Origin: Craspedostauros australis
Taxonomy: Eukaryota; Bacillariophyta; Bacillariophyceae; Mastogloiales; Achnanthaceae
Length of the DNA stretch: 64,000 nt
Direction of reading: 5' to 3'
NCBI GenBank assembly: GCA_026770025.1
Contig: JAMXDE010000022.1
Span: 806,001 to 870,000 of the forward strand
Below, piece by piece: positions 1 to 64,000 of the stretch. Position 1 is the first letter of the stretch. Every line of letters starts with the position of its first letter. A model generated the notes under the pieces. The model saw nothing but the letters and a program-made list of their open reading frames with translations, had not been told where the DNA came from and did no database searches. Position numbers and translations under genes: made by a program.

Positions 1-548
1 GACGGTATGCCGTGCTCGACTCGTACCCGCAACTATCTTGCTCTTGCCCTTTCTATCTCGCCTGCACTCCAGAGAGAGAACACAAGGAGTCGTACGGATT
101 GCCGCCATGTCCAATCACCAAGGCGCTCTATCTCTCATGCCTGTCGCCAGTTTCGGATTGGAAGATGGCCCCCAAGAAGTGTGTCTCTCTAGACTACAAT
201 TGAGTCTACAAAATTCGCAAACAAGAAACGATTGGTCGTACTAGTCATGCGACTATACAGCAAGTGCTTCGTGACGTCACACGCGGCGATCCGGACGTTG
301 AACATGTGTCAGAAGATACCAAAACAGAAAACGACGACGACAACAACACCAACAACAAACGCACCTTCTTCTGCACCACGGTTGGATCTTCAGCATCTGA
401 AATGTATCCGAAGAGTCGACAATCGTGACAGCCGAAAGGAAGACTGTTGACGCCTGTTCACACTCTGCAAATACGTACAAGTCCAACTCGGCAGAAGCAT
501 ACATAATAGTATTCTTTTATTCCACTTGCAGCCATCGCGATCAGCATC
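1..548. other. Upstream region of FKBP gene, no gene seen
   Basis: No convincing coding region. The short open frames overlap on several frames and resemble nothing I know. The stretch probably holds the promoter and 5' leader of the FKBP gene that begins at 549. A palindromic TGACGTCA lies at 272-279. Confidence 0.5.
272..279. promoter_or_regulatory. CRE-like palindrome TGACGTCA
   Basis: A perfect TGACGTCA palindrome lies about 270 bases upstream of the FKBP start codon. bZIP factors bind this sequence in eukaryotes, and CRE-type elements act in CO2- and light-responsive promoters in diatoms. An 8-mer can occur by chance, so regulation of this gene is only an inference. Confidence 0.25.
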
Positions 549-1766
549 ATGAAGCTCTCTTCCATCGTCCAAGGTTCCTTGCTGCTCGTCATTGGATCGT
601 GCGCAGCCTTCTCGCCATCGTCGCCGGTTGCGTCACGATCTGTCGCCCGAACAGTCAGCAACAATGTGGCGGCTCTGCGGAGCGGATCGAATCCGCTGGA
701 AGTCGTGGACGACGAGAGCAACGCCTTCGAGGCATACTCCGTGACGGACCCCAACCAGGGACTCGCCACGAAAGACACCGTCGTGGGAACCGGCGAAGCT
801 GCCAAGACTGGCGATGTCATCACCGTTGCCTACGCAGGACGACTCATGTCCAATGGCAAGCAGTTTGATGCAGGCGCCGGATTCTCGTTCAAGCTGGGCG
901 AAGGTCGCGTCATGCCTGGTTGGGAGCAGGGCATTTCCGTACGTATGACCATGAATGATCATGGAGACATTCATGTTGATGGCTACTCGTATGTCCACAG
1001 CATCAACCGCGACGCGCAACATACGACGCACGTTGTGCAGCTGAAAGCGTCAACGTGATTGCAAGGACGCCGAAAGCAACTCAAGTACGAGGACCGCCGG
1101 TGCAGATGGTGATGACCGCAGCGCTTCACCCGAGATCTTGGGCAATGAATGGTTTGAGTGCAAGAGGGATTAGGGGCATTCTATTATACTTGATTTTCCT
1201 CGACGTTTGGCTTGAACATCAGTCAGCTGGAGATAGAGAAGATCCCATACTCGAGGCGATTGTTCCTTGTCATGGTCTGATGTCATGAGAATGGCATTGC
1301 CCAGTCCTGTAATGTAGGTGGTCTGCTCAGCTCTGCTGCGATTGTCCATTCGTCGACAGCCAGTCTCACCTTCCGAAATCACTGCATCGCCGCCATTGCG
1401 TTCCCTCTCCTTTTGGATCCCCACCCTCACCAAACAAACAACATGCTGCGCTTGACCATCTCCATTCCACCATGATTTTCGTCAATTCCCTATTGACCAC
1501 TGCAGGGCATGCGCGTGGGTGGCAAGCGCACGCTGCGCATCCCCCCTGGACTGGCATACGGCGAGCGTGGCGCCAGCGACGTGATCCCACCCAACAGCCA
1601 TCTGGAGTTCGATTGCGAATTGAAGGGCATCGCATCGAACCCCATCGAGGCAACCCTCCAGCAACTCAACTGGCAGAAGGAGCGCGTCATCACTTTCGCG
1701 CTGCTGCTGATACTGCTCGCAGCTTCGCCTACCTTGCCGGCATTCACCATTCCCAACCCATTTTGA
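549..1766 (+). CDS. FKBP-type peptidyl-prolyl isomerase, plastid-targeted, two exons
   Basis: Exons 549-938 and 1506-1766 (216 residues), with a 567-base intron that has a GTACGT donor and a TGCAG acceptor. Joining them gives the FKBP core motif [15 protein letters not shown] followed by IPPGLAYG, so the splice is well supported. FKBPs catalyse cis-trans isomerisation of X-Pro bonds and assist protein folding. Residues 1-20 form a hydrophobic signal peptide ending in CAA before Phe21, the diatom plastid-import motif, so import into the plastid, possibly the thylakoid lumen, is likely. The FKBP domain spans about residues 75-185. Oddly, the protein ends in a hydrophobic stretch ([20 protein letters not shown]) after a basic/polar segment, which could be a C-terminal membrane anchor. 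No neighbour suggests a specific client. Confidence 0.88.
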
Positions 1767-2294
1767 GGTGTTGAGCTCGACTGGAATGGACCAGACTGGA
1801 ATAGAGTCTCACGAAGTGCATGCATCTGGACATCAACACTCGCACTAGTAACCTATTCGAGAGATTATTGGACAGCTTAGTCGAGAGGGCTGTCCTGGAA
1901 TTCCATTGTTCTGGTGTCATCTCACCTTCTAGTTTGCACAGCATCAATGCGCCGTTGTACATTACATACCCGCAGAGAGTCCAGCTGTCACCACATCTCA
2001 GACAAACTGATTTAAGAGAAGAGTTGACTTCTGTCGCTACGAGGCCTCGTACGTATGCCAGATGCACCTGTAGTTGGCAGAAAATCAGATATGAGCACGG
2101 ATGGTTTGATGGTCATTAACTGTTGGGATGGAGTTTGGCATGATACTAATGTGGTATGGTGGCAGCGCACTCGTAGTAGTATGTGTATGCCTCAACTGCA
2201 TTACATCTCCCACGACCTGATCCCTCCATCCATCCAACCAAGTAAAGACAACACAGTGCCATCCCATCTTGTCCCTGTCCATCTGCATCAGTGC
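1767..2294. other. Intergenic, convergent 3' ends
   Basis: Between the FKBP stop and the stop of the minus-strand gene at 2295. Only short overlapping open frames are present. It probably holds the two 3' untranslated regions. Confidence 0.5.
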
Positions 2295-4424
2295 CTACTT
2301 GTCAACCTCCGTCGAGCGCCTCGCCAGATTACGCAGACTCATGGATATCTTCTGTCGCGATGCAGTGTCCGGGACCTGCTTCCAAAAGAGCCCGTCCCGC
2401 TTGAGGAAGCGAACGCGCTGCTGCACTTGCTCGGCGATGGCGGACGTCACCTTGGTCCTTTCCATCTTGCCCTGCGCCCTGTCGTAGATGGGCACCTGCG
2501 TTTCGAGATGCTCCATGAAGGCGACGTTGCCGCAGTAGGATTGGTAGGGCCAACCGCGGCCCAGGACGACGTCGGTGGGACCGGGGCGGAACATGGTGCC
2601 GGACGGTTTGCTTTTCATGTATTCGTTCCAGAGGTCAGCTTCGTAGTCGTGGATTTTGACAAGGTAGGGTGGGAACTGTTGCTGTTGTGCTGAATGTGTC
2701 ATTTGGGAGGGTTGTGGTCTGCATTCGGACTCGGCTTTGTTTTCGTCTACGTCTTCATGTTCGTAAACGTGTTTGTTCGGATGGCATGATTGCGAAGACG
2801 CGGTGAGGCTGGCGCTGGGACTGATGTCCGGAAGACCAACACCATGATCATTGTAGTGACAATCAGGGAGGTCACCGACCTTGGTCTCTTGCTGTTGCGA
2901 CTCGGCGTCGTAGAGATGTGGATCGTCATGATGCTGCGGCTGCACGTTGTTGGTGACGTCCAAGGAATCGAGGAGGTGGCTCGGTACGCCGTATGTCTTG
3001 AGCTCGTACATGCACTCCAGAGGACTCCCGAAGTGGAACTTGGTGCGGATGCGCATGTCCTGCGACACCGCGAGGAGGAGGAGGGAGATGTAAGGTTTCA
3101 TGGCTGTCTCTCCGAAGCACAGATGGTTGCTGGTCATGCGGAGCGGCATGGAGTTGGTGAATCCCCACTTGCCGAGCTCCTTGAGGGCCTGGAGGAAGTT
3201 GAATATCTGCTTGGGCGCAGCATTGATGGTGTTCGTGATCGTGATGAGGCCGTTCTTCTGCGACGTGAGGGACTTGATGGGCACCGTGGCATTGATGTAC
3301 CACAGGGCCTTGAGGACGGATCGCACGGAGCAGTAGATGGGAAAGCGCGCGAAGTTGAAGATGAGGACCGACCGCTCGTTAATATCCCTGGTGACGGCCT
3401 CGTGCCTCATGATGGCGCTGTTCTGCAGGATCCACTTGGCGTCGGCGTCGAGGTCGTCCCACCTGATGGGACGCACGAAGCCATGCTCGCCGAAGAGCTC
3501 GAGCTTGACCTGGAAGTACTTGGCGGTGGATTGCGCGGCGACCTTGATGTCCCACCTGGCCGCCTGCAGCATCTTGAGGAGGAGCATCCTGTTCTTGACG
3601 GCGTAGGGCGAGAGGAAGGCAGCCTTGTTGTAGGCATCCTTCTTCCGGATTGTCTGCAGCTCGTCCTCCAGCTTTTGGAATTGCGCCTGCAGGTATGCCG
3701 GATCATCCTCCTTCCTTTGCGTCTTGTTGGCCTCCGCAGCAGCACCGTGGATGTCGTCGTAGACGATCTCCCTGTCCTGGATGGTGAGCGAGAGCAGCTC
3801 GTTCGCCAGGAGCCTCTCTCCATCTGTGACAGTTTCCAACGAATAGGCATTGTCTGGTTTGATCGTCTCGTGCTGGTGCTGTTGGTGCTGGTGCTGCTGT
3901 TGTTTCTGGCGGCGTTGCCGTTGCCCCTGTTTCTGGAGCTGCTGCTGAAGACGTTGCTGCTGCTGCTCCAGCTGGTGCAGCTTGATGCCCGCCGCTTCCA
4001 TGTCAGCCTGCTTGGCCGCACAGTCCGCACCATCCGTGTCATGTATTTGCGTCTGCGTCTGAGTGATCGTGGTGGTGGTTGTGGTGGTGATCGTGGTGGT
4101 GGTTGTGCCATTGGGCGTCGCCTTGCCTGTCCTGGTGGTCGTGGTCTCTATCCTCGGAGTCGTCTGGATGGACGGCATGCTCTTGACGGACTTCGTCTTG
4201 CGCTGCTTCCACGGTGGATGGAAATGAAAGGGGTTGCAGCAGTGGCTGTCGGCAGCCCTGTTATGCAAGGCCGCAACCTCCGGTGACACGAAGGCATACG
4301 ATCCACCATCCGCAGCTGCCGCGGAGGAATGCGCCGTGATGGGTTCTGGTGAAGGTACGGCTTTCGTTTCCTGCGGCAGTAGCGTCGGCCACGGGGTGGT
4401 GTCAATGGGGTAGGCGCGCTTCAT
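2295..4424 (-). CDS. Sec14/CRAL-TRIO-like region fused to DUF6824-type domain, intronless
   Basis: 709 residues from the first ATG (4424); the frame is open further upstream but without an ATG. Residues about 155-181 are Gln/His-rich. The motif LTIQDREIVYDDIHG (about 213-230) opens a region to about residue 490 with a helical lead (FLSP...LLLKMLQAARWD...KLELFG) and a core that resembles diatom CRAL-TRIO/Sec14-like lipid-binding proteins. A DUF6824-type domain closes the protein (about 614-708): GPTDVVLGRG, CGN, a Lys-rich helix, R-FLKRDG and RQKISMSLRNLAR. The domain's function is not established; the GRG/Lys pattern has led to suggestions of nucleic-acid binding. A paralog with the same order of domains but two introns lies at 43-45.5 kb, where the interrupting insertions are. 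The intronless state could reflect intron loss or retroposition. No signal peptide is visible. Confidence 0.75.
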   Translation of the reverse strand: MKRAYPIDTTPWPTLLPQETKAVPSPEPITAHSSAAAADGGSYAFVSPEVAALHNRAADSHCCNPFHFHPPWKQRKTKSVKSMPSIQTTPRIETTTTRTGKATPNGTTTTTITTTTTTTITQTQTQIHDTDGADCAAKQADMEAAGIKLHQLEQQQQRLQQQLQKQGQRQRRQKQQQHQHQQHQHETIKPDNAYSLETVTDGERLLANELLSLTIQDREIVYDDIHGAAAEANKTQRKEDDPAYLQAQFQKLEDELQTIRKKDAYNKAAFLSPYAVKNRMLLLKMLQAARWDIKVAAQSTAKYFQVKLELFGEHGFVRPIRWDDLDADAKWILQNSAIMRHEAVTRDINERSVLIFNFARFPIYCSVRSVLKALWYINATVPIKSLTSQKNGLITITNTINAAPKQIFNFLQALKELGKWGFTNSMPLRMTSNHLCFGETAMKPYISLLLLAVSQDMRIRTKFHFGSPLECMYELKTYGVPSHLLDSLDVTNNVQPQHHDDPHLYDAESQQQETKVGDLPDCHYNDHGVGLPDISPSASLTASSQSCHPNKHVYEHEDVDENKAESECRPQPSQMTHSAQQQQFPPYLVKIHDYEADLWNEYMKSKPSGTMFRPGPTDVVLGRGWPYQSYCGNVAFMEHLETQVPIYDRAQGKMERTKVTSAIAEQVQQRVRFLKRDGLFWKQVPDTASRQKISMSLRNLARRSTEVDK

Positions 4425-5936
4425 GTCCACCGTTGTTCTATGTACGAGTGTGAGTGCGAGTGTGAGTATGTTCCGACGTGGTAATATATTTGTGTTTGCA
4501 CACGTTGTGCTTGTGCTTAGGCTGCACTGCGGATGTTGGCGCGGATCCAGCACGGAGCAACCTCCCTCCGACCGCTGGCTCGTGACGATTTGACCTCTTT
4601 GGCGCGAGACGGTGCTGTTCCGTGGATGTGCACAACCGGCGCTGATGGTGGTGTTTGGCACAAGGCGAGGCACGTCCAGAGAGTAGATGCGAGATCACCT
4701 GATTGATGGAGAAGGTGCAATACTCGTTTGGAGGGAAGGCCGTCGTCGTTTGTGTAACAACGGAGGGACCGCTTGTTGCGAATGGTATGTATAGCAGCAA
4801 TCCTATTTGTTACATCACGTTGCTCCTATCGCCGACACAAGGCTGATGCCTTCGCGGATCCATGAGCTGCGGTATTCGAAACACGTTTGGCCTGATGCGG
4901 TTGTTGGTGGTGGCGGTTGTTTCCCTTGTTGCAAACGAACAACGTTGCGGTACCGTTGGTTGGGCTCTTGGGGGCCATGGCGATGTCAGCAAGCGCCTTC
5001 CTTCTCGCAAACAACGCCCTTCTGTGGAGAAGTGTTCGGGCTGTGGTACGGCTAATACCTACACACCATAGATCGTGCTTCCACGCTGACGGATCGTCCA
5101 TACGGTTGTTTCGTGCAAACATGTTGTCACCACCAAGCAGTGATTGTGGACCTGCGAACGCAGTCCAGAGACAATTCTGCGCCTTCGACCATGAATGAAA
5201 AGGACTGTGTTCTTTCTTTACCTGTGAGGAGCGGTTAATTGATGTGAAGACTAAAGTATCATTATGCCATAAATTGACACCATCAACCGAAGTGTAGTGG
5301 TGCAAGAAGCACTTGAATAGCCCCTTTTTCAATGTCAAGTGATATCCAAGAATTTCAGAAATGCTTGTTGTGGCGATTTGTTCACGCTGTCGCCTGCTTC
5401 GAAGCCAGGTGCTGAAAGTCGCTGTTGTTTCCCACGTGCCCTGGTGGAGTGAATGTATTGGAAGGCGGTACAGTGCAGAGGGTCGAGATGGGTTGGGGGT
5501 GGGCAGATGTGGCACATGTGCAAAGACTGGTGAAGGACCGTGCTGACACACGCTGCGTAGATGTGGAATGAGAGAGGAGGAGATTAATGTTGAACACATG
5601 AGACTGGCAACATGGGAGGGAGAACGTACCCTGGCAACAAAACTTCATGTGAATTCCATGCTCGCAGAGAGATCATCCGCACTTGGCAGGAAGAGAAAGG
5701 GAGAATCACATTGCAGAGACCAACACTGGGCATAATGGCATTGTTGGAAAGGCACAAATGAGCAAAAGGAGGACAAGAAGCCACACCTGCATTCGCAGGC
5801 ACAACCACAACCACAATCACAAACCCACAGGCTCAAAGAGATCACATGAGATAGATCACTTTGAAAAGAAGAAAAACGCAGAGGCAGTCTCTCCAGATTG
5901 TACACATCCCACACCAAGAGCATCATAACAAGAAGT
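4425..5936. other. Divergent intergenic region, no gene seen
   Basis: Separates the start of the minus-strand gene at 4424 from the plus-strand gene at 5937, so it should contain both promoters. The longest open frame (minus, 4826-5599) has no recognisable domain, and equally long frames run opposite to it. A short GTGAGTGCGAGTGTGAGTATG-like repeat lies near 4448-4470. Confidence 0.45.
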
Positions 5937-6962
5937 ATGGACATAGAGGCCAACACTGGCACCTGCAGCAATGGTGAGAGCAACGATACCAAGAGGAGCG
6001 TGCAAGAGGGAACAGATGAAGCCAAAGTTAGAGAGATGATTGCAGCCACAAACCGCACTGTTGACCCAGAAGGCACTGCAATCACAGGTACACCTCATGG
6101 CTCTGGTGCCCACAACAACAGTGAAGTCTATGACCAAAGCAACAACCAAAACTACAACCAAAACTATGACCAAGAACAAAAGAAGGACAAGAAGGAGCAA
6201 GCAACTGGGGTTGGAACAGGCATGCTGATGAACATGGATGCTGGTCGGAACAAACTTCCTGCCAGTGGCAGCGCCAAAGCGAATGGCTGCAATGACAATG
6301 AAACCACGGATGTCGGTGATGGTAGAGCCGTGCTTATCCGCAGACAAGGAAAGCGGAACCACATGCACAAATCTAGCTCATTGGATCTGCGTTGCATGCC
6401 TGTGGACAATCTCCTCAAGCCCAAGCATCATCACAATGGCACCATCGATGACACCGTCAATGGCACTGTCAAAGGCAACGATCAAGGCGCTTTGCCACAG
6501 CTGGCAGCTTCTGCAAACTCCAACTGTGGCACTCAGCATTGTTCTGCCAATCTCTTCACCACCACCACAACTACCGCCGACTCCAACTTCAGTGGCTGCA
6601 ACAGCAAGGGAAACAGCGCAGACAACAGGAGCGAATTCAGGAAGCACATACAGCAACAAACACAGCAGAGCAATCGTGCCATTGACCCCCGAACCTTGCA
6701 GTTGCGGAGGCAGCAGATCTTGCAAAAGGAGGAGCTTCTGCATCACATCCACCTCCTGCAAACCAAGATGACCAACATGGCAGACGAGAAAGTGGAGCAC
6801 GAGATCTCACGCCACTCCATCAAAAGCAGCTCCAGGGCGGTCTCGCGATCGCTCGCCAACAGCACCTTCTTCGACCTCGCAAAGGGCGACGTGCCCAGTC
6901 AAGCATCATGGTGGTCCATCCAGGATTCCTCGGGAACCTTCGTGACCATGGAAGACTTTTAG
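5937..6962 (+). CDS. Hypothetical low-complexity protein
   Basis: 341 residues from the first in-frame ATG at 5937. Residues 1-240 are rich in Asn, Thr, Gly and Gln, including a QSNNQNYNQNYDQEQ repeat and a Thr run (TTTTTTA). A predicted coiled coil (RTLQLRRQQILQKEELLHHI onward, about residues 255-290) precedes a Ser-rich stretch. The C-terminus ends WWSIQDSSGTFVTMEDF. I recognise no family. The length of the frame, its ATG and its composition, typical of diatom regulatory-type proteins, support a gene. There is no signal peptide or membrane segment. The next gene downstream is unrelated, so the context gives no clue to function. Confidence 0.55.
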   Translation: MDIEANTGTCSNGESNDTKRSVQEGTDEAKVREMIAATNRTVDPEGTAITGTPHGSGAHNNSEVYDQSNNQNYNQNYDQEQKKDKKEQATGVGTGMLMNMDAGRNKLPASGSAKANGCNDNETTDVGDGRAVLIRRQGKRNHMHKSSSLDLRCMPVDNLLKPKHHHNGTIDDTVNGTVKGNDQGALPQLAASANSNCGTQHCSANLFTTTTTTADSNFSGCNSKGNSADNRSEFRKHIQQQTQQSNRAIDPRTLQLRRQQILQKEELLHHIHLLQTKMTNMADEKVEHEISRHSIKSSSRAVSRSLANSTFFDLAKGDVPSQASWWSIQDSSGTFVTMEDF

Positions 6963-7720
6963 ACGTCTGCAGGCTGTGCTTTGGACGCAAGAAACGCCAA
7001 CCCTGCTCAGTTGGTCCAGCAGTTGGATGGGGCGGTGGCCATTTCCCTTCATGGCGCGGTGGTTTCGAGTCGACTGGGGACTGTGGCGACTTGTCTGTGA
7101 CGAGCATCGACCAACCGTCCACACTAGATTTTGTAATTCCAAAATCGTTTTTGTCAAGCAATAATATTCTCGGTTTCGTTTGAGGACACTCTATTTCAAC
7201 TATGGCTGTGGGATTGTATTGAATATGGGACACGCTGTTGTGTTTGTCGCCCGAAATCGTGTTTGGGATATGCGGTGATATATATTACCTTACAAAAGCA
7301 GTGAGGTTGCTCTGGATTGATCGAAGGGGTCAAAACAACAACATTCCAAACGGACGTTATCGGACGATCAGTGGCATCGTGTTTTTTCTGTTTGGTTGGA
7401 ACTGTTCGTCACGAACAAGATCCAAACAGAAGCCTTGTTCCGTGGTGGTTGCAGTTGGCAACGAAAACGACAAGCGAGGACAGGAGAGAACACGAAGAGG
7501 AGGACAACAGCATCGTCGGATGGTGGCTCCTGTACCATACCATACGTTCTGAGAGAGCGCGGCATCAGCACCAGAGCCTTCTTCCAACAGATATTACATT
7601 ATACAATAGAGAACGGAGGACGGTACAGAACAAGCAGCATCGCTCAATCAAGCAACACACGCACTCAGCTCGACGAGTACTCCACAGCAACAAGACCTTC
7701 TGGGCTTCTCTCGAGACAAC
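6963..7720. other. Intergenic, probable promoter of hexuronate reductase gene
   Basis: No gene recognised. Several overlapping frames under 160 codons occur on both strands. The region should carry the 3' end of the preceding gene and the promoter of the gene at 7721. Confidence 0.45.
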
Positions 7721-10020
7721 ATGCCACCGCCACCGCCACCATCAAAAGCAACAGCAAAAGCAGCAGGTCCAGCAGCGACGCCGGCCAGTGAGATGACTCA
7801 TTGGTTGCCATCGCCGCAGAGAGGCAGCGATGATGACGCCATCGAGTGTCTATGCTTGGGAACCGGGCGCTTCTTGCGATCCGTGCTCGTTCCAGCCTGC
7901 AATGCCGCGGGGTATCGCACTGCTTTGATTCAGCCACGTGGGCACAGTTTCGTCGATTTCATGCACGAACAAGCGCAGCAACAAGCTTCCGCTGGATCCG
8001 TTGCTGCGTCGTATCCGGTCGATACCGTGCAGTACGACGGCTCCATTCAGACGGATGGGATTGCCTGCCACGGAGCCTTTTCCTTGGCATCAAAAGACGG
8101 AAAGGTTGCTTTGGCAGAGGTCCTGCCGTCCATGAAACCGTAAGTCAGAAGCAACCGTTGAGTTGATGAGAGACAGGCGGTGCACTGGGCTTGTCGCACT
8201 ATTTGTTGGCGCTGTGTCCCGTTGCATGACATTGCATTATGTGAGATTATACTTACACCCTCATTATATCTCCTCATATGTGTGGCGTTGGTGATGATGT
8301 CTTCCTTCGTTTCGCACGAACGACTTTGAAATGTCTCCATTTTCTTCATCGTCAATAATGCCGCCAACACTACCATCAATATTCACGCCGCCGCTGCTTC
8401 CGCCATCGCCACCAATGCCACCAATACCCTACATGTTCCACCAGAATTACGATCTTGGGACTTGGCGTCACGGAGGCTGGATTGGCTTCGGCCTCCACAG
8501 GCGCGATGAAGAATTTGTACGAACTGCTGCACCTGATGTGCACATTGCGAAACGAGAGGGTTTGGAACACGGATGAGAAGCTTTGCGTCATAGATATGGA
8601 CAACGTGCCAAACAATGGGCAGAAGGTTCACGGGCACATGATGGCATTGCTAGCTGAGCAAGAGGCGGAGGAGGAGAAGACTGCGGACGGCGAGGAGGCG
8701 GGCGATTCCGAGATCGTTCGCAAGTTCTTGACGGAGCGAGTCGTCTTCCTCAACACGATGGTTGACCGAATCACAGCACACCGCGTCGAACCGACCAATG
8801 AGCCGATGATTCCACGTTGCGAACCCACGCCAGCAAAGGCATTGGTGATATTGGACCCCAACAACGACTTGCCCAGACAATTTGCCCAAACGATGGCGAA
8901 GCCGGAGAACAAGAAGTTCGGAGTGGCTGTGCGTTCCATCGCAACCGATTTTCAGAATGACATCGATTGGAAGCTCCGCATTGCCAATGGCACCCACACA
9001 GCCATTGCGCACACGATGGCATTGTGCAAACTCTTGAAGACTGACGCACTGTCCAAGTCGGATGAAACGGCAAGCCTCCTGTGCGATTATCTTGACGCAT
9101 TGTTCCAGGATCAAATCATGCCCGCAGGATGCCTTGCTGCAGCTCGTAGCGGGATCGGCAGCAGCAGCGATGGCGATGGCGATAGCGATGCCAACACGAA
9201 AGCTGCAGTCCAAGCAGTCTACGATGATTGGAGGCGGCGGCTTCTTCATCCGCACTTTGGTCTCTCGACCTTCTTCATCACCCAAAACGGCCCAGCAAAA
9301 GGTGGGATTCGGTTGGGGCCGACCGTCAGCAATCTAGCAGCTGGTGGGCTTGCTTCGCAGGCAGAACATGCGGGGAACTCATTGCAGAGTATCACTGTTC
9401 CCATAGCCTTTGCTTTTGCTGCACTGCTGCGATGGTTAACCCCATGCCATGCAAAGGCTGACGGTGCCTACATCGGTTGGTTGGATGGCCACAACCATGG
9501 AGAAGTTCGAAGTGCCGTTGGCAGGCGTTTGGACGCACCCGGTCCTGAACCATCTCAGTCAGAGGTGGTGTATGCAGATGGGCTGTCGCACAATTTGGAA
9601 ATGGGTTGGTACGAGTTTCGATCATCTTGCAAGGTCCATCGGGAAGACACCCAAGCCGATGCGAATCTATCTGATTGGTTGATGCAACTTGCGTCAGAGT
9701 CATGCGGTGGTAAACAGTCAATGCAACCGAGTTCCTACGAAGCGGCAGCCAAAGCGTACCTCATCTCTGATGAAGGGGGAAACCTCGGGCATCTCGCAGC
9801 GGAGCTGGGCTCCGGTAGCAACGGCCGTGCCGTTTTGGATGAGCTCGCGAAGGCAGTATCCACACTTTACGCTCGCATGATCGCTGGTGATCCGATCATG
9901 GATTTGCTCCGCGAAATCAAGGAAGCGAAGGAACCGTATGCTGGTGGATTCCAAACAACCGTCGATGCTCTGATCGATTGCCGTGCAGGGGATGCAAATC
10001 GGCCGCTCCACTTTAAGTAA
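7721..10020 (+). CDS. Mannitol dehydrogenase-family hexuronate reductase (tagaturonate/fructuronate reductase-like), two exons
   Basis: Exons 7721-8139 and 8445-10020 (664 residues). The 305-base intron has a GTAAGT donor and a CCACCAG acceptor, and the junction reads MKP-ITILGLGVTEAG. The N-terminal part has the family's dinucleotide-binding motif (CLGTGRFLRSVLVPA, about residue 45). The centre has CVIDMDNVPNNGQKVHG and FLNTMVDRIT. The C-terminal catalytic domain has WKLRIANGTHT, in which K316, N321 and H324 match the catalytic Lys-Asn-His of polyol-specific long-chain dehydrogenases. Enzymes of this family reduce tagaturonate, fructuronate or keto sugars with NAD(P)H. The adjacent uronate isomerase would produce tagaturonate or fructuronate, which favours a UxaB/UxaC-type pair over mannitol metabolism. 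It is longer than bacterial UxaB (about 480 residues), partly through an Asp/Gly-rich insert near residue 385. No clear targeting peptide is seen, so it is probably cytosolic. Confidence 0.8.
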
Positions 10021-10539
10021 GTGACAACATTGCGATACCTGTACCCAACCATACTGTACTGGTCTGTACTTGCGAAAAGTCACGGGTGCTTGAGAAACTG
10101 CTTGCGATCGATAAAAGCACCACGTACGTGTGGTAGGAAATGACTCTTGTTCTACTCGTATGTATTTTACCATATTGCATGTATCCAGGTCCTCCTATCT
10201 GGTTCCATGGAACTTGGGACGGAGATTCGAGATTCACGATTCTCTGTCGGGCTTTGTCTTCTTTTGAATTCAGCCGTATGGTATGGTACCCATCTGCACT
10301 CGTCTTGTGACCATCTGATTCAACCACACCCGCCTGCACTTTCCTCCGAACGAATCAATATTCTTGTCCATTCGGAATGGCGCGCAACATTGCTGACGGC
10401 CCGTTCGACGCGTCCTCGGCATGTTGCGTGGCACGTGCATGCCCTATTATGCATATGGGTATATGCCGGTCGTGGGTGTATGTCCACAATACGACAAACG
10501 GCTCAAAGACAACCGGCCATCCCAAATCACAGCGCTGTC
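10021..10539. other. Intergenic between the two hexuronate genes
   Basis: 519 bases separate the two same-strand genes. The frame of the downstream gene stays open to about 10147, but the sequence there does not resemble the family. It includes TACTCGTA at 10153-10160. Probably the 3' end of the first gene and the promoter of the second. Confidence 0.45.
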
Positions 10540-11982
10540 ATGAAGGACACTGTGGATACATCAGCCATCAAAGCCATAGTCATGTCGGAGGTTCAAACTG
10601 CCACCGCCATTGATTTGCACACCCACTTGCTACCGCCAACACACGGGATACTGTGCCTGTGGGGAATCGATGAGCTGCTGACATACCACTATCTCGTTGC
10701 GGAATATTTCATGGTGGCTGATGCTTCCGTGACCCCAGAGAATTTCTTTGCATCGACCAAGCAGGACCAGGCCGACATGATCTGGCAGGCTCTCTTTCTT
10801 GATCGGTTGCCCATGTCTGAAGCCTGTCGCGGCGTGGTGACCGTGTTGACGAGGCTGGGATTATCGGATGCTGTGCGAACGCGCGATCTGTCAGCCATTC
10901 GGCTTCATTACGAAAAACTCCAGTGCCAGGGCGAGGCCGGAGCCAAGATTTTCTGCGAGCAAATCTTCGCAGCGGCAGGTGTGAAGTATGCCATCATGAC
11001 AAACATTCCATTTGACGCTCTCGAAGCCAAGTATTGGAAACCTCACAAGGTGGGATATTCCACAAGATTTCGCAGCGCACTGAGGGTGGACCCTTTGCTG
11101 GCAGGCGATCGCCCTGCAATCGAAGCTGCATTGAAATCGTCAGGCTACCCGGAAACGATGGATGGGGCCAGAGACTACCTGAGAGAGTGGTGCGACGTGA
11201 TGGAGCCAGAATACATGATGGCATCCACACCGCATGATTTTGTCCTTCGCGAAGGTAGTTTGGCCACGACTGGTGCCGATGGCACCCGCGCCCTGACGCA
11301 ATCGATGAACGTCAGCGCAATGAAGCGGCCGTTCGCTTTTGTCGATGCCACAAATTCAGGAGCCAATTGCGGGGTTGGCTGCGACGGAGCCCAGGATGAA
11401 GCACCCAGCGTGATCGACGAGAATAGCGACTTTCTCAGCGAAGTGCTCATGAAAGTGTGCGCAGAACGAGACCTTCCAGTTGCCTTGAAGATCGGAGCCC
11501 GTCGGGGGACCAATCCGAAGCTAAAGAGCGCCGGGGATGGCGTCGTGGCATTTGCCGATGCAGCCATGCTCGGCAGACTCTGCACGAGATTTCCGAAGGT
11601 CCGTTTCCTGGCAACCTTTCTATCTCGCAACAACCAGCACGAAGCTTGTGTTCTGGCGACAAAGTTCCGCAACCTGCACATTTATGGCTGCTGGTGGTTT
11701 TGCAACAACCCTAGCATCATTGAGGAAATCACCAAGATGCGTGTCGAAATGCTCGGAACATCATTCACGGCCCAGCATAGCGATGCGCGGGTCGTCGATC
11801 AGATGCTTTACAAATGGCCGCATTCAAGAGCGGTCTTGGCCAAGGTCCTCGGTGCTGAATACGAGAAGCTGTTGTTGTCAGGATGGACAATGTCCCGCCA
11901 AGAGGTGCGCAGAGACGTCCGTCGCATCTTCGGTGGCAGCTACGAGGACTTCATGTCAAAGTCGCTCCGTGATCAAGTCTAA
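10540..11982 (+). CDS. Uronate isomerase (glucuronate/galacturonate isomerase, UxaC family)
   Basis: 480 residues from ATG 10540, close to bacterial UxaC (about 470). The open frame extends upstream, but the family's metal-binding start IDLHTHLLPP (H27, H29) follows this Met closely. Other signatures are WGIDELLTYHYLVAEYF (about residues 42-58), KYAIMTNIPFD, and a C-terminal block GCWWFCNNPSIIEEITKMRVEMLG...QHSDARVVDQMLYKWPHSR that matches the amidohydrolase-fold isomerase. The enzyme converts D-glucuronate to D-fructuronate and D-galacturonate to D-tagaturonate. The gene directly upstream encodes a reductase of the kind that uses those products, so the two probably serve one pathway of uronic-acid breakdown, for example of pectin or glucuronan sugars. 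No intron and no clear targeting sequence. A bacterial origin is possible but unproven. Confidence 0.88.
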   Translation: MKDTVDTSAIKAIVMSEVQTATAIDLHTHLLPPTHGILCLWGIDELLTYHYLVAEYFMVADASVTPENFFASTKQDQADMIWQALFLDRLPMSEACRGVVTVLTRLGLSDAVRTRDLSAIRLHYEKLQCQGEAGAKIFCEQIFAAAGVKYAIMTNIPFDALEAKYWKPHKVGYSTRFRSALRVDPLLAGDRPAIEAALKSSGYPETMDGARDYLREWCDVMEPEYMMASTPHDFVLREGSLATTGADGTRALTQSMNVSAMKRPFAFVDATNSGANCGVGCDGAQDEAPSVIDENSDFLSEVLMKVCAERDLPVALKIGARRGTNPKLKSAGDGVVAFADAAMLGRLCTRFPKVRFLATFLSRNNQHEACVLATKFRNLHIYGCWWFCNNPSIIEEITKMRVEMLGTSFTAQHSDARVVDQMLYKWPHSRAVLAKVLGAEYEKLLLSGWTMSRQEVRRDVRRIFGGSYEDFMSKSLRDQV

Positions 11983-14775
11983 GTGTCCGAATAGCATCTG
12001 GTCCATCGAGCTCGTGTCTGCGTTGTTCCATGAAGCTGGCGCCATTCCGAGCATGGAACAATGCTGATCTGCTCATGGTTCTGTGGAACCCTTGCCAACG
12101 GTCGCGCTCAACTTCGTCAGCGCTTTGCATAGCTGCAGACTAGGGGAACAGGTAGTGAGTTGGATGTACCAATGCTGAGGAACAGCCAAGTGTGTTCCCG
12201 GAGCTCGATTTCGCCCAAGAACGACTCCCACCTTGATGCCATCCTTGGCTTCGCGTTCTTGTCCGTGTGCAAAGTCAGTTGCGCACGAACTGGTAAACTC
12301 ATGCGCCCCAAACACAACGAACAACCAACCCTCATGGACCAAATGTTTTACTCGGGGCAAACGTATGACAGAACAGTTCACGTGGCGGCAGAAAGCGTGG
12401 TGATCGCATTTTCTGAAACAACCGCATACAGAACACAGGTGCTCCTTCATGCATCACACGTCGCGACCCATCACGACCTGCAGGGAAGCCATCGACGTGG
12501 CTCATTCTCAGACTCCTCACGAATACGATTTGAGCACGGTACTCAAACCATGGCGTATCCGTAACACATGTGCAGAAAGAACATCGAACATACAAATCAC
12601 GACAAGCGTCCGTTCCAGGGAGCTTTGATGCCTTCACGAATTTAGTCAGTGTTCTGTCTTCTCTCGACCGCTTTCTGGTGTTTCTGACGTTTTTGTTGAT
12701 GTGGCCTACCTTTGGGACATTGCAGGGCGCTATATTCGCAGTTGCCATCACCTTCATTGTGTTCATGATAACATTCATACTACGAGTAGAGTACGAAGTG
12801 TTGGCGCTCACTGTGTTGCTGTCAGTGTCGATACTGGTGCCCACGGACATGTCTGTCATTGTTCTTTTTCTTGTGTTCATGTGCTGGTGTTGCTGCTGCG
12901 AACTTCTACCAGTATGTGCGAGTAGGTCTGTCGGAATACAGGGAGGAACTACGACTTCTCATCCCCTTGGACCTATGTGTGATGCTGTTCACGAGCGACC
13001 TCCCTTGACAAAACGCGATTGCCTTTGTCTACAGCCACGATGCTCTGGTTTCCTCCTCGCTCAAGGATCAGGGACTCGGCGCAGAAAAGTAGAGCAGAAT
13101 AGTCGAATGTGCCGACTACTCCAACACTGAGATGCAACAGCCCAGATAGGCTTCCGTGATGCCAGACGCTCCAAGGTGCCGCCAATCCAAACCTGGCAAT
13201 GAAGACTTGAGAATAGATTTTCCCTCCTTCCGGGTCCGCTGTCAACTCCTATCATATTATACCTACGAACTACTTGTACGCTACGAGCTACTTGTGCGCG
13301 TATGCTGCCTGCGCTCTTTGCCATTTGCAGCCATCGATACAACCAACAACGACCAAGAATCGGCTGTTTCTCTTCACTTGGGATGCGCAAAAATGTTGAC
13401 AATCACGAGTCGAAGTGAAGCATTTGCTCAAGGATGTCAGCATCCACGACAATGTGGAATCCGCGAGTTCTGACCAGCTAGAGAAATGACCTCAGCGACT
13501 CACACGCAAACTTAAACATACATACAAGTAGTGTGTGTATCATACCACGAGTACACCCAGCCTGTGGATACGAACTATGCGCACTTGCCGACTCGTACAT
13601 ACGGAGTGAGCGAGAACCGACAACAAGAACATCGCCGAGGCATGGCGCTCCAAAGAGCGACTCTGGTCCACTCAAGTCGTGTCTTATCAGCCTTGCTATC
13701 AGCATCTGTCTGGAGCATCGGCGTCCCGATCTGTCTGGCGATAGTTTTTCAATGTACAAGCTCCTGGGCGGCTGCAGCGGAGCAGAAGAGTTGGCAGAAG
13801 CGAAGCCAAGAGCTGCCAAATGTCGAGTGGAGATACCGGAGAATCTCCGACGGTTGCTGGTCATGATACATGTATGGTACGAGTGCCTCATGGGGTCGAG
13901 AACTGCAATCGAAACGGCATCAGGTCTACCGAGGGATAGTGTCAATGGCACCATTGAGTGCTTGTCCGTGCTACGACAAGCGAAACAGAGCACGAATGTG
14001 ACATGGAATCGGAAGGTAGGATTCGATGATCTAGCATGCATCTCTGCGAGCTGCGAGGTGGGTGGTCAACAACCCTCCAGATTGAAGCATACAGATCTCA
14101 CTCAAACGAATTGTCTCCGTCGTCCTCGTGCTCCGGAGAGTATTGCATGTTTCAAACTCTCCCAGAGCCAAGTGTTGGTCTCAGAGGAGCAATGGAGATA
14201 GTAGCAGTACACGATAGAGAACCATGAACTCCTATGGTATCTGATACTATGATATTATTTCTACATCATATCCCGTATACTCGACTAGTCGTGCACAAGC
14301 ACATGCATATGTCGTCTCGTTCGCTCGTTCGATTGCCTGCGTTGATGTTTCTATAGAGTTGTATTATCTGGAGCAGAGTAGAGTAGCTTGATCTATGTAT
14401 GATTTCCCTTGTTTACAGAATTGGTGGCAGTGGCACAAAAAGCAAAAGTCGCTTCGATCGAGGCTTTGTTCCTCAGCATCTCCGCGAGCAGAGAGAGAGA
14501 GAGAGATCGTTCCGGAACAGCTCTAGCTGGAGAGAACGATAACACAATGGTGTCCCATGCCATACGCCGGTATGGAAGCATGCGACGTGCCAGAGGAGAA
14601 CGGCGTCAAGCAGGGTATCCTCGTTTGACAACCCCCCTGTCAAATCAGTCCATGGCGGTGACTGTCTTGATCGTTCGATCAGCGCGACTTTGCCAGATTC
14701 AGCAGTGGATCATTCGATCAACCGAGCGCGTGGCTGCGCATTGCTGCGCAGGCAGCACTTCGCTGTCGCTCGTGC
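11983..14775. other. Gene-poor region, no supported gene
   Basis: Holds overlapping frames of 110-220 codons on both strands: plus 12570-13130 (strongly hydrophobic but without an early ATG), minus 12332-12880, plus 13533-14201 and minus 13478-14041. None shows a known motif. An AGAG run near 14490-14506 is the only simple repeat noted. Confidence 0.4.
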
Positions 14776-16290
14776 TCATCCTAAGTTGTTTCGAAAGAGC
14801 AAGCTGGAAAGAATGCGAGAACGCTCTTGTTGCAAATGTGCTCTCTCCGCCAGAAGCAACATTTGGTCTGTTTTGTGAGCATCTGGGCTGGTTAGCGGAG
14901 AGAGTACCTGCGCATGAGCTGCTGACAAAGGAGGACGAGCAACGTTGATGAGACCATCCTCCGGCTGTGCTAACGGCGGGGGTGCAGCGGTTATGGACGT
15001 TCCTGTGGTCATGAGGATCTCGCTTACAGCACGCGCCATGAAGGGATCGTCGGAATGCAGCAAGTTGCGAAGCAGGCGCCGTTTTGCTTCTTCCCTTTCC
15101 TCTGCCCTGGCCTGGAGTAACGCGCTGGAGATTGCGAGGGCTTGTTGGCGTTCTTGCTGCTGCTGCTGCTGCTGCTGCTGCTGATGTTGTCGTTGCAGCG
15201 AGAGATGCCCAGATCTGAGCTTCTCGTTCAGGTACTGGGATGCAACACCATGACTTAAGATGTCGTGATTGTACGTGTTTGGAGATGCCGCAATGTTGGT
15301 GATCGCTGCTGCGGGAGGTGCCCAGGAAGGAGCCACAACGTCGGTTAAAATGGAGCCAACCGTGGCATTGGACGCTCTTGTGACTGCGGGAATGGCCGGA
15401 GTCTCAGAGGTCGCAATCTTGGAGACGTCGAGCGCGCCGTGTTGCTCAGGATCTTCAGGATGGCGTGCCTGGGTGTGCACGTCGGGTGCTGCAGCTGGTT
15501 TTCTGTCCATCTGAGAAGCCAGAGAGGAAGGCGTCGATGTGGAGGTGGCTAAAGTTGAGGAAGACCAGCCAGCACCCACCCTTGGTCTTGATTTCGGGCC
15601 TCGGCGAAGACAGTGACGAAATGCCTGCTTTGTTTTTTGGACGAGCACAGTTTCATCGTCGATGACCTCGTAGATGCCCACCCCTTGAGCTCTCCAGGCT
15701 TCGCCGAGGGGCATCGTCTCCTTGTTTTGGCTCATCTCTTGAAGTTCCCTCGGTTCCAGTCTGCGGAGGAACCTGCCTTTCTTGGCATGAATCGCTGCAA
15801 CGATCTGACGGGCAATCCTGGTCTTGTCACCATGACGACATGCGAGCTTGTATTTTGGGATCACTTCCTTGACCAAGGAGCGGTAGTAGGTGTTACCGCT
15901 GTGGTCGTTTGGCCCGTGCCCGCGGCCCAGCAGCACATCGATAGAACTGACCACTTGGACGAAGCGTGGCTCCGGCTTGCCTTCGAGCTGCCATGACCTC
16001 TTCATGATTGATTGTCGAGATTCAGTGGCGTATGGTACTTCACCTGCGTGTGTGACTGTTTTGGCGCGGCGGATACTGCTGTAACTGCTACCCCTGATAG
16101 CGCTGACGATACGCGAGAGCTCAGATGGCTGCCGATGTATGGTAGGTTTGTTCAGGAGAGGGCTGATCGCTTGCGTTGCTATCAGGTCTGACGTAATCTG
16201 GAACGATACGTTGGGAATATGATCTCCCAGTATGACGCACTGCTCGCTTACCTCGGTGTCGCTGTCGCTGTCGCTGTCCAAAACGAAAGT
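14776..16290 (-). CDS. DUF6824-type domain protein with Q-rich C-terminal half; 5' exon unresolved
   Basis: The coding frame reads from about 16290 to the stop at 14776. It contains no ATG before codon 93 (ATG at 16005), and an in-frame stop lies at 16324-16326. A CACACTCAG acceptor ends at 16291, so an upstream exon probably supplies the start; otherwise translation begins at 16005 and gives about 409 residues. The DUF6824-type domain follows: SSIDVLLGRGHGPNDHSGN, YRSLVKE, KTRIARQIV, GRFLRR and, after a 30-residue insert, KTKQAFRHCLRRG. The C-terminal half is Ser/Ala/Gln-rich with a polyQ run (about 11 Q, encoded by CTG repeats at 15155-15183) and a helical, charged segment (RAEEREEAKRRLLRNLL). 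The family is widespread in diatoms and its role is unknown, with a nuclear or regulatory role only inferred. Unlike the two Sec14-linked relatives in this window, it has no lipid-binding-like region. Confidence 0.72.
   Translation of the reverse strand, partial: TFVLDSDSDSDTEVSEQCVILGDHIPNVSFQITSDLIATQAISPLLNKPTIHRQPSELSRIVSAIRGSSYSSIRRAKTVTHAGEVPYATESRQSIMKRSWQLEGKPEPRFVQVVSSIDVLLGRGHGPNDHSGNTYYRSLVKEVIPKYKLACRHGDKTRIARQIVAAIHAKKGRFLRRLEPRELQEMSQNKETMPLGEAWRAQGVGIYEVIDDETVLVQKTKQAFRHCLRRGPKSRPRVGAGWSSSTLATSTSTPSSLASQMDRKPAAAPDVHTQARHPEDPEQHGALDVSKIATSETPAIPAVTRASNATVGSILTDVVAPSWAPPAAAITNIAASPNTYNHDILSHGVASQYLNEKLRSGHLSLQRQHQQQQQQQQQQERQQALAISSALLQARAEEREEAKRRLLRNLLHSDDPFMARAVSEILMTTGTSITAAPPPLAQPEDGLINVARPPLSAAHAQVLSPLTSPDAHKTDQMLLLAERAHLQQERSRILSSLLFRNNLG
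15155..15183. repeat. (CTG)n coding microsatellite
   Basis: About ten CTG units on the plus strand encode a polyglutamine run in the minus-strand DUF6824-type gene. Such tracts often vary in length between alleles. Confidence 0.8.
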
Positions 16291-19200
16291 CTGAGTGTGC
16301 AGAGATGTGAAAGTCGATTGGTGTCAGATTATGGCATGTAAGTCGGATATGACTGTCGTGATGGCCTTTTTCACGCTTGCCACGTAACACGTGCAGCGCT
16401 TAAAGTTGAAAACGACGCTGGCGGCGAGCTGCGTGGCTGTCCGTAGTGTTCTACGCCTCTGCCTGTCCCGGCTACTGATTTCGCTCTTGCGCCAGTTGTC
16501 TCTGTCGTTTGGTTTGGCTCGGTACGCAAGGACGTTAGTTTGTTTGCTTCTTTTCTTGTTGGTGTGTGGATTGGTCTTGGGTATTGTATGCCCGGCTGCC
16601 AAATGTGATTTCAAGCTGTGATGAGACAGGTTGTGGAGTATGGTAGTCGTATGGTACCTGTACGAGTACGTGCAGGTCGCTTCCAACCGGTCCGAAGCAT
16701 GGATCTCTGAAGAGGCCTGGGTTGCAACGAGTCGTTGCGCTTGCCCACCGCTGTTGATCCCGAAAAGGCTGATGTGATGTTGGTGGTGGTGGGTGCCAGT
16801 ATGGTGCAGTGCGATGCGATGCGGTGCGGCTTGGCGCGGTGCGGTATCACACAGGTCGTGGCCAGCACAAACCCTATGTACTCTGCTCTGCTCAACCTGT
16901 CGTCGACGCGTCAAGCTGGTGTGACTGATTCTGCGTGGGTTTGGTTTGGTTTGATCTCGATCGGAATGGAAGCGCTATCGCATTCAAGACGAAAGAGATG
17001 ACGAGTGTGGCTGTTGTGCACCTCCGTGATTGCCTTTGGTACAGCACCAGCACGGGAAGGTATGTGCGAGTATGTACAAGTATGTACAAGAATGCAGAGA
17101 GTCAGAGAGCAACAAAGCTGTACGCGATGCGACGTGCTGTGCTGTGCTGTGCTGTGATGTGGTGCGTGAGCGGAGCAGGTGTATTGTGTGTTGGTGTAGT
17201 GCGCAAGCACAGTGTACGAGTATGGTGTGACAGCTTGTTGTCCATGAACAATGGAGCGAAGGCTTCGTACAAGAACTGTTGTTCGTTTTTTGCTACTGGA
17301 TGCTGTCAGTGTGGGTGCGACGCGTGCAAGATGGAAACCCTCGTTGCGCTACCGTGACTGCGACAGCCAAAACTGTGGGCACTTTCAGCGGAGAACAGAT
17401 GTTGCTTTGTGCTCTCGTATCCACACTGTGTGCGCGGAAATGGGTGTTCGCCGCGACCGTTTTTGTGCCACCCCTTTCTCTCCTCTTCGGCCTTTCGGCA
17501 GATGACAAGTGCGCAGAGGGGAGTTTAATCCGTGACAGTGGTGTCGAAAAATCGGCAACGTGAAGGGCTACCCACCAATCACTTGCCGACAACATGTTGC
17601 GTACGCGGAGACGATCGAAACAGCAGTAGCAACAGCAGTAGCAACATCAACAACAAATGGAACCACCCTTTGAACGCACGAGTAGGTGCAAAAGGATGCC
17701 AGAACGAAGCAAGAGAACCCAGGGACCTGCGGTACTCACGACGTCGGTTTGTTTTCACCAAGTATCCCAAACTTTGGCAGAATGATCAACCAGATTCATC
17801 ATGACCCACGAACCACGTCGGCAAGTTGGTCAATCCCTGCCTCTCATAAATGAAGACAGAGGGCGACGGAAGCACAAACGCTGATTGGCACTTTCGTGAA
17901 GCATCAACCTTCTGCACGAACTGGTACACGAAGACTACCTGCAATCACGAGTACTCTGATACCAGTGTAGCGACTCCTGCCGATCCTACTGCCACAACAG
18001 CGTGGACGAACGCACACGCACTTTACATGCGTACTGCGCAACAACGCGCTTGGTTGGGCCAGAACAAGGATAGGCGAAACAGGGAGGGTTACCGAAAGTG
18101 CAAGGGACAAACATGTGGAGTAGAGATGAAGGGAACATGAACGTCCATCGGATAGAACAGCAACGTGGCGCAGCGGCAAACATTTTCTCCTTGTGGACAC
18201 CATCCACGCAGGCGCACAAGTATGTTTGGATTACCGGTACCTTGGATGGCCAGCGATGATAGTTCTGTTCCTCTGGTACGAGTTGGGATGGTGTATTCGT
18301 GGCCCTGGTTGCACTTGTCTGCGTGATGCTCTTCACTGGACCCTGGAGAATGCACGCAAGAGGGATGCCACACGTGATTCCGCTTGTGTGGTATCCCAGC
18401 GAGGAGCATCAGTACGAAGATAGCAAGAGCATGGCACAAGTATAATATGTCAGAGGTGAGTGGCTGGAGGCCAGGGTGGCAGGAACCTAAAGCCAGTACT
18501 TGCACAAATGTCATACGTTTGCGGCGGCGGTGGCGCGAGATCTTGCCCACGTCGCATGTTCAACGCAAACGTGGTCGCTGCTTACCTTTTCCGATGACAT
18601 TTGGAATGCGTACGACTACGATCGAGAGTACTGGTGGAGAGTATTGCACTCGTGCCGTACCATTACATGATGTTATCGAATAGTATGAATGTATGGGCAT
18701 GCGTGTGCATTGAAATTGTACGACTACAGCACTAATCGGCAAGTGGTGGACGAGCGCATCATGAACAGGGTACGAGTATGTATGGTATTACAGCTCGTGT
18801 AATATAACATGTATTATAGAATATAATATTAGAGTAGAGTAGATCGCAGCGCATGTGTGCGGAGCGTCGCTGGTGCGTGGCAGTACGGCGTGGTATGGTG
18901 CTCTGCAACAGGCAGGCCGAAATTGAGGTTCGTGTGCTCGTCTAACAACCACACAAAAGACAACAACAGACAACAAGACCAATAATTCGAGTACTCTGCT
19001 CCACCCTGTTCTGTTCCGCTTTGTTCTGCTTCGCGTCAATTCATAGAGTCACGCCACCACGTTGACGAAGCTGTTTTTGTGTGGATGATGGAGGAACAGG
19101 CCGCACTTGCTACGCTCTGCCTGGGCCTCTTCTTGTGGCCAACCTTCGCCGCAGCAGAGTGTCGGAGTTGGAGGCGGGGGTGGAATTGCCCAATCTTCAT

Positions 19201-20214
19201 GTGTGGACGGTGATACGATTCTGGAATGGCATCCGCTGATCAGCTTCTACCAACTGCGCAGATCGCCACGCACAGTGTGCCGTGATCGTGAGAAGCTCCA
19301 GTATACGTACGTCCGAGTATTCGCATTGGCGCTCGTGGTGTGGATCAAGGCAGGTGTGGACTATCGCGCGAGTACAGCAGAGTAACTGTTGACATCACAG
19401 ATTTGCGTTCCTGAGGAAAAGTTTTGCGTTCTGTTGCTTCAACCGTTTGTCGGCGGGAGGAGTTTCTCCTTGGATTTGACGCGGCATAATTGGGCGCCCC
19501 ACGCTTCACACAAGTGGGATGGTTGCGCGCACCATGGCCGACATCGCAATCCGAGCTGCTTGGGCCAGAGAAGAGCGACGCCGACGAAGAAGAACAGCAA
19601 GGAAGCGAAGCTCAAAGCCGGACTCTTTATGTGCGTGGCGGGGATAGGATGGGTGTTGCAGACAGTGGATTGCTGTTTGGGAACGGGTGGTCGTTTTGTT
19701 CCATGGTTGTTCCAATCTCCAGAACAGAACGTATTCCACCGAATGTAGAAGGTTGTGTCCTGGAGGTCATCCAACATCCATCATCGCTTTCTTGCTCGCA
19801 CGCGCACTCAGGTGCGAGCCAGCAGTGGCATCTGCGAGTATTAGTATCCACAAGTCTGCATCAGGACGAAGCATTCTCACCGCTGCCGCCCACACCTCCT
19901 ACCTCGGATGTCGTTGGCAATTTTGTCGACAGTCATCCCAAAGCAGGGAACAATGAGAGTGGAATAGGTGATGGATCAAGTATTTTAGGCTGAGGAGGAA
20001 CACTGATCACAGTTCAACTCTCGTGGGTGTTCTTCACGACAACCAAGCGACCACGTAAGTTCTAGTCCTTTCGTCGATGGCTCTATCCGGATTGGTATTC
20101 GTAGTATGGAACGCTGTTCTATTATCTTTCTTTCGACGACTACATCCAAAGGCAACGCGCGAGACTCAGGAGGGGGTTTGCGAAGTTGACACGGCGGTCG
20201 ACGAGGAAAGAAGA

Positions 20215-20233
20215 CAGAGAGAGAGAGAGAGAG
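20215..20233. repeat. (AG)n microsatellite
   Basis: An uninterrupted AG run of roughly nine units in noncoding DNA. Confidence 0.8.
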
Positions 20234-21408
20234 CATCCAAACATGAAACGCAAGGAGGGACTGCGGGCAGACAACGGACTCAGCGGCTGGGGTCCTCTTG
20301 GGCAGTCAACGATTCAACCAGGCAGGCATCCAGACAAATCGGTATTGGAGCAGTGAACAGCAACCTGGTGAAAGCACACTTGACTCTATCTGTCACAGAG
20401 CAAATTGCTTTTGTTGGCCGCGGACGGAACCCACCGGTCGTGAACATCACGATCAACGTCATGACAAAGAACAAATTGATCAAGATGATCACCGACCCTC
20501 ACGTTGTTGTCCCTTCACTGAATCAATGAACAAAGGACAAAATAGGTGCCGCAGTGAAAGGTTGACACCACCGCTCTCATGCTCCGGCGTTGATGAGGCA
20601 ACCTTGCTGCTGCCCCTGCTGCTGGCGGCGGTGACGGTGACGGTGTGGCGATGCTGGCACCTTCCCAATTTGGTTTTGATGACAGGCTTGTCATTTTCCA
20701 TCACCGTTGGTGCTTTTCGCAACAAATGGCAACAACCAACACATCGCGCTATCAAGACAGTCGCCAAGGCATCACCACGGGGATTAGCGCCGACGTTCGC
20801 ACTTGGACCGTTCACCATGACGCAAACTCCCTTGCGAATGGTTGGTGGATTGGGGAGCGAGAGAACGCCCATTTGACCACCATCACCAACACGAGACAAA
20901 ATGATGGGTCAATCACAATCAACACCATGACATCAAAAGAGCATCGTCCAACAAGTAACAACGATCCTCACAAAATATCTCGTACACGTCCATCAAGTCT
21001 TCCCCATGAATCATGGGTCGGCGATGACTGTGGTTGCCAAATGGGAGACGGCTGGGCAAGGCCATCGGGAGGTGGCATGCGATCCTGACGACAACAATCC
21101 ATACTCGTCAGTGTGAGGGCAGCAACGGGCTCATCCGCAGTTGCAAAGAAGGCATATGCTCGTGTGCTTCCGCGCCCACACATGCACGCTCGCGCACACG
21201 CACACGCATGCAGGAACGCATAACTCCGATGCAGCTTCGCAGGATAGTGAACGACCGTTTCATCAAGACGAAGACTGTGATCATGGGCGCAACTACCAAC
21301 CACCATGGTTGCAGCCCAACACTCATGGACGTAAGCACGCCACAAATTCTCCGAATTGTCAAATCATCACCTTTCGATGCAGCAGCTGCGAATTGGGGTG
21401 ATGGCAAC

Positions 21409-21444
21409 GGCGATGGCGACGGCGATGGCGATGGCGACGGCGAT
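21409..21444. repeat. Hexanucleotide tandem repeat GGCGAT/GGCGAC
   Basis: About six units of GGCGAY in tandem. Translated, it gives Asp-Gly repeats on the plus strand, which explains the long open frame around it. Confidence 0.75.
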
Positions 21445-23760
21445 CGAGAAACAAAAAACGATGTTGGGGATCGAAAATGTGGGCAGAAAATGTCGCGCCA
21501 AAAATCCAAATTCTGGTTGGTGATGAACACAGACCAATTTTTTATGCTGCTGACAACCACGACACACAACGCCACAACCAACGCTCTGCGGCGTTTCCCA
21601 TCGCACATGCGTTCAACCCAAACAACAAGAGCAAACGCAAACGCCCGGGCCATCTTCTCGCAGGACAGTCCACGCAATCGGTACGTAATACTTGCATGGC
21701 CAAGGTGTCATCACTTGGGTGCGGATATGAGTGCCCTGTATCAACAGCTTTCGCGAGATGGTCTCGCGACGTTGCTATTTTGCAGCAACGACCCGATCGT
21801 ATCCTGCCACACTGATACCATGCACGTGTTATTGACTACCGCCCCAATCTCGCATCATACAGTTCTTGCTCGTCATCTCTTCTCACGCGTTGGGGACTGC
21901 TCTTGCCTTCGCTCTAATCGTATGCACGAAGGTGGCACGGAGCTGCTTCGCTTGATACTTGCGCCCGCCAATGTCAAAGGACGCGGCTCGAAAACAGAAC
22001 TCAGTCAAGAGTATCATGTCATTGAGGCTATCTGTGATATCTGTGTTCTACCCGCCTCCAAGGCTACAAGTAACTGGTGATACGGTCATACTTTGTCATC
22101 GTACCGACATCGCGCGATGAGATCGAGGACATGACACAGATCGGCCCTGGCAAGTCGCCTCCGCACACGCTCCTTTTCTGCTTCCAGGGACAATTGACAA
22201 TGCACCGATGGGAGGATGCGCGCAGCATCAAACGCCCACCATTGAATTCGTCTCTCTGCGGACGTGGGAATGCGACGAGTGCTTGGCCAGCAAATGGACG
22301 CCTGTCACTTGCCATTCGCCTCTTCGTGGCCTTCAACACCATCTACAGGAACATGTCCAATTTGTGAGATGTCAATGCCATGCATCCTCTCGCGCCTTGG
22401 TGAAAAATTGGTCACGAATCGCTGCGCCGACAAGGCAGGAACGAAATGGCGTTTCTCATAAATCGGCACATGCTCTATTTGGGTCCTCTGTCTCTTGTCT
22501 CCGGAGAGAATGTTGATTGTTGCTTCTCTCAAGGAGAAGAGCTTTGGGCGAGGCACCCATGCTCTGGTCAGAGAGCAAAAAACCTTGAAGAACAATCCCC
22601 AGGTTCCTCAGCGAGAATGCCAAAGGCTCTGTGATCTCGATAAGGAACAGAACTCCAGAATAGGTGGAACATGCGCCATGGCACCAATGCGATTGTTGCA
22701 GCTGAAGAAGTGGATCACGACCAAGAGGGGTGGATCAGGTTTGTGGCAATTGCCGTTCTCGGGCTGGAATCCACGTTTGCGCTGCGTCGTGTTGCGCTGT
22801 GTTGAGCTGTGTTGCGCTGTGTTGCGCCTTGTTGTATTGAACTGAATACAAGGCAACGGCTATTCGCGGCGCGCGAGAATTCGCTGCCGTCCATGGCGTG
22901 CCATTCGCTTGTGCTGTGAAGATTCCCATTCCAGTTGCGATCCCAGTGCCCACGATGGCGGCTGCCGCTGTCAGGAAGCATACGGCAACAACCTCGACAC
23001 GACCACTACCACGATACAAGAATGCAACCACTGGTCTTGCCGCCATCGCTTCTCTGACTGTCGTTTCCACCCTCCGTATCCCTTCGAGGTTCGTTGGCTT
23101 TCTCCTCTTCTCTTGCCAACCCATGCGACTATTTCGCAACGAACGGCTCACGGCATTTGCCTTGGGCATGCATCACTCCATTGGCAACAAGCAAGACTGC
23201 ACCCAAGATCGGATCGAGAGCAACAGGAGGCTGGAAGCGGGGAGGCAAGAGAAGCGCGGCGCGAAGTACGATACGGAGATCTGCTCTGCACTCGTGCTCA
23301 CACTCCCGCTCTCGCTACCAATACTCACACCCTTACTATGCTGCCACGGAGCCAACTTCGCTGAGGCATCATTATCAATGGATGAAAGGCTTTCCTATCG
23401 TACAGAAATTTAAATTCAGGCTCCCGGCCTCGAAAACGATGGAGCAAGTCTCCCTCGGCGGATCTATCCTGATTCGTCGCTCATCTTGCACGGCATCTTC
23501 GCTGGTATGCCTTCGGGCGCCAACGCAGCTGCTGCTGTTACTGTCACTGTTGCTGCAGTGCTGCTTGTCTGCTTTTCTGCCACCATTATCCATTCACACA
23601 AATTCAACAAAGAAATGCACGCAAGCGTGTACGCGCACGATGGCAGTGGACGCCAATCGGCTCATGCGTACTTGCGTGCTTCACGCTGTAGCAGCACTTC
23701 ACAGTGGCACGTTAGCGAAAGCGTGGCCATGTGTGGTGTGTCGCGTCGCGTCGCTCCGGA

Positions 23761-25659
23761 TTAGGCCCAGATCCGCAAATTGAAATCCCATGATCCGGTG
23801 CAGAGGCCGTCGCCACTGGGCGATGATCCGATGCAGGAGATGTGATTCTCGTGGCCGTTGGTGATGGTGTAGACTGGGGCGGCGCTGCGTGAGAGAGAGT
23901 CGAACGCGAGGACGGAGCCATTGGCGTGGCCGCAGAAGATGAGACGGCCGCTGCGCGAGAAGCTCATGCAAGTGAGGCCCTCGCCGGGGATGCCGCCTCC
24001 CATGGATTCCGGTGGCGCGCGTTCTTCTCCGAACCTGTTGAGCTCCTGGTAGGACCTCAGGTCGAAGATGCGCACGGTACCATCCTCGCTGCAGGATGCG
24101 AACGTGGTGTTGTCGGACGGCATGAAGTCAATGCAGTTGACGTCGTCCGTGTGGCCGGTGAAAGTCATTTGTGATTGGGATGGGGTGCGGACGTCCCACA
24201 GCTTAACTGTGCGGTCGACGCTGCAGGAGATGAAGGTGTTCTTGTCATTTGGCCGTATGCTCAGGTACATGGCATCCCCCATGTGCTCCGCGAAAGTGTC
24301 CAGAACCCTGCCGGAGGCGACGTCCCACCTCAAGACCGTGGAATCGCCGGAGCTTGTGAGGATCTGCTGCGGATTGAGGAATCGACAGCAAGATATGAAA
24401 CCGTCATGCGATGCCATCTCGATCGGTCTGTCTGGTTCTGACAGCTTGTACAAGGTGCAGAGGTTGTCCAGTCCGCCGCACGCCACCATCTGATTTTCTG
24501 TCTGCTCGATGCCCACGCTCATGACGTAGTTGCTCTTCAGCGGAATGGCCTGCACCTTGTTGGCAGTGACGGCGTTCCAGAGGATGAGGTTGCCATCCTG
24601 GCTGGCCGACACCACTGTGGTGGAGTCAGAGGCCCAATGCAGTGCAGTGATCTTTCCAAAGTGTCCTTTCAATGTGCGTCGCGATTTAACTGTGGGTGGC
24701 ATCCGAATTGGCGCCAAACTCTGCTGCTGATGCTTGGCCGCCTTTGACAGTGTGGTGTCCCGTTTTGACTGTAGCGTGGCGCTGAGATCCCCCTCGAGGC
24801 GTCCGAGCTGCCCACCATCAGGGCCGAAGTTCATCATTCATCGTGGTCATGAATTGGTTGCCGGTGATTGACGACGGTAAGGGCAAGGGCAAGGGACAAA
24901 GGGATGGAGAGAATGGAGATTGGTGAGGGGCGAAGCTGGAAGAAGCAGAAGGAGGTGGCCTGTTTGCCACAGTACGCGGTACCATAGTGTTCTCAAGCAA
25001 GCTATATCGATGCGCGAAGTGACATGAACGCTGTTGCCAGAGTTATGGCCATGCTCATGCAGGCATCCCCTGCCGTCGCCATTGTCGTCATTGTCGCCAT
25101 GGTTTCTGCTGCAAGACAGCGCTGCTCCTGTTGCTCCAACTCGTTGTCCCTCCCACATCACGCCACACCACATCGCGCCATGTGTGTTGTGTTTGCCCTC
25201 GCAACGTGTGACTGCGTAAAATGTCCTGCATTCACGTTCTGCGTTTCGTCCAGACAAAAAGGTGGAGTCGGTTGGACGACATTTTCGTAGTCCAATCCAT
25301 TCATTTCCGTATTGCAACGCAATCGAGTCCATGAAGTCGGAGATCATCATCCGTTTGCAAAGAACAGAATCCGAACCATGCCGAAGCATTTTGTTGGCAG
25401 ACGCAGTGTCGCTATTTTTGTCACGCGGACACGATGTGTGTGTGTGGGGCAAAGAGGCGAGGACGGCGACAACGATGATGACCGCGATGACGATCGGCAA
25501 TGGAGGAGGCGGTGCGCGGTGGGCTGTTGCGATTTGACGTTGGACGAGAGCGGGATGCGAACGAAGGCTGGTTGCTGCTGACATGAGTTGAGCACCTTGT
25601 GCTGGATCGGAACGTACCCTTTGTCTGGCAGACTCAATTCGTGAAGTGATGTCGCTCAT
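23761..25659 (-). CDS. Heterotrimeric G protein beta subunit (WD40), two exons
   Basis: Exon 1 is 25618-25659 (14 codons, MSDITSRIESARQR). Exon 2 is 23761-24807. The 810-base intron has a GTACGT donor and a TGGGCAG acceptor, both phase 0. The joined protein has 362 residues (animal G-beta has 340). The junction rebuilds the N-terminal coiled coil (IESARQR-LGRLEGDLSATLQSKRD) that binds G-gamma. The strong G-beta signatures follow: RRTLKGHFGKITALHW, SASQDGNLILWN, KVQAIPL, ACGGLDNLCTLYKL, then WD repeats ending in GSWDFNLRIW. The seven repeats form the propeller that holds G-alpha and passes receptor signals at the plasma membrane. Without exon 1 the frame would begin MMNFGPDGG, which is less G-beta-like. 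Neighbouring genes give no functional link. Confidence 0.92.
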
Positions 25660-26677
25660 GTTGAAATAGACCGGTGCGGAGTTGTGCTTTTGCTGGCTGC
25701 CTCTGTGCTTGGCTTGAGCTCGTCGCGATGTCGCTGCCGGCGGTTGCGTTTTGTTGTCGGTTCTTTGTTGCGTGCGGTCACGGAGGTATCGAGTTGGAAG
25801 CGAACAGCCGACCTCCTTGGGAACGCGGTTGATGGAGGGAGTTGGTGGTTGTGGGGTTGGATGATGGTGTGGAGGCTGTTGCGTGACTCGGATGCAGTGC
25901 CCTGGTGTGGTGTGGGGTACTGTGTGGTCTGCTGTGGCGCGTTCGTCTCCTCGTGCCAAGGACGAGTATTGGTACTGGTGCAATAGCTCGTACCCGGAGG
26001 AGTAGTCGTATGAATGTATCAGAGTCCTCGTCGGGTTGACGATGGAGTCGGCTGCTTTCGAGAGCGGCGTGGCGGAGGGCGAAGTCTGCCTCCCTGTGTG
26101 TTGTTGGTCAATCCGGCTTTGGGGTGGCTCTCTGTGTTGTCCTTTGCTGTGTTTGTTCGCTCTGTTTTGGTGTACACAACGCACCCAACCAAGGACACGA
26201 CAAAACAACCACGACCGCGCGACAGGCACAAAACCAGGAACAAGCGCCCTCGCGAGTCAACCAAGATGTCAACAAGGATGCCCATGCGACACAAAGACAC
26301 GAAAGCGCAAATCATCGGCATCTCGGTCTGTTCCTGTGACACGTCGGGACATTGCAATGACTCTTCGACATGAGGTCAATTTGGTCCAACACGAATGAGA
26401 GGTGAACATTCAAGTACTGTATTAGCTTCGTTTGTTTGGTTGTTGTCACGATCGTGAAATCATCAATCCACGAGTGGAAGTACGAACTGAGGTTAGACGG
26501 ATGCTGTTTGCCACGACATTGCCATGTTAGTGGTACGCAGCTCGCGCGAGTGCACAGTGAAATAGGGCAAGCCGCCTGTCGTTCTCGTTCAGGTGCATCA
26601 TGTTATATCATGCAGCATAGCATAACACGCTATGAAGACCGGAACCAGTCAGGAAAGTGTTGCTGCAGCGTCGCCAT
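25660..26677. other. Intergenic between G-beta gene and interrupted gene
   Basis: Upstream of the G-beta start and downstream of the displaced 3' end of the interrupted gene. A minus-strand open frame crosses this stretch and the G-beta intron, but it has no family resemblance outside the 14 codons of exon 1. Holds the G-beta promoter and a 3' untranslated region. Confidence 0.45.
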
Positions 26678-26751
26678 TTATTTCATGTTGAGATGCCTGA
26701 AATTGCGAAAGCAATGGCTCACTTTTTCTCGCGCTTGGGATTCGTCTACCT
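26678..26751 (-). pseudogene. Displaced 3' end of the Sec14-like/DUF6824 gene
   Basis: Read on the minus strand across the copia target site, the codons at 42944-42939 (Trp-Ile) continue here in frame as QVDESQAREKVSHCFRNFR and end with TAA at 26678-26680. This matches the C-terminal DUF6824-type motif (K-hydrophobic-x-x-x-hydrophobic-R) seen at the end of the proteins at 2295 and 14776. The 74 bases are therefore the last 24 codons plus stop of the gene whose first part lies at 42938-45548, about 16 kb away. They are cut off from their promoter by the nested retroelements. Confidence 0.9.
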
Positions 26752-26756
26752 GTATC
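26752..26756. repeat. Copia target-site duplication, left copy (GTATC)
   Basis: GTATC directly precedes the left LTR and is repeated directly after the right LTR at 42938-42942. A 5-bp duplication is the usual integrase footprint of Ty1/copia elements. Confidence 0.9.
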
Positions 26757-26968
26757 TATTGGAGCGTAGGCGACGGGAATGAAGTCAAATGAGTCGAATG
26801 GAATGACAGCAAGGAACGACGGTGACAACAAGAACAAGAACAACAAAACAAATACACGGCAGTGGTCGTGACAACAACAGCAGTAGGAACAAACACAAGT
26901 AGGAGCGTTAGGCTCATAATCCCAAAAGTAGAACAGAACACATCATCGATACACACCACGTTCCAATA
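26757..26968 (+). repeat. Left LTR of copia element (212 bp)
   Basis: Begins TATTGGAGCG and ends CGTTCCAATA, an imperfect 10-bp terminal inverted repeat. Identical by eye to 42726-42937. Should contain the element's promoter and transcript start; no TATA box is obvious. Confidence 0.93.
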
Positions 26969-27147
26969 GTTTATACGACCTTTCGCGCTCCGTCTTTGCA
27001 CCTATCCGTCGCGCATCCGCCGTTTGCCGTACGCCGTTAGCGAGAGAGGCACCGAGGCACAGCGCAGATCCGGGAGAGTTCGCTCGTCGTTGAGGGGGGT
27101 CATACATTCGAACGTATACGAAGTTGGAGAAGGTGAGAACAGTGATC
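26969..27147 (+). other. Copia 5' leader
   Basis: 179 bases between the left LTR and the first ATG of the polyprotein. The primer-binding site should start here, but the bases after the LTR (GTTTATACGACC) lack the TGG that pairs with a tRNA CCA end. A half-tRNA primer, as in Drosophila copia, is possible. Confidence 0.5.
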
Positions 27148-30100
27148 ATGTCAGGTTCCGCAGGGGTTGTCACCTCATCCGGGTTTCGGATGCCGAAGAC
27201 ACCACCCGACAAGACAACAACGACGATCCGATATCTCCAGGTAGTGATTGGTTTCAGCGAACCATTCATCCTTGTCATGCCCATGTTCACACAAGGCGAT
27301 GCAGAGGAAGGACTCGACCTCACGCAAGTGCTGCAGGACGTGTATGATTTGGGGGGGCACGAAATGTCTCTTCTCCTTATCCACGCACGTTTCCCTGTGA
27401 AGCTGGGATCGTTGGCAGCGGATTTTCGACGCCTTCTCGTATTCCGCGATTACATGATCAACAGCGACATCGCCACTGTTGACGGCGACAAACTCACGGT
27501 CGATCCAAACAAGATAACCAACAACAACCTCCAACGATGGGACATGAAACACCCCTTGAAGAACGCCGCCGCTATGTTTGGGGCCCTCAAGAAGCAAGAC
27601 GAACTAAACAGTCGCACCACCGAGGTGTTGTATGGCATCAAGCAGGTACCGGCAGTCAATTGGGCCTTCTTTGTCACTGGCAAGACCAAGACACTCATGG
27701 GAATGCGCAATGACGATGACCCATCAGTGCTTCAGGAAGCCCTGGACATGGATGCATCAGCCAGCAAGACCAATGATGACGATCCAGCATCCACATCCGC
27801 GAAGGCCAAGGACCGAACACCATCACCACGTCGGATGCCGCCCGCTTCAGCACCCACACATATGGCTTCAACCCGCACCAGAGGACAACGGGGCACAGTC
27901 CCTCGAACAGTGCGAATCACATCACCAGCAGTTACACCGGACCAGGCACCACCGTCAGCAGAGGAACAACATAGCTTGTCCAACGAGTCCTCTCAAAAGT
28001 CATCCAGCACAAAGGTGAACCGGCCACGACACATTTCGTCCAAGTATGCATACAACGAAGAACTTGGTTTCGAACCGTTCAAGGAATCATTCGTCGAGTA
28101 CCTTGCGTTGAACGATATGCATTATTTGGTGGATGCTGACTTCATCCAGCAGTACCAACGCCACAAATCCAACGCGGTGGAATACTACTACAGTGAGATG
28201 CATGGAAGCAAGCTGCCCTACAACGCTTCACAGGTTCGGAAGGACGTTCGCATCCTGTATTCCTTCCTGCACCAGTGCATCATCGGTACCCCTATGGCAT
28301 GTGTTGTTGACTCCAACAATAAGGACGGAATTGCCTTGTGGATGGCAATGCTCGAGATGGCGGACAACCCAATGGCACGACGACAGCGAGCCAACGTCAT
28401 CAATCAAGCCATCCAACGCACCGCACGACATGACGAGCCACTGGATGAGCTTGTACGGAGCGCACGGCACGCATTTACACAGCTCAACGCACTCAACCAT
28501 CCTGATGACCGCATTCGTGAAGAAGCCAAGACCAACCGGCTATACCAGCTCATCAATTCCAGTGGGAACCAAGAATACATCGGGTTGGTCAGGTTGAGCT
28601 CCCAGACACATGACCCCAGCCAATTTAACGACATCTGCAACTACTTCATTGCCGAGGCACGCAGTGCAGACAACGCAGTGTACAAGCGGCATGCAAGGAA
28701 AGCACGGCCAGTGAACCGGCGATTTGGTGGTGACGCCCGTGCCAACAAGGCAGGCATTGTTGACGAACCGCCGGTCCAGGGGGGGTCCGACGCATCTGAC
28801 GGCATTCCAGATTCCATTCGACAAGACAAGGAGTACTTTGCGGTTGTCATGATGGCAGCAGAGGCAGAACATGAGAGGACTAAACGGGATCGCTACTACA
28901 TCGACAGCGAGACATTTCGAAGTCTTCCCGAAGACGTGCGCACAGTCATTCGGTACCTCCGACGACAAGCAAACCGCAATCGGAACCGACAAAACCAGAA
29001 ACAAACGCAACCACCAGCAGAGACGTCCACCAACGCACTCCCAAGACAATACCCAACCGTCACCGGAAACAACGACGGTCAAGTGGGACACACCCAAGCG
29101 ACACAACAGAACCAACGTGCATCCGATGACTCCATGGTGGGTTCATATGCATCCAGATCATCGTATGACTCGGACTACGACGATGACGATGACGCATCGA
29201 CCACGTATGTACACATCGCTGCCATGTATAATGACCGGTTGCACAACTGCATGGTGCGCATATGCGATGGACCCAACAAAAGCGAAGACATGGACCTGGC
29301 CCCACGACGTCCCACACCATCAGATCCCACGATTACGATTGTGTCACAATCACAGTCTTTTGCGTGTAACCAGAACGAACACAGCAATGAGTCCTATGCC
29401 ATCTGCGACAGCGGCGCACAATGTGCGATTCTGGGTGGAAACAACAACGCTTGGGACGTGATGACCAGCGATCTCCACAGAACATACAACATCGTGGGAG
29501 CAGTACCATCAACCATGAAGAAAAGTGGACTACGTGTGGTCAGTGCACAAACCAAAGTGCAACTCGAAGACGGCGAATGGGTGATTATCAGGGTACATGA
29601 CGCCGCATATAACCCCGAAAGCTCTGTCACACTACTCTCTGAGTATCAACTCCGCGAAGGCCAATGCATTGTCGATTCGGTACCAACCTGTCATCTACGT
29701 TCCCAGAGTCCAGCAACGTACGGAACACAAGCACTCTACACACCAGAAGGCGATAAGATTCCACTGGACATCCGAGGTGCCATGATGACCTTCGATCTTC
29801 ACGAGCCAACACTGAGTGACATCGAAACACTGAGGGTGATCGATATAACGCCTGTTGATGGATGGAATCCCAAGCAGCACAACACCGAACCAGATGTATC
29901 ACAGCCCTTCCAAGCGATGTCAGCAGTTGATGCTCGGAAGAAACCAGATCCACCAAGCACCATGACACGGTCGCATACGACTCCTGAGCAGTTAACGGGA
30001 GCAACACAAGTGCTGTTTCCATTCGAGGAACCACCCGATGGTGCAATGTCGATGGATGAGCCAGGACAAGGACAGGTCCTGCTTCGGTGGAATCCAGCAT

Positions 30101-32118
30101 ACATGGCTCCAAATGTGACAAAAGAGTACCATCTCAACGATGCAGAGCTGATGGAAGCACAAGACACTGACCCTGTGTCCTTCTTCCTCAACAACCTCAC
30201 CTATGATGAAATGGTAGGCCGAAACGGGGCATTCAACTTCGACTCGTATGGGTACGCAGCATTCGTCTCACGACAGTTCAGAGGGGACGGAGACTTGGGG
30301 CTGCACATCAAAGCGATGAAGGAGCCATCCCAGCATGATGTCCTATGGATGACTATGGATGATCATATAGATACGACAGCCAACCCTGATGGTAGTACAT
30401 CATTATGTACACAAACGAACGAGATATGGGTTGACCAGGATGGCAGGCCACAACCATCACGATCCACAACGTCATCCGTTTCATCCCACAGTGAAGTCAC
30501 GAAGCCAGCCAGCAACACAACAAAAGACAAAGCAATATCTGGATATGATGACTTGACGGATGCCATGCGCAAGCAAGACGAAAGCCAAGCCGTTCATCCG
30601 AATGCGAAGGACCCTGATGACCATCATGGGGACGGATTCCGCATGACGGCGAAACACAACCTCAACGACATCAACCGTGTACGACCATACCTTGGATGGA
30701 GAACCGCCCGAATCGTTCAGGAAACCATCAAACGAACAACCCAATCCTGTAAGGCAGTCATTCGCTGGCCGATGATTCGTCACCTGAAGTCCCGATTTTC
30801 ATGGATGAAACATCCACGGCTGCGAGAAGTCGTTGCAATCGACACGGCTTTTGCCAATGCAAGAGCGTACGGTGAGGGATTCTCCTGCATCCAAGTCTTC
30901 TTCGGGTTGTCATCACATATGATCAACGTATATGGACTCCGGACCAAAGAGAATGTGATCCATGCCGTGAAGGACTTCCTACGTGACGAAGGCGCCCCAT
31001 GGGCCTTTCGAATGGACAACGCCAACGAACAATCGGGCGCTGAAGTCAAGAACGTGTTGCGGGATCTACACATCGCAACAGAACACACTGAACCGGACAA
31101 TCAGCAACAGAATCCAGCAGAACTACGAGCTGTGAAGTGGCTAAAGCACCACACACACGTGATGCTGGATCGCACTGGAGCACCACCAAGAACCTGGTAT
31201 CATGCTGCCAAATATGTTGCAGATGTTCACAACATCACAGCTGATGTCACACTACGATACAACATTCCTATGACCATGAGACATGGTGAAACCGTGGACA
31301 TCTCCCCATTCCTCAGTTTCAGGTTCTACGAAAAGGTGTACTACCACGATCCGCACAGTTCATTTCCGGATCCCAAAGAGAAGACGGGATATTGGCTTGG
31401 CGTCGCACACTCTGTCGGGGATGCTCTCACGTACTACATTCTTTCGAATGATACCCAGCGTGTGTTGACACGAAGCGTTGTCCGACCATTTCGGACTGAC
31501 AAGGAGAACAAGCGCCTTGATTTCAATCAGTTGCTGGATCCTGATGTACAGCACCCAGAACCGGAAGTTCCACTGATGCTCAGCCATGAGAGGTTACCCA
31601 TCTCCACCAAGCTCGCCAAATACCGGAAGCCAGGGGCGGAGGCAATCCAACCTAAACAGGGGTACCCAAGAGCATCGAGTGCGCTTCCCCAGACCCGACT
31701 CCAGGAACCTGTTCGTCGAAAGGGTGTCAGCGATCATCAACACACTCAGCCGTCATCCGTGGGTGATGCTGCAACGCCGAGTCCAAGTCGACGCACCCCA
31801 GAGACTCCTGTAGCTGACATCTCTGACCGCGCCAAGGATTCGAGGGGAGCCTCATTGCCCCCAACAGCCCGGCCATTACGACGGTCGAAACGGAAGAGCG
31901 TGCGCAAGAGACGGACTTTCGGTTTGCAAACACTGCAAACGTTCATCGGACATGCACTCAGGACTACAGGTACTCTGATGGGACAGCCAAACAGGCACCA
32001 AGGCTACACCATGCGGAATCACGCGATGAGCATAACGGATCCAGGGGCGCACACGAACCAACAGGGTACGCTGAGCCATGAGGCAAAGCAATTCCTTCGC
32101 TCTGAGATAAATAAATAA
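27148..32118 (+). CDS. Copia polyprotein, 5' part: Gag, aspartic protease, integrase
   Basis: Starts at ATG 27148 and now ends at a stop provided by the tail of the nested element (32116-32118); native codons end at 32109. Residues 1-600 are Gag-like and helical, with no CCHC knuckle that I can find. The protease motif AICDSGAQCAI has its active Asp near residue 754. The integrase core has VAIDTAF (Asp near 1232), RMDNANEQ and NPAEL, a D-D-E triad with about 35-residue spacing in the second interval. The GKT-like C-terminal integrase segment (FLSFRFYEKVYY...GYWLGVAHSVG...TRSVVRPF) follows, then a basic, Ser/Pro-rich linker. The zinc-binding HHCC region ahead of the core looks degenerate. There is no internal frameshift or stop. 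RT and RNase H lie 8.3 kb downstream at 40473-42761. Confidence 0.9.
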   Translation: MSGSAGVVTSSGFRMPKTPPDKTTTTIRYLQVVIGFSEPFILVMPMFTQGDAEEGLDLTQVLQDVYDLGGHEMSLLLIHARFPVKLGSLAADFRRLLVFRDYMINSDIATVDGDKLTVDPNKITNNNLQRWDMKHPLKNAAAMFGALKKQDELNSRTTEVLYGIKQVPAVNWAFFVTGKTKTLMGMRNDDDPSVLQEALDMDASASKTNDDDPASTSAKAKDRTPSPRRMPPASAPTHMASTRTRGQRGTVPRTVRITSPAVTPDQAPPSAEEQHSLSNESSQKSSSTKVNRPRHISSKYAYNEELGFEPFKESFVEYLALNDMHYLVDADFIQQYQRHKSNAVEYYYSEMHGSKLPYNASQVRKDVRILYSFLHQCIIGTPMACVVDSNNKDGIALWMAMLEMADNPMARRQRANVINQAIQRTARHDEPLDELVRSARHAFTQLNALNHPDDRIREEAKTNRLYQLINSSGNQEYIGLVRLSSQTHDPSQFNDICNYFIAEARSADNAVYKRHARKARPVNRRFGGDARANKAGIVDEPPVQGGSDASDGIPDSIRQDKEYFAVVMMAAEAEHERTKRDRYYIDSETFRSLPEDVRTVIRYLRRQANRNRNRQNQKQTQPPAETSTNALPRQYPTVTGNNDGQVGHTQATQQNQRASDDSMVGSYASRSSYDSDYDDDDDASTTYVHIAAMYNDRLHNCMVRICDGPNKSEDMDLAPRRPTPSDPTITIVSQSQSFACNQNEHSNESYAICDSGAQCAILGGNNNAWDVMTSDLHRTYNIVGAVPSTMKKSGLRVVSAQTKVQLEDGEWVIIRVHDAAYNPESSVTLLSEYQLREGQCIVDSVPTCHLRSQSPATYGTQALYTPEGDKIPLDIRGAMMTFDLHEPTLSDIETLRVIDITPVDGWNPKQHNTEPDVSQPFQAMSAVDARKKPDPPSTMTRSHTTPEQLTGATQVLFPFEEPPDGAMSMDEPGQGQVLLRWNPAYMAPNVTKEYHLNDAELMEAQDTDPVSFFLNNLTYDEMVGRNGAFNFDSYGYAAFVSRQFRGDGDLGLHIKAMKEPSQHDVLWMTMDDHIDTTANPDGSTSLCTQTNEIWVDQDGRPQPSRSTTSSVSSHSEVTKPASNTTKDKAISGYDDLTDAMRKQDESQAVHPNAKDPDDHHGDGFRMTAKHNLNDINRVRPYLGWRTARIVQETIKRTTQSCKAVIRWPMIRHLKSRFSWMKHPRLREVVAIDTAFANARAYGEGFSCIQVFFGLSSHMINVYGLRTKENVIHAVKDFLRDEGAPWAFRMDNANEQSGAEVKNVLRDLHIATEHTEPDNQQQNPAELRAVKWLKHHTHVMLDRTGAPPRTWYHAAKYVADVHNITADVTLRYNIPMTMRHGETVDISPFLSFRFYEKVYYHDPHSSFPDPKEKTGYWLGVAHSVGDALTYYILSNDTQRVLTRSVVRPFRTDKENKRLDFNQLLDPDVQHPEPEVPLMLSHERLPISTKLAKYRKPGAEAIQPKQGYPRASSALPQTRLQEPVRRKGVSDHQHTQPSSVGDAATPSPSRRTPETPVADISDRAKDSRGASLPPTARPLRRSKRKSVRKRRTFGLQTLQTFIGHALRTTGTLMGQPNRHQGYTMRNHAMSITDPGAHTNQQGTLSHEAKQFLRSEINK
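32093..32109. repeat. Target-site duplication of the nested non-LTR element, left copy
   Basis: TCCTTCGCTCTGAGATA, repeated exactly at 40456-40472. A 17-bp duplication is typical of target-primed reverse transcription. It marks the insertion point inside the copia polyprotein, between integrase and RT. Confidence 0.93.
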
Positions 32119-32261
32119 CTCAAGGATTAGTCGGTCTTATGCTGCGACTGCGTCGGCGACGCTTTTCTCCGCCTCCTTTCAACTCCATGTGGAACACATG
32201 GAGGGGGTACGGAATCTGAGGTATGTGTATTGGACTCTGTCGGTGTTCTTGCGTGGTATTC

Positions 32262-35200
32262 TCACTTGGGTGCTTCTGTCGGACGTCGAATTTGGAAACC
32301 TGTGCGCGAGTGGACTTGCATCCACTTGGCTAGTGGTCCGGCGGCCATGCGGGTATGGAGTAGCCTTGCGGCCTGCTCCATCCACAGGGCTACGCTTGCT
32401 GCGTCGGCGTCCCTTCCTGGGTAAGACTTGCGGATGCGCTTGTGCGCAATATTGTTGTCTTGGAGCTTGCCGGCCAGATCTTCCGACCTGGCTCGCATGG
32501 CCTCCATCATATCTTGCTCAGCTGACTCGGCTTCGTGAAACATGTCATGATTTCGAAGCCGCCATTGCTCCCACGCTACTTTCCATACGCGTCGGGCCAG
32601 CTCTGCCCCCCACGTTAGGGGCGATCGTCGCGATCCCTGACTCACCAGGAAGTCTGTCTGTATGCTCACCCACTTGGACCCGATCATTCCTCGCGAGAGG
32701 GAGATTTGGCCTATCTGTCGTTGCTGCTCCACTGCTTCCGCCGTTGAGCCTCGCACGCTAGTCGATTGCAGGTAGGCCGCTCCGGCGAACTGGCTTTTCA
32801 ACATCGCTGTCATTGCCGCCGTGACTTGTGGACTCGTCGGGTACTTCGCCATCCACATCCGGATTCCGAGTAGGTGCTTCTTCGTCGCCTCCTTCCGGTG
32901 CTCCGCGGGGCATTCCCAGATGTGCTTCGAAGTCTCTTCCGCACCACAACTGGGGCATTGGCTGGATTCTCGGAGCCCCCACTGCTTCATGCGTCGTCCC
33001 ACGGCTGCTTCCCCTGCGACCAGCTTGAACGTCAGCGCCGCGCTGGCGTGATCCAGACCCTTGATTGCCCTGCTTACCACCGGCCAACTGACTTCCGCTG
33101 CCTGGTGTACCACTTTCCGTTTGCGTAGGATCTCGAAGGTTGATGCGGCCAGACCTTCCTCGGCTATATGTGCGTAGCGCACCGAGGTTATCTTCATATG
33201 CCTGAAGAGGCATACTTCCTCCCCTTCGATGATCCCATCATAAGGCGTGGCTCCCTGGTTGGATCGTCGTTGCGCCCCGGCCAGTCTGTCAGCTTCCACG
33301 TTCATTCTCGCCCAGTCGTCCAGTTCGTGCCATGGCTTGCCGTCGTCTTGGTGTCCCTTCACGTGTCTTCCGACGATCTCTATCGGTAGTCGTCGCATTT
33401 TGTGCCTGGTGGCCCTCATGAGATCTGCGTCGGTCGCTTTGGCGGTCATGTACCACTCGGTGTCCAGAGCCTTGAGGGCTCCCACGTTGTCGCATCCTAC
33501 GGTGGCTTTTCCGGCGAGGATTCGCTGGGAGGTGCATATGCTTTGTAGCATTACCATGAGACTGTACAGCCCGGACAGCTCCGCCCGGTGCGACTGCATG
33601 GTGTCGCTGCTGCGAGGTGTCCCGCACGTCACCCAGATCTTGGTTGTCTGGCCTCGAGACTTCCCGGTGACGACCGCGCCTGCTGCGCCTTGCCCGTCGG
33701 CGACGGACCCGTCACTGCAAGCGGTGAGCGTGCCGTCGCGGATGGCTTCTCCCAATATTGCTTCCTCTCCTTCCATCTCCCATGCCGCTATCGCCCACGC
33801 CGAGGATTCTGGCAGTTGCCTGATGGTCTCTTGTAGGTTAAGCGCTGCCGGCTGGGGCATGCCTGGTATGCCTGGCGCCGATGCCGTGATCGTGATGTTG
33901 GGTCCGCTGTGGTATCCGTCCACCAGTCCCGTGCCGTGCGTCGTCCTGCCTCTGGTTTCGGTGTATTCTTTCTTGCGTCCACGTCGAGGGATGCGCCTGT
34001 AATATATTGCGTCTTGGCCTGCCGCCGTCACTCTGTCTGCTCCGGGGTCATACCGGAATTGGGGCACCTGGGAGCTGTAGCTGCGCCATTGACCCAGGGA
34101 CTTCGCCAGCGTTCTTGTCTGCCCTCGTGTGGGCGGGTAACACCGGTCGATCGCCTTCTTCCATTCCTTCCACTGTGTGGGCGTGGGCTCTCCTACCGGG
34201 GGCCATTGCAGCCGGCTCCGGCGCAGTGGTATTGGCCCAGGAGAAGTAGACTCGGCTAGGACCTCGTCTCCGCGTACATTCGTTATATCGGAAACCCATA
34301 GCACTTTCTTCGCAATGCGGCATTGGTTGACTGCTTGGAGCGAAGCCTTGGGTAGGTCGAGCGCAAGCACCCGTTCCATGATGAACGAGTCGCCTTCTCT
34401 GGGCTTCGGTATTGACTCCGTCTCGAACTGGAGCTTGACGCTCACGTGATTTAGCTCTGTCCATACTGATTGCATCCAGGATGGAGACAGTACCCCTTTC
34501 CATTGGCAATGCTTCCGTGTGAACACCTGGTCCACTCCCGCTTGCAACTCCAGAATGCTCAGCGCATTGCGCATTAGCTTTCCGGTGATCGTAGGTTGTC
34601 CCCAGTGCTTGACGATTTCCTCGATATGGCGAGTGATCTGAGTGTAATACAGGTGCGGGATCCCGAGGCCGATGGTCTTCCGTGGCCCGAACACCAGGGC
34701 TCGCGACACGTTTCGTTGTATCCCCATTGCAGGCAACGCTGATTGAAGCATTGGCCTCATTACGCCTTCGGATTCCTCCTTGGAGAACGTGGCGCTTGCG
34801 AGCGGATATTCCAGAGTCTTCATAATGGTGGAGTGTAGGGCTACTTTCGCCTGTCCTCGGAGAAGACCTCCCCGTCGAACTGCGTCCGCCCACTTGCGGG
34901 CTTTTTGGGTGTACATCCGCACGTTGTCTTGCTGATCTCCGTCGTGACGGACCATGACTCCAAGCGCTTTCCTTGACTGGCTGGCTGACAGGCGAAGTAG
35001 AGTCGACCTTTCGTTGCTGTCCGGCTGCCTGATGCTGATGCTCCCTGGGATTTCTTCCTCATCGCAGTACGCCCATTCCTTGCCGTCCCATTTGAATGCT
35101 AGCAGGTACCAGTAGCTCTTTTTTGGCTCGAGGGCACCGCCTGTGGCTCTGAGCATACCTTCCCACGTGTCGACCACCCGTTGTATCTCCTTTATGCATT

Positions 35201-37946
35201 CCTCGTTGTTGGTCGGGTCCGTCTGTATGGTGTGGATAATGTCTGTGTCGTCGACGAAGGAGAAGCACACTAGCTGGACCGTCTCGTTGGTCACGGGGTG
35301 TCGTGTGGTGAATCCGTAGCCTCTTTCGGCCATGGTCTTCATCAATGGTGAGCTCATGGCGACCCATCCGGCTGGCGATATTCCCAGTCCTTGCAGTAGT
35401 CCTTGAAGTTTGGGCTCTCTTTTCGGATAGGTGGTTCGTGACAATCCGTAACCTGTTAGCACGTGATGCTTCATCGCCTCCACTGCTGCTACCACGCTCG
35501 TGCTTACGACTGGTGGCACTCCGATGCTACGCATGCTGAGTTGCAATGGTACGTGTGCCATTCGGTCGTAGCAACTTTTCGCGTCATTCGAGCACACGAA
35601 GCTTGTGCACCCTGTGCTCCGGATTATGTCGCTTGTGAGCCGGTTGTTCAGGCTTACTTCCGCCGCGCTGCGCTGCTTCCGACTTCCGTATTGCTCTTCG
35701 GGTAGTAGGCCGTGGGCTTCTGCGTGGCTCATCATTTCCCGCCCTATCTTTTTGAGGTTGGCATTGAAGTCTCCTTCTACTAAGCTGATGGTACGGAACC
35801 TTTCAACTCTGTAGTTGCCTTCTTCTTTCAGCAGCGTGATGTCTGAGCAGCGGAGCCACCTTTGCAGGTTGTACCCTGACCTTAGCGAGACCTCGCGCAT
35901 GGCTGCATCAGCCGTTGCGACCTCGGGGATTTTGGCGTTGGCCTTCCACATGCCGAAGTGCAGACCTGATGGCCCTGATGCCGTGCGCTCTCGAGCTTTC
36001 GCCCAAGCTTGCTGGTGCTCCTTGGTGGTAATCTCAAACCGGATATCGCTCCACAATGGTGACTGGCTGGTTGCGTGCAGCTGCTCCAGCAATGCCATGG
36101 AGTACTGGTCCATGGAGTTTCCGTGCCGACGTGCTGCGAATCTGATGCCTCCTTGCTCCAAGCTGCGCTTGAACCCGTCGGATTGCATCGGCGTGACATA
36201 TGCTTGCCTATACTTCTGTTCGTTGGCTTTCATGCACTGGGCGATGACTTCCTGCTCTTTGCTGAATGTGCGTTCTTCCCCATTTCCATCCTTGGCGATG
36301 ACTGCCGTGACCTTGCTTCCGCTAGAGTCTCCTTGTATTGCGCGTTTGATGGACCTGAAGGTCTCCGCTGTCTCCTCTCTTGTGATGAGGATGGCGAGTG
36401 CGGTGCTGGCGGGTGTGTTGCCTGCCTCCGCCATTTCGTCCGCTCGTTGTTCGAGGAATGTCCGTCTGTGTGTGAGAGCTTCGCGTTTGATTCGTTTCCA
36501 GTGCTCATGGGCTTCTTTTCTTTTCCGTTGGATGTCGTCCAGAGTGAGGTGTGCCGTTGGTTGGCGTACGCCTGCTGCTTTTTTGGCACGGTCATACCAT
36601 CTGGCACTGACCCTTGATCCCTGCCGTCGCTTCCACGCTATCTCCCAGAACTTTTTCTCCATCGCCGCCTTTTTCGCTTTCGGGGAGTATGGCACTCTGC
36701 CCGCGAACACTCGTCTGGATCCCCGTTCGGCCTGCGTCACGATTCTCGAGCGCTCCGTGTCGATGTCCTCGATCTCCGCGATAATAGCGTCCGTCATTGC
36801 TTCACTCCTTCGCACTGCTGCCAACACTGCCGCCGACCGCTGTGTGAGCTTGGCGTCTTCATAGCCGGCTGTCACTGCTTTCTGATATCTTTTCAGCGTG
36901 GCTGGCTTGTTGGTCTGCAATCGTCTGCCTTCGAACTTCTGTGTCGGTCGGCTGCGTGTGCCGAAGATGGATTCACTGGATATTTCTATCCAGGCTGTGC
37001 GGTGGTCCCAGCTTCCGAATTGACTGTAACCCGCTCGTTGTACCATCACTGATTCGGACACCCAGATGCTGTCTATCACTCTTTCCGATTCCGATCGTAT
37101 TTGGGTGGACACCGGTGCTTGGCTCGGATGTTTGCTGAGTATTGTTTCCTTCAGCCCTTGTCGTTGTAGCATCGTTGCCATCTGCGAGTTTGTGACTTGC
37201 ATGTTGATGTCGCCACCAATGATGATTGTTTCTCCCGCTTCGTGCCATTTGTGTATCTCCTCTCCTAGGTCTTGTATGAGCATTGCAATGGGCGCCGTTG
37301 TGATCCCTTCAGACTCCAACCAGGTTGCGTGCTGATTTGCTACCGTGCGCGGCCCTTTTCCGGATGACGTTGGGATGTAGACGCTGACCACTCTCACGGC
37401 TTTGTCGTCTTTTCCTCGAAGTGTCATGCTGGCCCATCTGCCTAATTTCCTTGGGTCCTCGTGGGAGAGTATGTGCCTTCCCGCTATGTTGTTGATGAGC
37501 AAGCATCCTGTCCCTCCCCATTGCCTTACCGGGCCCATTTTTTCCTGTTGGTTGTGTGCCATGTTTTGGCGCCACGAGCTGAACTGGCCTTTGATGCGCG
37601 AGTGCCACGAGTGGCGTTTCGCGACCTTGGACCAGTTCAAGCCAATCTCGGAGAGCAGAACCACGTCGAGCTTCAGTTGTTTAGTCCACTCCCATGCGTC
37701 TCTGTTCTTCCAATGGCCGGTCTCTTCGGGTAGACAGCCCACGTTGAGAGCACCTATGCGTAATGTGTGGTGCCCTTTGTCGCGAGGGTTGTCTCCCCAG
37801 TAGGAGACCTGGGGGTCGCGCTCATTCCGACGCGCGTCCTCCCCTGATGCATCCGTTAGGCTTGCGGAGGTGGGTGTTGATGCTTCCCGTTCCTCCAGCC
37901 CAACGTTAATCAGTGGATTGGCCCCCTGCCGTGCTTGAGCCGGGGG
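32262..37946 (-). CDS. Non-LTR element ORF2: endonuclease, reverse transcriptase, RNase H, zinc knuckle
   Basis: The frame is open from just after a TGA at 37947-37949 to the stop at 32262 and encodes nearly 1,900 residues. The APE endonuclease begins TLRIGALNVGC near 37750 and shows LSEIGL, IIIGGDIN (about 37200-37225) and SWDHRTAW. The RT region has EEQYGSRKQRS, SNDAKSCYDRM and the catalytic FVDDTD (about 35241-35260). RNase H shows CSDGSVADG, SHRAELSGL, GCDNVGAL and GHQDD...VEADRLAG. A C-terminal CPSC...H...EC knuckle lies near 32914-32962. No ATG precedes the endonuclease domain; the first in-frame Met (QNMAHNQ) is inside it. The start overlaps the ORF1 end by about 41 bases in the +1 frame, so ORF2 probably depends on frameshifting, stop-reinitiation or a non-AUG start. 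The enzyme nicks target DNA and reverse transcribes the element's RNA there. Confidence 0.9.
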   Translation of the reverse strand, partial: PPAQARQGANPLINVGLEEREASTPTSASLTDASGEDARRNERDPQVSYWGDNPRDKGHHTLRIGALNVGCLPEETGHWKNRDAWEWTKQLKLDVVLLSEIGLNWSKVAKRHSWHSRIKGQFSSWRQNMAHNQQEKMGPVRQWGGTGCLLINNIAGRHILSHEDPRKLGRWASMTLRGKDDKAVRVVSVYIPTSSGKGPRTVANQHATWLESEGITTAPIAMLIQDLGEEIHKWHEAGETIIIGGDINMQVTNSQMATMLQRQGLKETILSKHPSQAPVSTQIRSESERVIDSIWVSESVMVQRAGYSQFGSWDHRTAWIEISSESIFGTRSRPTQKFEGRRLQTNKPATLKRYQKAVTAGYEDAKLTQRSAAVLAAVRRSEAMTDAIIAEIEDIDTERSRIVTQAERGSRRVFAGRVPYSPKAKKAAMEKKFWEIAWKRRQGSRVSARWYDRAKKAAGVRQPTAHLTLDDIQRKRKEAHEHWKRIKREALTHRRTFLEQRADEMAEAGNTPASTALAILITREETAETFRSIKRAIQGDSSGSKVTAVIAKDGNGEERTFSKEQEVIAQCMKANEQKYRQAYVTPMQSDGFKRSLEQGGIRFAARRHGNSMDQYSMALLEQLHATSQSPLWSDIRFEITTKEHQQAWAKARERTASGPSGLHFGMWKANAKIPEVATADAAMREVSLRSGYNLQRWLRCSDITLLKEEGNYRVERFRTISLVEGDFNANLKKIGREMMSHAEAHGLLPEEQYGSRKQRSAAEVSLNNRLTSDIIRSTGCTSFVCSNDAKSCYDRMAHVPLQLSMRSIGVPPVVSTSVVAAVEAMKHHVLTGYGLSRTTYPKREPKLQGLLQGLGISPAGWVAMSSPLMKTMAERGYGFTTRHPVTNETVQLVCFSFVDDTDIIHTIQTDPTNNEECIKEIQRVVDTWEGMLRATGGALEPKKSYWYLLAFKWDGKEWAYCDEEEIPGSISIRQPDSNERSTLLRLSASQSRKALGVMVRHDGDQQDNVRMYTQKARKWADAVRRGGLLRGQAKVALHSTIMKTLEYPLASATFSKEESEGVMRPMLQSALPAMGIQRNVSRALVFGPRKTIGLGIPHLYYTQITRHIEEIVKHWGQPTITGKLMRNALSILELQAGVDQVFTRKHCQWKGVLSPSWMQSVWTELNHVSVKLQFETESIPKPREGDSFIMERVLALDLPKASLQAVNQCRIAKKVLWVSDITNVRGDEVLAESTSPGPIPLRRSRLQWPPVGEPTPTQWKEWKKAIDRCYPPTRGQTRTLAKSLGQWRSYSSQVPQFRYDPGADRVTAAGQDAIYYRRIPRRGRKKEYTETRGRTTHGTGLVDGYHSGPNITITASAPGIPGMPQPAALNLQETIRQLPESSAWAIAAWEMEGEEAILGEAIRDGTLTACSDGSVADGQGAAGAVVTGKSRGQTTKIWVTCGTPRSSDTMQSHRAELSGLYSLMVMLQSICTSQRILAGKATVGCDNVGALKALDTEWYMTAKATDADLMRATRHKMRRLPIEIVGRHVKGHQDDGKPWHELDDWARMNVEADRLAGAQRRSNQGATPYDGIIEGEEVCLFRHMKITSVRYAHIAEEGLAASTFEILRKRKVVHQAAEVSWPVVSRAIKGLDHASAALTFKLVAGEAAVGRRMKQWGLRESSQCPSCGAEETSKHIWECPAEHRKEATKKHLLGIRMWMAKYPTSPQVTAAMTAMLKSQFAGAAYLQSTSVRGSTAEAVEQQRQIGQISLSRGMIGSKWVSIQTDFLVSQGSRRSPLTWGAELARRVWKVAWEQWRLRNHDMFHEAESAEQDMMEAMRARSEDLAGKLQDNNIAHKRIRKSYPGRDADAASVALWMEQAARLLHTRMAAGPLAKWMQVHSRTGFQIRRPTEAPK

Positions 37947-40326
37947 TCAAGGAGTGGTTGGGCTCTACCTCTGCATGTTTGGCCCGTAACTCCTCGATGA
38001 TGCGGTTTTTCTCGATGAGTTCTTGTCGTTGTTCCTCCAGTTTTTGTCTGTTGGTCTCCGCTTGCTGCGCTTCTCGTGCTTGTCTCATGACTGTTGCTAG
38101 CTCGTCCTTCCTCATTTCCTCACTTTCATCGGTGGACTCTGGTATGCTGTAGATGGTGGACGCGCGGGATTTTCCGCATTCGGATCTGAACGTTTGGAAT
38201 GACTCGTCTTCCAGTCTTGGTTTTTTCGCCACGGGGGATCCTGGGAGGGAATCGTCTTCTATTTCTTCCATCCCTTCGATCTCCACTGGTCCCATCTCCT
38301 CATCCATTATGAAGTCCAGCTCTCCTTCGAACTCCACGTCCTCGTACCCTTTGCCCGTTGCGTCTCTGGCGTATCCAGCACTCATCTCCAGAATGTTGTC
38401 GTCGAACCAATCGTCGGTGGATGAATTGATTTCCGTTCTGCACCGGATGGCGATGGAATTGAGGATGTTCTTTGCCTGGTCGTAGCGGTCGTCGAACGCT
38501 ACTATGCTGAGCGCGTCTTCGTCTCCGTCCACCATATGGGTGGTGCTGACGTCGTGGATGAATGGATTCCCTTCCGGTGTGCGCTGATTGCTCAGGAATT
38601 CGCGAAGGGTGGTGGTTTTCGTGTCCCCGTCGGGGGTGTCGAGAGCGACGTCACCGTCGAGCCGAAAGCGCTTGAGCTGCCGAACGTAGCGTTGGTGCTT
38701 GCGAGTCATCTTTCTGAGCTTTGCGGCTGTGTCGGCGCCGATGGTGGCAGTGCCCGGATTTGGGACAAACCTATAGTTCAGCCCTCCTCGGTCCGCGCCC
38801 TTCATGTTGAACACTTTGCCCAGCGCCTTTGCCACTTTCCGTGCATGAGTGGTGTTTGCGTGAAGGTGTAGGGCGACCCACGGCGTGTTGATCCACGTGC
38901 CTCCTTTCTTTTTGTGCTCATCTCTTGTTTCGTCCGACACCTGCCCCAGGAATTTGGTCCTGCCTCCTACTTTCAGTTTGGGCTGAATCTTTTCCAGCAG
39001 GCCGTTGATAACTCCGATTGTCTGTTTTGCGTTGGTGAAGTTTCCTGAGTAGGCTAGGAATCCGACATCCGTGATGTTCTCCGCGTCCTTTAGGTCTCTG
39101 ATGTACGCGTACTCTCCCGTGGCATATCCTCCTTCCATTTCTGCTCGGCGACTTGTCAGTGCGTTGAGGTTCTGGCTACCACCCAGCTTTAGCTGCATGT
39201 ATACGTCCGTCTCCTTGGCTGTAGGTTTGGCCCTGCACACGAACTTCTTGAGCTCGTCCCAGTTCGTTGGGATTGGCTCGCTCTCGGAAATGGTGCCTGC
39301 CGACTTGTGCCGCTTGTACCAGGGGTATATGACGAGCTTGGGCTCTATCGTTAGCGCGTGGTCAAACCACAATTCGAATCTGGATTGGAAGTCTCGGATT
39401 GGCGTCGATGAATTTTTTGGGATGGCCAGTCGGAGGTCGAAGCGTTCGTTGAATTTTCGTTTGGGGGTTGCCATCATTTGGGTTGAGGATGCCTGTACTC
39501 TGATCCATGGTGCGTCGTCGCCTGGTTTCTGGGCTTCCGGAGTTTCCTCAACGGATCCATCTGGTGCCACTACTCTGACTTTGGTTTTTGGAGGCTTTTT
39601 GACCACGTGTTGTGTTAACGATGTCTGTCGGGTGCGTTTGACGAGGATTGATTCCAACTGGATTCCATCCATGTCATCGTCGCTGTCAGAGGATGCGTCT
39701 GCTGCCATGATTACATCGGAGTATTGGCATCCCATGTACCGTACGGCTGCTGCCCATGCCAACGTCATTTGGTTCCTTGCCATGGATTTGTTGTCCACGT
39801 GCATTTCCATCTTAAAGCACTCAGCTGGGTCCGTCTTGGATAGGTCTGCCACCAGTTGCTTGATTTTCACACGTTGGGGAGCATCTTGTGCCACTCGGTG
39901 GGTTCCGAATTTGTTGGTTCGCCCGTCCATCACCTTCTGGAAAAACTCCGAGAGCTCCTGTGTGCTGGGCATGTGGGACGATGCTGTAGATGTGTCCTTG
40001 CCTTCCCACTCCGCTTTCTGGATGTACATTCGTTTGGCTCTGTCATGGAGTGAGGATGGTCCTTCGTCATAGACGTCTGTAGCCCTGATGGCTTTGGCGT
40101 TTTCCGCCACCTGCTTTGGAAGTTTTTTCCATCGTGTTGTTTCCGGTTCGTACCACTGGATGGCGATTCTGTTCTGTTTCTCCATCATTTCGGCTGCCAC
40201 AACCTTCGGATCTGGCTCCGGAGGTGGCTTGGGTCCTCCTGTTTCTCCTGATGGTGTGCCTTGGTTCATTGGGCGCTCCGTATCGTTGGAAGTTTGCTTC
40301 AAACTTGTGCCGTTTGTTGACGTCAT
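37906..40326 (-). CDS. Non-LTR element ORF1 protein
   Basis: 806 residues from ATG 40326 to TAA at 37906. By position it is the ORF1 (RNA-binding, particle-forming) protein of the element. I see no CCHC knuckle and no RRM that I can name. Visible features are a Pro/Gly-rich N-terminus, an acidic ASSDSDDDMDG stretch, a basic KRTRQTSLTQHVVKKPPKTK segment, a long central globular part, an acidic patch near residue 690 with a possible nuclear signal (VAKKPRLEDE), and a C-terminal coiled coil (about residues 735-790, RQAREAQQAETNRQKLEEQR) that could form multimers. The family is unrecognised; function is inferred from context. Confidence 0.75.
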   Translation of the reverse strand: MTSTNGTSLKQTSNDTERPMNQGTPSGETGGPKPPPEPDPKVVAAEMMEKQNRIAIQWYEPETTRWKKLPKQVAENAKAIRATDVYDEGPSSLHDRAKRMYIQKAEWEGKDTSTASSHMPSTQELSEFFQKVMDGRTNKFGTHRVAQDAPQRVKIKQLVADLSKTDPAECFKMEMHVDNKSMARNQMTLAWAAAVRYMGCQYSDVIMAADASSDSDDDMDGIQLESILVKRTRQTSLTQHVVKKPPKTKVRVVAPDGSVEETPEAQKPGDDAPWIRVQASSTQMMATPKRKFNERFDLRLAIPKNSSTPIRDFQSRFELWFDHALTIEPKLVIYPWYKRHKSAGTISESEPIPTNWDELKKFVCRAKPTAKETDVYMQLKLGGSQNLNALTSRRAEMEGGYATGEYAYIRDLKDAENITDVGFLAYSGNFTNAKQTIGVINGLLEKIQPKLKVGGRTKFLGQVSDETRDEHKKKGGTWINTPWVALHLHANTTHARKVAKALGKVFNMKGADRGGLNYRFVPNPGTATIGADTAAKLRKMTRKHQRYVRQLKRFRLDGDVALDTPDGDTKTTTLREFLSNQRTPEGNPFIHDVSTTHMVDGDEDALSIVAFDDRYDQAKNILNSIAIRCRTEINSSTDDWFDDNILEMSAGYARDATGKGYEDVEFEGELDFIMDEEMGPVEIEGMEEIEDDSLPGSPVAKKPRLEDESFQTFRSECGKSRASTIYSIPESTDESEEMRKDELATVMRQAREAQQAETNRQKLEEQRQELIEKNRIIEELRAKHAEVEPNHSLTPGSSTAGGQSTD

Positions 40327-40455
40327 GGTCGATCTTTCGCGGCTGTTGCCTACTTGCGGATTCCGTAGAAGTTGTACTGGTGTCAGAATTTTTGTTTGGA
40401 TTTTTTGCTTTACTAGTGTTATCGTTTGTTTGTGTTTTGGGTGTTCTCGTCATTA
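40327..40455 (-). other. 5' leader of the non-LTR element
   Basis: 129 bases between the ORF1 ATG and the right target-site duplication. An internal promoter would be expected here in an active element; none can be named by eye. Confidence 0.6.
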
Positions 40456-40472
40456 TCCTTCGCTCTGAGATA
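40456..40472. repeat. Target-site duplication of the nested non-LTR element, right copy
   Basis: Exact copy of 32093-32109 and in the same copia codon frame (L-R-S-E-I), which confirms that the copia polyprotein was continuous before insertion. Confidence 0.93.
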
Positions 40473-42761
40473 GAACCACGAGTACTGTCAACAACCCTCA
40501 CGCATGACGAGAAGAAGCAACTCGCATACATGCAACTGATGGATCAATTTAGCGATCGTGTGGATGAACTCCACGATGGTGTAAACCTAGAAAACACCAT
40601 CTCATGCATCCTGGACCACAAAACCAGTTCGCGAGGGCGTGACAACGACTATATCAAACTCAGGGTGGCATGGGCCAATGGTGAAAAGTCCTGGCATAGC
40701 ATGGATGACATCCGGCTTGATGACCCCTATATCATTGCCAAGTACGCACGGAACAAACAACTGGAAAATCATCCACAATTCGCATGGACGACCGAACTGA
40801 TGGAGCAGAACCAAGCAATGCAGCGCGTGTTAGCAACAGAAGCCCACAAGAAGAAAGCCAACCGCAAAGGAGTACGATTCAAATTTGGCATACAGGTTCC
40901 CAACAGCGTTCGACATGCACTGTACCTGGACAAGATAAACGGAAACAACCTATGGCATGAAGCGCTGCAGAAAGAGCTTGGTCAGATCAACGGCTACAAA
41001 ACATTCAGACCAGTCACCAAGGACGATGACCTGACCACATTCACACGGATTCCATATCACATAATCTTCGATGTGAAGTTCGATTTGCGGAGAAAAGCTC
41101 GCCTTGTGGCCGATGGCAACCATACGCAGCCAGGCACAGAGGATGTATACTCCGGAGTAGTCGCTATCGACTCCGTGCGGATTGCTTTCATCATCGCGGA
41201 AATGAACGGACTCATCGTGTGTGCGGGAGATGTAGGAAATGCTTTCCTTTACGCCAAGACCAATGAACGATGTTACATCACCGCAGGGCCAGAATTCGGA
41301 GAGTTGGAAGGTAGGCCACTGATCATTCACAAAGGTCTCTATGGCCTACGCACTTCCAGTGCACGGTTTCACGAACATCTGGCCGCGAAGTTCAGAAGTC
41401 TCGGTTTTACCCCGTCACAATACGATGCAGATCTGTGGATCAGACCACGACAAGACCATTACGAGATGATCACGACGTATGTCGATGATGTTTTGGTTTT
41501 CAGCAGGGAACCATCCAAGATCATGGACGAACTGAAGAAAGAATACGTAATGAAGCAAGTCGGAGCACCGGATTACTACCTCGGAGGGAATGTCGAACCC
41601 CTTGACAACTCATGGCAGAAGCACGGTATCCAATTGGCTTTGTCTGCGCGTACATACATCAAAAACGCAAGTGAGAAAATCGAACAAACCATTCAACGCG
41701 AGCTGAAAACCTGGAGTACCCCGATGGCCGAATCATACCATCCGGAGACTGATGACAGCGAACTGCTATCCGGGTACGAGGCCAGCCAATTCCGCACCAT
41801 GATAGGTTGTGCGAATTGGATTATCACCCTGGGGAGATTTGATGTTCAATACGCCGTCATGGCACTTGCACGATTCTCCATGGCACCCCGCAGAGGCCAC
41901 TTCAATGCGATGACACGAGTCTTTGGATACCTGAAACATAATCCCGCAGGAAGGTTGTACTGTGATCCCAACCCACCACAAGTCGAACATGGTCCACAAC
42001 CATTGTCCGAGAAATGGCGTGAATACTATCCAGACGCAACTGAGGAGCTACCATACACGATGCCCATCGCAAAAGGGAAACCAGCACACATGACAGTGTA
42101 TGTGGATGCAGACCACGCACATGACCTTGTCACGCGCAGATCAGTGACTGGCATCATTGTAAAGATCAACGGTATGGTGGTCAGAACGTACTGCAAACGC
42201 CAACGAACCGTTGAATCCTCTACCTATGGATCCGAATTGGTGGCGGCAAGAATCGCTGTGGACATGATCATCGAACTCCGAACGGCATTACGAATGATCG
42301 GGGTACCACTTGCAGGACCAACACAAATGTATGGAGACAACAAATCAGTGGTGTTGAACACGACTATTCCTTCCAGCGTGCTCAAGAAAAAGCACTGTGG
42401 AATCGCGTTCCACCGAGTAAGGGAGGCCATCGCAGCAGGAGTTTTGGTATTCATTCACATCGACTCAACAAAGAATGAAGCAGACATCTTGACGAAGCCG
42501 CTTGGGAAATCCGCATTCACCCAGCTTCGTGCGATGTCTTTGTTTCGCGTACCACCTCACCTGGTTGGAGTCAAACTAGCGAAGAAACTGAAAACGAAAG
42601 AAGGTGCAAAGGACAAGACAACAGCTGAGCCACCCATGCAGGCAACAACAAACCACCTCGTCTACAAGTATACAACGATCAAGCCATCCGTTGGATATTC
42701 CATCCCAAGATGTCATGAAGGGGCGTATTGGAGCGTAGGCGACGGGAATGAAGTCAAATGA
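40473..42761 (+). CDS. Copia polyprotein, 3' part: reverse transcriptase and RNase H
   Basis: Native copia codons resume after the duplication and run to TGA at 42759-42761 inside the right LTR. RT motifs: NLWHEALQKELGQI, KFDLRRKARLVADG, CAGDVGNAFLYA, KGLYGLRTSSARFHE and the catalytic YVDD (41478-41489). RNase H: VYVDADHAHD, TVESSTYGSELVAARIA, YGDNKSVV and the copia hallmark EADILTKPL. About 763 residues, without frameshift. The open frame technically extends upstream to 40116, but those codons belong to the antisense strand of the non-LTR element. Cut off from its own start codon, this half can no longer be translated as part of the polyprotein. Confidence 0.92.
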   Translation, partial: EPRVLSTTLTHDEKKQLAYMQLMDQFSDRVDELHDGVNLENTISCILDHKTSSRGRDNDYIKLRVAWANGEKSWHSMDDIRLDDPYIIAKYARNKQLENHPQFAWTTELMEQNQAMQRVLATEAHKKKANRKGVRFKFGIQVPNSVRHALYLDKINGNNLWHEALQKELGQINGYKTFRPVTKDDDLTTFTRIPYHIIFDVKFDLRRKARLVADGNHTQPGTEDVYSGVVAIDSVRIAFIIAEMNGLIVCAGDVGNAFLYAKTNERCYITAGPEFGELEGRPLIIHKGLYGLRTSSARFHEHLAAKFRSLGFTPSQYDADLWIRPRQDHYEMITTYVDDVLVFSREPSKIMDELKKEYVMKQVGAPDYYLGGNVEPLDNSWQKHGIQLALSARTYIKNASEKIEQTIQRELKTWSTPMAESYHPETDDSELLSGYEASQFRTMIGCANWIITLGRFDVQYAVMALARFSMAPRRGHFNAMTRVFGYLKHNPAGRLYCDPNPPQVEHGPQPLSEKWREYYPDATEELPYTMPIAKGKPAHMTVYVDADHAHDLVTRRSVTGIIVKINGMVVRTYCKRQRTVESSTYGSELVAARIAVDMIIELRTALRMIGVPLAGPTQMYGDNKSVVLNTTIPSSVLKKKHCGIAFHRVREAIAAGVLVFIHIDSTKNEADILTKPLGKSAFTQLRAMSLFRVPPHLVGVKLAKKLKTKEGAKDKTTAEPPMQATTNHLVYKYTTIKPSVGYSIPRCHEGAYWSVGDGNEVK
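42717..42725 (+). promoter_or_regulatory. Candidate copia polypurine tract
   Basis: GAAGGGGCG lies directly before the right LTR, where plus-strand synthesis is primed. It is purine-rich but interrupted by one C, and it overlaps coding sequence. Confidence 0.4.
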
Positions 42762-42937
42762 GTCGAATGGAATGACAGCAAGGAACGACGGTGACAACAA
42801 GAACAAGAACAACAAAACAAATACACGGCAGTGGTCGTGACAACAACAGCAGTAGGAACAAACACAAGTAGGAGCGTTAGGCTCATAATCCCAAAAGTAG
42901 AACAGAACACATCATCGATACACACCACGTTCCAATA
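42726..42937 (+). repeat. Right LTR of copia element (212 bp)
   Basis: Identical by eye to the left LTR and followed by the GTATC duplication at 42938-42942. On the minus strand it gives the interrupted gene a premature ending (LLERGVYR, stop at 42912). Confidence 0.93.
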
Positions 42938-45548
42938 GTATCCATCCATCGGGACACGGCGTCGATGAGCCGCTGCCGTCTCTGCTTTCCTTGCTCCTCT
43001 TTTTCTTGGTCGTCGTCGTCGTCGTCGTTGTTGTCGTCATGGAATGTTCCGTCTTCGACTGCGTTTTCGACTCCGTTTTCGATTGCGTCTGCGATCGAGA
43101 TCTACACCGCTTTCCCTTCTCGTCCGTTATCCGCTTGAGGAAGCGACCCCCACCTTCATGGATGGACAGCACCACCTGCTTGATGAGATTGGTCTTGTCA
43201 GCCCGCGTCTGCAGGCTCTCATACTGGGCGGAATACTGGCCGACGATGTCTTGCAGTCGCTGGTTCCCGGGATATTCCTGGTAAGGTTTGCCTTTGCCAA
43301 AGAGGATGTCAATATCTGTGGGTGCGTAGACGATGGAATGCCCATTCGATTTGTTCTGCGCCATTTCTAGTATCTTCTGCTGTTCTTTCTGATGCTGCAG
43401 CCGCAGCTGTCTCAAGAACCCCTTTCTTTGCACCATGCCCAGCGAATTCACTGGCCAGGACTGCGGGGGGAATCCGAATGCCATGAGTTCGTACTGCGTC
43501 TCCATCGGTGTGCCTGCGATGTGTTCGAGCGGGTTATTGATTGCGAAGAGCGAGCACGAGCGCGTGTGCGTGCGTTGTAGTGCAACGACGAAAAGGTGAT
43601 GAGAGCATAGATAGGGAGATGTACGGTACGGTATGGTACGGTACGGTATGGTACGGTATGGTATGGTACGGTATGGTACGGTACGGTATGGAAGGTATGA
43701 TAAGGATGGGGATGAGCATACAATAACAGAATGAGACACACATGCAAAGCGTGGAATGCGGCATGCCGGGATAGAAATCGAATCGAGCAATGGCATGCTG
43801 TCGTTGCCACAATCCCAAAGCAAGACTTACCATAGTGACTGCGGAAACGAACGCGACCTCTATCCGTGATCGTGAGTTGCAGCAGGGACATCGCTGGGAT
43901 GATACGCTTGTCGTTGTAGCAAAAGTGAAAGGCCGCCACGCGAAAGGGCACGGTGTCAAAGACTTCGGTGGCGCACTTGTGTAGAGAGATGTTGAAGATG
44001 CTGTCGGTTTTGGTTGGAACCGTGATGGTCTCGCCAAAGTCCATGCCTTGATCTTGCGGTTGGTCTTGCGGTTGCGCCTCCATGGATGAATGTCTATCCA
44101 GATCAGCACGTCCATTGACACCGACACAGATGCAAAACACAATACCACGCTTCTGAGAAGTCTCCGATTGCACCATGGACACCAGCTGGTACCAAAGGGC
44201 TTGATACTGGTGGAAGGCAGAGTGTTACATTGTTATATAATACATAGCAAAATGGCAGAGCAGTGATGGTGGAGCAATGGTGGTGCAATATTTCCGTTGC
44301 AACCGCAAGGACAACATCGCACCGCGGAGCAATGAAGTGGCGGAGATTGGCGTGGGTAACATTTGCGAAAGTTTGTGCAGCGTAACATGGTGCAGTGCAG
44401 AGAACCATAGAAAAGGAAAGGCGAATGGATGGGTGAATCGATGGATGTGAGAGAAGGGATGCAGGTGGATCGTCGCGCTCTCCCAAAAGTTGCCTAAATG
44501 CATTCGACACAGCACAGGTATACTGGTGTATATAACACATACGAGTAGTACTCGTCGTGCACCATACGGTGAGACATCGCGAATTGCATCACAATGTAAC
44601 ATCTGGTAATCTGCCGCGCAATGGCTAACAACAAGGCAGAGCATGGCAGGAAATACTTACAAGATGGTGCATGGTCGCGTAGGAAATGAGAGAGGGAAAG
44701 ATGCAGGAAACCTGCCGTCCCAAGCGATCCAGGAAGGTCTGATGCGAGCCGGCCTTGAGTGATTGCTGGCTGAGGGGATCGAGGTCCTTGTAGGTGATGT
44801 CACGGCATAGCCTGTCACGTCCAAACAGCAGCCTCTTCATGCGCAGGTGATCGAAGAGACGCTTGGCCGCAGCCTTGGGATTCGCCCAAGACTCGGCGCG
44901 CAGGAAGCTGATCTTGAGCTTGTGCATCCAGGTCGGGCGTAAGAACATGCAGCGTTCGTACTCCACCTTGAGCAAGGGCAGCTGATCCTGCGAATCCATG
45001 TCTGTGGGACTTTTCAATTGGTTGAGAGGAGGCTTGTCGAAAGGATGCAGCGTACCTCGCGACTGACGTTGGTGCCGCTGCTTCTGATCCTCCTTGAAGA
45101 GCCTCTCCAGCTCGCGATGCAACAGCTTGAGCTGCTGGGTTGTGAGCTCATCCGATTCATCCAGATCGTCTTCCACACCATGGATTTCTTCGTAGACGCG
45201 CTGACGCTCGTTGATGTTGAGCATGGCCATGTCCTTCGCAATCATCTTTTCCGTGGCCTGCACCAGTGATCTGGATTCGGCTGCGTTTCTCAGACTCTGG
45301 TTGCTCCACGAGGACATGGTGGACGACATGATGGACTGATCGCGGTACTGCTGCTGTTGTTGCTGTTGTTGCTGCTGTTGCGTCGAATCCTCGCCGCATA
45401 TTGGTACCGAGCAGGGCGCTGGCATGCAGGACAGCACATTGTTGCGATGGATCGACCCGTTCCACGAGCAATCGCTGAAGGAGCATGCGGTTGGAACGGA
45501 GGTGGAGCTTTGATCGCTGTCACTGGAGAAGGCATGCGCGGAGTTCAC
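42938..45548 (-). pseudogene. Sec14/CRAL-TRIO-like + DUF6824-type gene, interrupted by retroelements
   Basis: Exons 45548-44661, 44206-43831 and 43513-42938. Introns have GTAAGT donors and CAG acceptors and rebuild alignable sequence: exon 2 starts YQALWYQLVSMV, and the exon 2-3 junction SHYG-TPMETQYELMAFG matches FHFGSPLECMYELKTYG of the paralog at 2295. PolyQ lies near residue 60, then LNINERQRVYEEIHG, the helical lead FLRAESWANPKAAAKRLFDHL, the Sec14-like core, and from about residue 481 the DUF6824-type domain (PTDIDILFGKG...GGGRFLKR). Copia insertion falls at about codon 612 of 637; the remaining 24 codons are at 26678-26751. The present frame reads eight LTR codons and stops, losing the domain's last helix. 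The open frame runs upstream to about 45660 without an ATG, so a further 5' exon is likely. The truncated product may still be made. Confidence 0.85.
43621..43690. repeat. Pentanucleotide satellite GGTAC/GGTAT
   Basis: About 14 units of GGTAY in tandem inside intron 2 of the interrupted gene. Likely to vary in length. Confidence 0.85.
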
Positions 45549-47461
45549 TTCCGTTTGTTCCGCAAGTGGCTCATATGGCCATTCGAGTCCATCTGCGTTT
45601 CCGCCATTGTCGTAGGGGGAGAAGTTTCTTGTAATTGTAGTAAACTTGGTTTTATGATTACTTGACTGAGGTGCGATGCATTGCTCAGTTTGTTATTACG
45701 GTGTAGTGGGTGGCACTAGTAGAAACCCCACGATGTGTTCATGCATTGTACTCGATGGCTGGGACAGACCTTTGAGAAGGTTACGCAAACCCTTGAGAAG
45801 GTTTCGCAAACGCTTGAGAAGGTCGTGTCTTGCCAAGAGGTCGCCATAGATACTTGCGTGGGCGCATGTGATTGGGGGTTGGCTTACATGTGCGACTTCA
45901 AGGACACGGTCTCAAAACAGACCGTCCGTTGGAGGATGTGTGTTGTGATGGAAAAACACCGATGATGTGGTCGAAATGTGTGATGGTTGTTTTGGCGCGA
46001 ACTGGCCAATTGGTATCTTATTTTGTTCGTCTTCAGTCCCGCTTGCAGTCACGATCAATGAGATGAGGGTGATCACAAAATGGACTGATGGTCGTCACAA
46101 AACCGATTCCGACAAAGTTGTCGCCATTGCTGATGGTGCTGCCGCTGAGTGTGGTGGATGGTGAAGGATAGAAGCCTGTTGAGCCATTGTTGATCCCCTC
46201 GTTGATGCCATTGCTGGTAGTGCTGCATCCATTTGCGATTGCGCCTGATAGGACAGTGTCCGCATTGTTGCTTGAGCTCGGCACACCACCAACGACATCC
46301 CCATGAATCGTTCGCTTTACCATGATGCCTGTGACACTCAGTTGCTTCTATCGAATTGAGATCAACCGTGCTAATAGTAATACTCTCTTTTCGTCTTGGT
46401 TGTTGCCGTTGATTCTGCCTTTGATTTGATGTCTTTCCGCCAATGCTCTCGTGTTGTCGGACGATCGTGCGGTGTGTTGTGATGCGAGTACGGCCTTTGG
46501 TGTGGGATGGTGTCTCTGGTCTGTTCTTCTCCCTTTGCCTCCAATCACATCTCTGTCGGTGAACATGGACGAAGATGCGCGCTCACTGTTCGCTGTTGCC
46601 TTTGTCGCTTGTCAGTCGTTGTTGATCGTTGCTGATCGTGCTGAATGGTGCGCGTGCAGGTGGCCAGCTCAGCCTTTGTCGCCATCATGTTCTTGGGACT
46701 TCTCGTGGAGTCATGTGTAATTAATGTTAATCGAATATTACTATTTTTTGAATTGTAGTTACGTTCGACATGCCGTAATTATTTCATTTATGTATTCCAC
46801 CTTTTTTACCAACAATCTGCGAACAAACCGCGCACAATCCCAGGGCAATTCTCTTGTTGCGACGCGCAGCTCGCGCAACATTCGTCGCTGCTTCTAGAAC
46901 CTCATAGAAACCAAGAACAGCACGACATGTCTTGTCGCGACTTGTACGCCCGTCTCGGCTGTACTTGGATTGCCTTCACAGTCGAGTCGCTGGGCTATTT
47001 CTCTCTTTTGATCTCGATGTGTGCGAAGGGGTCATGACACGGCAAATCACGGAATGACGGCGCGATAACAAGGGCACAACAAAGAACAGCCGGTCGTGTT
47101 GGGGGACACTGATAAGCCCGAACAGTGTTCAATTTGTCCGTGGAAGCAAAACGTGACGAAATCGCCTGACCGCCGTTCGATGTTTGTCGCCAAATATCAC
47201 AGGACTGAAAAGAGGATTTGAAACACGAATATGAACGTATTCGTCACAAAACACGAAAACAACGCAGGAACCAACGCAGAACTTGATGATGGAAAGGATC
47301 CAAACAAGGCCACACAGGTTGGCAGGAGAGAGAGAGAGACGAGTCCTCCTTGGACCCTCAACTCCGCACAACATTGCCCAGATACTTCGCTCCACTTCAC
47401 TTCATTTCATTTGACAACGACAGTCCTTGTTGCCATTTCCATCATCGTGACAAGCAGAACG
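45549..47461. other. Intergenic, divergent promoters
   Basis: Between the interrupted gene and the selenoprotein gene. Holds a 21-bp tandem repeat (45771-45825) and an AT-rich stretch around 46720-46800. No coding region beyond short frames; the probable missing 5' exon of the minus-strand gene may lie in the left part. Confidence 0.45.
45771..45825 (+). repeat. 21-bp tandem repeat, 2.6 units
   Basis: The unit YTTGAGAAGGTTWCGCAAACS is repeated, encoding LEKVxQT on the plus strand in a short frame. Its role is unknown. Confidence 0.75.
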
Positions 47462-48540
47462 ATGAGATTCCAAGCAGCCGCTGTGAATGGGTTGCTGGCT
47501 GGCCTGATCGGGCTGGTCGCCCTCGCGCCATCCCGGCAAGGATCCGCCAGGGTGCATGCCTTCCACCCTGCCTTGATGCGACCAGCCAAGAGAACGGCAT
47601 GCCTACTGGCACCAACCGATCCAACGACGGAGGACTGCGGCTGTGAGGAACCATCCTTGACGCAAGACACGCTATACAGCGGCAAGCCATCCAACGTCGC
47701 CAGATCCCTCAATCATAGACAGGCCGTCCAGGGACAGACCGTCCTCAATGCGCTCGGCGACGAGTTCCAGATGGAGGACCTCCTGCAGACGATGCCTTCC
47801 ACGAATAATCCCACCACCAAGAGCATCGTCGTCTTCCTGCGATCGCTTGGGTGACCCCTGTGCCAAGAGTTCATCTTGCAGTGGAGCAAACGCATTGATG
47901 AGCTCGAGGCAGAGGATGGGGTCAGAATCCGACTGGTCATGGTTTCCATTGGTCTTCCGGAAAAGGCCGCCATCTTGATTGACCACCTTGGGCTGGGATC
48001 CCGCGGTGCCGAGTACCTCTTCGTCGGTGCGTCGTCATGACTTGCATGCAGCTTATCACCTATTTGCCATGTAGTCGGTTGCCTGTTTTCATGCCTGCAT
48101 CAGCAGCGTCATTCCACATGCAGCCATACGCAATCTCCCCATGATGGACTGTCAATCCAATGACACTCATTTCTTTCTCTGTTCGCTTTCTCCGTACACT
48201 TTCCTCCGTCTCTTCCGCAGATCCAACCAACAAAATCTACGACAAGTTGTACCTCAATCGGGGCGTGAAGGAGACCTTCTTCACGCCCTCCACTCCGTAC
48301 GCCTTCCTAGAGCGATTCCTGAAGCCGGGTGGCATGAACGAGTTTGGCGAAGTCATGTCGAAATGGAACAAGGCCATTTTCATACCGCCGAAGCAAAGCC
48401 AGGCCTTCCTGCAGGGCGGGACGTTCGTCTTTGATCAGCAGCAGACCCTCCTGGCGCATTACGATGAAAGCACTGGCGCGCACTCTGACATTGACCATGT
48501 CATCGCGATAGCTAAGGCGTCGTCGCCGCCGTCTTCGTAG
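47462..48540 (+). CDS. SelU-family (AhpC/TSA-like, PRXL2) selenoprotein, plastid-targeted, in-frame TGA
   Basis: Exons 47462-48026 and 48221-48540; GTGCGT donor, CCGCAG acceptor; 294 residues if TGA 47852-47854 is read as selenocysteine. Sec131 begins the thioredoxin-type motif VVFLRSLG-U-PLCQEF, where relatives have CxxC. After the TGA the frame stays open through the intron and gives the family's landmarks: VMVSIGLP, LFVDPTNKIYDKLYLNRG, TPYAFLERF, QGGTFVFD and AHYDESTGAHSDIDHVI. SelU/FAM213 proteins have a thioredoxin-like fold (PF13911), and Sec forms are reported from diatoms, algae and fish. Residues 1-33 are a signal peptide ending VHA before Phe34, the diatom plastid motif, so a plastid redox or peroxide role is likely. 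A SECIS-like stem follows the TAG stop. The alternative, a disabled gene, is unlikely because the only interruption sits exactly at the catalytic Cys position. Confidence 0.88.
47852..47854 (+). other. TGA predicted to encode selenocysteine
   Basis: In-frame TGA at codon 131 of the SelU-family gene, followed by Pro-Leu-Cys134. The position equals the peroxidatic/redox Cys of CxxC relatives. It lies 172 bases before the exon end, and coding similarity continues on both sides. Confidence 0.87.
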
Positions 48541-50418
48541 ATGGAATGCAGATGGCCATCAGCAAACATTTGTTGCGGCGGAGACGCTGAAGCAGAAACA
48601 ACAACTGTAAATACCGATCCATGATCTTGGCGCCGGAAGCCACGGCAGTGTAAACGACGATTCGATACTTGGCAAAGCGCGACATCGGGCAAACGAAAAT
48701 GACCAGCGGGTGGAATGACATCATCTGCACCGCCGCGAACTGTTCTGTTGTGGATCAAGCAACAGAAAACAAGCGCGGGATGACGATTGAACAAACAAAT
48801 GTATGCGGACTCGATGGCGTGCAGAAGACAGCATCCGAATGAATCACCATCATTCTAGATCATCCCATGCTTCGCGCCAGCATCCGTTCCCATGCATCAT
48901 TCGCGGGTCACTCGAACATACCTTTTTGTCGACGCTGCTATACCATATCGACGAAAACTTGTATGCGACAAGCTTCGCTGTCTTGAGGAGGAGAGAAGCC
49001 ATCTCTTCAGTTCCATGAAGCTCTGATGAAGAAGCCAACAATCACCGATCAATGAATACATGAACCGTTTGGAGCATGCGTCCGTTCTCCACTTACAAGT
49101 CCTCTTCACCAAGAAATCAACGAAAGCGGGCGGCTGCCTATCTGAAATAGAGAAAGTCAGTCTATTTGTATTTCCAATCGGCATGCACCCCGGGATTGCT
49201 CCTTTCTGCTGCACTGCCTGAGAGATTGGTGTGCAGCCGCAGTCAGAACTTCTTTTGCTACTTTTTGCGAGTGTGCTCCCTTTCCTGCAATTGTGGTTGT
49301 GATTGCGATGACGGCTGTCGCTGTCTTTGGACGAAGACCATATAATAGATCACATGATTTAATTCGTGCTGTTTGGAGAGGTGATTCAATGGAGCAGCAA
49401 AGGCGCGAGGAGCAAGACAATCAGAAATCGGTTACTCGGTATCTCAGCAAAAGTGCATGGGGATGGTAGTACTCCCGTGCCACATAACGTTCACGATCCT
49501 CAACATGGCATCAACGATCAACGATCAACGATCGACGATCAACTGCAAATATCTGTTGCCTTTGCTCTGGTATCTCCAAAGGAAGTTCTCGCTCGCCTCC
49601 CTCTCGCAGAGTAGATCTTCCCGTCAATACAATTTCCCCCATCTCCAACAACCCTCACGAACCAGCCACCAACCATTGCCAACCATTGCCAACCTCCAGG
49701 ATCTGCCTTCTCTCAACCGCCGGTGAGCATCAGCACCTGTTAGCACTGCCTGTGGCGAACATGATGGAAACGGATTTGGCTGACGGAGACGAGTGATTCG
49801 TTTGCGTCATGTGACACGATCATGGAACAAACAGCAATCACAACGGAGCTGTCAAATCGACGATGACTTGTCAGCCAACGAGATGGTCATCCGTTTTGTG
49901 GCGATGGTATTTGTGGAATCGGTCGGATGACAGACGAAAACAAACAAGTTGAAACGGGATTGTCTAACGGACATATAGATATCCATTGACGAACACAAAC
50001 GTGGCGAATGTTGTTTCCAAACAAACGGACAAAGTTCGCGCCAGAAATCGCCAATCGCACAAGAATGACTGCGTGAAGGAAAGATGAGCGATGTGAAATG
50101 ACGTGATGCCACGTGATGTGATGTGAACATTGTTGCACGAGTAGATACAGCTTCGCGACAGCGGGATGAAGAGATGCGTTTGCAAATATCTATTATATTA
50201 TACACCATCAAGTCCCAACCGCTTGGACATGAAGCCCTTGCACCATCATTCCATCAAAGCATCGTTCCACAGCTTTGACGACACAACCATTCAGCTATTC
50301 AACGGTCCAACCATCCATCAAGACAACAAGACAACAACTGAAGACAACAATTGAAGGCGACAATTGAAAAAGTGAAGAGCAGGTGTTGAGTTGTTCGCAA
50401 AGAGCCGATGAGACGTTG
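48541..50418. other. 3' region of selenoprotein gene and intergenic DNA
   Basis: The first part is the 3' untranslated region with the SECIS candidate. Beyond it no gene is seen. A heptamer repeat (ATCAACG, about 49508-49542) and a CCAACCATTG repeat (about 49671-49692) are present. The right end should be the promoter of the PDZ-protein gene. Confidence 0.45.
48609..48670 (+). promoter_or_regulatory. Candidate SECIS element
   Basis: Lies about 70 bases after the TAG stop. It has the core ATGA (48621-48624), 12 bases, AA in the apical loop (48637-48638) and GA (48656-48657). Lower helix: AATACCGATC (48610-48619) pairs with GATTCGATACTT (48659-48670) with one mismatch and two bulges. Upper helix: GCCG (48632-48635) pairs with CGGC (48643-48646), with weaker pairs below. 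This order matches the eukaryotic SECIS that recruits Sec-tRNA to UGA. Not folded computationally; a second, weaker candidate starts at 48699. Confidence 0.5.
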
Positions 50419-53400
50419 ATGAAGATGGTGATTGTCAATCCGTACGCCAAGAAGCATCGGCAGGGCATCGCGTCTTCATCATCCGCTGATTTCAAGGCAC
50501 GCAATGCATCCAAAGCAGGTGTTGTATCGAAGGCTTCGATGCGCAAGCCCTTGTCATCACCACCAGCAACAGGAACAACATCATCCATCAGCCGCTCGCA
50601 TCCTCCCAGCGTCACACCTCCGCATACAATTGCAAGCACAAGCACAAGCACATTTACACAGGCGAAGACTGCGAGTTCCACGAACAACAGCAGCCTATCC
50701 GCGAAGGCCAGCAGCAAGGCCAACACCAAGACCAGCAGCAACCAACCATCTGCCAGAAAGCGTCTCATGATGGTCGAACAAGCGCGCCGATCTTCCGTTC
50801 TGGCAAACAAGAAGGGGTCGCAGACGAAGGTCTCCCTGAAGCGTTCATTGAAGCAACAGATCGCAGAGCTCAAGCGACAGCAGCAGATGAAGAAGCTCGA
50901 AAAAGAGAGGCAGAAACAGCAGCTGATTCAACGAAAGGCTCAGCAGAAGGTTGCTCAGGAGCAGTTGAAGCAACGGCAACTTGTGAAGCAGAAGCGACAG
51001 CTCGAGCTGCAGCAAGCGCGCATGCAGCATGAACGCGACCAGCTTGAGAAACGGAAGTTGCAGGAGCAGCGCAAGCAGCAAAAGGAGAATGAACGGATAG
51101 AGAAGGATCGTCAGCGTTTGGCCAAGCTGCAACAGAAGGAGCGGCAGCAACGGTTGTCGCAACCATCATCACATTCTCAACAGTCATCACAATCATATTC
51201 ACGGCATGGACAGGCAGTTCAACTTACAAAAGCTGGTATCAGCTGTATTCAATTGAATGAGGCGAATCCAACTGCTCTAAGACACGCTGCTTCGATCAAC
51301 GGCGCTGCAATGCAAACGCAACTATTGCAGCCACAACACCAGGCGCAAACAGCACCCACAACAGCAACAACAGCAACAACAGCAACAACAGCAACAACAA
51401 CAACAACGCGGGTCGACAGCGCCGGGATACAAATCAATCGATCATCGGCGCATCCATCCACAGCACCAATGTCGCCTGCAGAAGTATCAGCCAACGACGG
51501 CACTTCCTTCCACCTGGTGCAAGCGTTGTCGCCGATGCAGTCACAGTCACCGATGTCGTTGTCACCGCTTCCGTCTTCCATCTCGCCTATCACGAAGTCC
51601 ATCTTCGACGAGGTCAAACATCAAGGGTACGCCAACAACACCAACAACAACTGGACCCTGCTTCCCAACACATCTGAAAATGCGCTCATTCCCATCGCTG
51701 GAAGCGGCAACCAACATGCAATCGACGCGATGACGTCGGCGGCTACTTACCAGCAACAGCAGCAGCAGGGACAGCAGCAGATGAATGCACATCCCACCAC
51801 GCTGGCTGCACGGATCTCAAATTTCTCTTTCATGCAACTCAACCAGCATCCCCAGAATCAGTACAACCAGCCATGGAGCAACATTCAGCCTTTCCACAAT
51901 CCAATTGGACAGTCATTCAATCCGCAAGCGATAGGCATGATACATCCCACGAACCAGCCACTGTACTCTTTCCAACACAGTCGGCAAACCGCATATGATT
52001 GCACTGACCATGCTCCAATCCAGCAGACTCAATTCGCTTCGCATCTTGGCCAGAATCCCTCAGCTGGTGCAGTCCACCAACAGGCAACAGCACCACCACA
52101 CCCAATTGTCCAGGCCGGAACGATGAACTTCCAACATCAACAAACCCCGATGTCCCAGCCATTCATCCCTCACATCAATCATCACAAGGTTGCACCACTT
52201 CAACATACCCAGCTTCAGCACGTTCCGGTCTCCAACAATGCGAACCACGTACATGTACCGATTGTGCCACATGCTTCTCCCCTTCCAATTGCGGCGCAGA
52301 TTCCAACACAGCGCAAACCGAAGCCACGGCCAAGTATCTCTGCATCTGACAAGTTCCGATCTGTCCTCTGCACCAATCCGCACCTGCCTCCATCACCGTT
52401 CGCCACAATGCATCAGCTGCTGCCGTTCACGATCAAGATCGTCAAACCGGCATCGGGGAATGAGGGGTTCGGTGTCAACATCAAGCATGAGCAGCAATCG
52501 GCGCTTGTCGATCCCTCGTGGTTGGATGAGCAGGTGGGCATGAATGTTCAATCATCAACGCTCGTGAGAGCACCAACGGTGGCACCAACGTCAGTCTCCG
52601 CTGCGACACCGAAGAGCAACATTCGTCGCCGGCGGGTCTTCTTCGGCGTAATGATGGTGGTCCACACCGGCACGCAAAACACCCGACATCCCGCAACCGT
52701 CCACAAAGACGCATTGCTTCAACCGAATGACATCATCCTGTCCGTCGATGGTCAAAACGTCGCCGGAAGAAGGTTCGCCGATGCCATCGGTTTGTTCAAG
52801 CATTGCAAGGCTGCTGAAGGAAGTCAGGTGATCGAGGCGACGTTGACGATCGCACGTCAAGTGCGGCCAAGACCAGTCACGACGGCACGGTCAACACCGA
52901 AACCGACTGCAGCATCATTATCCTCGTCAACGCCATCGTCCAACCTCGCACCCGCCAAGACGCTCCCATCCGTGCCACAAGCCACGCAGCAAACCACACT
53001 CATTCCCTCTGCGTCGCAACCGGTTGCTGCAATCAAAGCACCCACGAAGGTGTATCAGACTGGTGACTTTTCAGCACTGGAACGGGCGCTGGTGGCAACG
53101 TGCATGATGCAAGCACTGTCCGACAGCAGCCGATTGCTGGGCCATGTGGTTGACGATGAATCCCTCAATACGATCGTTAACAGATGCGGAATGCTGAATC
53201 GCCATCCCACGTCCGTCAAGGAAACTTGGTCAAAATGGGCCGCTGGGGTGAGATTAACTTTGCGGCAAAGTGCAACCAAGCACTGGTCGAATCAGTCTCA
53301 TGGTACGAGCATTCCTGGCAAACAGAATCAATCGGCAATGTCAATAAAAACGTCAACAGCAACGCTGGGACCACTCGATGCATCCGCGTCGCAGACCAGC

Positions 53401-55122
53401 AGGGACAGCAGCAATAGCAGCAGCGTCAGCGCAGCGGCTATCATTTCCCAAAGCGCCAATGGGGTCGCTGCATTTTCCGAAGCCAGACGACACGAGCTAC
53501 GCAACAAACCGCAACCCAGCAAGGGTTGTCGATGTGGTCGGCTTGATCACAGCTACGTCCATGATGAGAGATGCATGCTGTACGACAATCTGAAGAAGCG
53601 CATCTCCAAGGAGGAACTGATGGACATCCTCAACATCCCTCATGCAGCCAGCAAATCCAAGCTCACCAAGGCCGAAGTGAAGAGCCTTGGTGCTGTTGGA
53701 ACGGCGTACAAGGAACGGTTCGATCGATTGATGCGAACGAAGGCCCTGCAAGAGCAGGAAGCCAGGTTCGTTGCGCGCATGGAGGAGATCCAGGTCAAGG
53801 AATGTCGCATGGCAGTGTTCGCACCAACGTTGTCGTCGATGTTGCTGTCCGCGATGCTGGATCTGCAACGTGAATTCCCGGTGGATGAAGACGATCTGAA
53901 GACAATGCCGCAGGGTCCTGCCGGCGAGGTGGATGGTTTGAACGATGGCATTGGTGACGGTGCGGGTCAAGCTGGTGTGCATGGCGATGAAAGAGAGAAG
54001 ATAGTCGACAACGGGAAGACCACGAATGGATCCAACAAAGGTATTGATGATGACGAGGACGGTGATGATGAGGTGGAGGAGGAGGATGTGCCGCTGTTGG
54101 CGCTTGGGAAAAGGAAGCTCGCCGGTGATCACACGAACAACGAAAGAAACAACATTGACAACACCAACAACAACAGTTGTGTGGGAAAGGACAATCCGAC
54201 AAAGAAGCAGAAGGTGGAAAATCCGCAGCAACAACAGCAGCAGCAACAACAAACGCGACGGCCGCGGATATCGTTGAAGTACATGGTCCGCTTGATCACG
54301 TACATCAGCAAGCGATGGGGACACGTGTACCGAGAACCTTCCTTCGATGACATTGCGTGGAGATGGGAGCTCTTCCATGCCGAAGCATCTGCTTCGAGTG
54401 CGGACGCAACCAGGAGCACGCCGTTGCTCCGACAACCACAAGGATCGCTCCCCTTTGAAGATCTGCAATTTCATTCATTTGATCGGACAGAGGTGCCCAA
54501 GCTGGATGAGTTGAAAGACAAGCTAGAATCTCTTTCCTCGTCTGCGAACGGCGCAACTGCAATTGAGCTTGCAATGGTTGACGGGACCGCAATCACAGCA
54601 TCAAATACATCTGCAAGCAGTACGATCCCGCAAATGCAAACTCAAGCGCATGCAACAACAGTGCAACATGCAACCACAGCCAATGCAACAGACACACCAC
54701 CCAGCATCTCGGAAAAGGAGGCACAAGACATGATCTCGATGGCAACAGTGCTGCGGTCAACACAACAACTGCACGATGAATTGATGGCGCTGGTGATGAC
54801 GCAAGTCGTGCAAGTGACGAGAACGGGCATTCCGGTGCTGATGGATGATTGGTACACCAAGATGGACGTGCTGACGTTGGAGGACTACCACGTGAATTGG
54901 TCCGCCGGTGCCGATCCCGATGGCAAGTTCGGCGTCGTCGAGGAGTTCCGCGATGCGTTGGAGGAACATTGGATCCGACATGACTACGGCTGGGCATTGG
55001 CAGAGGATGCGAAGGACGTGATCCACGACGTGGAGGAGCTGTCGGAATGGCGCAGATCGTACGAAGGTCGGCGCACCTCCAAGGCCGAGCGGGAAGAAGG
55101 CATCGGTCGCTTCGGGATTTAG
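50419..55122 (+). CDS. Large Q-rich coiled-coil protein with PDZ domain
   Basis: 1567 residues in one exon from ATG 50419 (MKMVIVNPYAKKHRQG); an earlier in-frame start is not ATG. Order: Ser/Thr/Ala-rich N-terminus; charged Lys/Gln coiled coil (about residues 138-245); long Gln/Asn/His/Pro-rich region with a Thr run; a PDZ domain (about 670-814) that starts FTIKIVKPASGNEGFGVNI, is split by a roughly 55-residue insert, and resumes GVMMVVHTGTQ...HPATVHKDALLQPNDIILSVDGQNV. Then a conserved-looking helical block (ALERALVATCMMQALSDSS), a Cys/His cluster CRCGRLDHSYVHDERC (about 1037-1052), acidic and polyQ stretches (Q near 1270), a KYMVRLITYISKRWGHVYREPSFDDIAWRW block, and a structured C-terminus. 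PDZ domains bind C-terminal peptides, so a scaffold role is plausible. No signal or membrane segment. The overall family is unrecognised. Confidence 0.8.
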   Translation: MKMVIVNPYAKKHRQGIASSSSADFKARNASKAGVVSKASMRKPLSSPPATGTTSSISRSHPPSVTPPHTIASTSTSTFTQAKTASSTNNSSLSAKASSKANTKTSSNQPSARKRLMMVEQARRSSVLANKKGSQTKVSLKRSLKQQIAELKRQQQMKKLEKERQKQQLIQRKAQQKVAQEQLKQRQLVKQKRQLELQQARMQHERDQLEKRKLQEQRKQQKENERIEKDRQRLAKLQQKERQQRLSQPSSHSQQSSQSYSRHGQAVQLTKAGISCIQLNEANPTALRHAASINGAAMQTQLLQPQHQAQTAPTTATTATTATTATTTTTRVDSAGIQINRSSAHPSTAPMSPAEVSANDGTSFHLVQALSPMQSQSPMSLSPLPSSISPITKSIFDEVKHQGYANNTNNNWTLLPNTSENALIPIAGSGNQHAIDAMTSAATYQQQQQQGQQQMNAHPTTLAARISNFSFMQLNQHPQNQYNQPWSNIQPFHNPIGQSFNPQAIGMIHPTNQPLYSFQHSRQTAYDCTDHAPIQQTQFASHLGQNPSAGAVHQQATAPPHPIVQAGTMNFQHQQTPMSQPFIPHINHHKVAPLQHTQLQHVPVSNNANHVHVPIVPHASPLPIAAQIPTQRKPKPRPSISASDKFRSVLCTNPHLPPSPFATMHQLLPFTIKIVKPASGNEGFGVNIKHEQQSALVDPSWLDEQVGMNVQSSTLVRAPTVAPTSVSAATPKSNIRRRRVFFGVMMVVHTGTQNTRHPATVHKDALLQPNDIILSVDGQNVAGRRFADAIGLFKHCKAAEGSQVIEATLTIARQVRPRPVTTARSTPKPTAASLSSSTPSSNLAPAKTLPSVPQATQQTTLIPSASQPVAAIKAPTKVYQTGDFSALERALVATCMMQALSDSSRLLGHVVDDESLNTIVNRCGMLNRHPTSVKETWSKWAAGVRLTLRQSATKHWSNQSHGTSIPGKQNQSAMSIKTSTATLGPLDASASQTSRDSSNSSSVSAAAIISQSANGVAAFSEARRHELRNKPQPSKGCRCGRLDHSYVHDERCMLYDNLKKRISKEELMDILNIPHAASKSKLTKAEVKSLGAVGTAYKERFDRLMRTKALQEQEARFVARMEEIQVKECRMAVFAPTLSSMLLSAMLDLQREFPVDEDDLKTMPQGPAGEVDGLNDGIGDGAGQAGVHGDEREKIVDNGKTTNGSNKGIDDDEDGDDEVEEEDVPLLALGKRKLAGDHTNNERNNIDNTNNNSCVGKDNPTKKQKVENPQQQQQQQQQTRRPRISLKYMVRLITYISKRWGHVYREPSFDDIAWRWELFHAEASASSADATRSTPLLRQPQGSLPFEDLQFHSFDRTEVPKLDELKDKLESLSSSANGATAIELAMVDGTAITASNTSASSTIPQMQTQAHATTVQHATTANATDTPPSISEKEAQDMISMATVLRSTQQLHDELMALVMTQVVQVTRTGIPVLMDDWYTKMDVLTLEDYHVNWSAGADPDGKFGVVEEFRDALEEHWIRHDYGWALAEDAKDVIHDVEELSEWRRSYEGRRTSKAEREEGIGRFGI
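51352..51410 (+). repeat. ACA/AGC-rich coding microsatellite
   Basis: Tandem CAACAACAG-type units inside the PDZ-protein gene, read as a threonine/alanine-rich tract. Confidence 0.7.
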
Positions 55123-55471
55123 TGAAAGAGAGAGAGAAAGAGAGGAGGCCTATGGCGGACTCTAAATAGAGCACGTGGATACTTCACTACTATACACTAG
55201 CCGCGTGCTTCTTGGATGTCTGCATTGTGACGCGTAGCAACAATAAACAGGGAGACTATTTTTGAAAGAAGATCGTACTCTGGTCACCTTCTTGATGGTA
55301 AACCTTCTTTGAGATGCTTGCTTGTTGCCTCGGCGAAGACCGCGGTACTACCGTGCTCCACGGTTTGGTGTTGCATCCCTCCATAAATCTGCGATGCAGC
55401 ATGTCTCGCACCATGACACTTGTCTTTGGAGAGAGTGGTGCGTAGTTCACTCAACTCCGATTCAATTTACA
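55123..55471. other. Convergent intergenic region
   Basis: 349 bases between two genes that converge on it. Contains an AGAG run (about 55127-55144) and probable poly(A) regions. No gene. Confidence 0.55.
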
Positions 55472-56353
55472 CTATCTCCGAAAGACATCCACAATATCCT
55501 GATCCCGCAAGATGATGACGGCTGCGTAGATACCGAAGATGGGAAAGACGAACCAAATGCCGTTGGCAAACCCCACAAAGCCCAGGACCTCCGCCAGAGG
55601 CTTGCCCTTGTGACGGGCATTGAAGATGAAGGAGAGGAGGTAGATGATGGTGCCGTAGAGGACCTGCCAGTAAGAGCAGCAACCGATGACACCGACGGCC
55701 AACCAGGCGTGCTGCTGTCCCAGGATGCTGTTGAGCTGGTGCGGAACAATGATGGCCGCGTTCCAGAGGAGGCACGGCAGGATGGTGGACCAGCCATTGC
55801 CCACGTCGACGAAGAAACCGAAGGATTCCTGATTCTGGTAGGATGGATCCCAGAGGCTGTAGGTGGACCACATGATGGCCCATCGCTTGGAGTCGAAGAG
55901 CGTGGTGATGGACAGCGGCATGGTGAGGTAGGCGAAGGCCGCCTTGTACTCAACTCCGCGGTACATCTCCTTGAGGTTGCGGTAGTCCTGCTGGATCCAT
56001 CGGATGTGGATTCCCAGGGCGATCTCGCAGAACGCAATGAGGATGTTCAGGTTGTTGAAGAACAGCAGAGCGAAGCCCAGCGCATTGGGGATAGATGCTG
56101 CTTGTGCATCAGCTTGTGCATCAGCTTGTCCATCAGGCGATGACAGAAGTGCGGAGGACAGCACAACTGGAACGACCGAAGTGATCAGAAGCCAGATGGC
56201 GAAGCCCGTCGCGATGTTGAGACCAGGGATGGCTCCTTCTGTAGCAACGGAGGACAGAGGCTGCTGTTTCTGCTGCGGTTGCGACTGCTTAGGCTGAGCA
56301 GACTGAGCCGACGCTGCGGCCGATGCAGCCGGTCTCTTGGTGACGGCCGCCAT
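55472..56353 (-). CDS. Polytopic membrane protein, EXPERA/emopamil-binding-like
   Basis: 293 residues from ATG 56353 (MAAVTKRPAASAAASA); the frame stays open upstream, but that sequence looks noncoding. After a Gln/Pro/Ala-rich N-terminus there are five or six hydrophobic segments: ATGFAIWLLITSVVPVVLSSALL, LGFALLFFNNLNILIAFCEIALG, the region around FAYLTMPLSITTLF, WSTILPCLLWNAAIIV, YWQVLYGTIIYLLSFIF and VGFANGIWFVFPIFGIYAAVIIL. The last two resemble the YGDVLYFLTE and MNALWLVLPG segments of EBP sterol isomerases and related EXPERA proteins. A conserved-looking YSLWDPSYQNQESFGFFVDVGNGWST lies between. EXPERA proteins act in the ER on sterols or lipids. I do not see the full set of EBP catalytic residues, so enzyme activity is uncertain. 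A short Ala-Asp-Gln repeat (GQADAQADAQA) forms the first loop. Confidence 0.65.
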   Translation of the reverse strand: MAAVTKRPAASAAASAQSAQPKQSQPQQKQQPLSSVATEGAIPGLNIATGFAIWLLITSVVPVVLSSALLSSPDGQADAQADAQAASIPNALGFALLFFNNLNILIAFCEIALGIHIRWIQQDYRNLKEMYRGVEYKAAFAYLTMPLSITTLFDSKRWAIMWSTYSLWDPSYQNQESFGFFVDVGNGWSTILPCLLWNAAIIVPHQLNSILGQQHAWLAVGVIGCCSYWQVLYGTIIYLLSFIFNARHKGKPLAEVLGFVGFANGIWFVFPIFGIYAAVIILRDQDIVDVFRR

Positions 56354-58438
56354 CTCGTATTCTGCTGTGGGTATGTTGAATGCTGTCCCCGATGCAGGTG
56401 ATGTAGGACACAGAGACAACCTACCCTGTGTATTGGTGCTGGTCGATACGACCTCCGATCCGGGAGTTGGGATCTTTGTGATCGGAAGGCGAACATCTGC
56501 GACTCGCAACTCACAAGATACCAACTCCATGTCAAAACAACGGGCCTCGTGATGGTCGAGGTTGTTCGTTCCTGTTCGTTTGTTTGGCTTCTTGTTTGTC
56601 ACGCTTGAGTCTTGTTTGGGTGGGCCATCTCCGTTGAATCGTGGGAGTGATGTCCTTGCGTCGTCCGTCAATGCACTAGTTTGGATCGGCCATGTCGATT
56701 CGAGAGATATTTCAAGTTGCAGAGGGTTCGGATACGTCGACCTTGCGGTTCGCAGAATCCAATCACATCCATCCATTGCTTCCGGCAGTTCAACTCCAAT
56801 TGACATTGGAGTTCCTGCCAAACTTCCGTGCTCACGCAGCGTTGGGGATCAACGGACTGATTCGAGTGCGCGATTCAGCGAGAGGTTTCCTGTTTCTGCT
56901 TTATGACCGTGTCAATGAAATGCGCGTATGGGATTCACGTTCTTCTCCAACTGATTCTCCTCAGCATGTAGAAGTACGTACACTATGTGTGTTTGGCTCG
57001 TGTATGGATACATTGTTCCTTCCGCAACGGTTGTGGCATTCGCCTTTCCAGTTGTTGCATGCGTCATCTTTTTCTCCTATCCTTGACGAAGTTTCGAAAC
57101 AAATCCTCCAAATAGTTGCAGAGTACCAGAAGAGCGTTACCGCCTCACAAAGTCGGAGATTGGATGACAACCGCTATGTTGCTTCTCGTTTCAGAGCGGG
57201 AAGCTCCCCATTCAGTTGCGAATCATCATCACTCTGTTCGCAGGCATCAGGCTTTTTAGGCGCTTGTGCAAACACGAGCCGTGGATTGGAACACAGTCGC
57301 TCTCCTGCACACTGTTGGTTATCATCGTTCTGATTCCTTTCTTGTCTTTGGTTTCGCGAGCAGGCTTGTTTTCTCGCAGCCGAGCTCGTAAGTCGTGTTG
57401 GGAGCGTTGCTTGGTTCGCGGATGTGGCACCATACATCGTACAAGCGCCCCGTTTCGCGTAAAAGTATGAGTAGGTCGAACTCCGCGAGTGCTTTGTGAT
57501 GTTGCGCTGTGCACGCAACAAATCGCGTCAAGGCTCTTGGTACATTTAGTCGAATAAGTCGATGCATCGTCTACTTGCCGGACCAACAGGTACAAAACCA
57601 GTGTTTGAGAACCTTCAGTTCCTCCCATGAGCTGTTCGTGGGAATGGGTTCTCCTATTTGTTCTGGATGGGTCATCCCCATTTTGAGATTCCTTGCGCTA
57701 TCAGCACAAGTCGAATCTGACAAAGTTCCGAGAGATGGAGCGAAGTGGAGATTCTGCAATTTGTTGTTGGTGGTTTGTTGCGGTCCACACAAACGGAGGA
57801 CGCGTGATGGAGGTGGTCAGAATCAGCAACGATGAGGCTGTTCCTCGAGGTTCCACGTTAATGTGCGAGTACGTGTCCTTGTTGTTACTCAACACGCGTG
57901 GTCGTTGGTTCGTGGCGTTTGCATCACCTCCACAGGGAGGAGTGAATGGCAGTACAAGATTACGGGACAAGTGCAGCGAGAAGTCACAGAAGCAGAAGCG
58001 CTCCCAAACACGCGTTGACGAAACCAATGCATGGAGCGAACTTGTGCCAGGGCGTTTGCAGTGAATTATCGCGTCGCTTCCGCAGAGCGAAACCAGCCAG
58101 AGCCGCACCCTGTGCGACTGTAACAGCCACAAGTTCGTTTCAGAACCGAATCTCCAAGCACAGGCGCATCGCACGCTCTTGAATTTACCTCTTACTCGTG
58201 GCTTGTACGGTGCATGATCATAATCGAGATTCTCGAATGCAACGTGCTCTGCATTACGACCCACGCCTCTCCAACCTCATACAATCGTCAGACATCACAA
58301 ACCACATCCCTACAGGGATATACAATAGGAATACAACCCAGATCAACGCAGACCAACGCAGACCAACGCAGCCATTGCACTACCCGCACCACATCATATT
58401 CTATAATCCGAAGAAGCACCATCCTTCAACCAGCAACG
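56354..58438. other. Intergenic, no supported gene
   Basis: Divergent spacer between the membrane-protein gene and the gene at 58439. Open frames (for example plus 56692-57333 and minus 57701-58264) have no recognisable motif and overlap on opposite strands. Near 58340-58370 a short ACCAACGCAG repeat lies in the leader of the downstream gene. Confidence 0.4.
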
Positions 58439-59479
58439 ATGAACAACCAGTTGCTTGGCAATACCTCAGAGCACTCCATCACTCAGGAGTCTCTCTGGTT
58501 CTGGGAGACCAAGCTCACCGACACCAACCCTAGCAACGACAATAGTCACAATGGCAACGGCAACAACACGCGCAACGGCCGCAAGAAAGTCAACTCCAGC
58601 CTCGCTTCGTCCTTATCGGCCATTCCGTCTGTGATTCCATCCGCGATGGAGGTAACGCCCACGCAATCGCCCAACTCTAGCATCCTCTACTCCAACGCCA
58701 ACATGAACGCCAACGTGACCAGAGGCAGGGAAATGGACCAACACCACCACCTTCTCCTTCCACCACAACTCAACCTGCAGCAACAGAGACAGTCGCAGCT
58801 GAAGCCACAGACCACATCGCAAACAATGCAACAATCAGGAGAACTGGTCTACCCATCCACCTTCAACCGATCAGCCAACATCCCAATCATCCGGAACAAC
58901 TACGACGCAACAACCGATGCTGACAGGGAGCTTGAGATGTGTGCAAGGATGAGGGATGATCAGCTCTACTCTCGTCTCGTGCAGGGCATCCGCAAGCAGA
59001 AACAGCAGAAGCGGAAGGGCCGTGACAGTGGCAACCGCCTGGATGGCGTTGGAAGTTTGCACTCCAATGAGAGCAGCAGCAACCTCAACGGCGATGCCAA
59101 CGCTGGCAACAACGCCCCTGGAAGCAACCTCCACAACAGCCTTCATAACCATCACAACAGCAGCTCGAGCCTCCGGGATCACAACGAGGAGTGCATCCAA
59201 AAGATCCACAAGACGCGCTACTCCACCCCCCTCGATCATCACAACGACGACGAGAGCACAGGCTCATTCTGTGATGGCACCAGCGGCGACGAAGGCATCT
59301 CTCATGACGAACACCTCCTGCTTCAACACCAACTGCAACAGACCTACATCACAGATGCCATTCCTCTCGACCTCCATGTCAACGAAGAGTCCCACTACGA
59401 GGACTACTGGATCCACCCGCACGAGGATCGGTCAGAGGATCCGTCGGAGGACGGCGACGCCTTCGATCTTGAGCTTTGA
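58439..59479 (+). CDS. Hypothetical low-complexity protein
   Basis: 346 residues from ATG 58439 (MNNQLLGNTSEHSITQESLWFWETKL); a longer open frame upstream adds only sequence with leader-like repeats. Asn, Ser, His and Gln dominate. Notable parts are a Gln-rich stretch (LNLQQQRQSQLKPQTTSQTMQQ, about residues 110-130), a charged block REL EMCARMRDDQLYSRLVQGIRKQKQQKRKGR (about 160-195) that could be helical and nucleic-acid binding, a His/Asn/Ser region and an acidic C-terminus (DYWIHPHEDRSEDPSEDGDAFDLEL). I do not recognise a family. There is no signal peptide or membrane segment. Sustained frame, composition and ATG context support a real gene; transcription is untested. Confidence 0.55.
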   Translation: MNNQLLGNTSEHSITQESLWFWETKLTDTNPSNDNSHNGNGNNTRNGRKKVNSSLASSLSAIPSVIPSAMEVTPTQSPNSSILYSNANMNANVTRGREMDQHHHLLLPPQLNLQQQRQSQLKPQTTSQTMQQSGELVYPSTFNRSANIPIIRNNYDATTDADRELEMCARMRDDQLYSRLVQGIRKQKQQKRKGRDSGNRLDGVGSLHSNESSSNLNGDANAGNNAPGSNLHNSLHNHHNSSSSLRDHNEECIQKIHKTRYSTPLDHHNDDESTGSFCDGTSGDEGISHDEHLLLQHQLQQTYITDAIPLDLHVNEESHYEDYWIHPHEDRSEDPSEDGDAFDLEL

Positions 59480-62400
59480 CGGATCACATCAATCGAAGGC
59501 CGAACAGTGGACTCGAGTACATTACTTTACTCTACTCTGCTACAATGTGGTTCACTCTTGGAGACCATGAACCACAACACCTCTGATGGAAGCTTCCTTG
59601 GCTTCCCACCGTCCTACAGCAGGGATGTTTCGGTGCCCCAATCTTCCAACTCGCGCGCCATTCTTGTTCAGGCAGCGAATTCAACCGGAGCACCTGCATG
59701 GAGAGCACGATCCTCTGCTCTGCTCCGCTCCCATTCACCTCACTTTTTCATCTATCTTCCATCGACGATTTTGAACGAATTATACCACAAGGTGCATCAC
59801 CAACCCATAGCATCTATCATCAGCTCACCACATCAACCAACGTGCAAGCAAACGAGCCTTCCATCCACTCAATGCAAACCTCGCAAAACGACTCAACACA
59901 ACGTCCACATATTTTTGAACATACAAGTGCTCCTTCTCGAGTACCACAACAATAGAAATCCACTTTTTTCCAATCAACGCCAACCTTCTACTACCACTCC
60001 ATCGTATCTCTCTAGTGAGCTACAGGTCTGCTCCCAAACCGACAACCAACGAGCCCCAACACTAATCCTCCAGCGGAGGGTCCTAGAATATTTCATAAAG
60101 AGTGCCACAGAAAGCACGAAGAAGGCATAAGTTCGCCAACTCTTCCAAACAAAGATACAAGGCCATAAGCTCCAGAACTAACAGCCACAACAACAACAAC
60201 ACTAACACTAGGAACAAGGCGATAGAGCAGTGGATTAATAGTAGAATATGCTGGTTGGTAACAACACCCACCGCAACCACCCATTTTGCATGTGTTCAAC
60301 TGTGCCCCTTGATTCCCTCCGCCCCGTGCATGTCAGGCCGCTTCGTTTTTTCACACGCACGTTCTCCCACCTCTTTGTGTTTCTCGCAATCTCGCAATCT
60401 TCTGACCAAAATGTGAGAAGGAATCACCAGCGTCCGATGGCGGTGACGTCACATTGTCAGCGAGAAATGTCGTTGCAATTCTGTTTTTTGACTGATTCGA
60501 GTTCACTATTCCGACGTGACGTTCAGAGGATCCCGATGTCGCTGACGCGGGGGAATGGCAGGCTGTGTCCGGGACCAATCAAGAAGTGCGACGCAGTGGC
60601 GTGGGGTCACGAATTGAACTCGTGACTCGGGGGCTTCGTGACGTCGTGAGACCAGTCGAGCCAATGGGAGGCAATGACAGTTGACTCAAGTGATCAAAGT
60701 CGTTTCATTTGTTTGTCCAATCGTGCTAGAGGTTCCACGACTGGATTTGATACCTTTTCGCAACCTCCGCACACCAACCAACACGGACACAATCAAGCGA
60801 ACATTCTGGCATCATGGATCCATTACGCTCTGTTGTTGTTGTTGTGGTTGCATCTGCGAAGACAGATGTGCATGCGTCACGCAAACAGCGCTAACACAAG
60901 CGTGCATGATGCTGCAGACCCCTATCATATTGTGTAATAGAATACTATTCTATTATATGTACTATTACAGAATATTGTATAATACTTCCCAATTGGGCCT
61001 TGGTTCCGAGGTATGAATAGCGAATGAAGAGATTGGAGGGAGGAAATTGGCTACCGCCTCCACCCTTCGTTCTGTCATCCAAGCACGGCTTTCTACTCTA
61101 CATGTTTTCATTGAGGTACCGTAAACTTCTTTAGGAGGCGCTCCATTCATGTAATGCATTGTTCTCTGTTCAACTCTGTCGCTGGCACCACTGACGGGCA
61201 TATTGACAGATAGGCATGCGAGAGCCTGACCGCCATCTATGGTTTCGTATTGTTCTGCTGCTCTTGATTTGGTTTCTATTTTCATCAAGAAAAAGGAGAA
61301 ACAGACGAAATGGAGGACTCGGGATGAAAGATTGTGCTGTTTTTGGGTTGCTGTCCTCATGTGTGCACGATGTTATCAAGACCGATGCGGTTTTCTTTGT
61401 AGTTGGGCCGCAGTGCATGAAACAGCATTTGGTGGATGATGTGAGTGTACGAGCTTTGGTACGAGCCTACCATGCGATAACAGGGTACGGAGATGGAGCA
61501 CAATGGCCATACGCCATGTCCGACGCCAATTCAAACGCAGGGGAACATCACTCCTTCTGCTCGCGGCCTGTGGCTCCTCCACGCTCACCAGCCACGAGTT
61601 GGACACGAAGAGGAAAACTATCTGCTCGCGTGAACGCGAACCTTCCGTTAATTCCAGTCACAACAGATCGTGCTCGTAAGCTTGCTTCTGGTTTGTGCAG
61701 TCTTCGTTGTCGATGTTACCGAATTCTCGCCTTCTTTGTTTTGCGTGGTTCCGTGTCCTGGTACGTGTAATCCACAACTTGTGCAGGGACAACACCTGGG
61801 GTGCGAATGGAACCCGAGAATGTTCAGGGGGAGAAACATGGCTCGTGCGTGTACGTTTTGTACGACCTACTCATGCGTGTTCGTGGCGAAGGTAACTTTG
61901 CATGGGAGAGTAGCTCGCGGGTGCATCACTGCCCACGCATTGCCGTCAACTTCGCCTTTGTTGGAGCTGTGCTTCGGTTCGGATCTCATCCGGCCCTGCG
62001 TCTTTGTTGCCGCCCCACCGAGGAATGCAGTTCAGGAAAGGAGACAAAGAGAGACTCCTGTGTACTTATGGTGTACAGATGAGCCAACGCAACCAGAAGG
62101 GCTCGTGGGAGTACAAAGACAACTCTGTGGTGAAGTACACACAATTGCTGGCTCTACCAGAGCAGAGCGAGAGAAGGGGTTTCAAAAGTGTGCGCTACTT
62201 TAGCTTTGGCTCTACCGATACGCTGGCATGTCTGTGAATGCTCTAGGATGGCGCAGCGAGTTGGTGCTATCGTCTTTTGCAACTTGTGTAGTTTCGCATA
62301 CGAGTTTGTAGGATACGTTGAGTAGACTTGAGACGCCTTTGTGCACAGGTGCATCTGATGCCTGTATGGTACAATGACGCCAGCAGCCGACCCAAGCTGA

Positions 62401-62603
62401 TGTGATTGCTCATGGTGATATCAACCAAAATGTCGATGGTACATCTACCCCTGCTCAGTTCCAAAGTACCATCTCCGATGAGCGCCCATACTACTCGTAC
62501 AATAGTCCTCTCGTCAGTGACATTGTAGCCACCAACTCCGCTGCGCCTTTCGCAACATATACGTACTCGTCTGCCGGGATCGAAATTGGCAATCGGAACG
62601 AAT
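59480..62603. other. Gene-poor region, no supported gene
   Basis: Frames up to about 207 codons (plus 59507-60130) have no recognisable content. Noted: TGACGTCA at 60444-60451, a 7-bp-stem hairpin at 60606-60626, an AT-rich stretch at 60935-60985, and TACTCGTA at 62492-62499. Confidence 0.4.
60606..60626. other. Perfect inverted repeat (7-bp stem, 7-base loop)
   Basis: GTCACGA, a 7-base loop (ATTGAAC), then TCGTGAC. It resembles a tRNA T-arm at first sight, but the flanks do not fold as a tRNA. Role unknown. Confidence 0.5.
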
Positions 62604-64000
62604 TCAGGGATCCCCTGGAGCGCGTTGTGAATTCTGTGATGAAGTGGACTGTTGCTGTTGCTGTTGCTGCTGTCCCCTGAGGTACTCTTGCAGCAGCACC
62701 GAATCGAGAAGCTCTGGGTTCGAAAGCAATTGTTGACGTTCTATATCAGAGAGGTTTTGTAGCATGCTGCTTGCCTGTGTTCCTTGCAGGAGACCATTCC
62801 CGAGTGCCTGCTGCCGTTGCTGCTGCAACCGTTGCTGATCGAGCATGGCATTCTGTTGCATGCTCTGCTGCAGACTCTGCGGGAAGCCCGAAAGCAGCGA
62901 GTGCTGCTGCTGCTGCTGCTGACGATGTCTCGACAACATATCGATGGCTGTGATCGGAGGCATGTGAGAGCCAGCAATGTTGGCTGCCTGGTGCTGAGCT
63001 ATGCCCATCCCGGACTGTTGTCTTGCCCGAATGCTTGCTGCGAGAGCAAGAAGCTGGTCGCTTTCCGCAAGCAAGTCTTGCGCTGATCTGTGTTGAGCTG
63101 GTAGGTCTTGCTGGCCCTGTTGACTTCCCCCTCCCGCCGCCGCTACTGCTGCTGACGACGCCGCAGCGGCGGCTTGCATCTGTTCCTCAATAGTATTCCT
63201 GGGCAACGCGTTTGTTCCAATCGCTGGAGTTCCGTCTACTGCTGTTGCTGTTGCATCTGCTGCAGATGTCTTCGGTGATGCGTTGTTGGTAGTGTTGGGC
63301 AGAGCATGTAGCATGGCGTGCACCGGTACAGCGGATGGTAGTTGCGACGAAGGTTGCGCAATGATATTCGCATTCGTGTCCCCGCCAGCCGAATTGGTCG
63401 CTGCTGCTGATGTTGACGACAAGTTGACCAGGTGAGGCAGGATATTCCCAAGAGCATTTCCTCCGCCGAGGAGGCTTGAGTACGTAGCAAGGGCCGCAGC
63501 GGCATTGTCTGGGAATGTCGACTGCAGTCTTTGCTGTTCGATCTGCAGGCCCAATCCTCCTTGCTCTGATGCTGCCGAATGCTGCCTTTGCAGCAGCGCC
63601 GAGGTCGAGTTTGGATGTGCAGAAAGCAGTGTGCTCAGGAGCTGGTTCTGACCAGACATGATGGTGGCTGTGTTGTTGCTGGCAACAGCGGCGGCGGTGG
63701 CTGCCTGCACCTCTTCTTCTGTAGGCATGGAGGTGTGAGATAATCTCGCTGACACCGCTCGCTCAAGAAAGCTCGATCCACCATGAAGCTGTGAGAGCCT
63801 CTGGTCGTTCATGATCTCCGTGAGTCCAAGGAGCCTGGACGACGCGATGGCCTCCGGGTCGAGGCCGCCCAGTTCAGGGTTGCCCAGCTGTTTCATTTCT
63901 CTGCCGTATCGCAGGGAACGTTCCAGGACGTCGTTGGATATTGCGTTTGGGTGAGCCTGTGGTGCAGGGACGGATCCAACGATGTCACCACCCAGTGATG
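62604..64000 (-). CDS. Gln/Ala-rich low-complexity protein, 5' part beyond window
   Basis: The frame is open from the window edge to the stop at 62604 (at least 464 residues). An ATG exists at 63896, but the upstream codons (VLERSLRYGREMKQ) look equally coding, so the real start is probably outside. Content: helical segments (IASSRLLGLTEIMNDQRLSQLHGG), long Ala, Gln, Asn and Ser tracts (AAAAASSAAVAAAGGGSQQ; QQQQQQHSLLSGF) and a C-terminal Leu/Gln helix (ERQQLLSNPELLDSVLLQEYLRGQQQQ). The style is like the Q-rich C-terminal half of the DUF6824-type protein at 14776, so it could be the tail of another member; that is only a guess. No domain can be named from what is visible. Confidence 0.6.
   Translation of the reverse strand, partial: SLGGDIVGSVPAPQAHPNAISNDVLERSLRYGREMKQLGNPELGGLDPEAIASSRLLGLTEIMNDQRLSQLHGGSSFLERAVSARLSHTSMPTEEEVQAATAAAVASNNTATIMSGQNQLLSTLLSAHPNSTSALLQRQHSAASEQGGLGLQIEQQRLQSTFPDNAAAALATYSSLLGGGNALGNILPHLVNLSSTSAAATNSAGGDTNANIIAQPSSQLPSAVPVHAMLHALPNTTNNASPKTSAADATATAVDGTPAIGTNALPRNTIEEQMQAAAAASSAAVAAAGGGSQQGQQDLPAQHRSAQDLLAESDQLLALAASIRARQQSGMGIAQHQAANIAGSHMPPITAIDMLSRHRQQQQQQHSLLSGFPQSLQQSMQQNAMLDQQRLQQQRQQALGNGLLQGTQASSMLQNLSDIERQQLLSNPELLDSVLLQEYLRGQQQQQQQQSTSSQNSQRAPGDP
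62896..62920. repeat. (CTG)n coding repeat
   Basis: CTG units on the plus strand encode polyGln in the minus-strand protein at 62604. A second such run (TGTTGC-type) is at about 62650-62672. Confidence 0.7.

Follow-up and report, generated by a model that had tools for sequence, protein, structure and literature searches.

Selenocysteine (Sec)-containing SelU, Sec-containing peroxiredoxins, and AhpC proteins with a UxxC motif have already been described from diatoms in two studies (PMC2375036, PMC7539508). According to the latter, algae possess more than 1000 selenoprotein genes in 42 families, with 20 to 44 per diatom, Sec-SELENOU is among the four most widely distributed families, and prokaryotic homologs with Cys have been reported for AhpC_b of Thalassiosira oceanica (PMC7539508). 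SelL is characterized by two Sec residues located two residues apart (PMC3316567). The words chloroplast and plastid are absent from the main text of PMC7539508, and a literature search covering titles and abstract openings revealed no description of a plastid-targeted diatom selenoprotein, although one may still exist in print.

Here we analyzed a stretch of 64,000 nucleotides from Craspedostauros australis (hereafter the window), which contains on its plus strand what we consider, with high confidence, to be a nuclear gene whose UGA codon 131 is decoded as Sec, the predicted product being a peroxiredoxin-like selenoprotein that has a Sec-x-x-Cys centre and belongs to the PRXL2/SelU superfamily. 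Exon 1 (47462-48026) runs from an ATG with A at position -3 to a splice donor and is followed by a predicted GT-AG intron of 194 nt (48027-48220) and by exon 2 (48221-48540), which ends with a TAG stop codon (48538-48540). The joined coding sequence of 885 nt contains two in-frame stop codons, the TGA at codon 131 (47852-47854) and the final TAG, and read-through of the former yields a protein of 294 residues, 163 of which are C-terminal to the TGA. When four donors were tried with the acceptor at 48221, the frame stayed open (the TGA aside) only with the 48026/48221 junction. A codon-usage score trained on 25 other gene stretches of the same genome (3923 codons) was positive in the expected frame before the TGA (0.079), after it (0.256), and in exon 2 (0.287); it was negative in the remaining same-strand frames of all three parts and in the tested same-strand frames of the intron and of the 5' and 3' flanks; a single antisense frame, in the middle part, scored 0.175. 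The original prediction had placed the start, the TGA, the intron, and the final stop at exactly these positions, and its claim that coding sequence continues for 163 residues past the TGA and across a splice junction is borne out by the positive scores and the single open junction. A search of the genome with the protein itself, at E values up to 1, did not reveal a second copy of the gene. Standard annotation would cut the gene at codon 131 or begin it downstream.

Elsewhere in the window, three DUF6824 proteins, a type typical of diatoms, are encoded on the minus strand (2298-4694, 14779-16323, and 42915-43826), in keeping with a diatom-like origin of the DNA. Inspection of the open reading frame list by eye also revealed a Copia-like element on the plus strand (27094-42761), with its reverse transcriptase portion from 40089 and the remainder of the element to 32118, which is parted by non-LTR-like frames on the minus strand (32262-40449) and has the look of a nested insertion. 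Within 8359-11982, a frame with a sub-threshold match to mannitol dehydrogenase adjoins a frame that by eye resembles uronate isomerase and has no Pfam match at E values up to 0.001; the two are possibly a sugar-acid gene pair.

Judged from the gene content of its genome assembly (74.8 Mb in 90 contigs), this organism is equipped to use Sec. A tRNA-Sec with anticodon TCA was detected at 76.6 bits, the SPS2 gene carries a TGA of its own, and nine other genes have TGA at their redox position, namely two GPx (out of three GPx genes), SelT, one MsrA, two SelM, two SelU, and a gene designated L040, all in agreement with the original prediction that the window contains a selenoprotein gene. No eEFSec gene could be singled out in the genome, where 27 matches to TIGR00475 were found and none was above the cut-off. 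L040 (G000:C3:1897081-1897638, minus strand) is a further Sec-containing peroxiredoxin-like gene with the motif LRHLG-U-PYC and an A-F presequence; no Pfam family matches it above its cut-off, and its AhpC-TSA and Redoxin matches are below theirs. As to the final stop codons, those of the nine other Sec genes are TAG in five, TAA in three, and TGA in one, and those of 24 non-Sec genes are TGA in 13, TAA in nine, and TAG in two; TGA is thus rare as a final stop in the former set and common in the latter. The window gene ends with TAG, which counts in favor of the selenoprotein reading.

Against PF13911 (AhpC/TSA antioxidant enzyme, AhpC-TSA_2), the read-through protein scores 43.1 bits (E value 6.2e-11; cut-off 27), in a search that had been proposed along with the original prediction and that came out in its favor. 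The part after the TGA matches the family by itself (E value 1.4e-11), exon 2, which holds most of the match, is above the cut-off alone, and the part before the TGA has no match to any Pfam family at E values up to 1. Seven places in the genome belong to PF13911: exon 2 of the window gene, L001 and L002 (canonical SelU genes with TGA), L003, L004, and the Cys-containing genes L006 and L007. The identity of the window protein to four aligned relatives is 21-24%. Its motif reads FLRSLG-U-PLC-QE(F), and in the alignment the U column is occupied by TGA in L001 and L002 and by Cys in L006 and L007, just as expected from the earlier claim that TGA replaces the first Cys of a CxxC motif; L003 has no CxxC in the aligned position. 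The second position of the motif is Cys134 (47861-47863), a probable resolving thiol.

Homology also extends across the TGA, since the match to NF040769 (SelL-related redox protein; 43.3 bits, E value 2.9e-11, far under the model cut-off of 120) covers residues 116-284 and the similarity to the paralog L040 covers residues 16-287. It was considered whether one gene might end at the TGA and a second one start downstream, for which an in-frame Met codon later in exon 1 would make initiation mechanically possible; because homology spans the TGA, the preceding part has no Pfam match alone, and the redox motif would be halved, we regard such an arrangement as extremely improbable. The NF040769 match, as high in bits as that to PF13911, does not single out the window protein because L040 (44.1 bits) and the Cys-containing gene L037 (41.7 bits) score about equally.

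The original assignment to the SelU family holds in part: membership in PF13911, the UxxC motif, and the spliced structure stand, and SelU in the narrow sense does not, the canonical SelU genes of this genome being L001 and L002. These two read RRPG-U-[SF]-LCREH, and RRPG-[UC]-x-x-C-R-[ED]-H, which we take to be the SelU signature, is not found in the window protein, which reads LRSLG-U-PLC-QEF. Judged from its sequence, the window protein is a diverged PF13911 member of the PRXL2/SelU superfamily and, because of this difference in motif, not a narrow-sense SelU. Profile comparison gave a probability of 93.7 (E value 1.8e-7) against the SelU-type group of the genome, which itself matches solved chains of prostamide/prostaglandin F synthase, and 51.8 against the PF00578-type group. 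With the single window protein as query, only 3tdg was matched in the PDB (E value 0.05), and no homologs were found in prokaryote, phage, plasmid, and viral collections (tblastn with an E value of 0.01 for plasmids and phages).

Insertion of Sec would be directed by a SECIS element in the 3' UTR. Rfam SECIS_1 gave no match in the window at its gathering score, and at an E value of 10 none in 47400-49800, in five gene loci, or in the whole genome; we judged the model to be insensitive in this genome and therefore sought the lineage's own form of the element. Earlier SECIS scans had yielded ambiguous candidate lists. The heptamer GAATGAC, a core chosen post hoc by eye from output that contained the window gene too, occurs within 1000 nt past the stop codon in all ten other Sec genes (for L036 the kilobase starts at a fixed point in place of a defined 3' end), in one of 24 non-Sec genes (with the kilobase taken from the first in-frame stop downstream of the match, a position that may differ from the true 3' end where introns are present), and in six of 208 random kilobases (parts of the window and of 20 fetched loci on both strands, some overlapping the 24 non-Sec genes). 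The one non-Sec gene is L037, whose core lies in a repeat-like stretch. GAATGAC opens a SECIS-like hairpin in nine of the ten other Sec genes, and these nine unrelated genes (L001, L002, L022, L023, L024, L031, L034, L036, and L040) appear to share a lineage-specific SECIS with an invariant GAATGAC and a 3' GA. An ungapped alignment of these hairpins gave 87.3% pairing in the inner helix and 23 cells in which both sides had changed, and none of 500 shuffles attained the covariation score, a test that is partly circular because the 3' partners were chosen by pairing. The element was the unconstrained minimum-energy fold in six of eight other genes tested, and by leave-one-out score the chosen element ranked first within its kilobase for nine of the ten genes. 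The miss was L035 (G000:C4:2690501-2690671, minus strand), a SelM gene with TGA and a downstream GAATGAC, for which no hairpin with this core was found. Being common to ten other Sec genes, the core would aid selenoprotein annotation in this lineage.

In the window, GAATGAC is located at 48713-48719, 172 nt past the stop codon of the gene. This bears on whether the TGA could be a Cys codon of an ordinary Cys enzyme that was misread in sequencing or assembly, as TGA is one base away from both TGC and TGT. The repeated use of TGA for Cys at redox sites elsewhere in the genome (nine other genes), together with a downstream core so rarely seen after non-Sec genes, makes an error very unlikely.

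Two overlapping candidate elements, at most one of which can therefore be right, were considered for the window gene. Candidate (a) (48699-48738, plus strand) has ATGA at 48699-48702 in the context AAATGAC, AA 11 nt on, and GA at 48737-48738, and fits the published SECISearch pattern of NTGA, 10-13 nt, AA, 15-39 nt, and GA (PMC2375036). It is not the minimum-energy structure, lying 1.3 kcal above the free fold, and its lower stem has three pairs; in the structure scan, 15 of the 208 random kilobases contained an element as good with any core and one contained such an element with AATGAC, while six of ten known genes passed. Candidate (c) (48713-48790, plus strand) begins with the GAATGAC itself, ends with GA at 48789-48790, and has a helix of three plus two pairs around a mismatch. 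It gave the best leave-one-out score in the 3' kilobase (15.49), a value reached by five of the 208 random kilobases, and scores of nine other genes ranged from 15.22 to 26.31. Two further structures were rejected: candidate (b), with the core of (c) and GA at 48785, has no lower stem and lies 4.2 kcal above the free fold, and a GTGA at 49299 from the structure scan has neither the GAATGAC core nor AA in the apical loop. A covariance model (R1) built from nine other Sec genes failed to find a SECIS of the window gene within 48400-50400, with maxima of 7.6 bits for the coding strand and 10.8 bits for the opposite one, and gave 5.1 bits at candidate (a) (48701-48741). At the cores of its training genes, which match by construction, R1 scored 10.9-42.2 bits (33-42 with short loops and 10.9-19.6 otherwise).

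Taken as a whole, the sequence evidence for a SECIS of the window gene is suggestive, and this element, which the original prediction had left unmentioned, is the weakest link in the selenoprotein reading. Being weak next to those of the other Sec genes, the SECIS might have decayed or be in the course of doing so, leaving a one-time selenoprotein gene in which TGA now serves as a stop and the product is truncated or absent. Such decay appears unlikely, given that the 163 codons after the TGA are free of stops until the TAG, show coding-like usage across the splice junction, and retain an intact PF13911 match. We prefer the reading of a Sec-encoding gene.

The location of the protein was assessed from its N-terminus. 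Diatom plastid presequences follow the A-F rule, in which a signal peptide and a transit peptide are separated by an A-F cleavage site. On the basis of hydropathy and an A-F at residues 33/34, a putative signal peptide (residues 1-33; 47462-47560, plus strand) ends with RVHA before F34 (FHPALMR...), with a 12-residue hydropathy maximum of 2.69 from residue 11. The resulting RVHA-FHP, an A-F-x-P following a hydrophobic stretch, resembles GVSA-FQP of L040 and SAAA-FSP of the MsrA gene L031, and the plastid presequence of the original prediction is plausible, the N-terminus being similar to a bipartite one. However, a long gap separates the A-F from the hydrophobic stretch, whose end is close to residue 22, and the 25 residues from F34 include three basic and three acidic ones. 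Both features would also suit a true selenoprotein that is secreted, retained in the endomembrane system, or cytosolic, which we regard as the less probable but by no means negligible alternative in view of the shared A-F-x-P; because of them, our preference for the plastid as the most likely site of action is only moderately firm. The Sec-containing MsrA (L031; G000:C8:2268150-2268554, minus strand) has a short hydrophobic presequence ending with SAAA-FSP and is perhaps plastid-targeted as well. A plastid-addressed set of selenoproteins in one diatom, comprising the window protein, L040, this MsrA, and perhaps the SelU L001, all bearing an A-F presequence, is a tentative proposal with slightly less than an even chance of being correct.

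We infer the following course for the window gene. The spliced mRNA would carry UGA at codon 131, at which Sec would be inserted by the cell's Sec apparatus (the tRNA-Sec detected above and, presumably, eEFSec and SBP2) under the direction of one of the candidate SECIS elements. The product would be a thioredoxin-fold, peroxiredoxin-like protein in which, judging from motif and family, the selenolate of Sec131 might attack a peroxide or disulfide, after which Cys134 might resolve the resulting intermediate and either a thioredoxin-like thiol donor or glutathione might recharge the enzyme. If both Sec insertion and plastid location hold, the gene would connect selenium with the redox defence of diatom plastids in a concrete and testable way, and if the proposed plastid selenoproteome is true, selenium supply would directly limit plastid peroxide and methionine-sulfoxide repair.

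Compared with known systems, the window protein resembles selenoprotein U and the PRXL2 superfamily in its PF13911 match above the cut-off and in G-U-x-L-C-[QR]-E around Sec, but, unlike L001, L002, L006, and L007, it lacks RRPG before Sec. It differs from the SelL type described by NF040769 in having UxxC rather than the UxxU of animal SelL. L040 (23% identity over 282 BLASTP columns, E value 1e-8) is like it in having a similar motif, LRHLG-U-PYC, an A-F presequence, and a downstream GAATGAC, and differs in having no PF13911 match. AhpC_b of T. oceanica is described as likewise an AhpC/TSA-like diatom protein with UxxC (PMC7539508), and the window gene may represent the AhpC_b family or a relative of it, the comparison being with the description of AhpC_b alone. 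Very probably, the window gene encodes a genuine new selenoprotein, though a fairly ordinary one, of a kind already known from diatoms.
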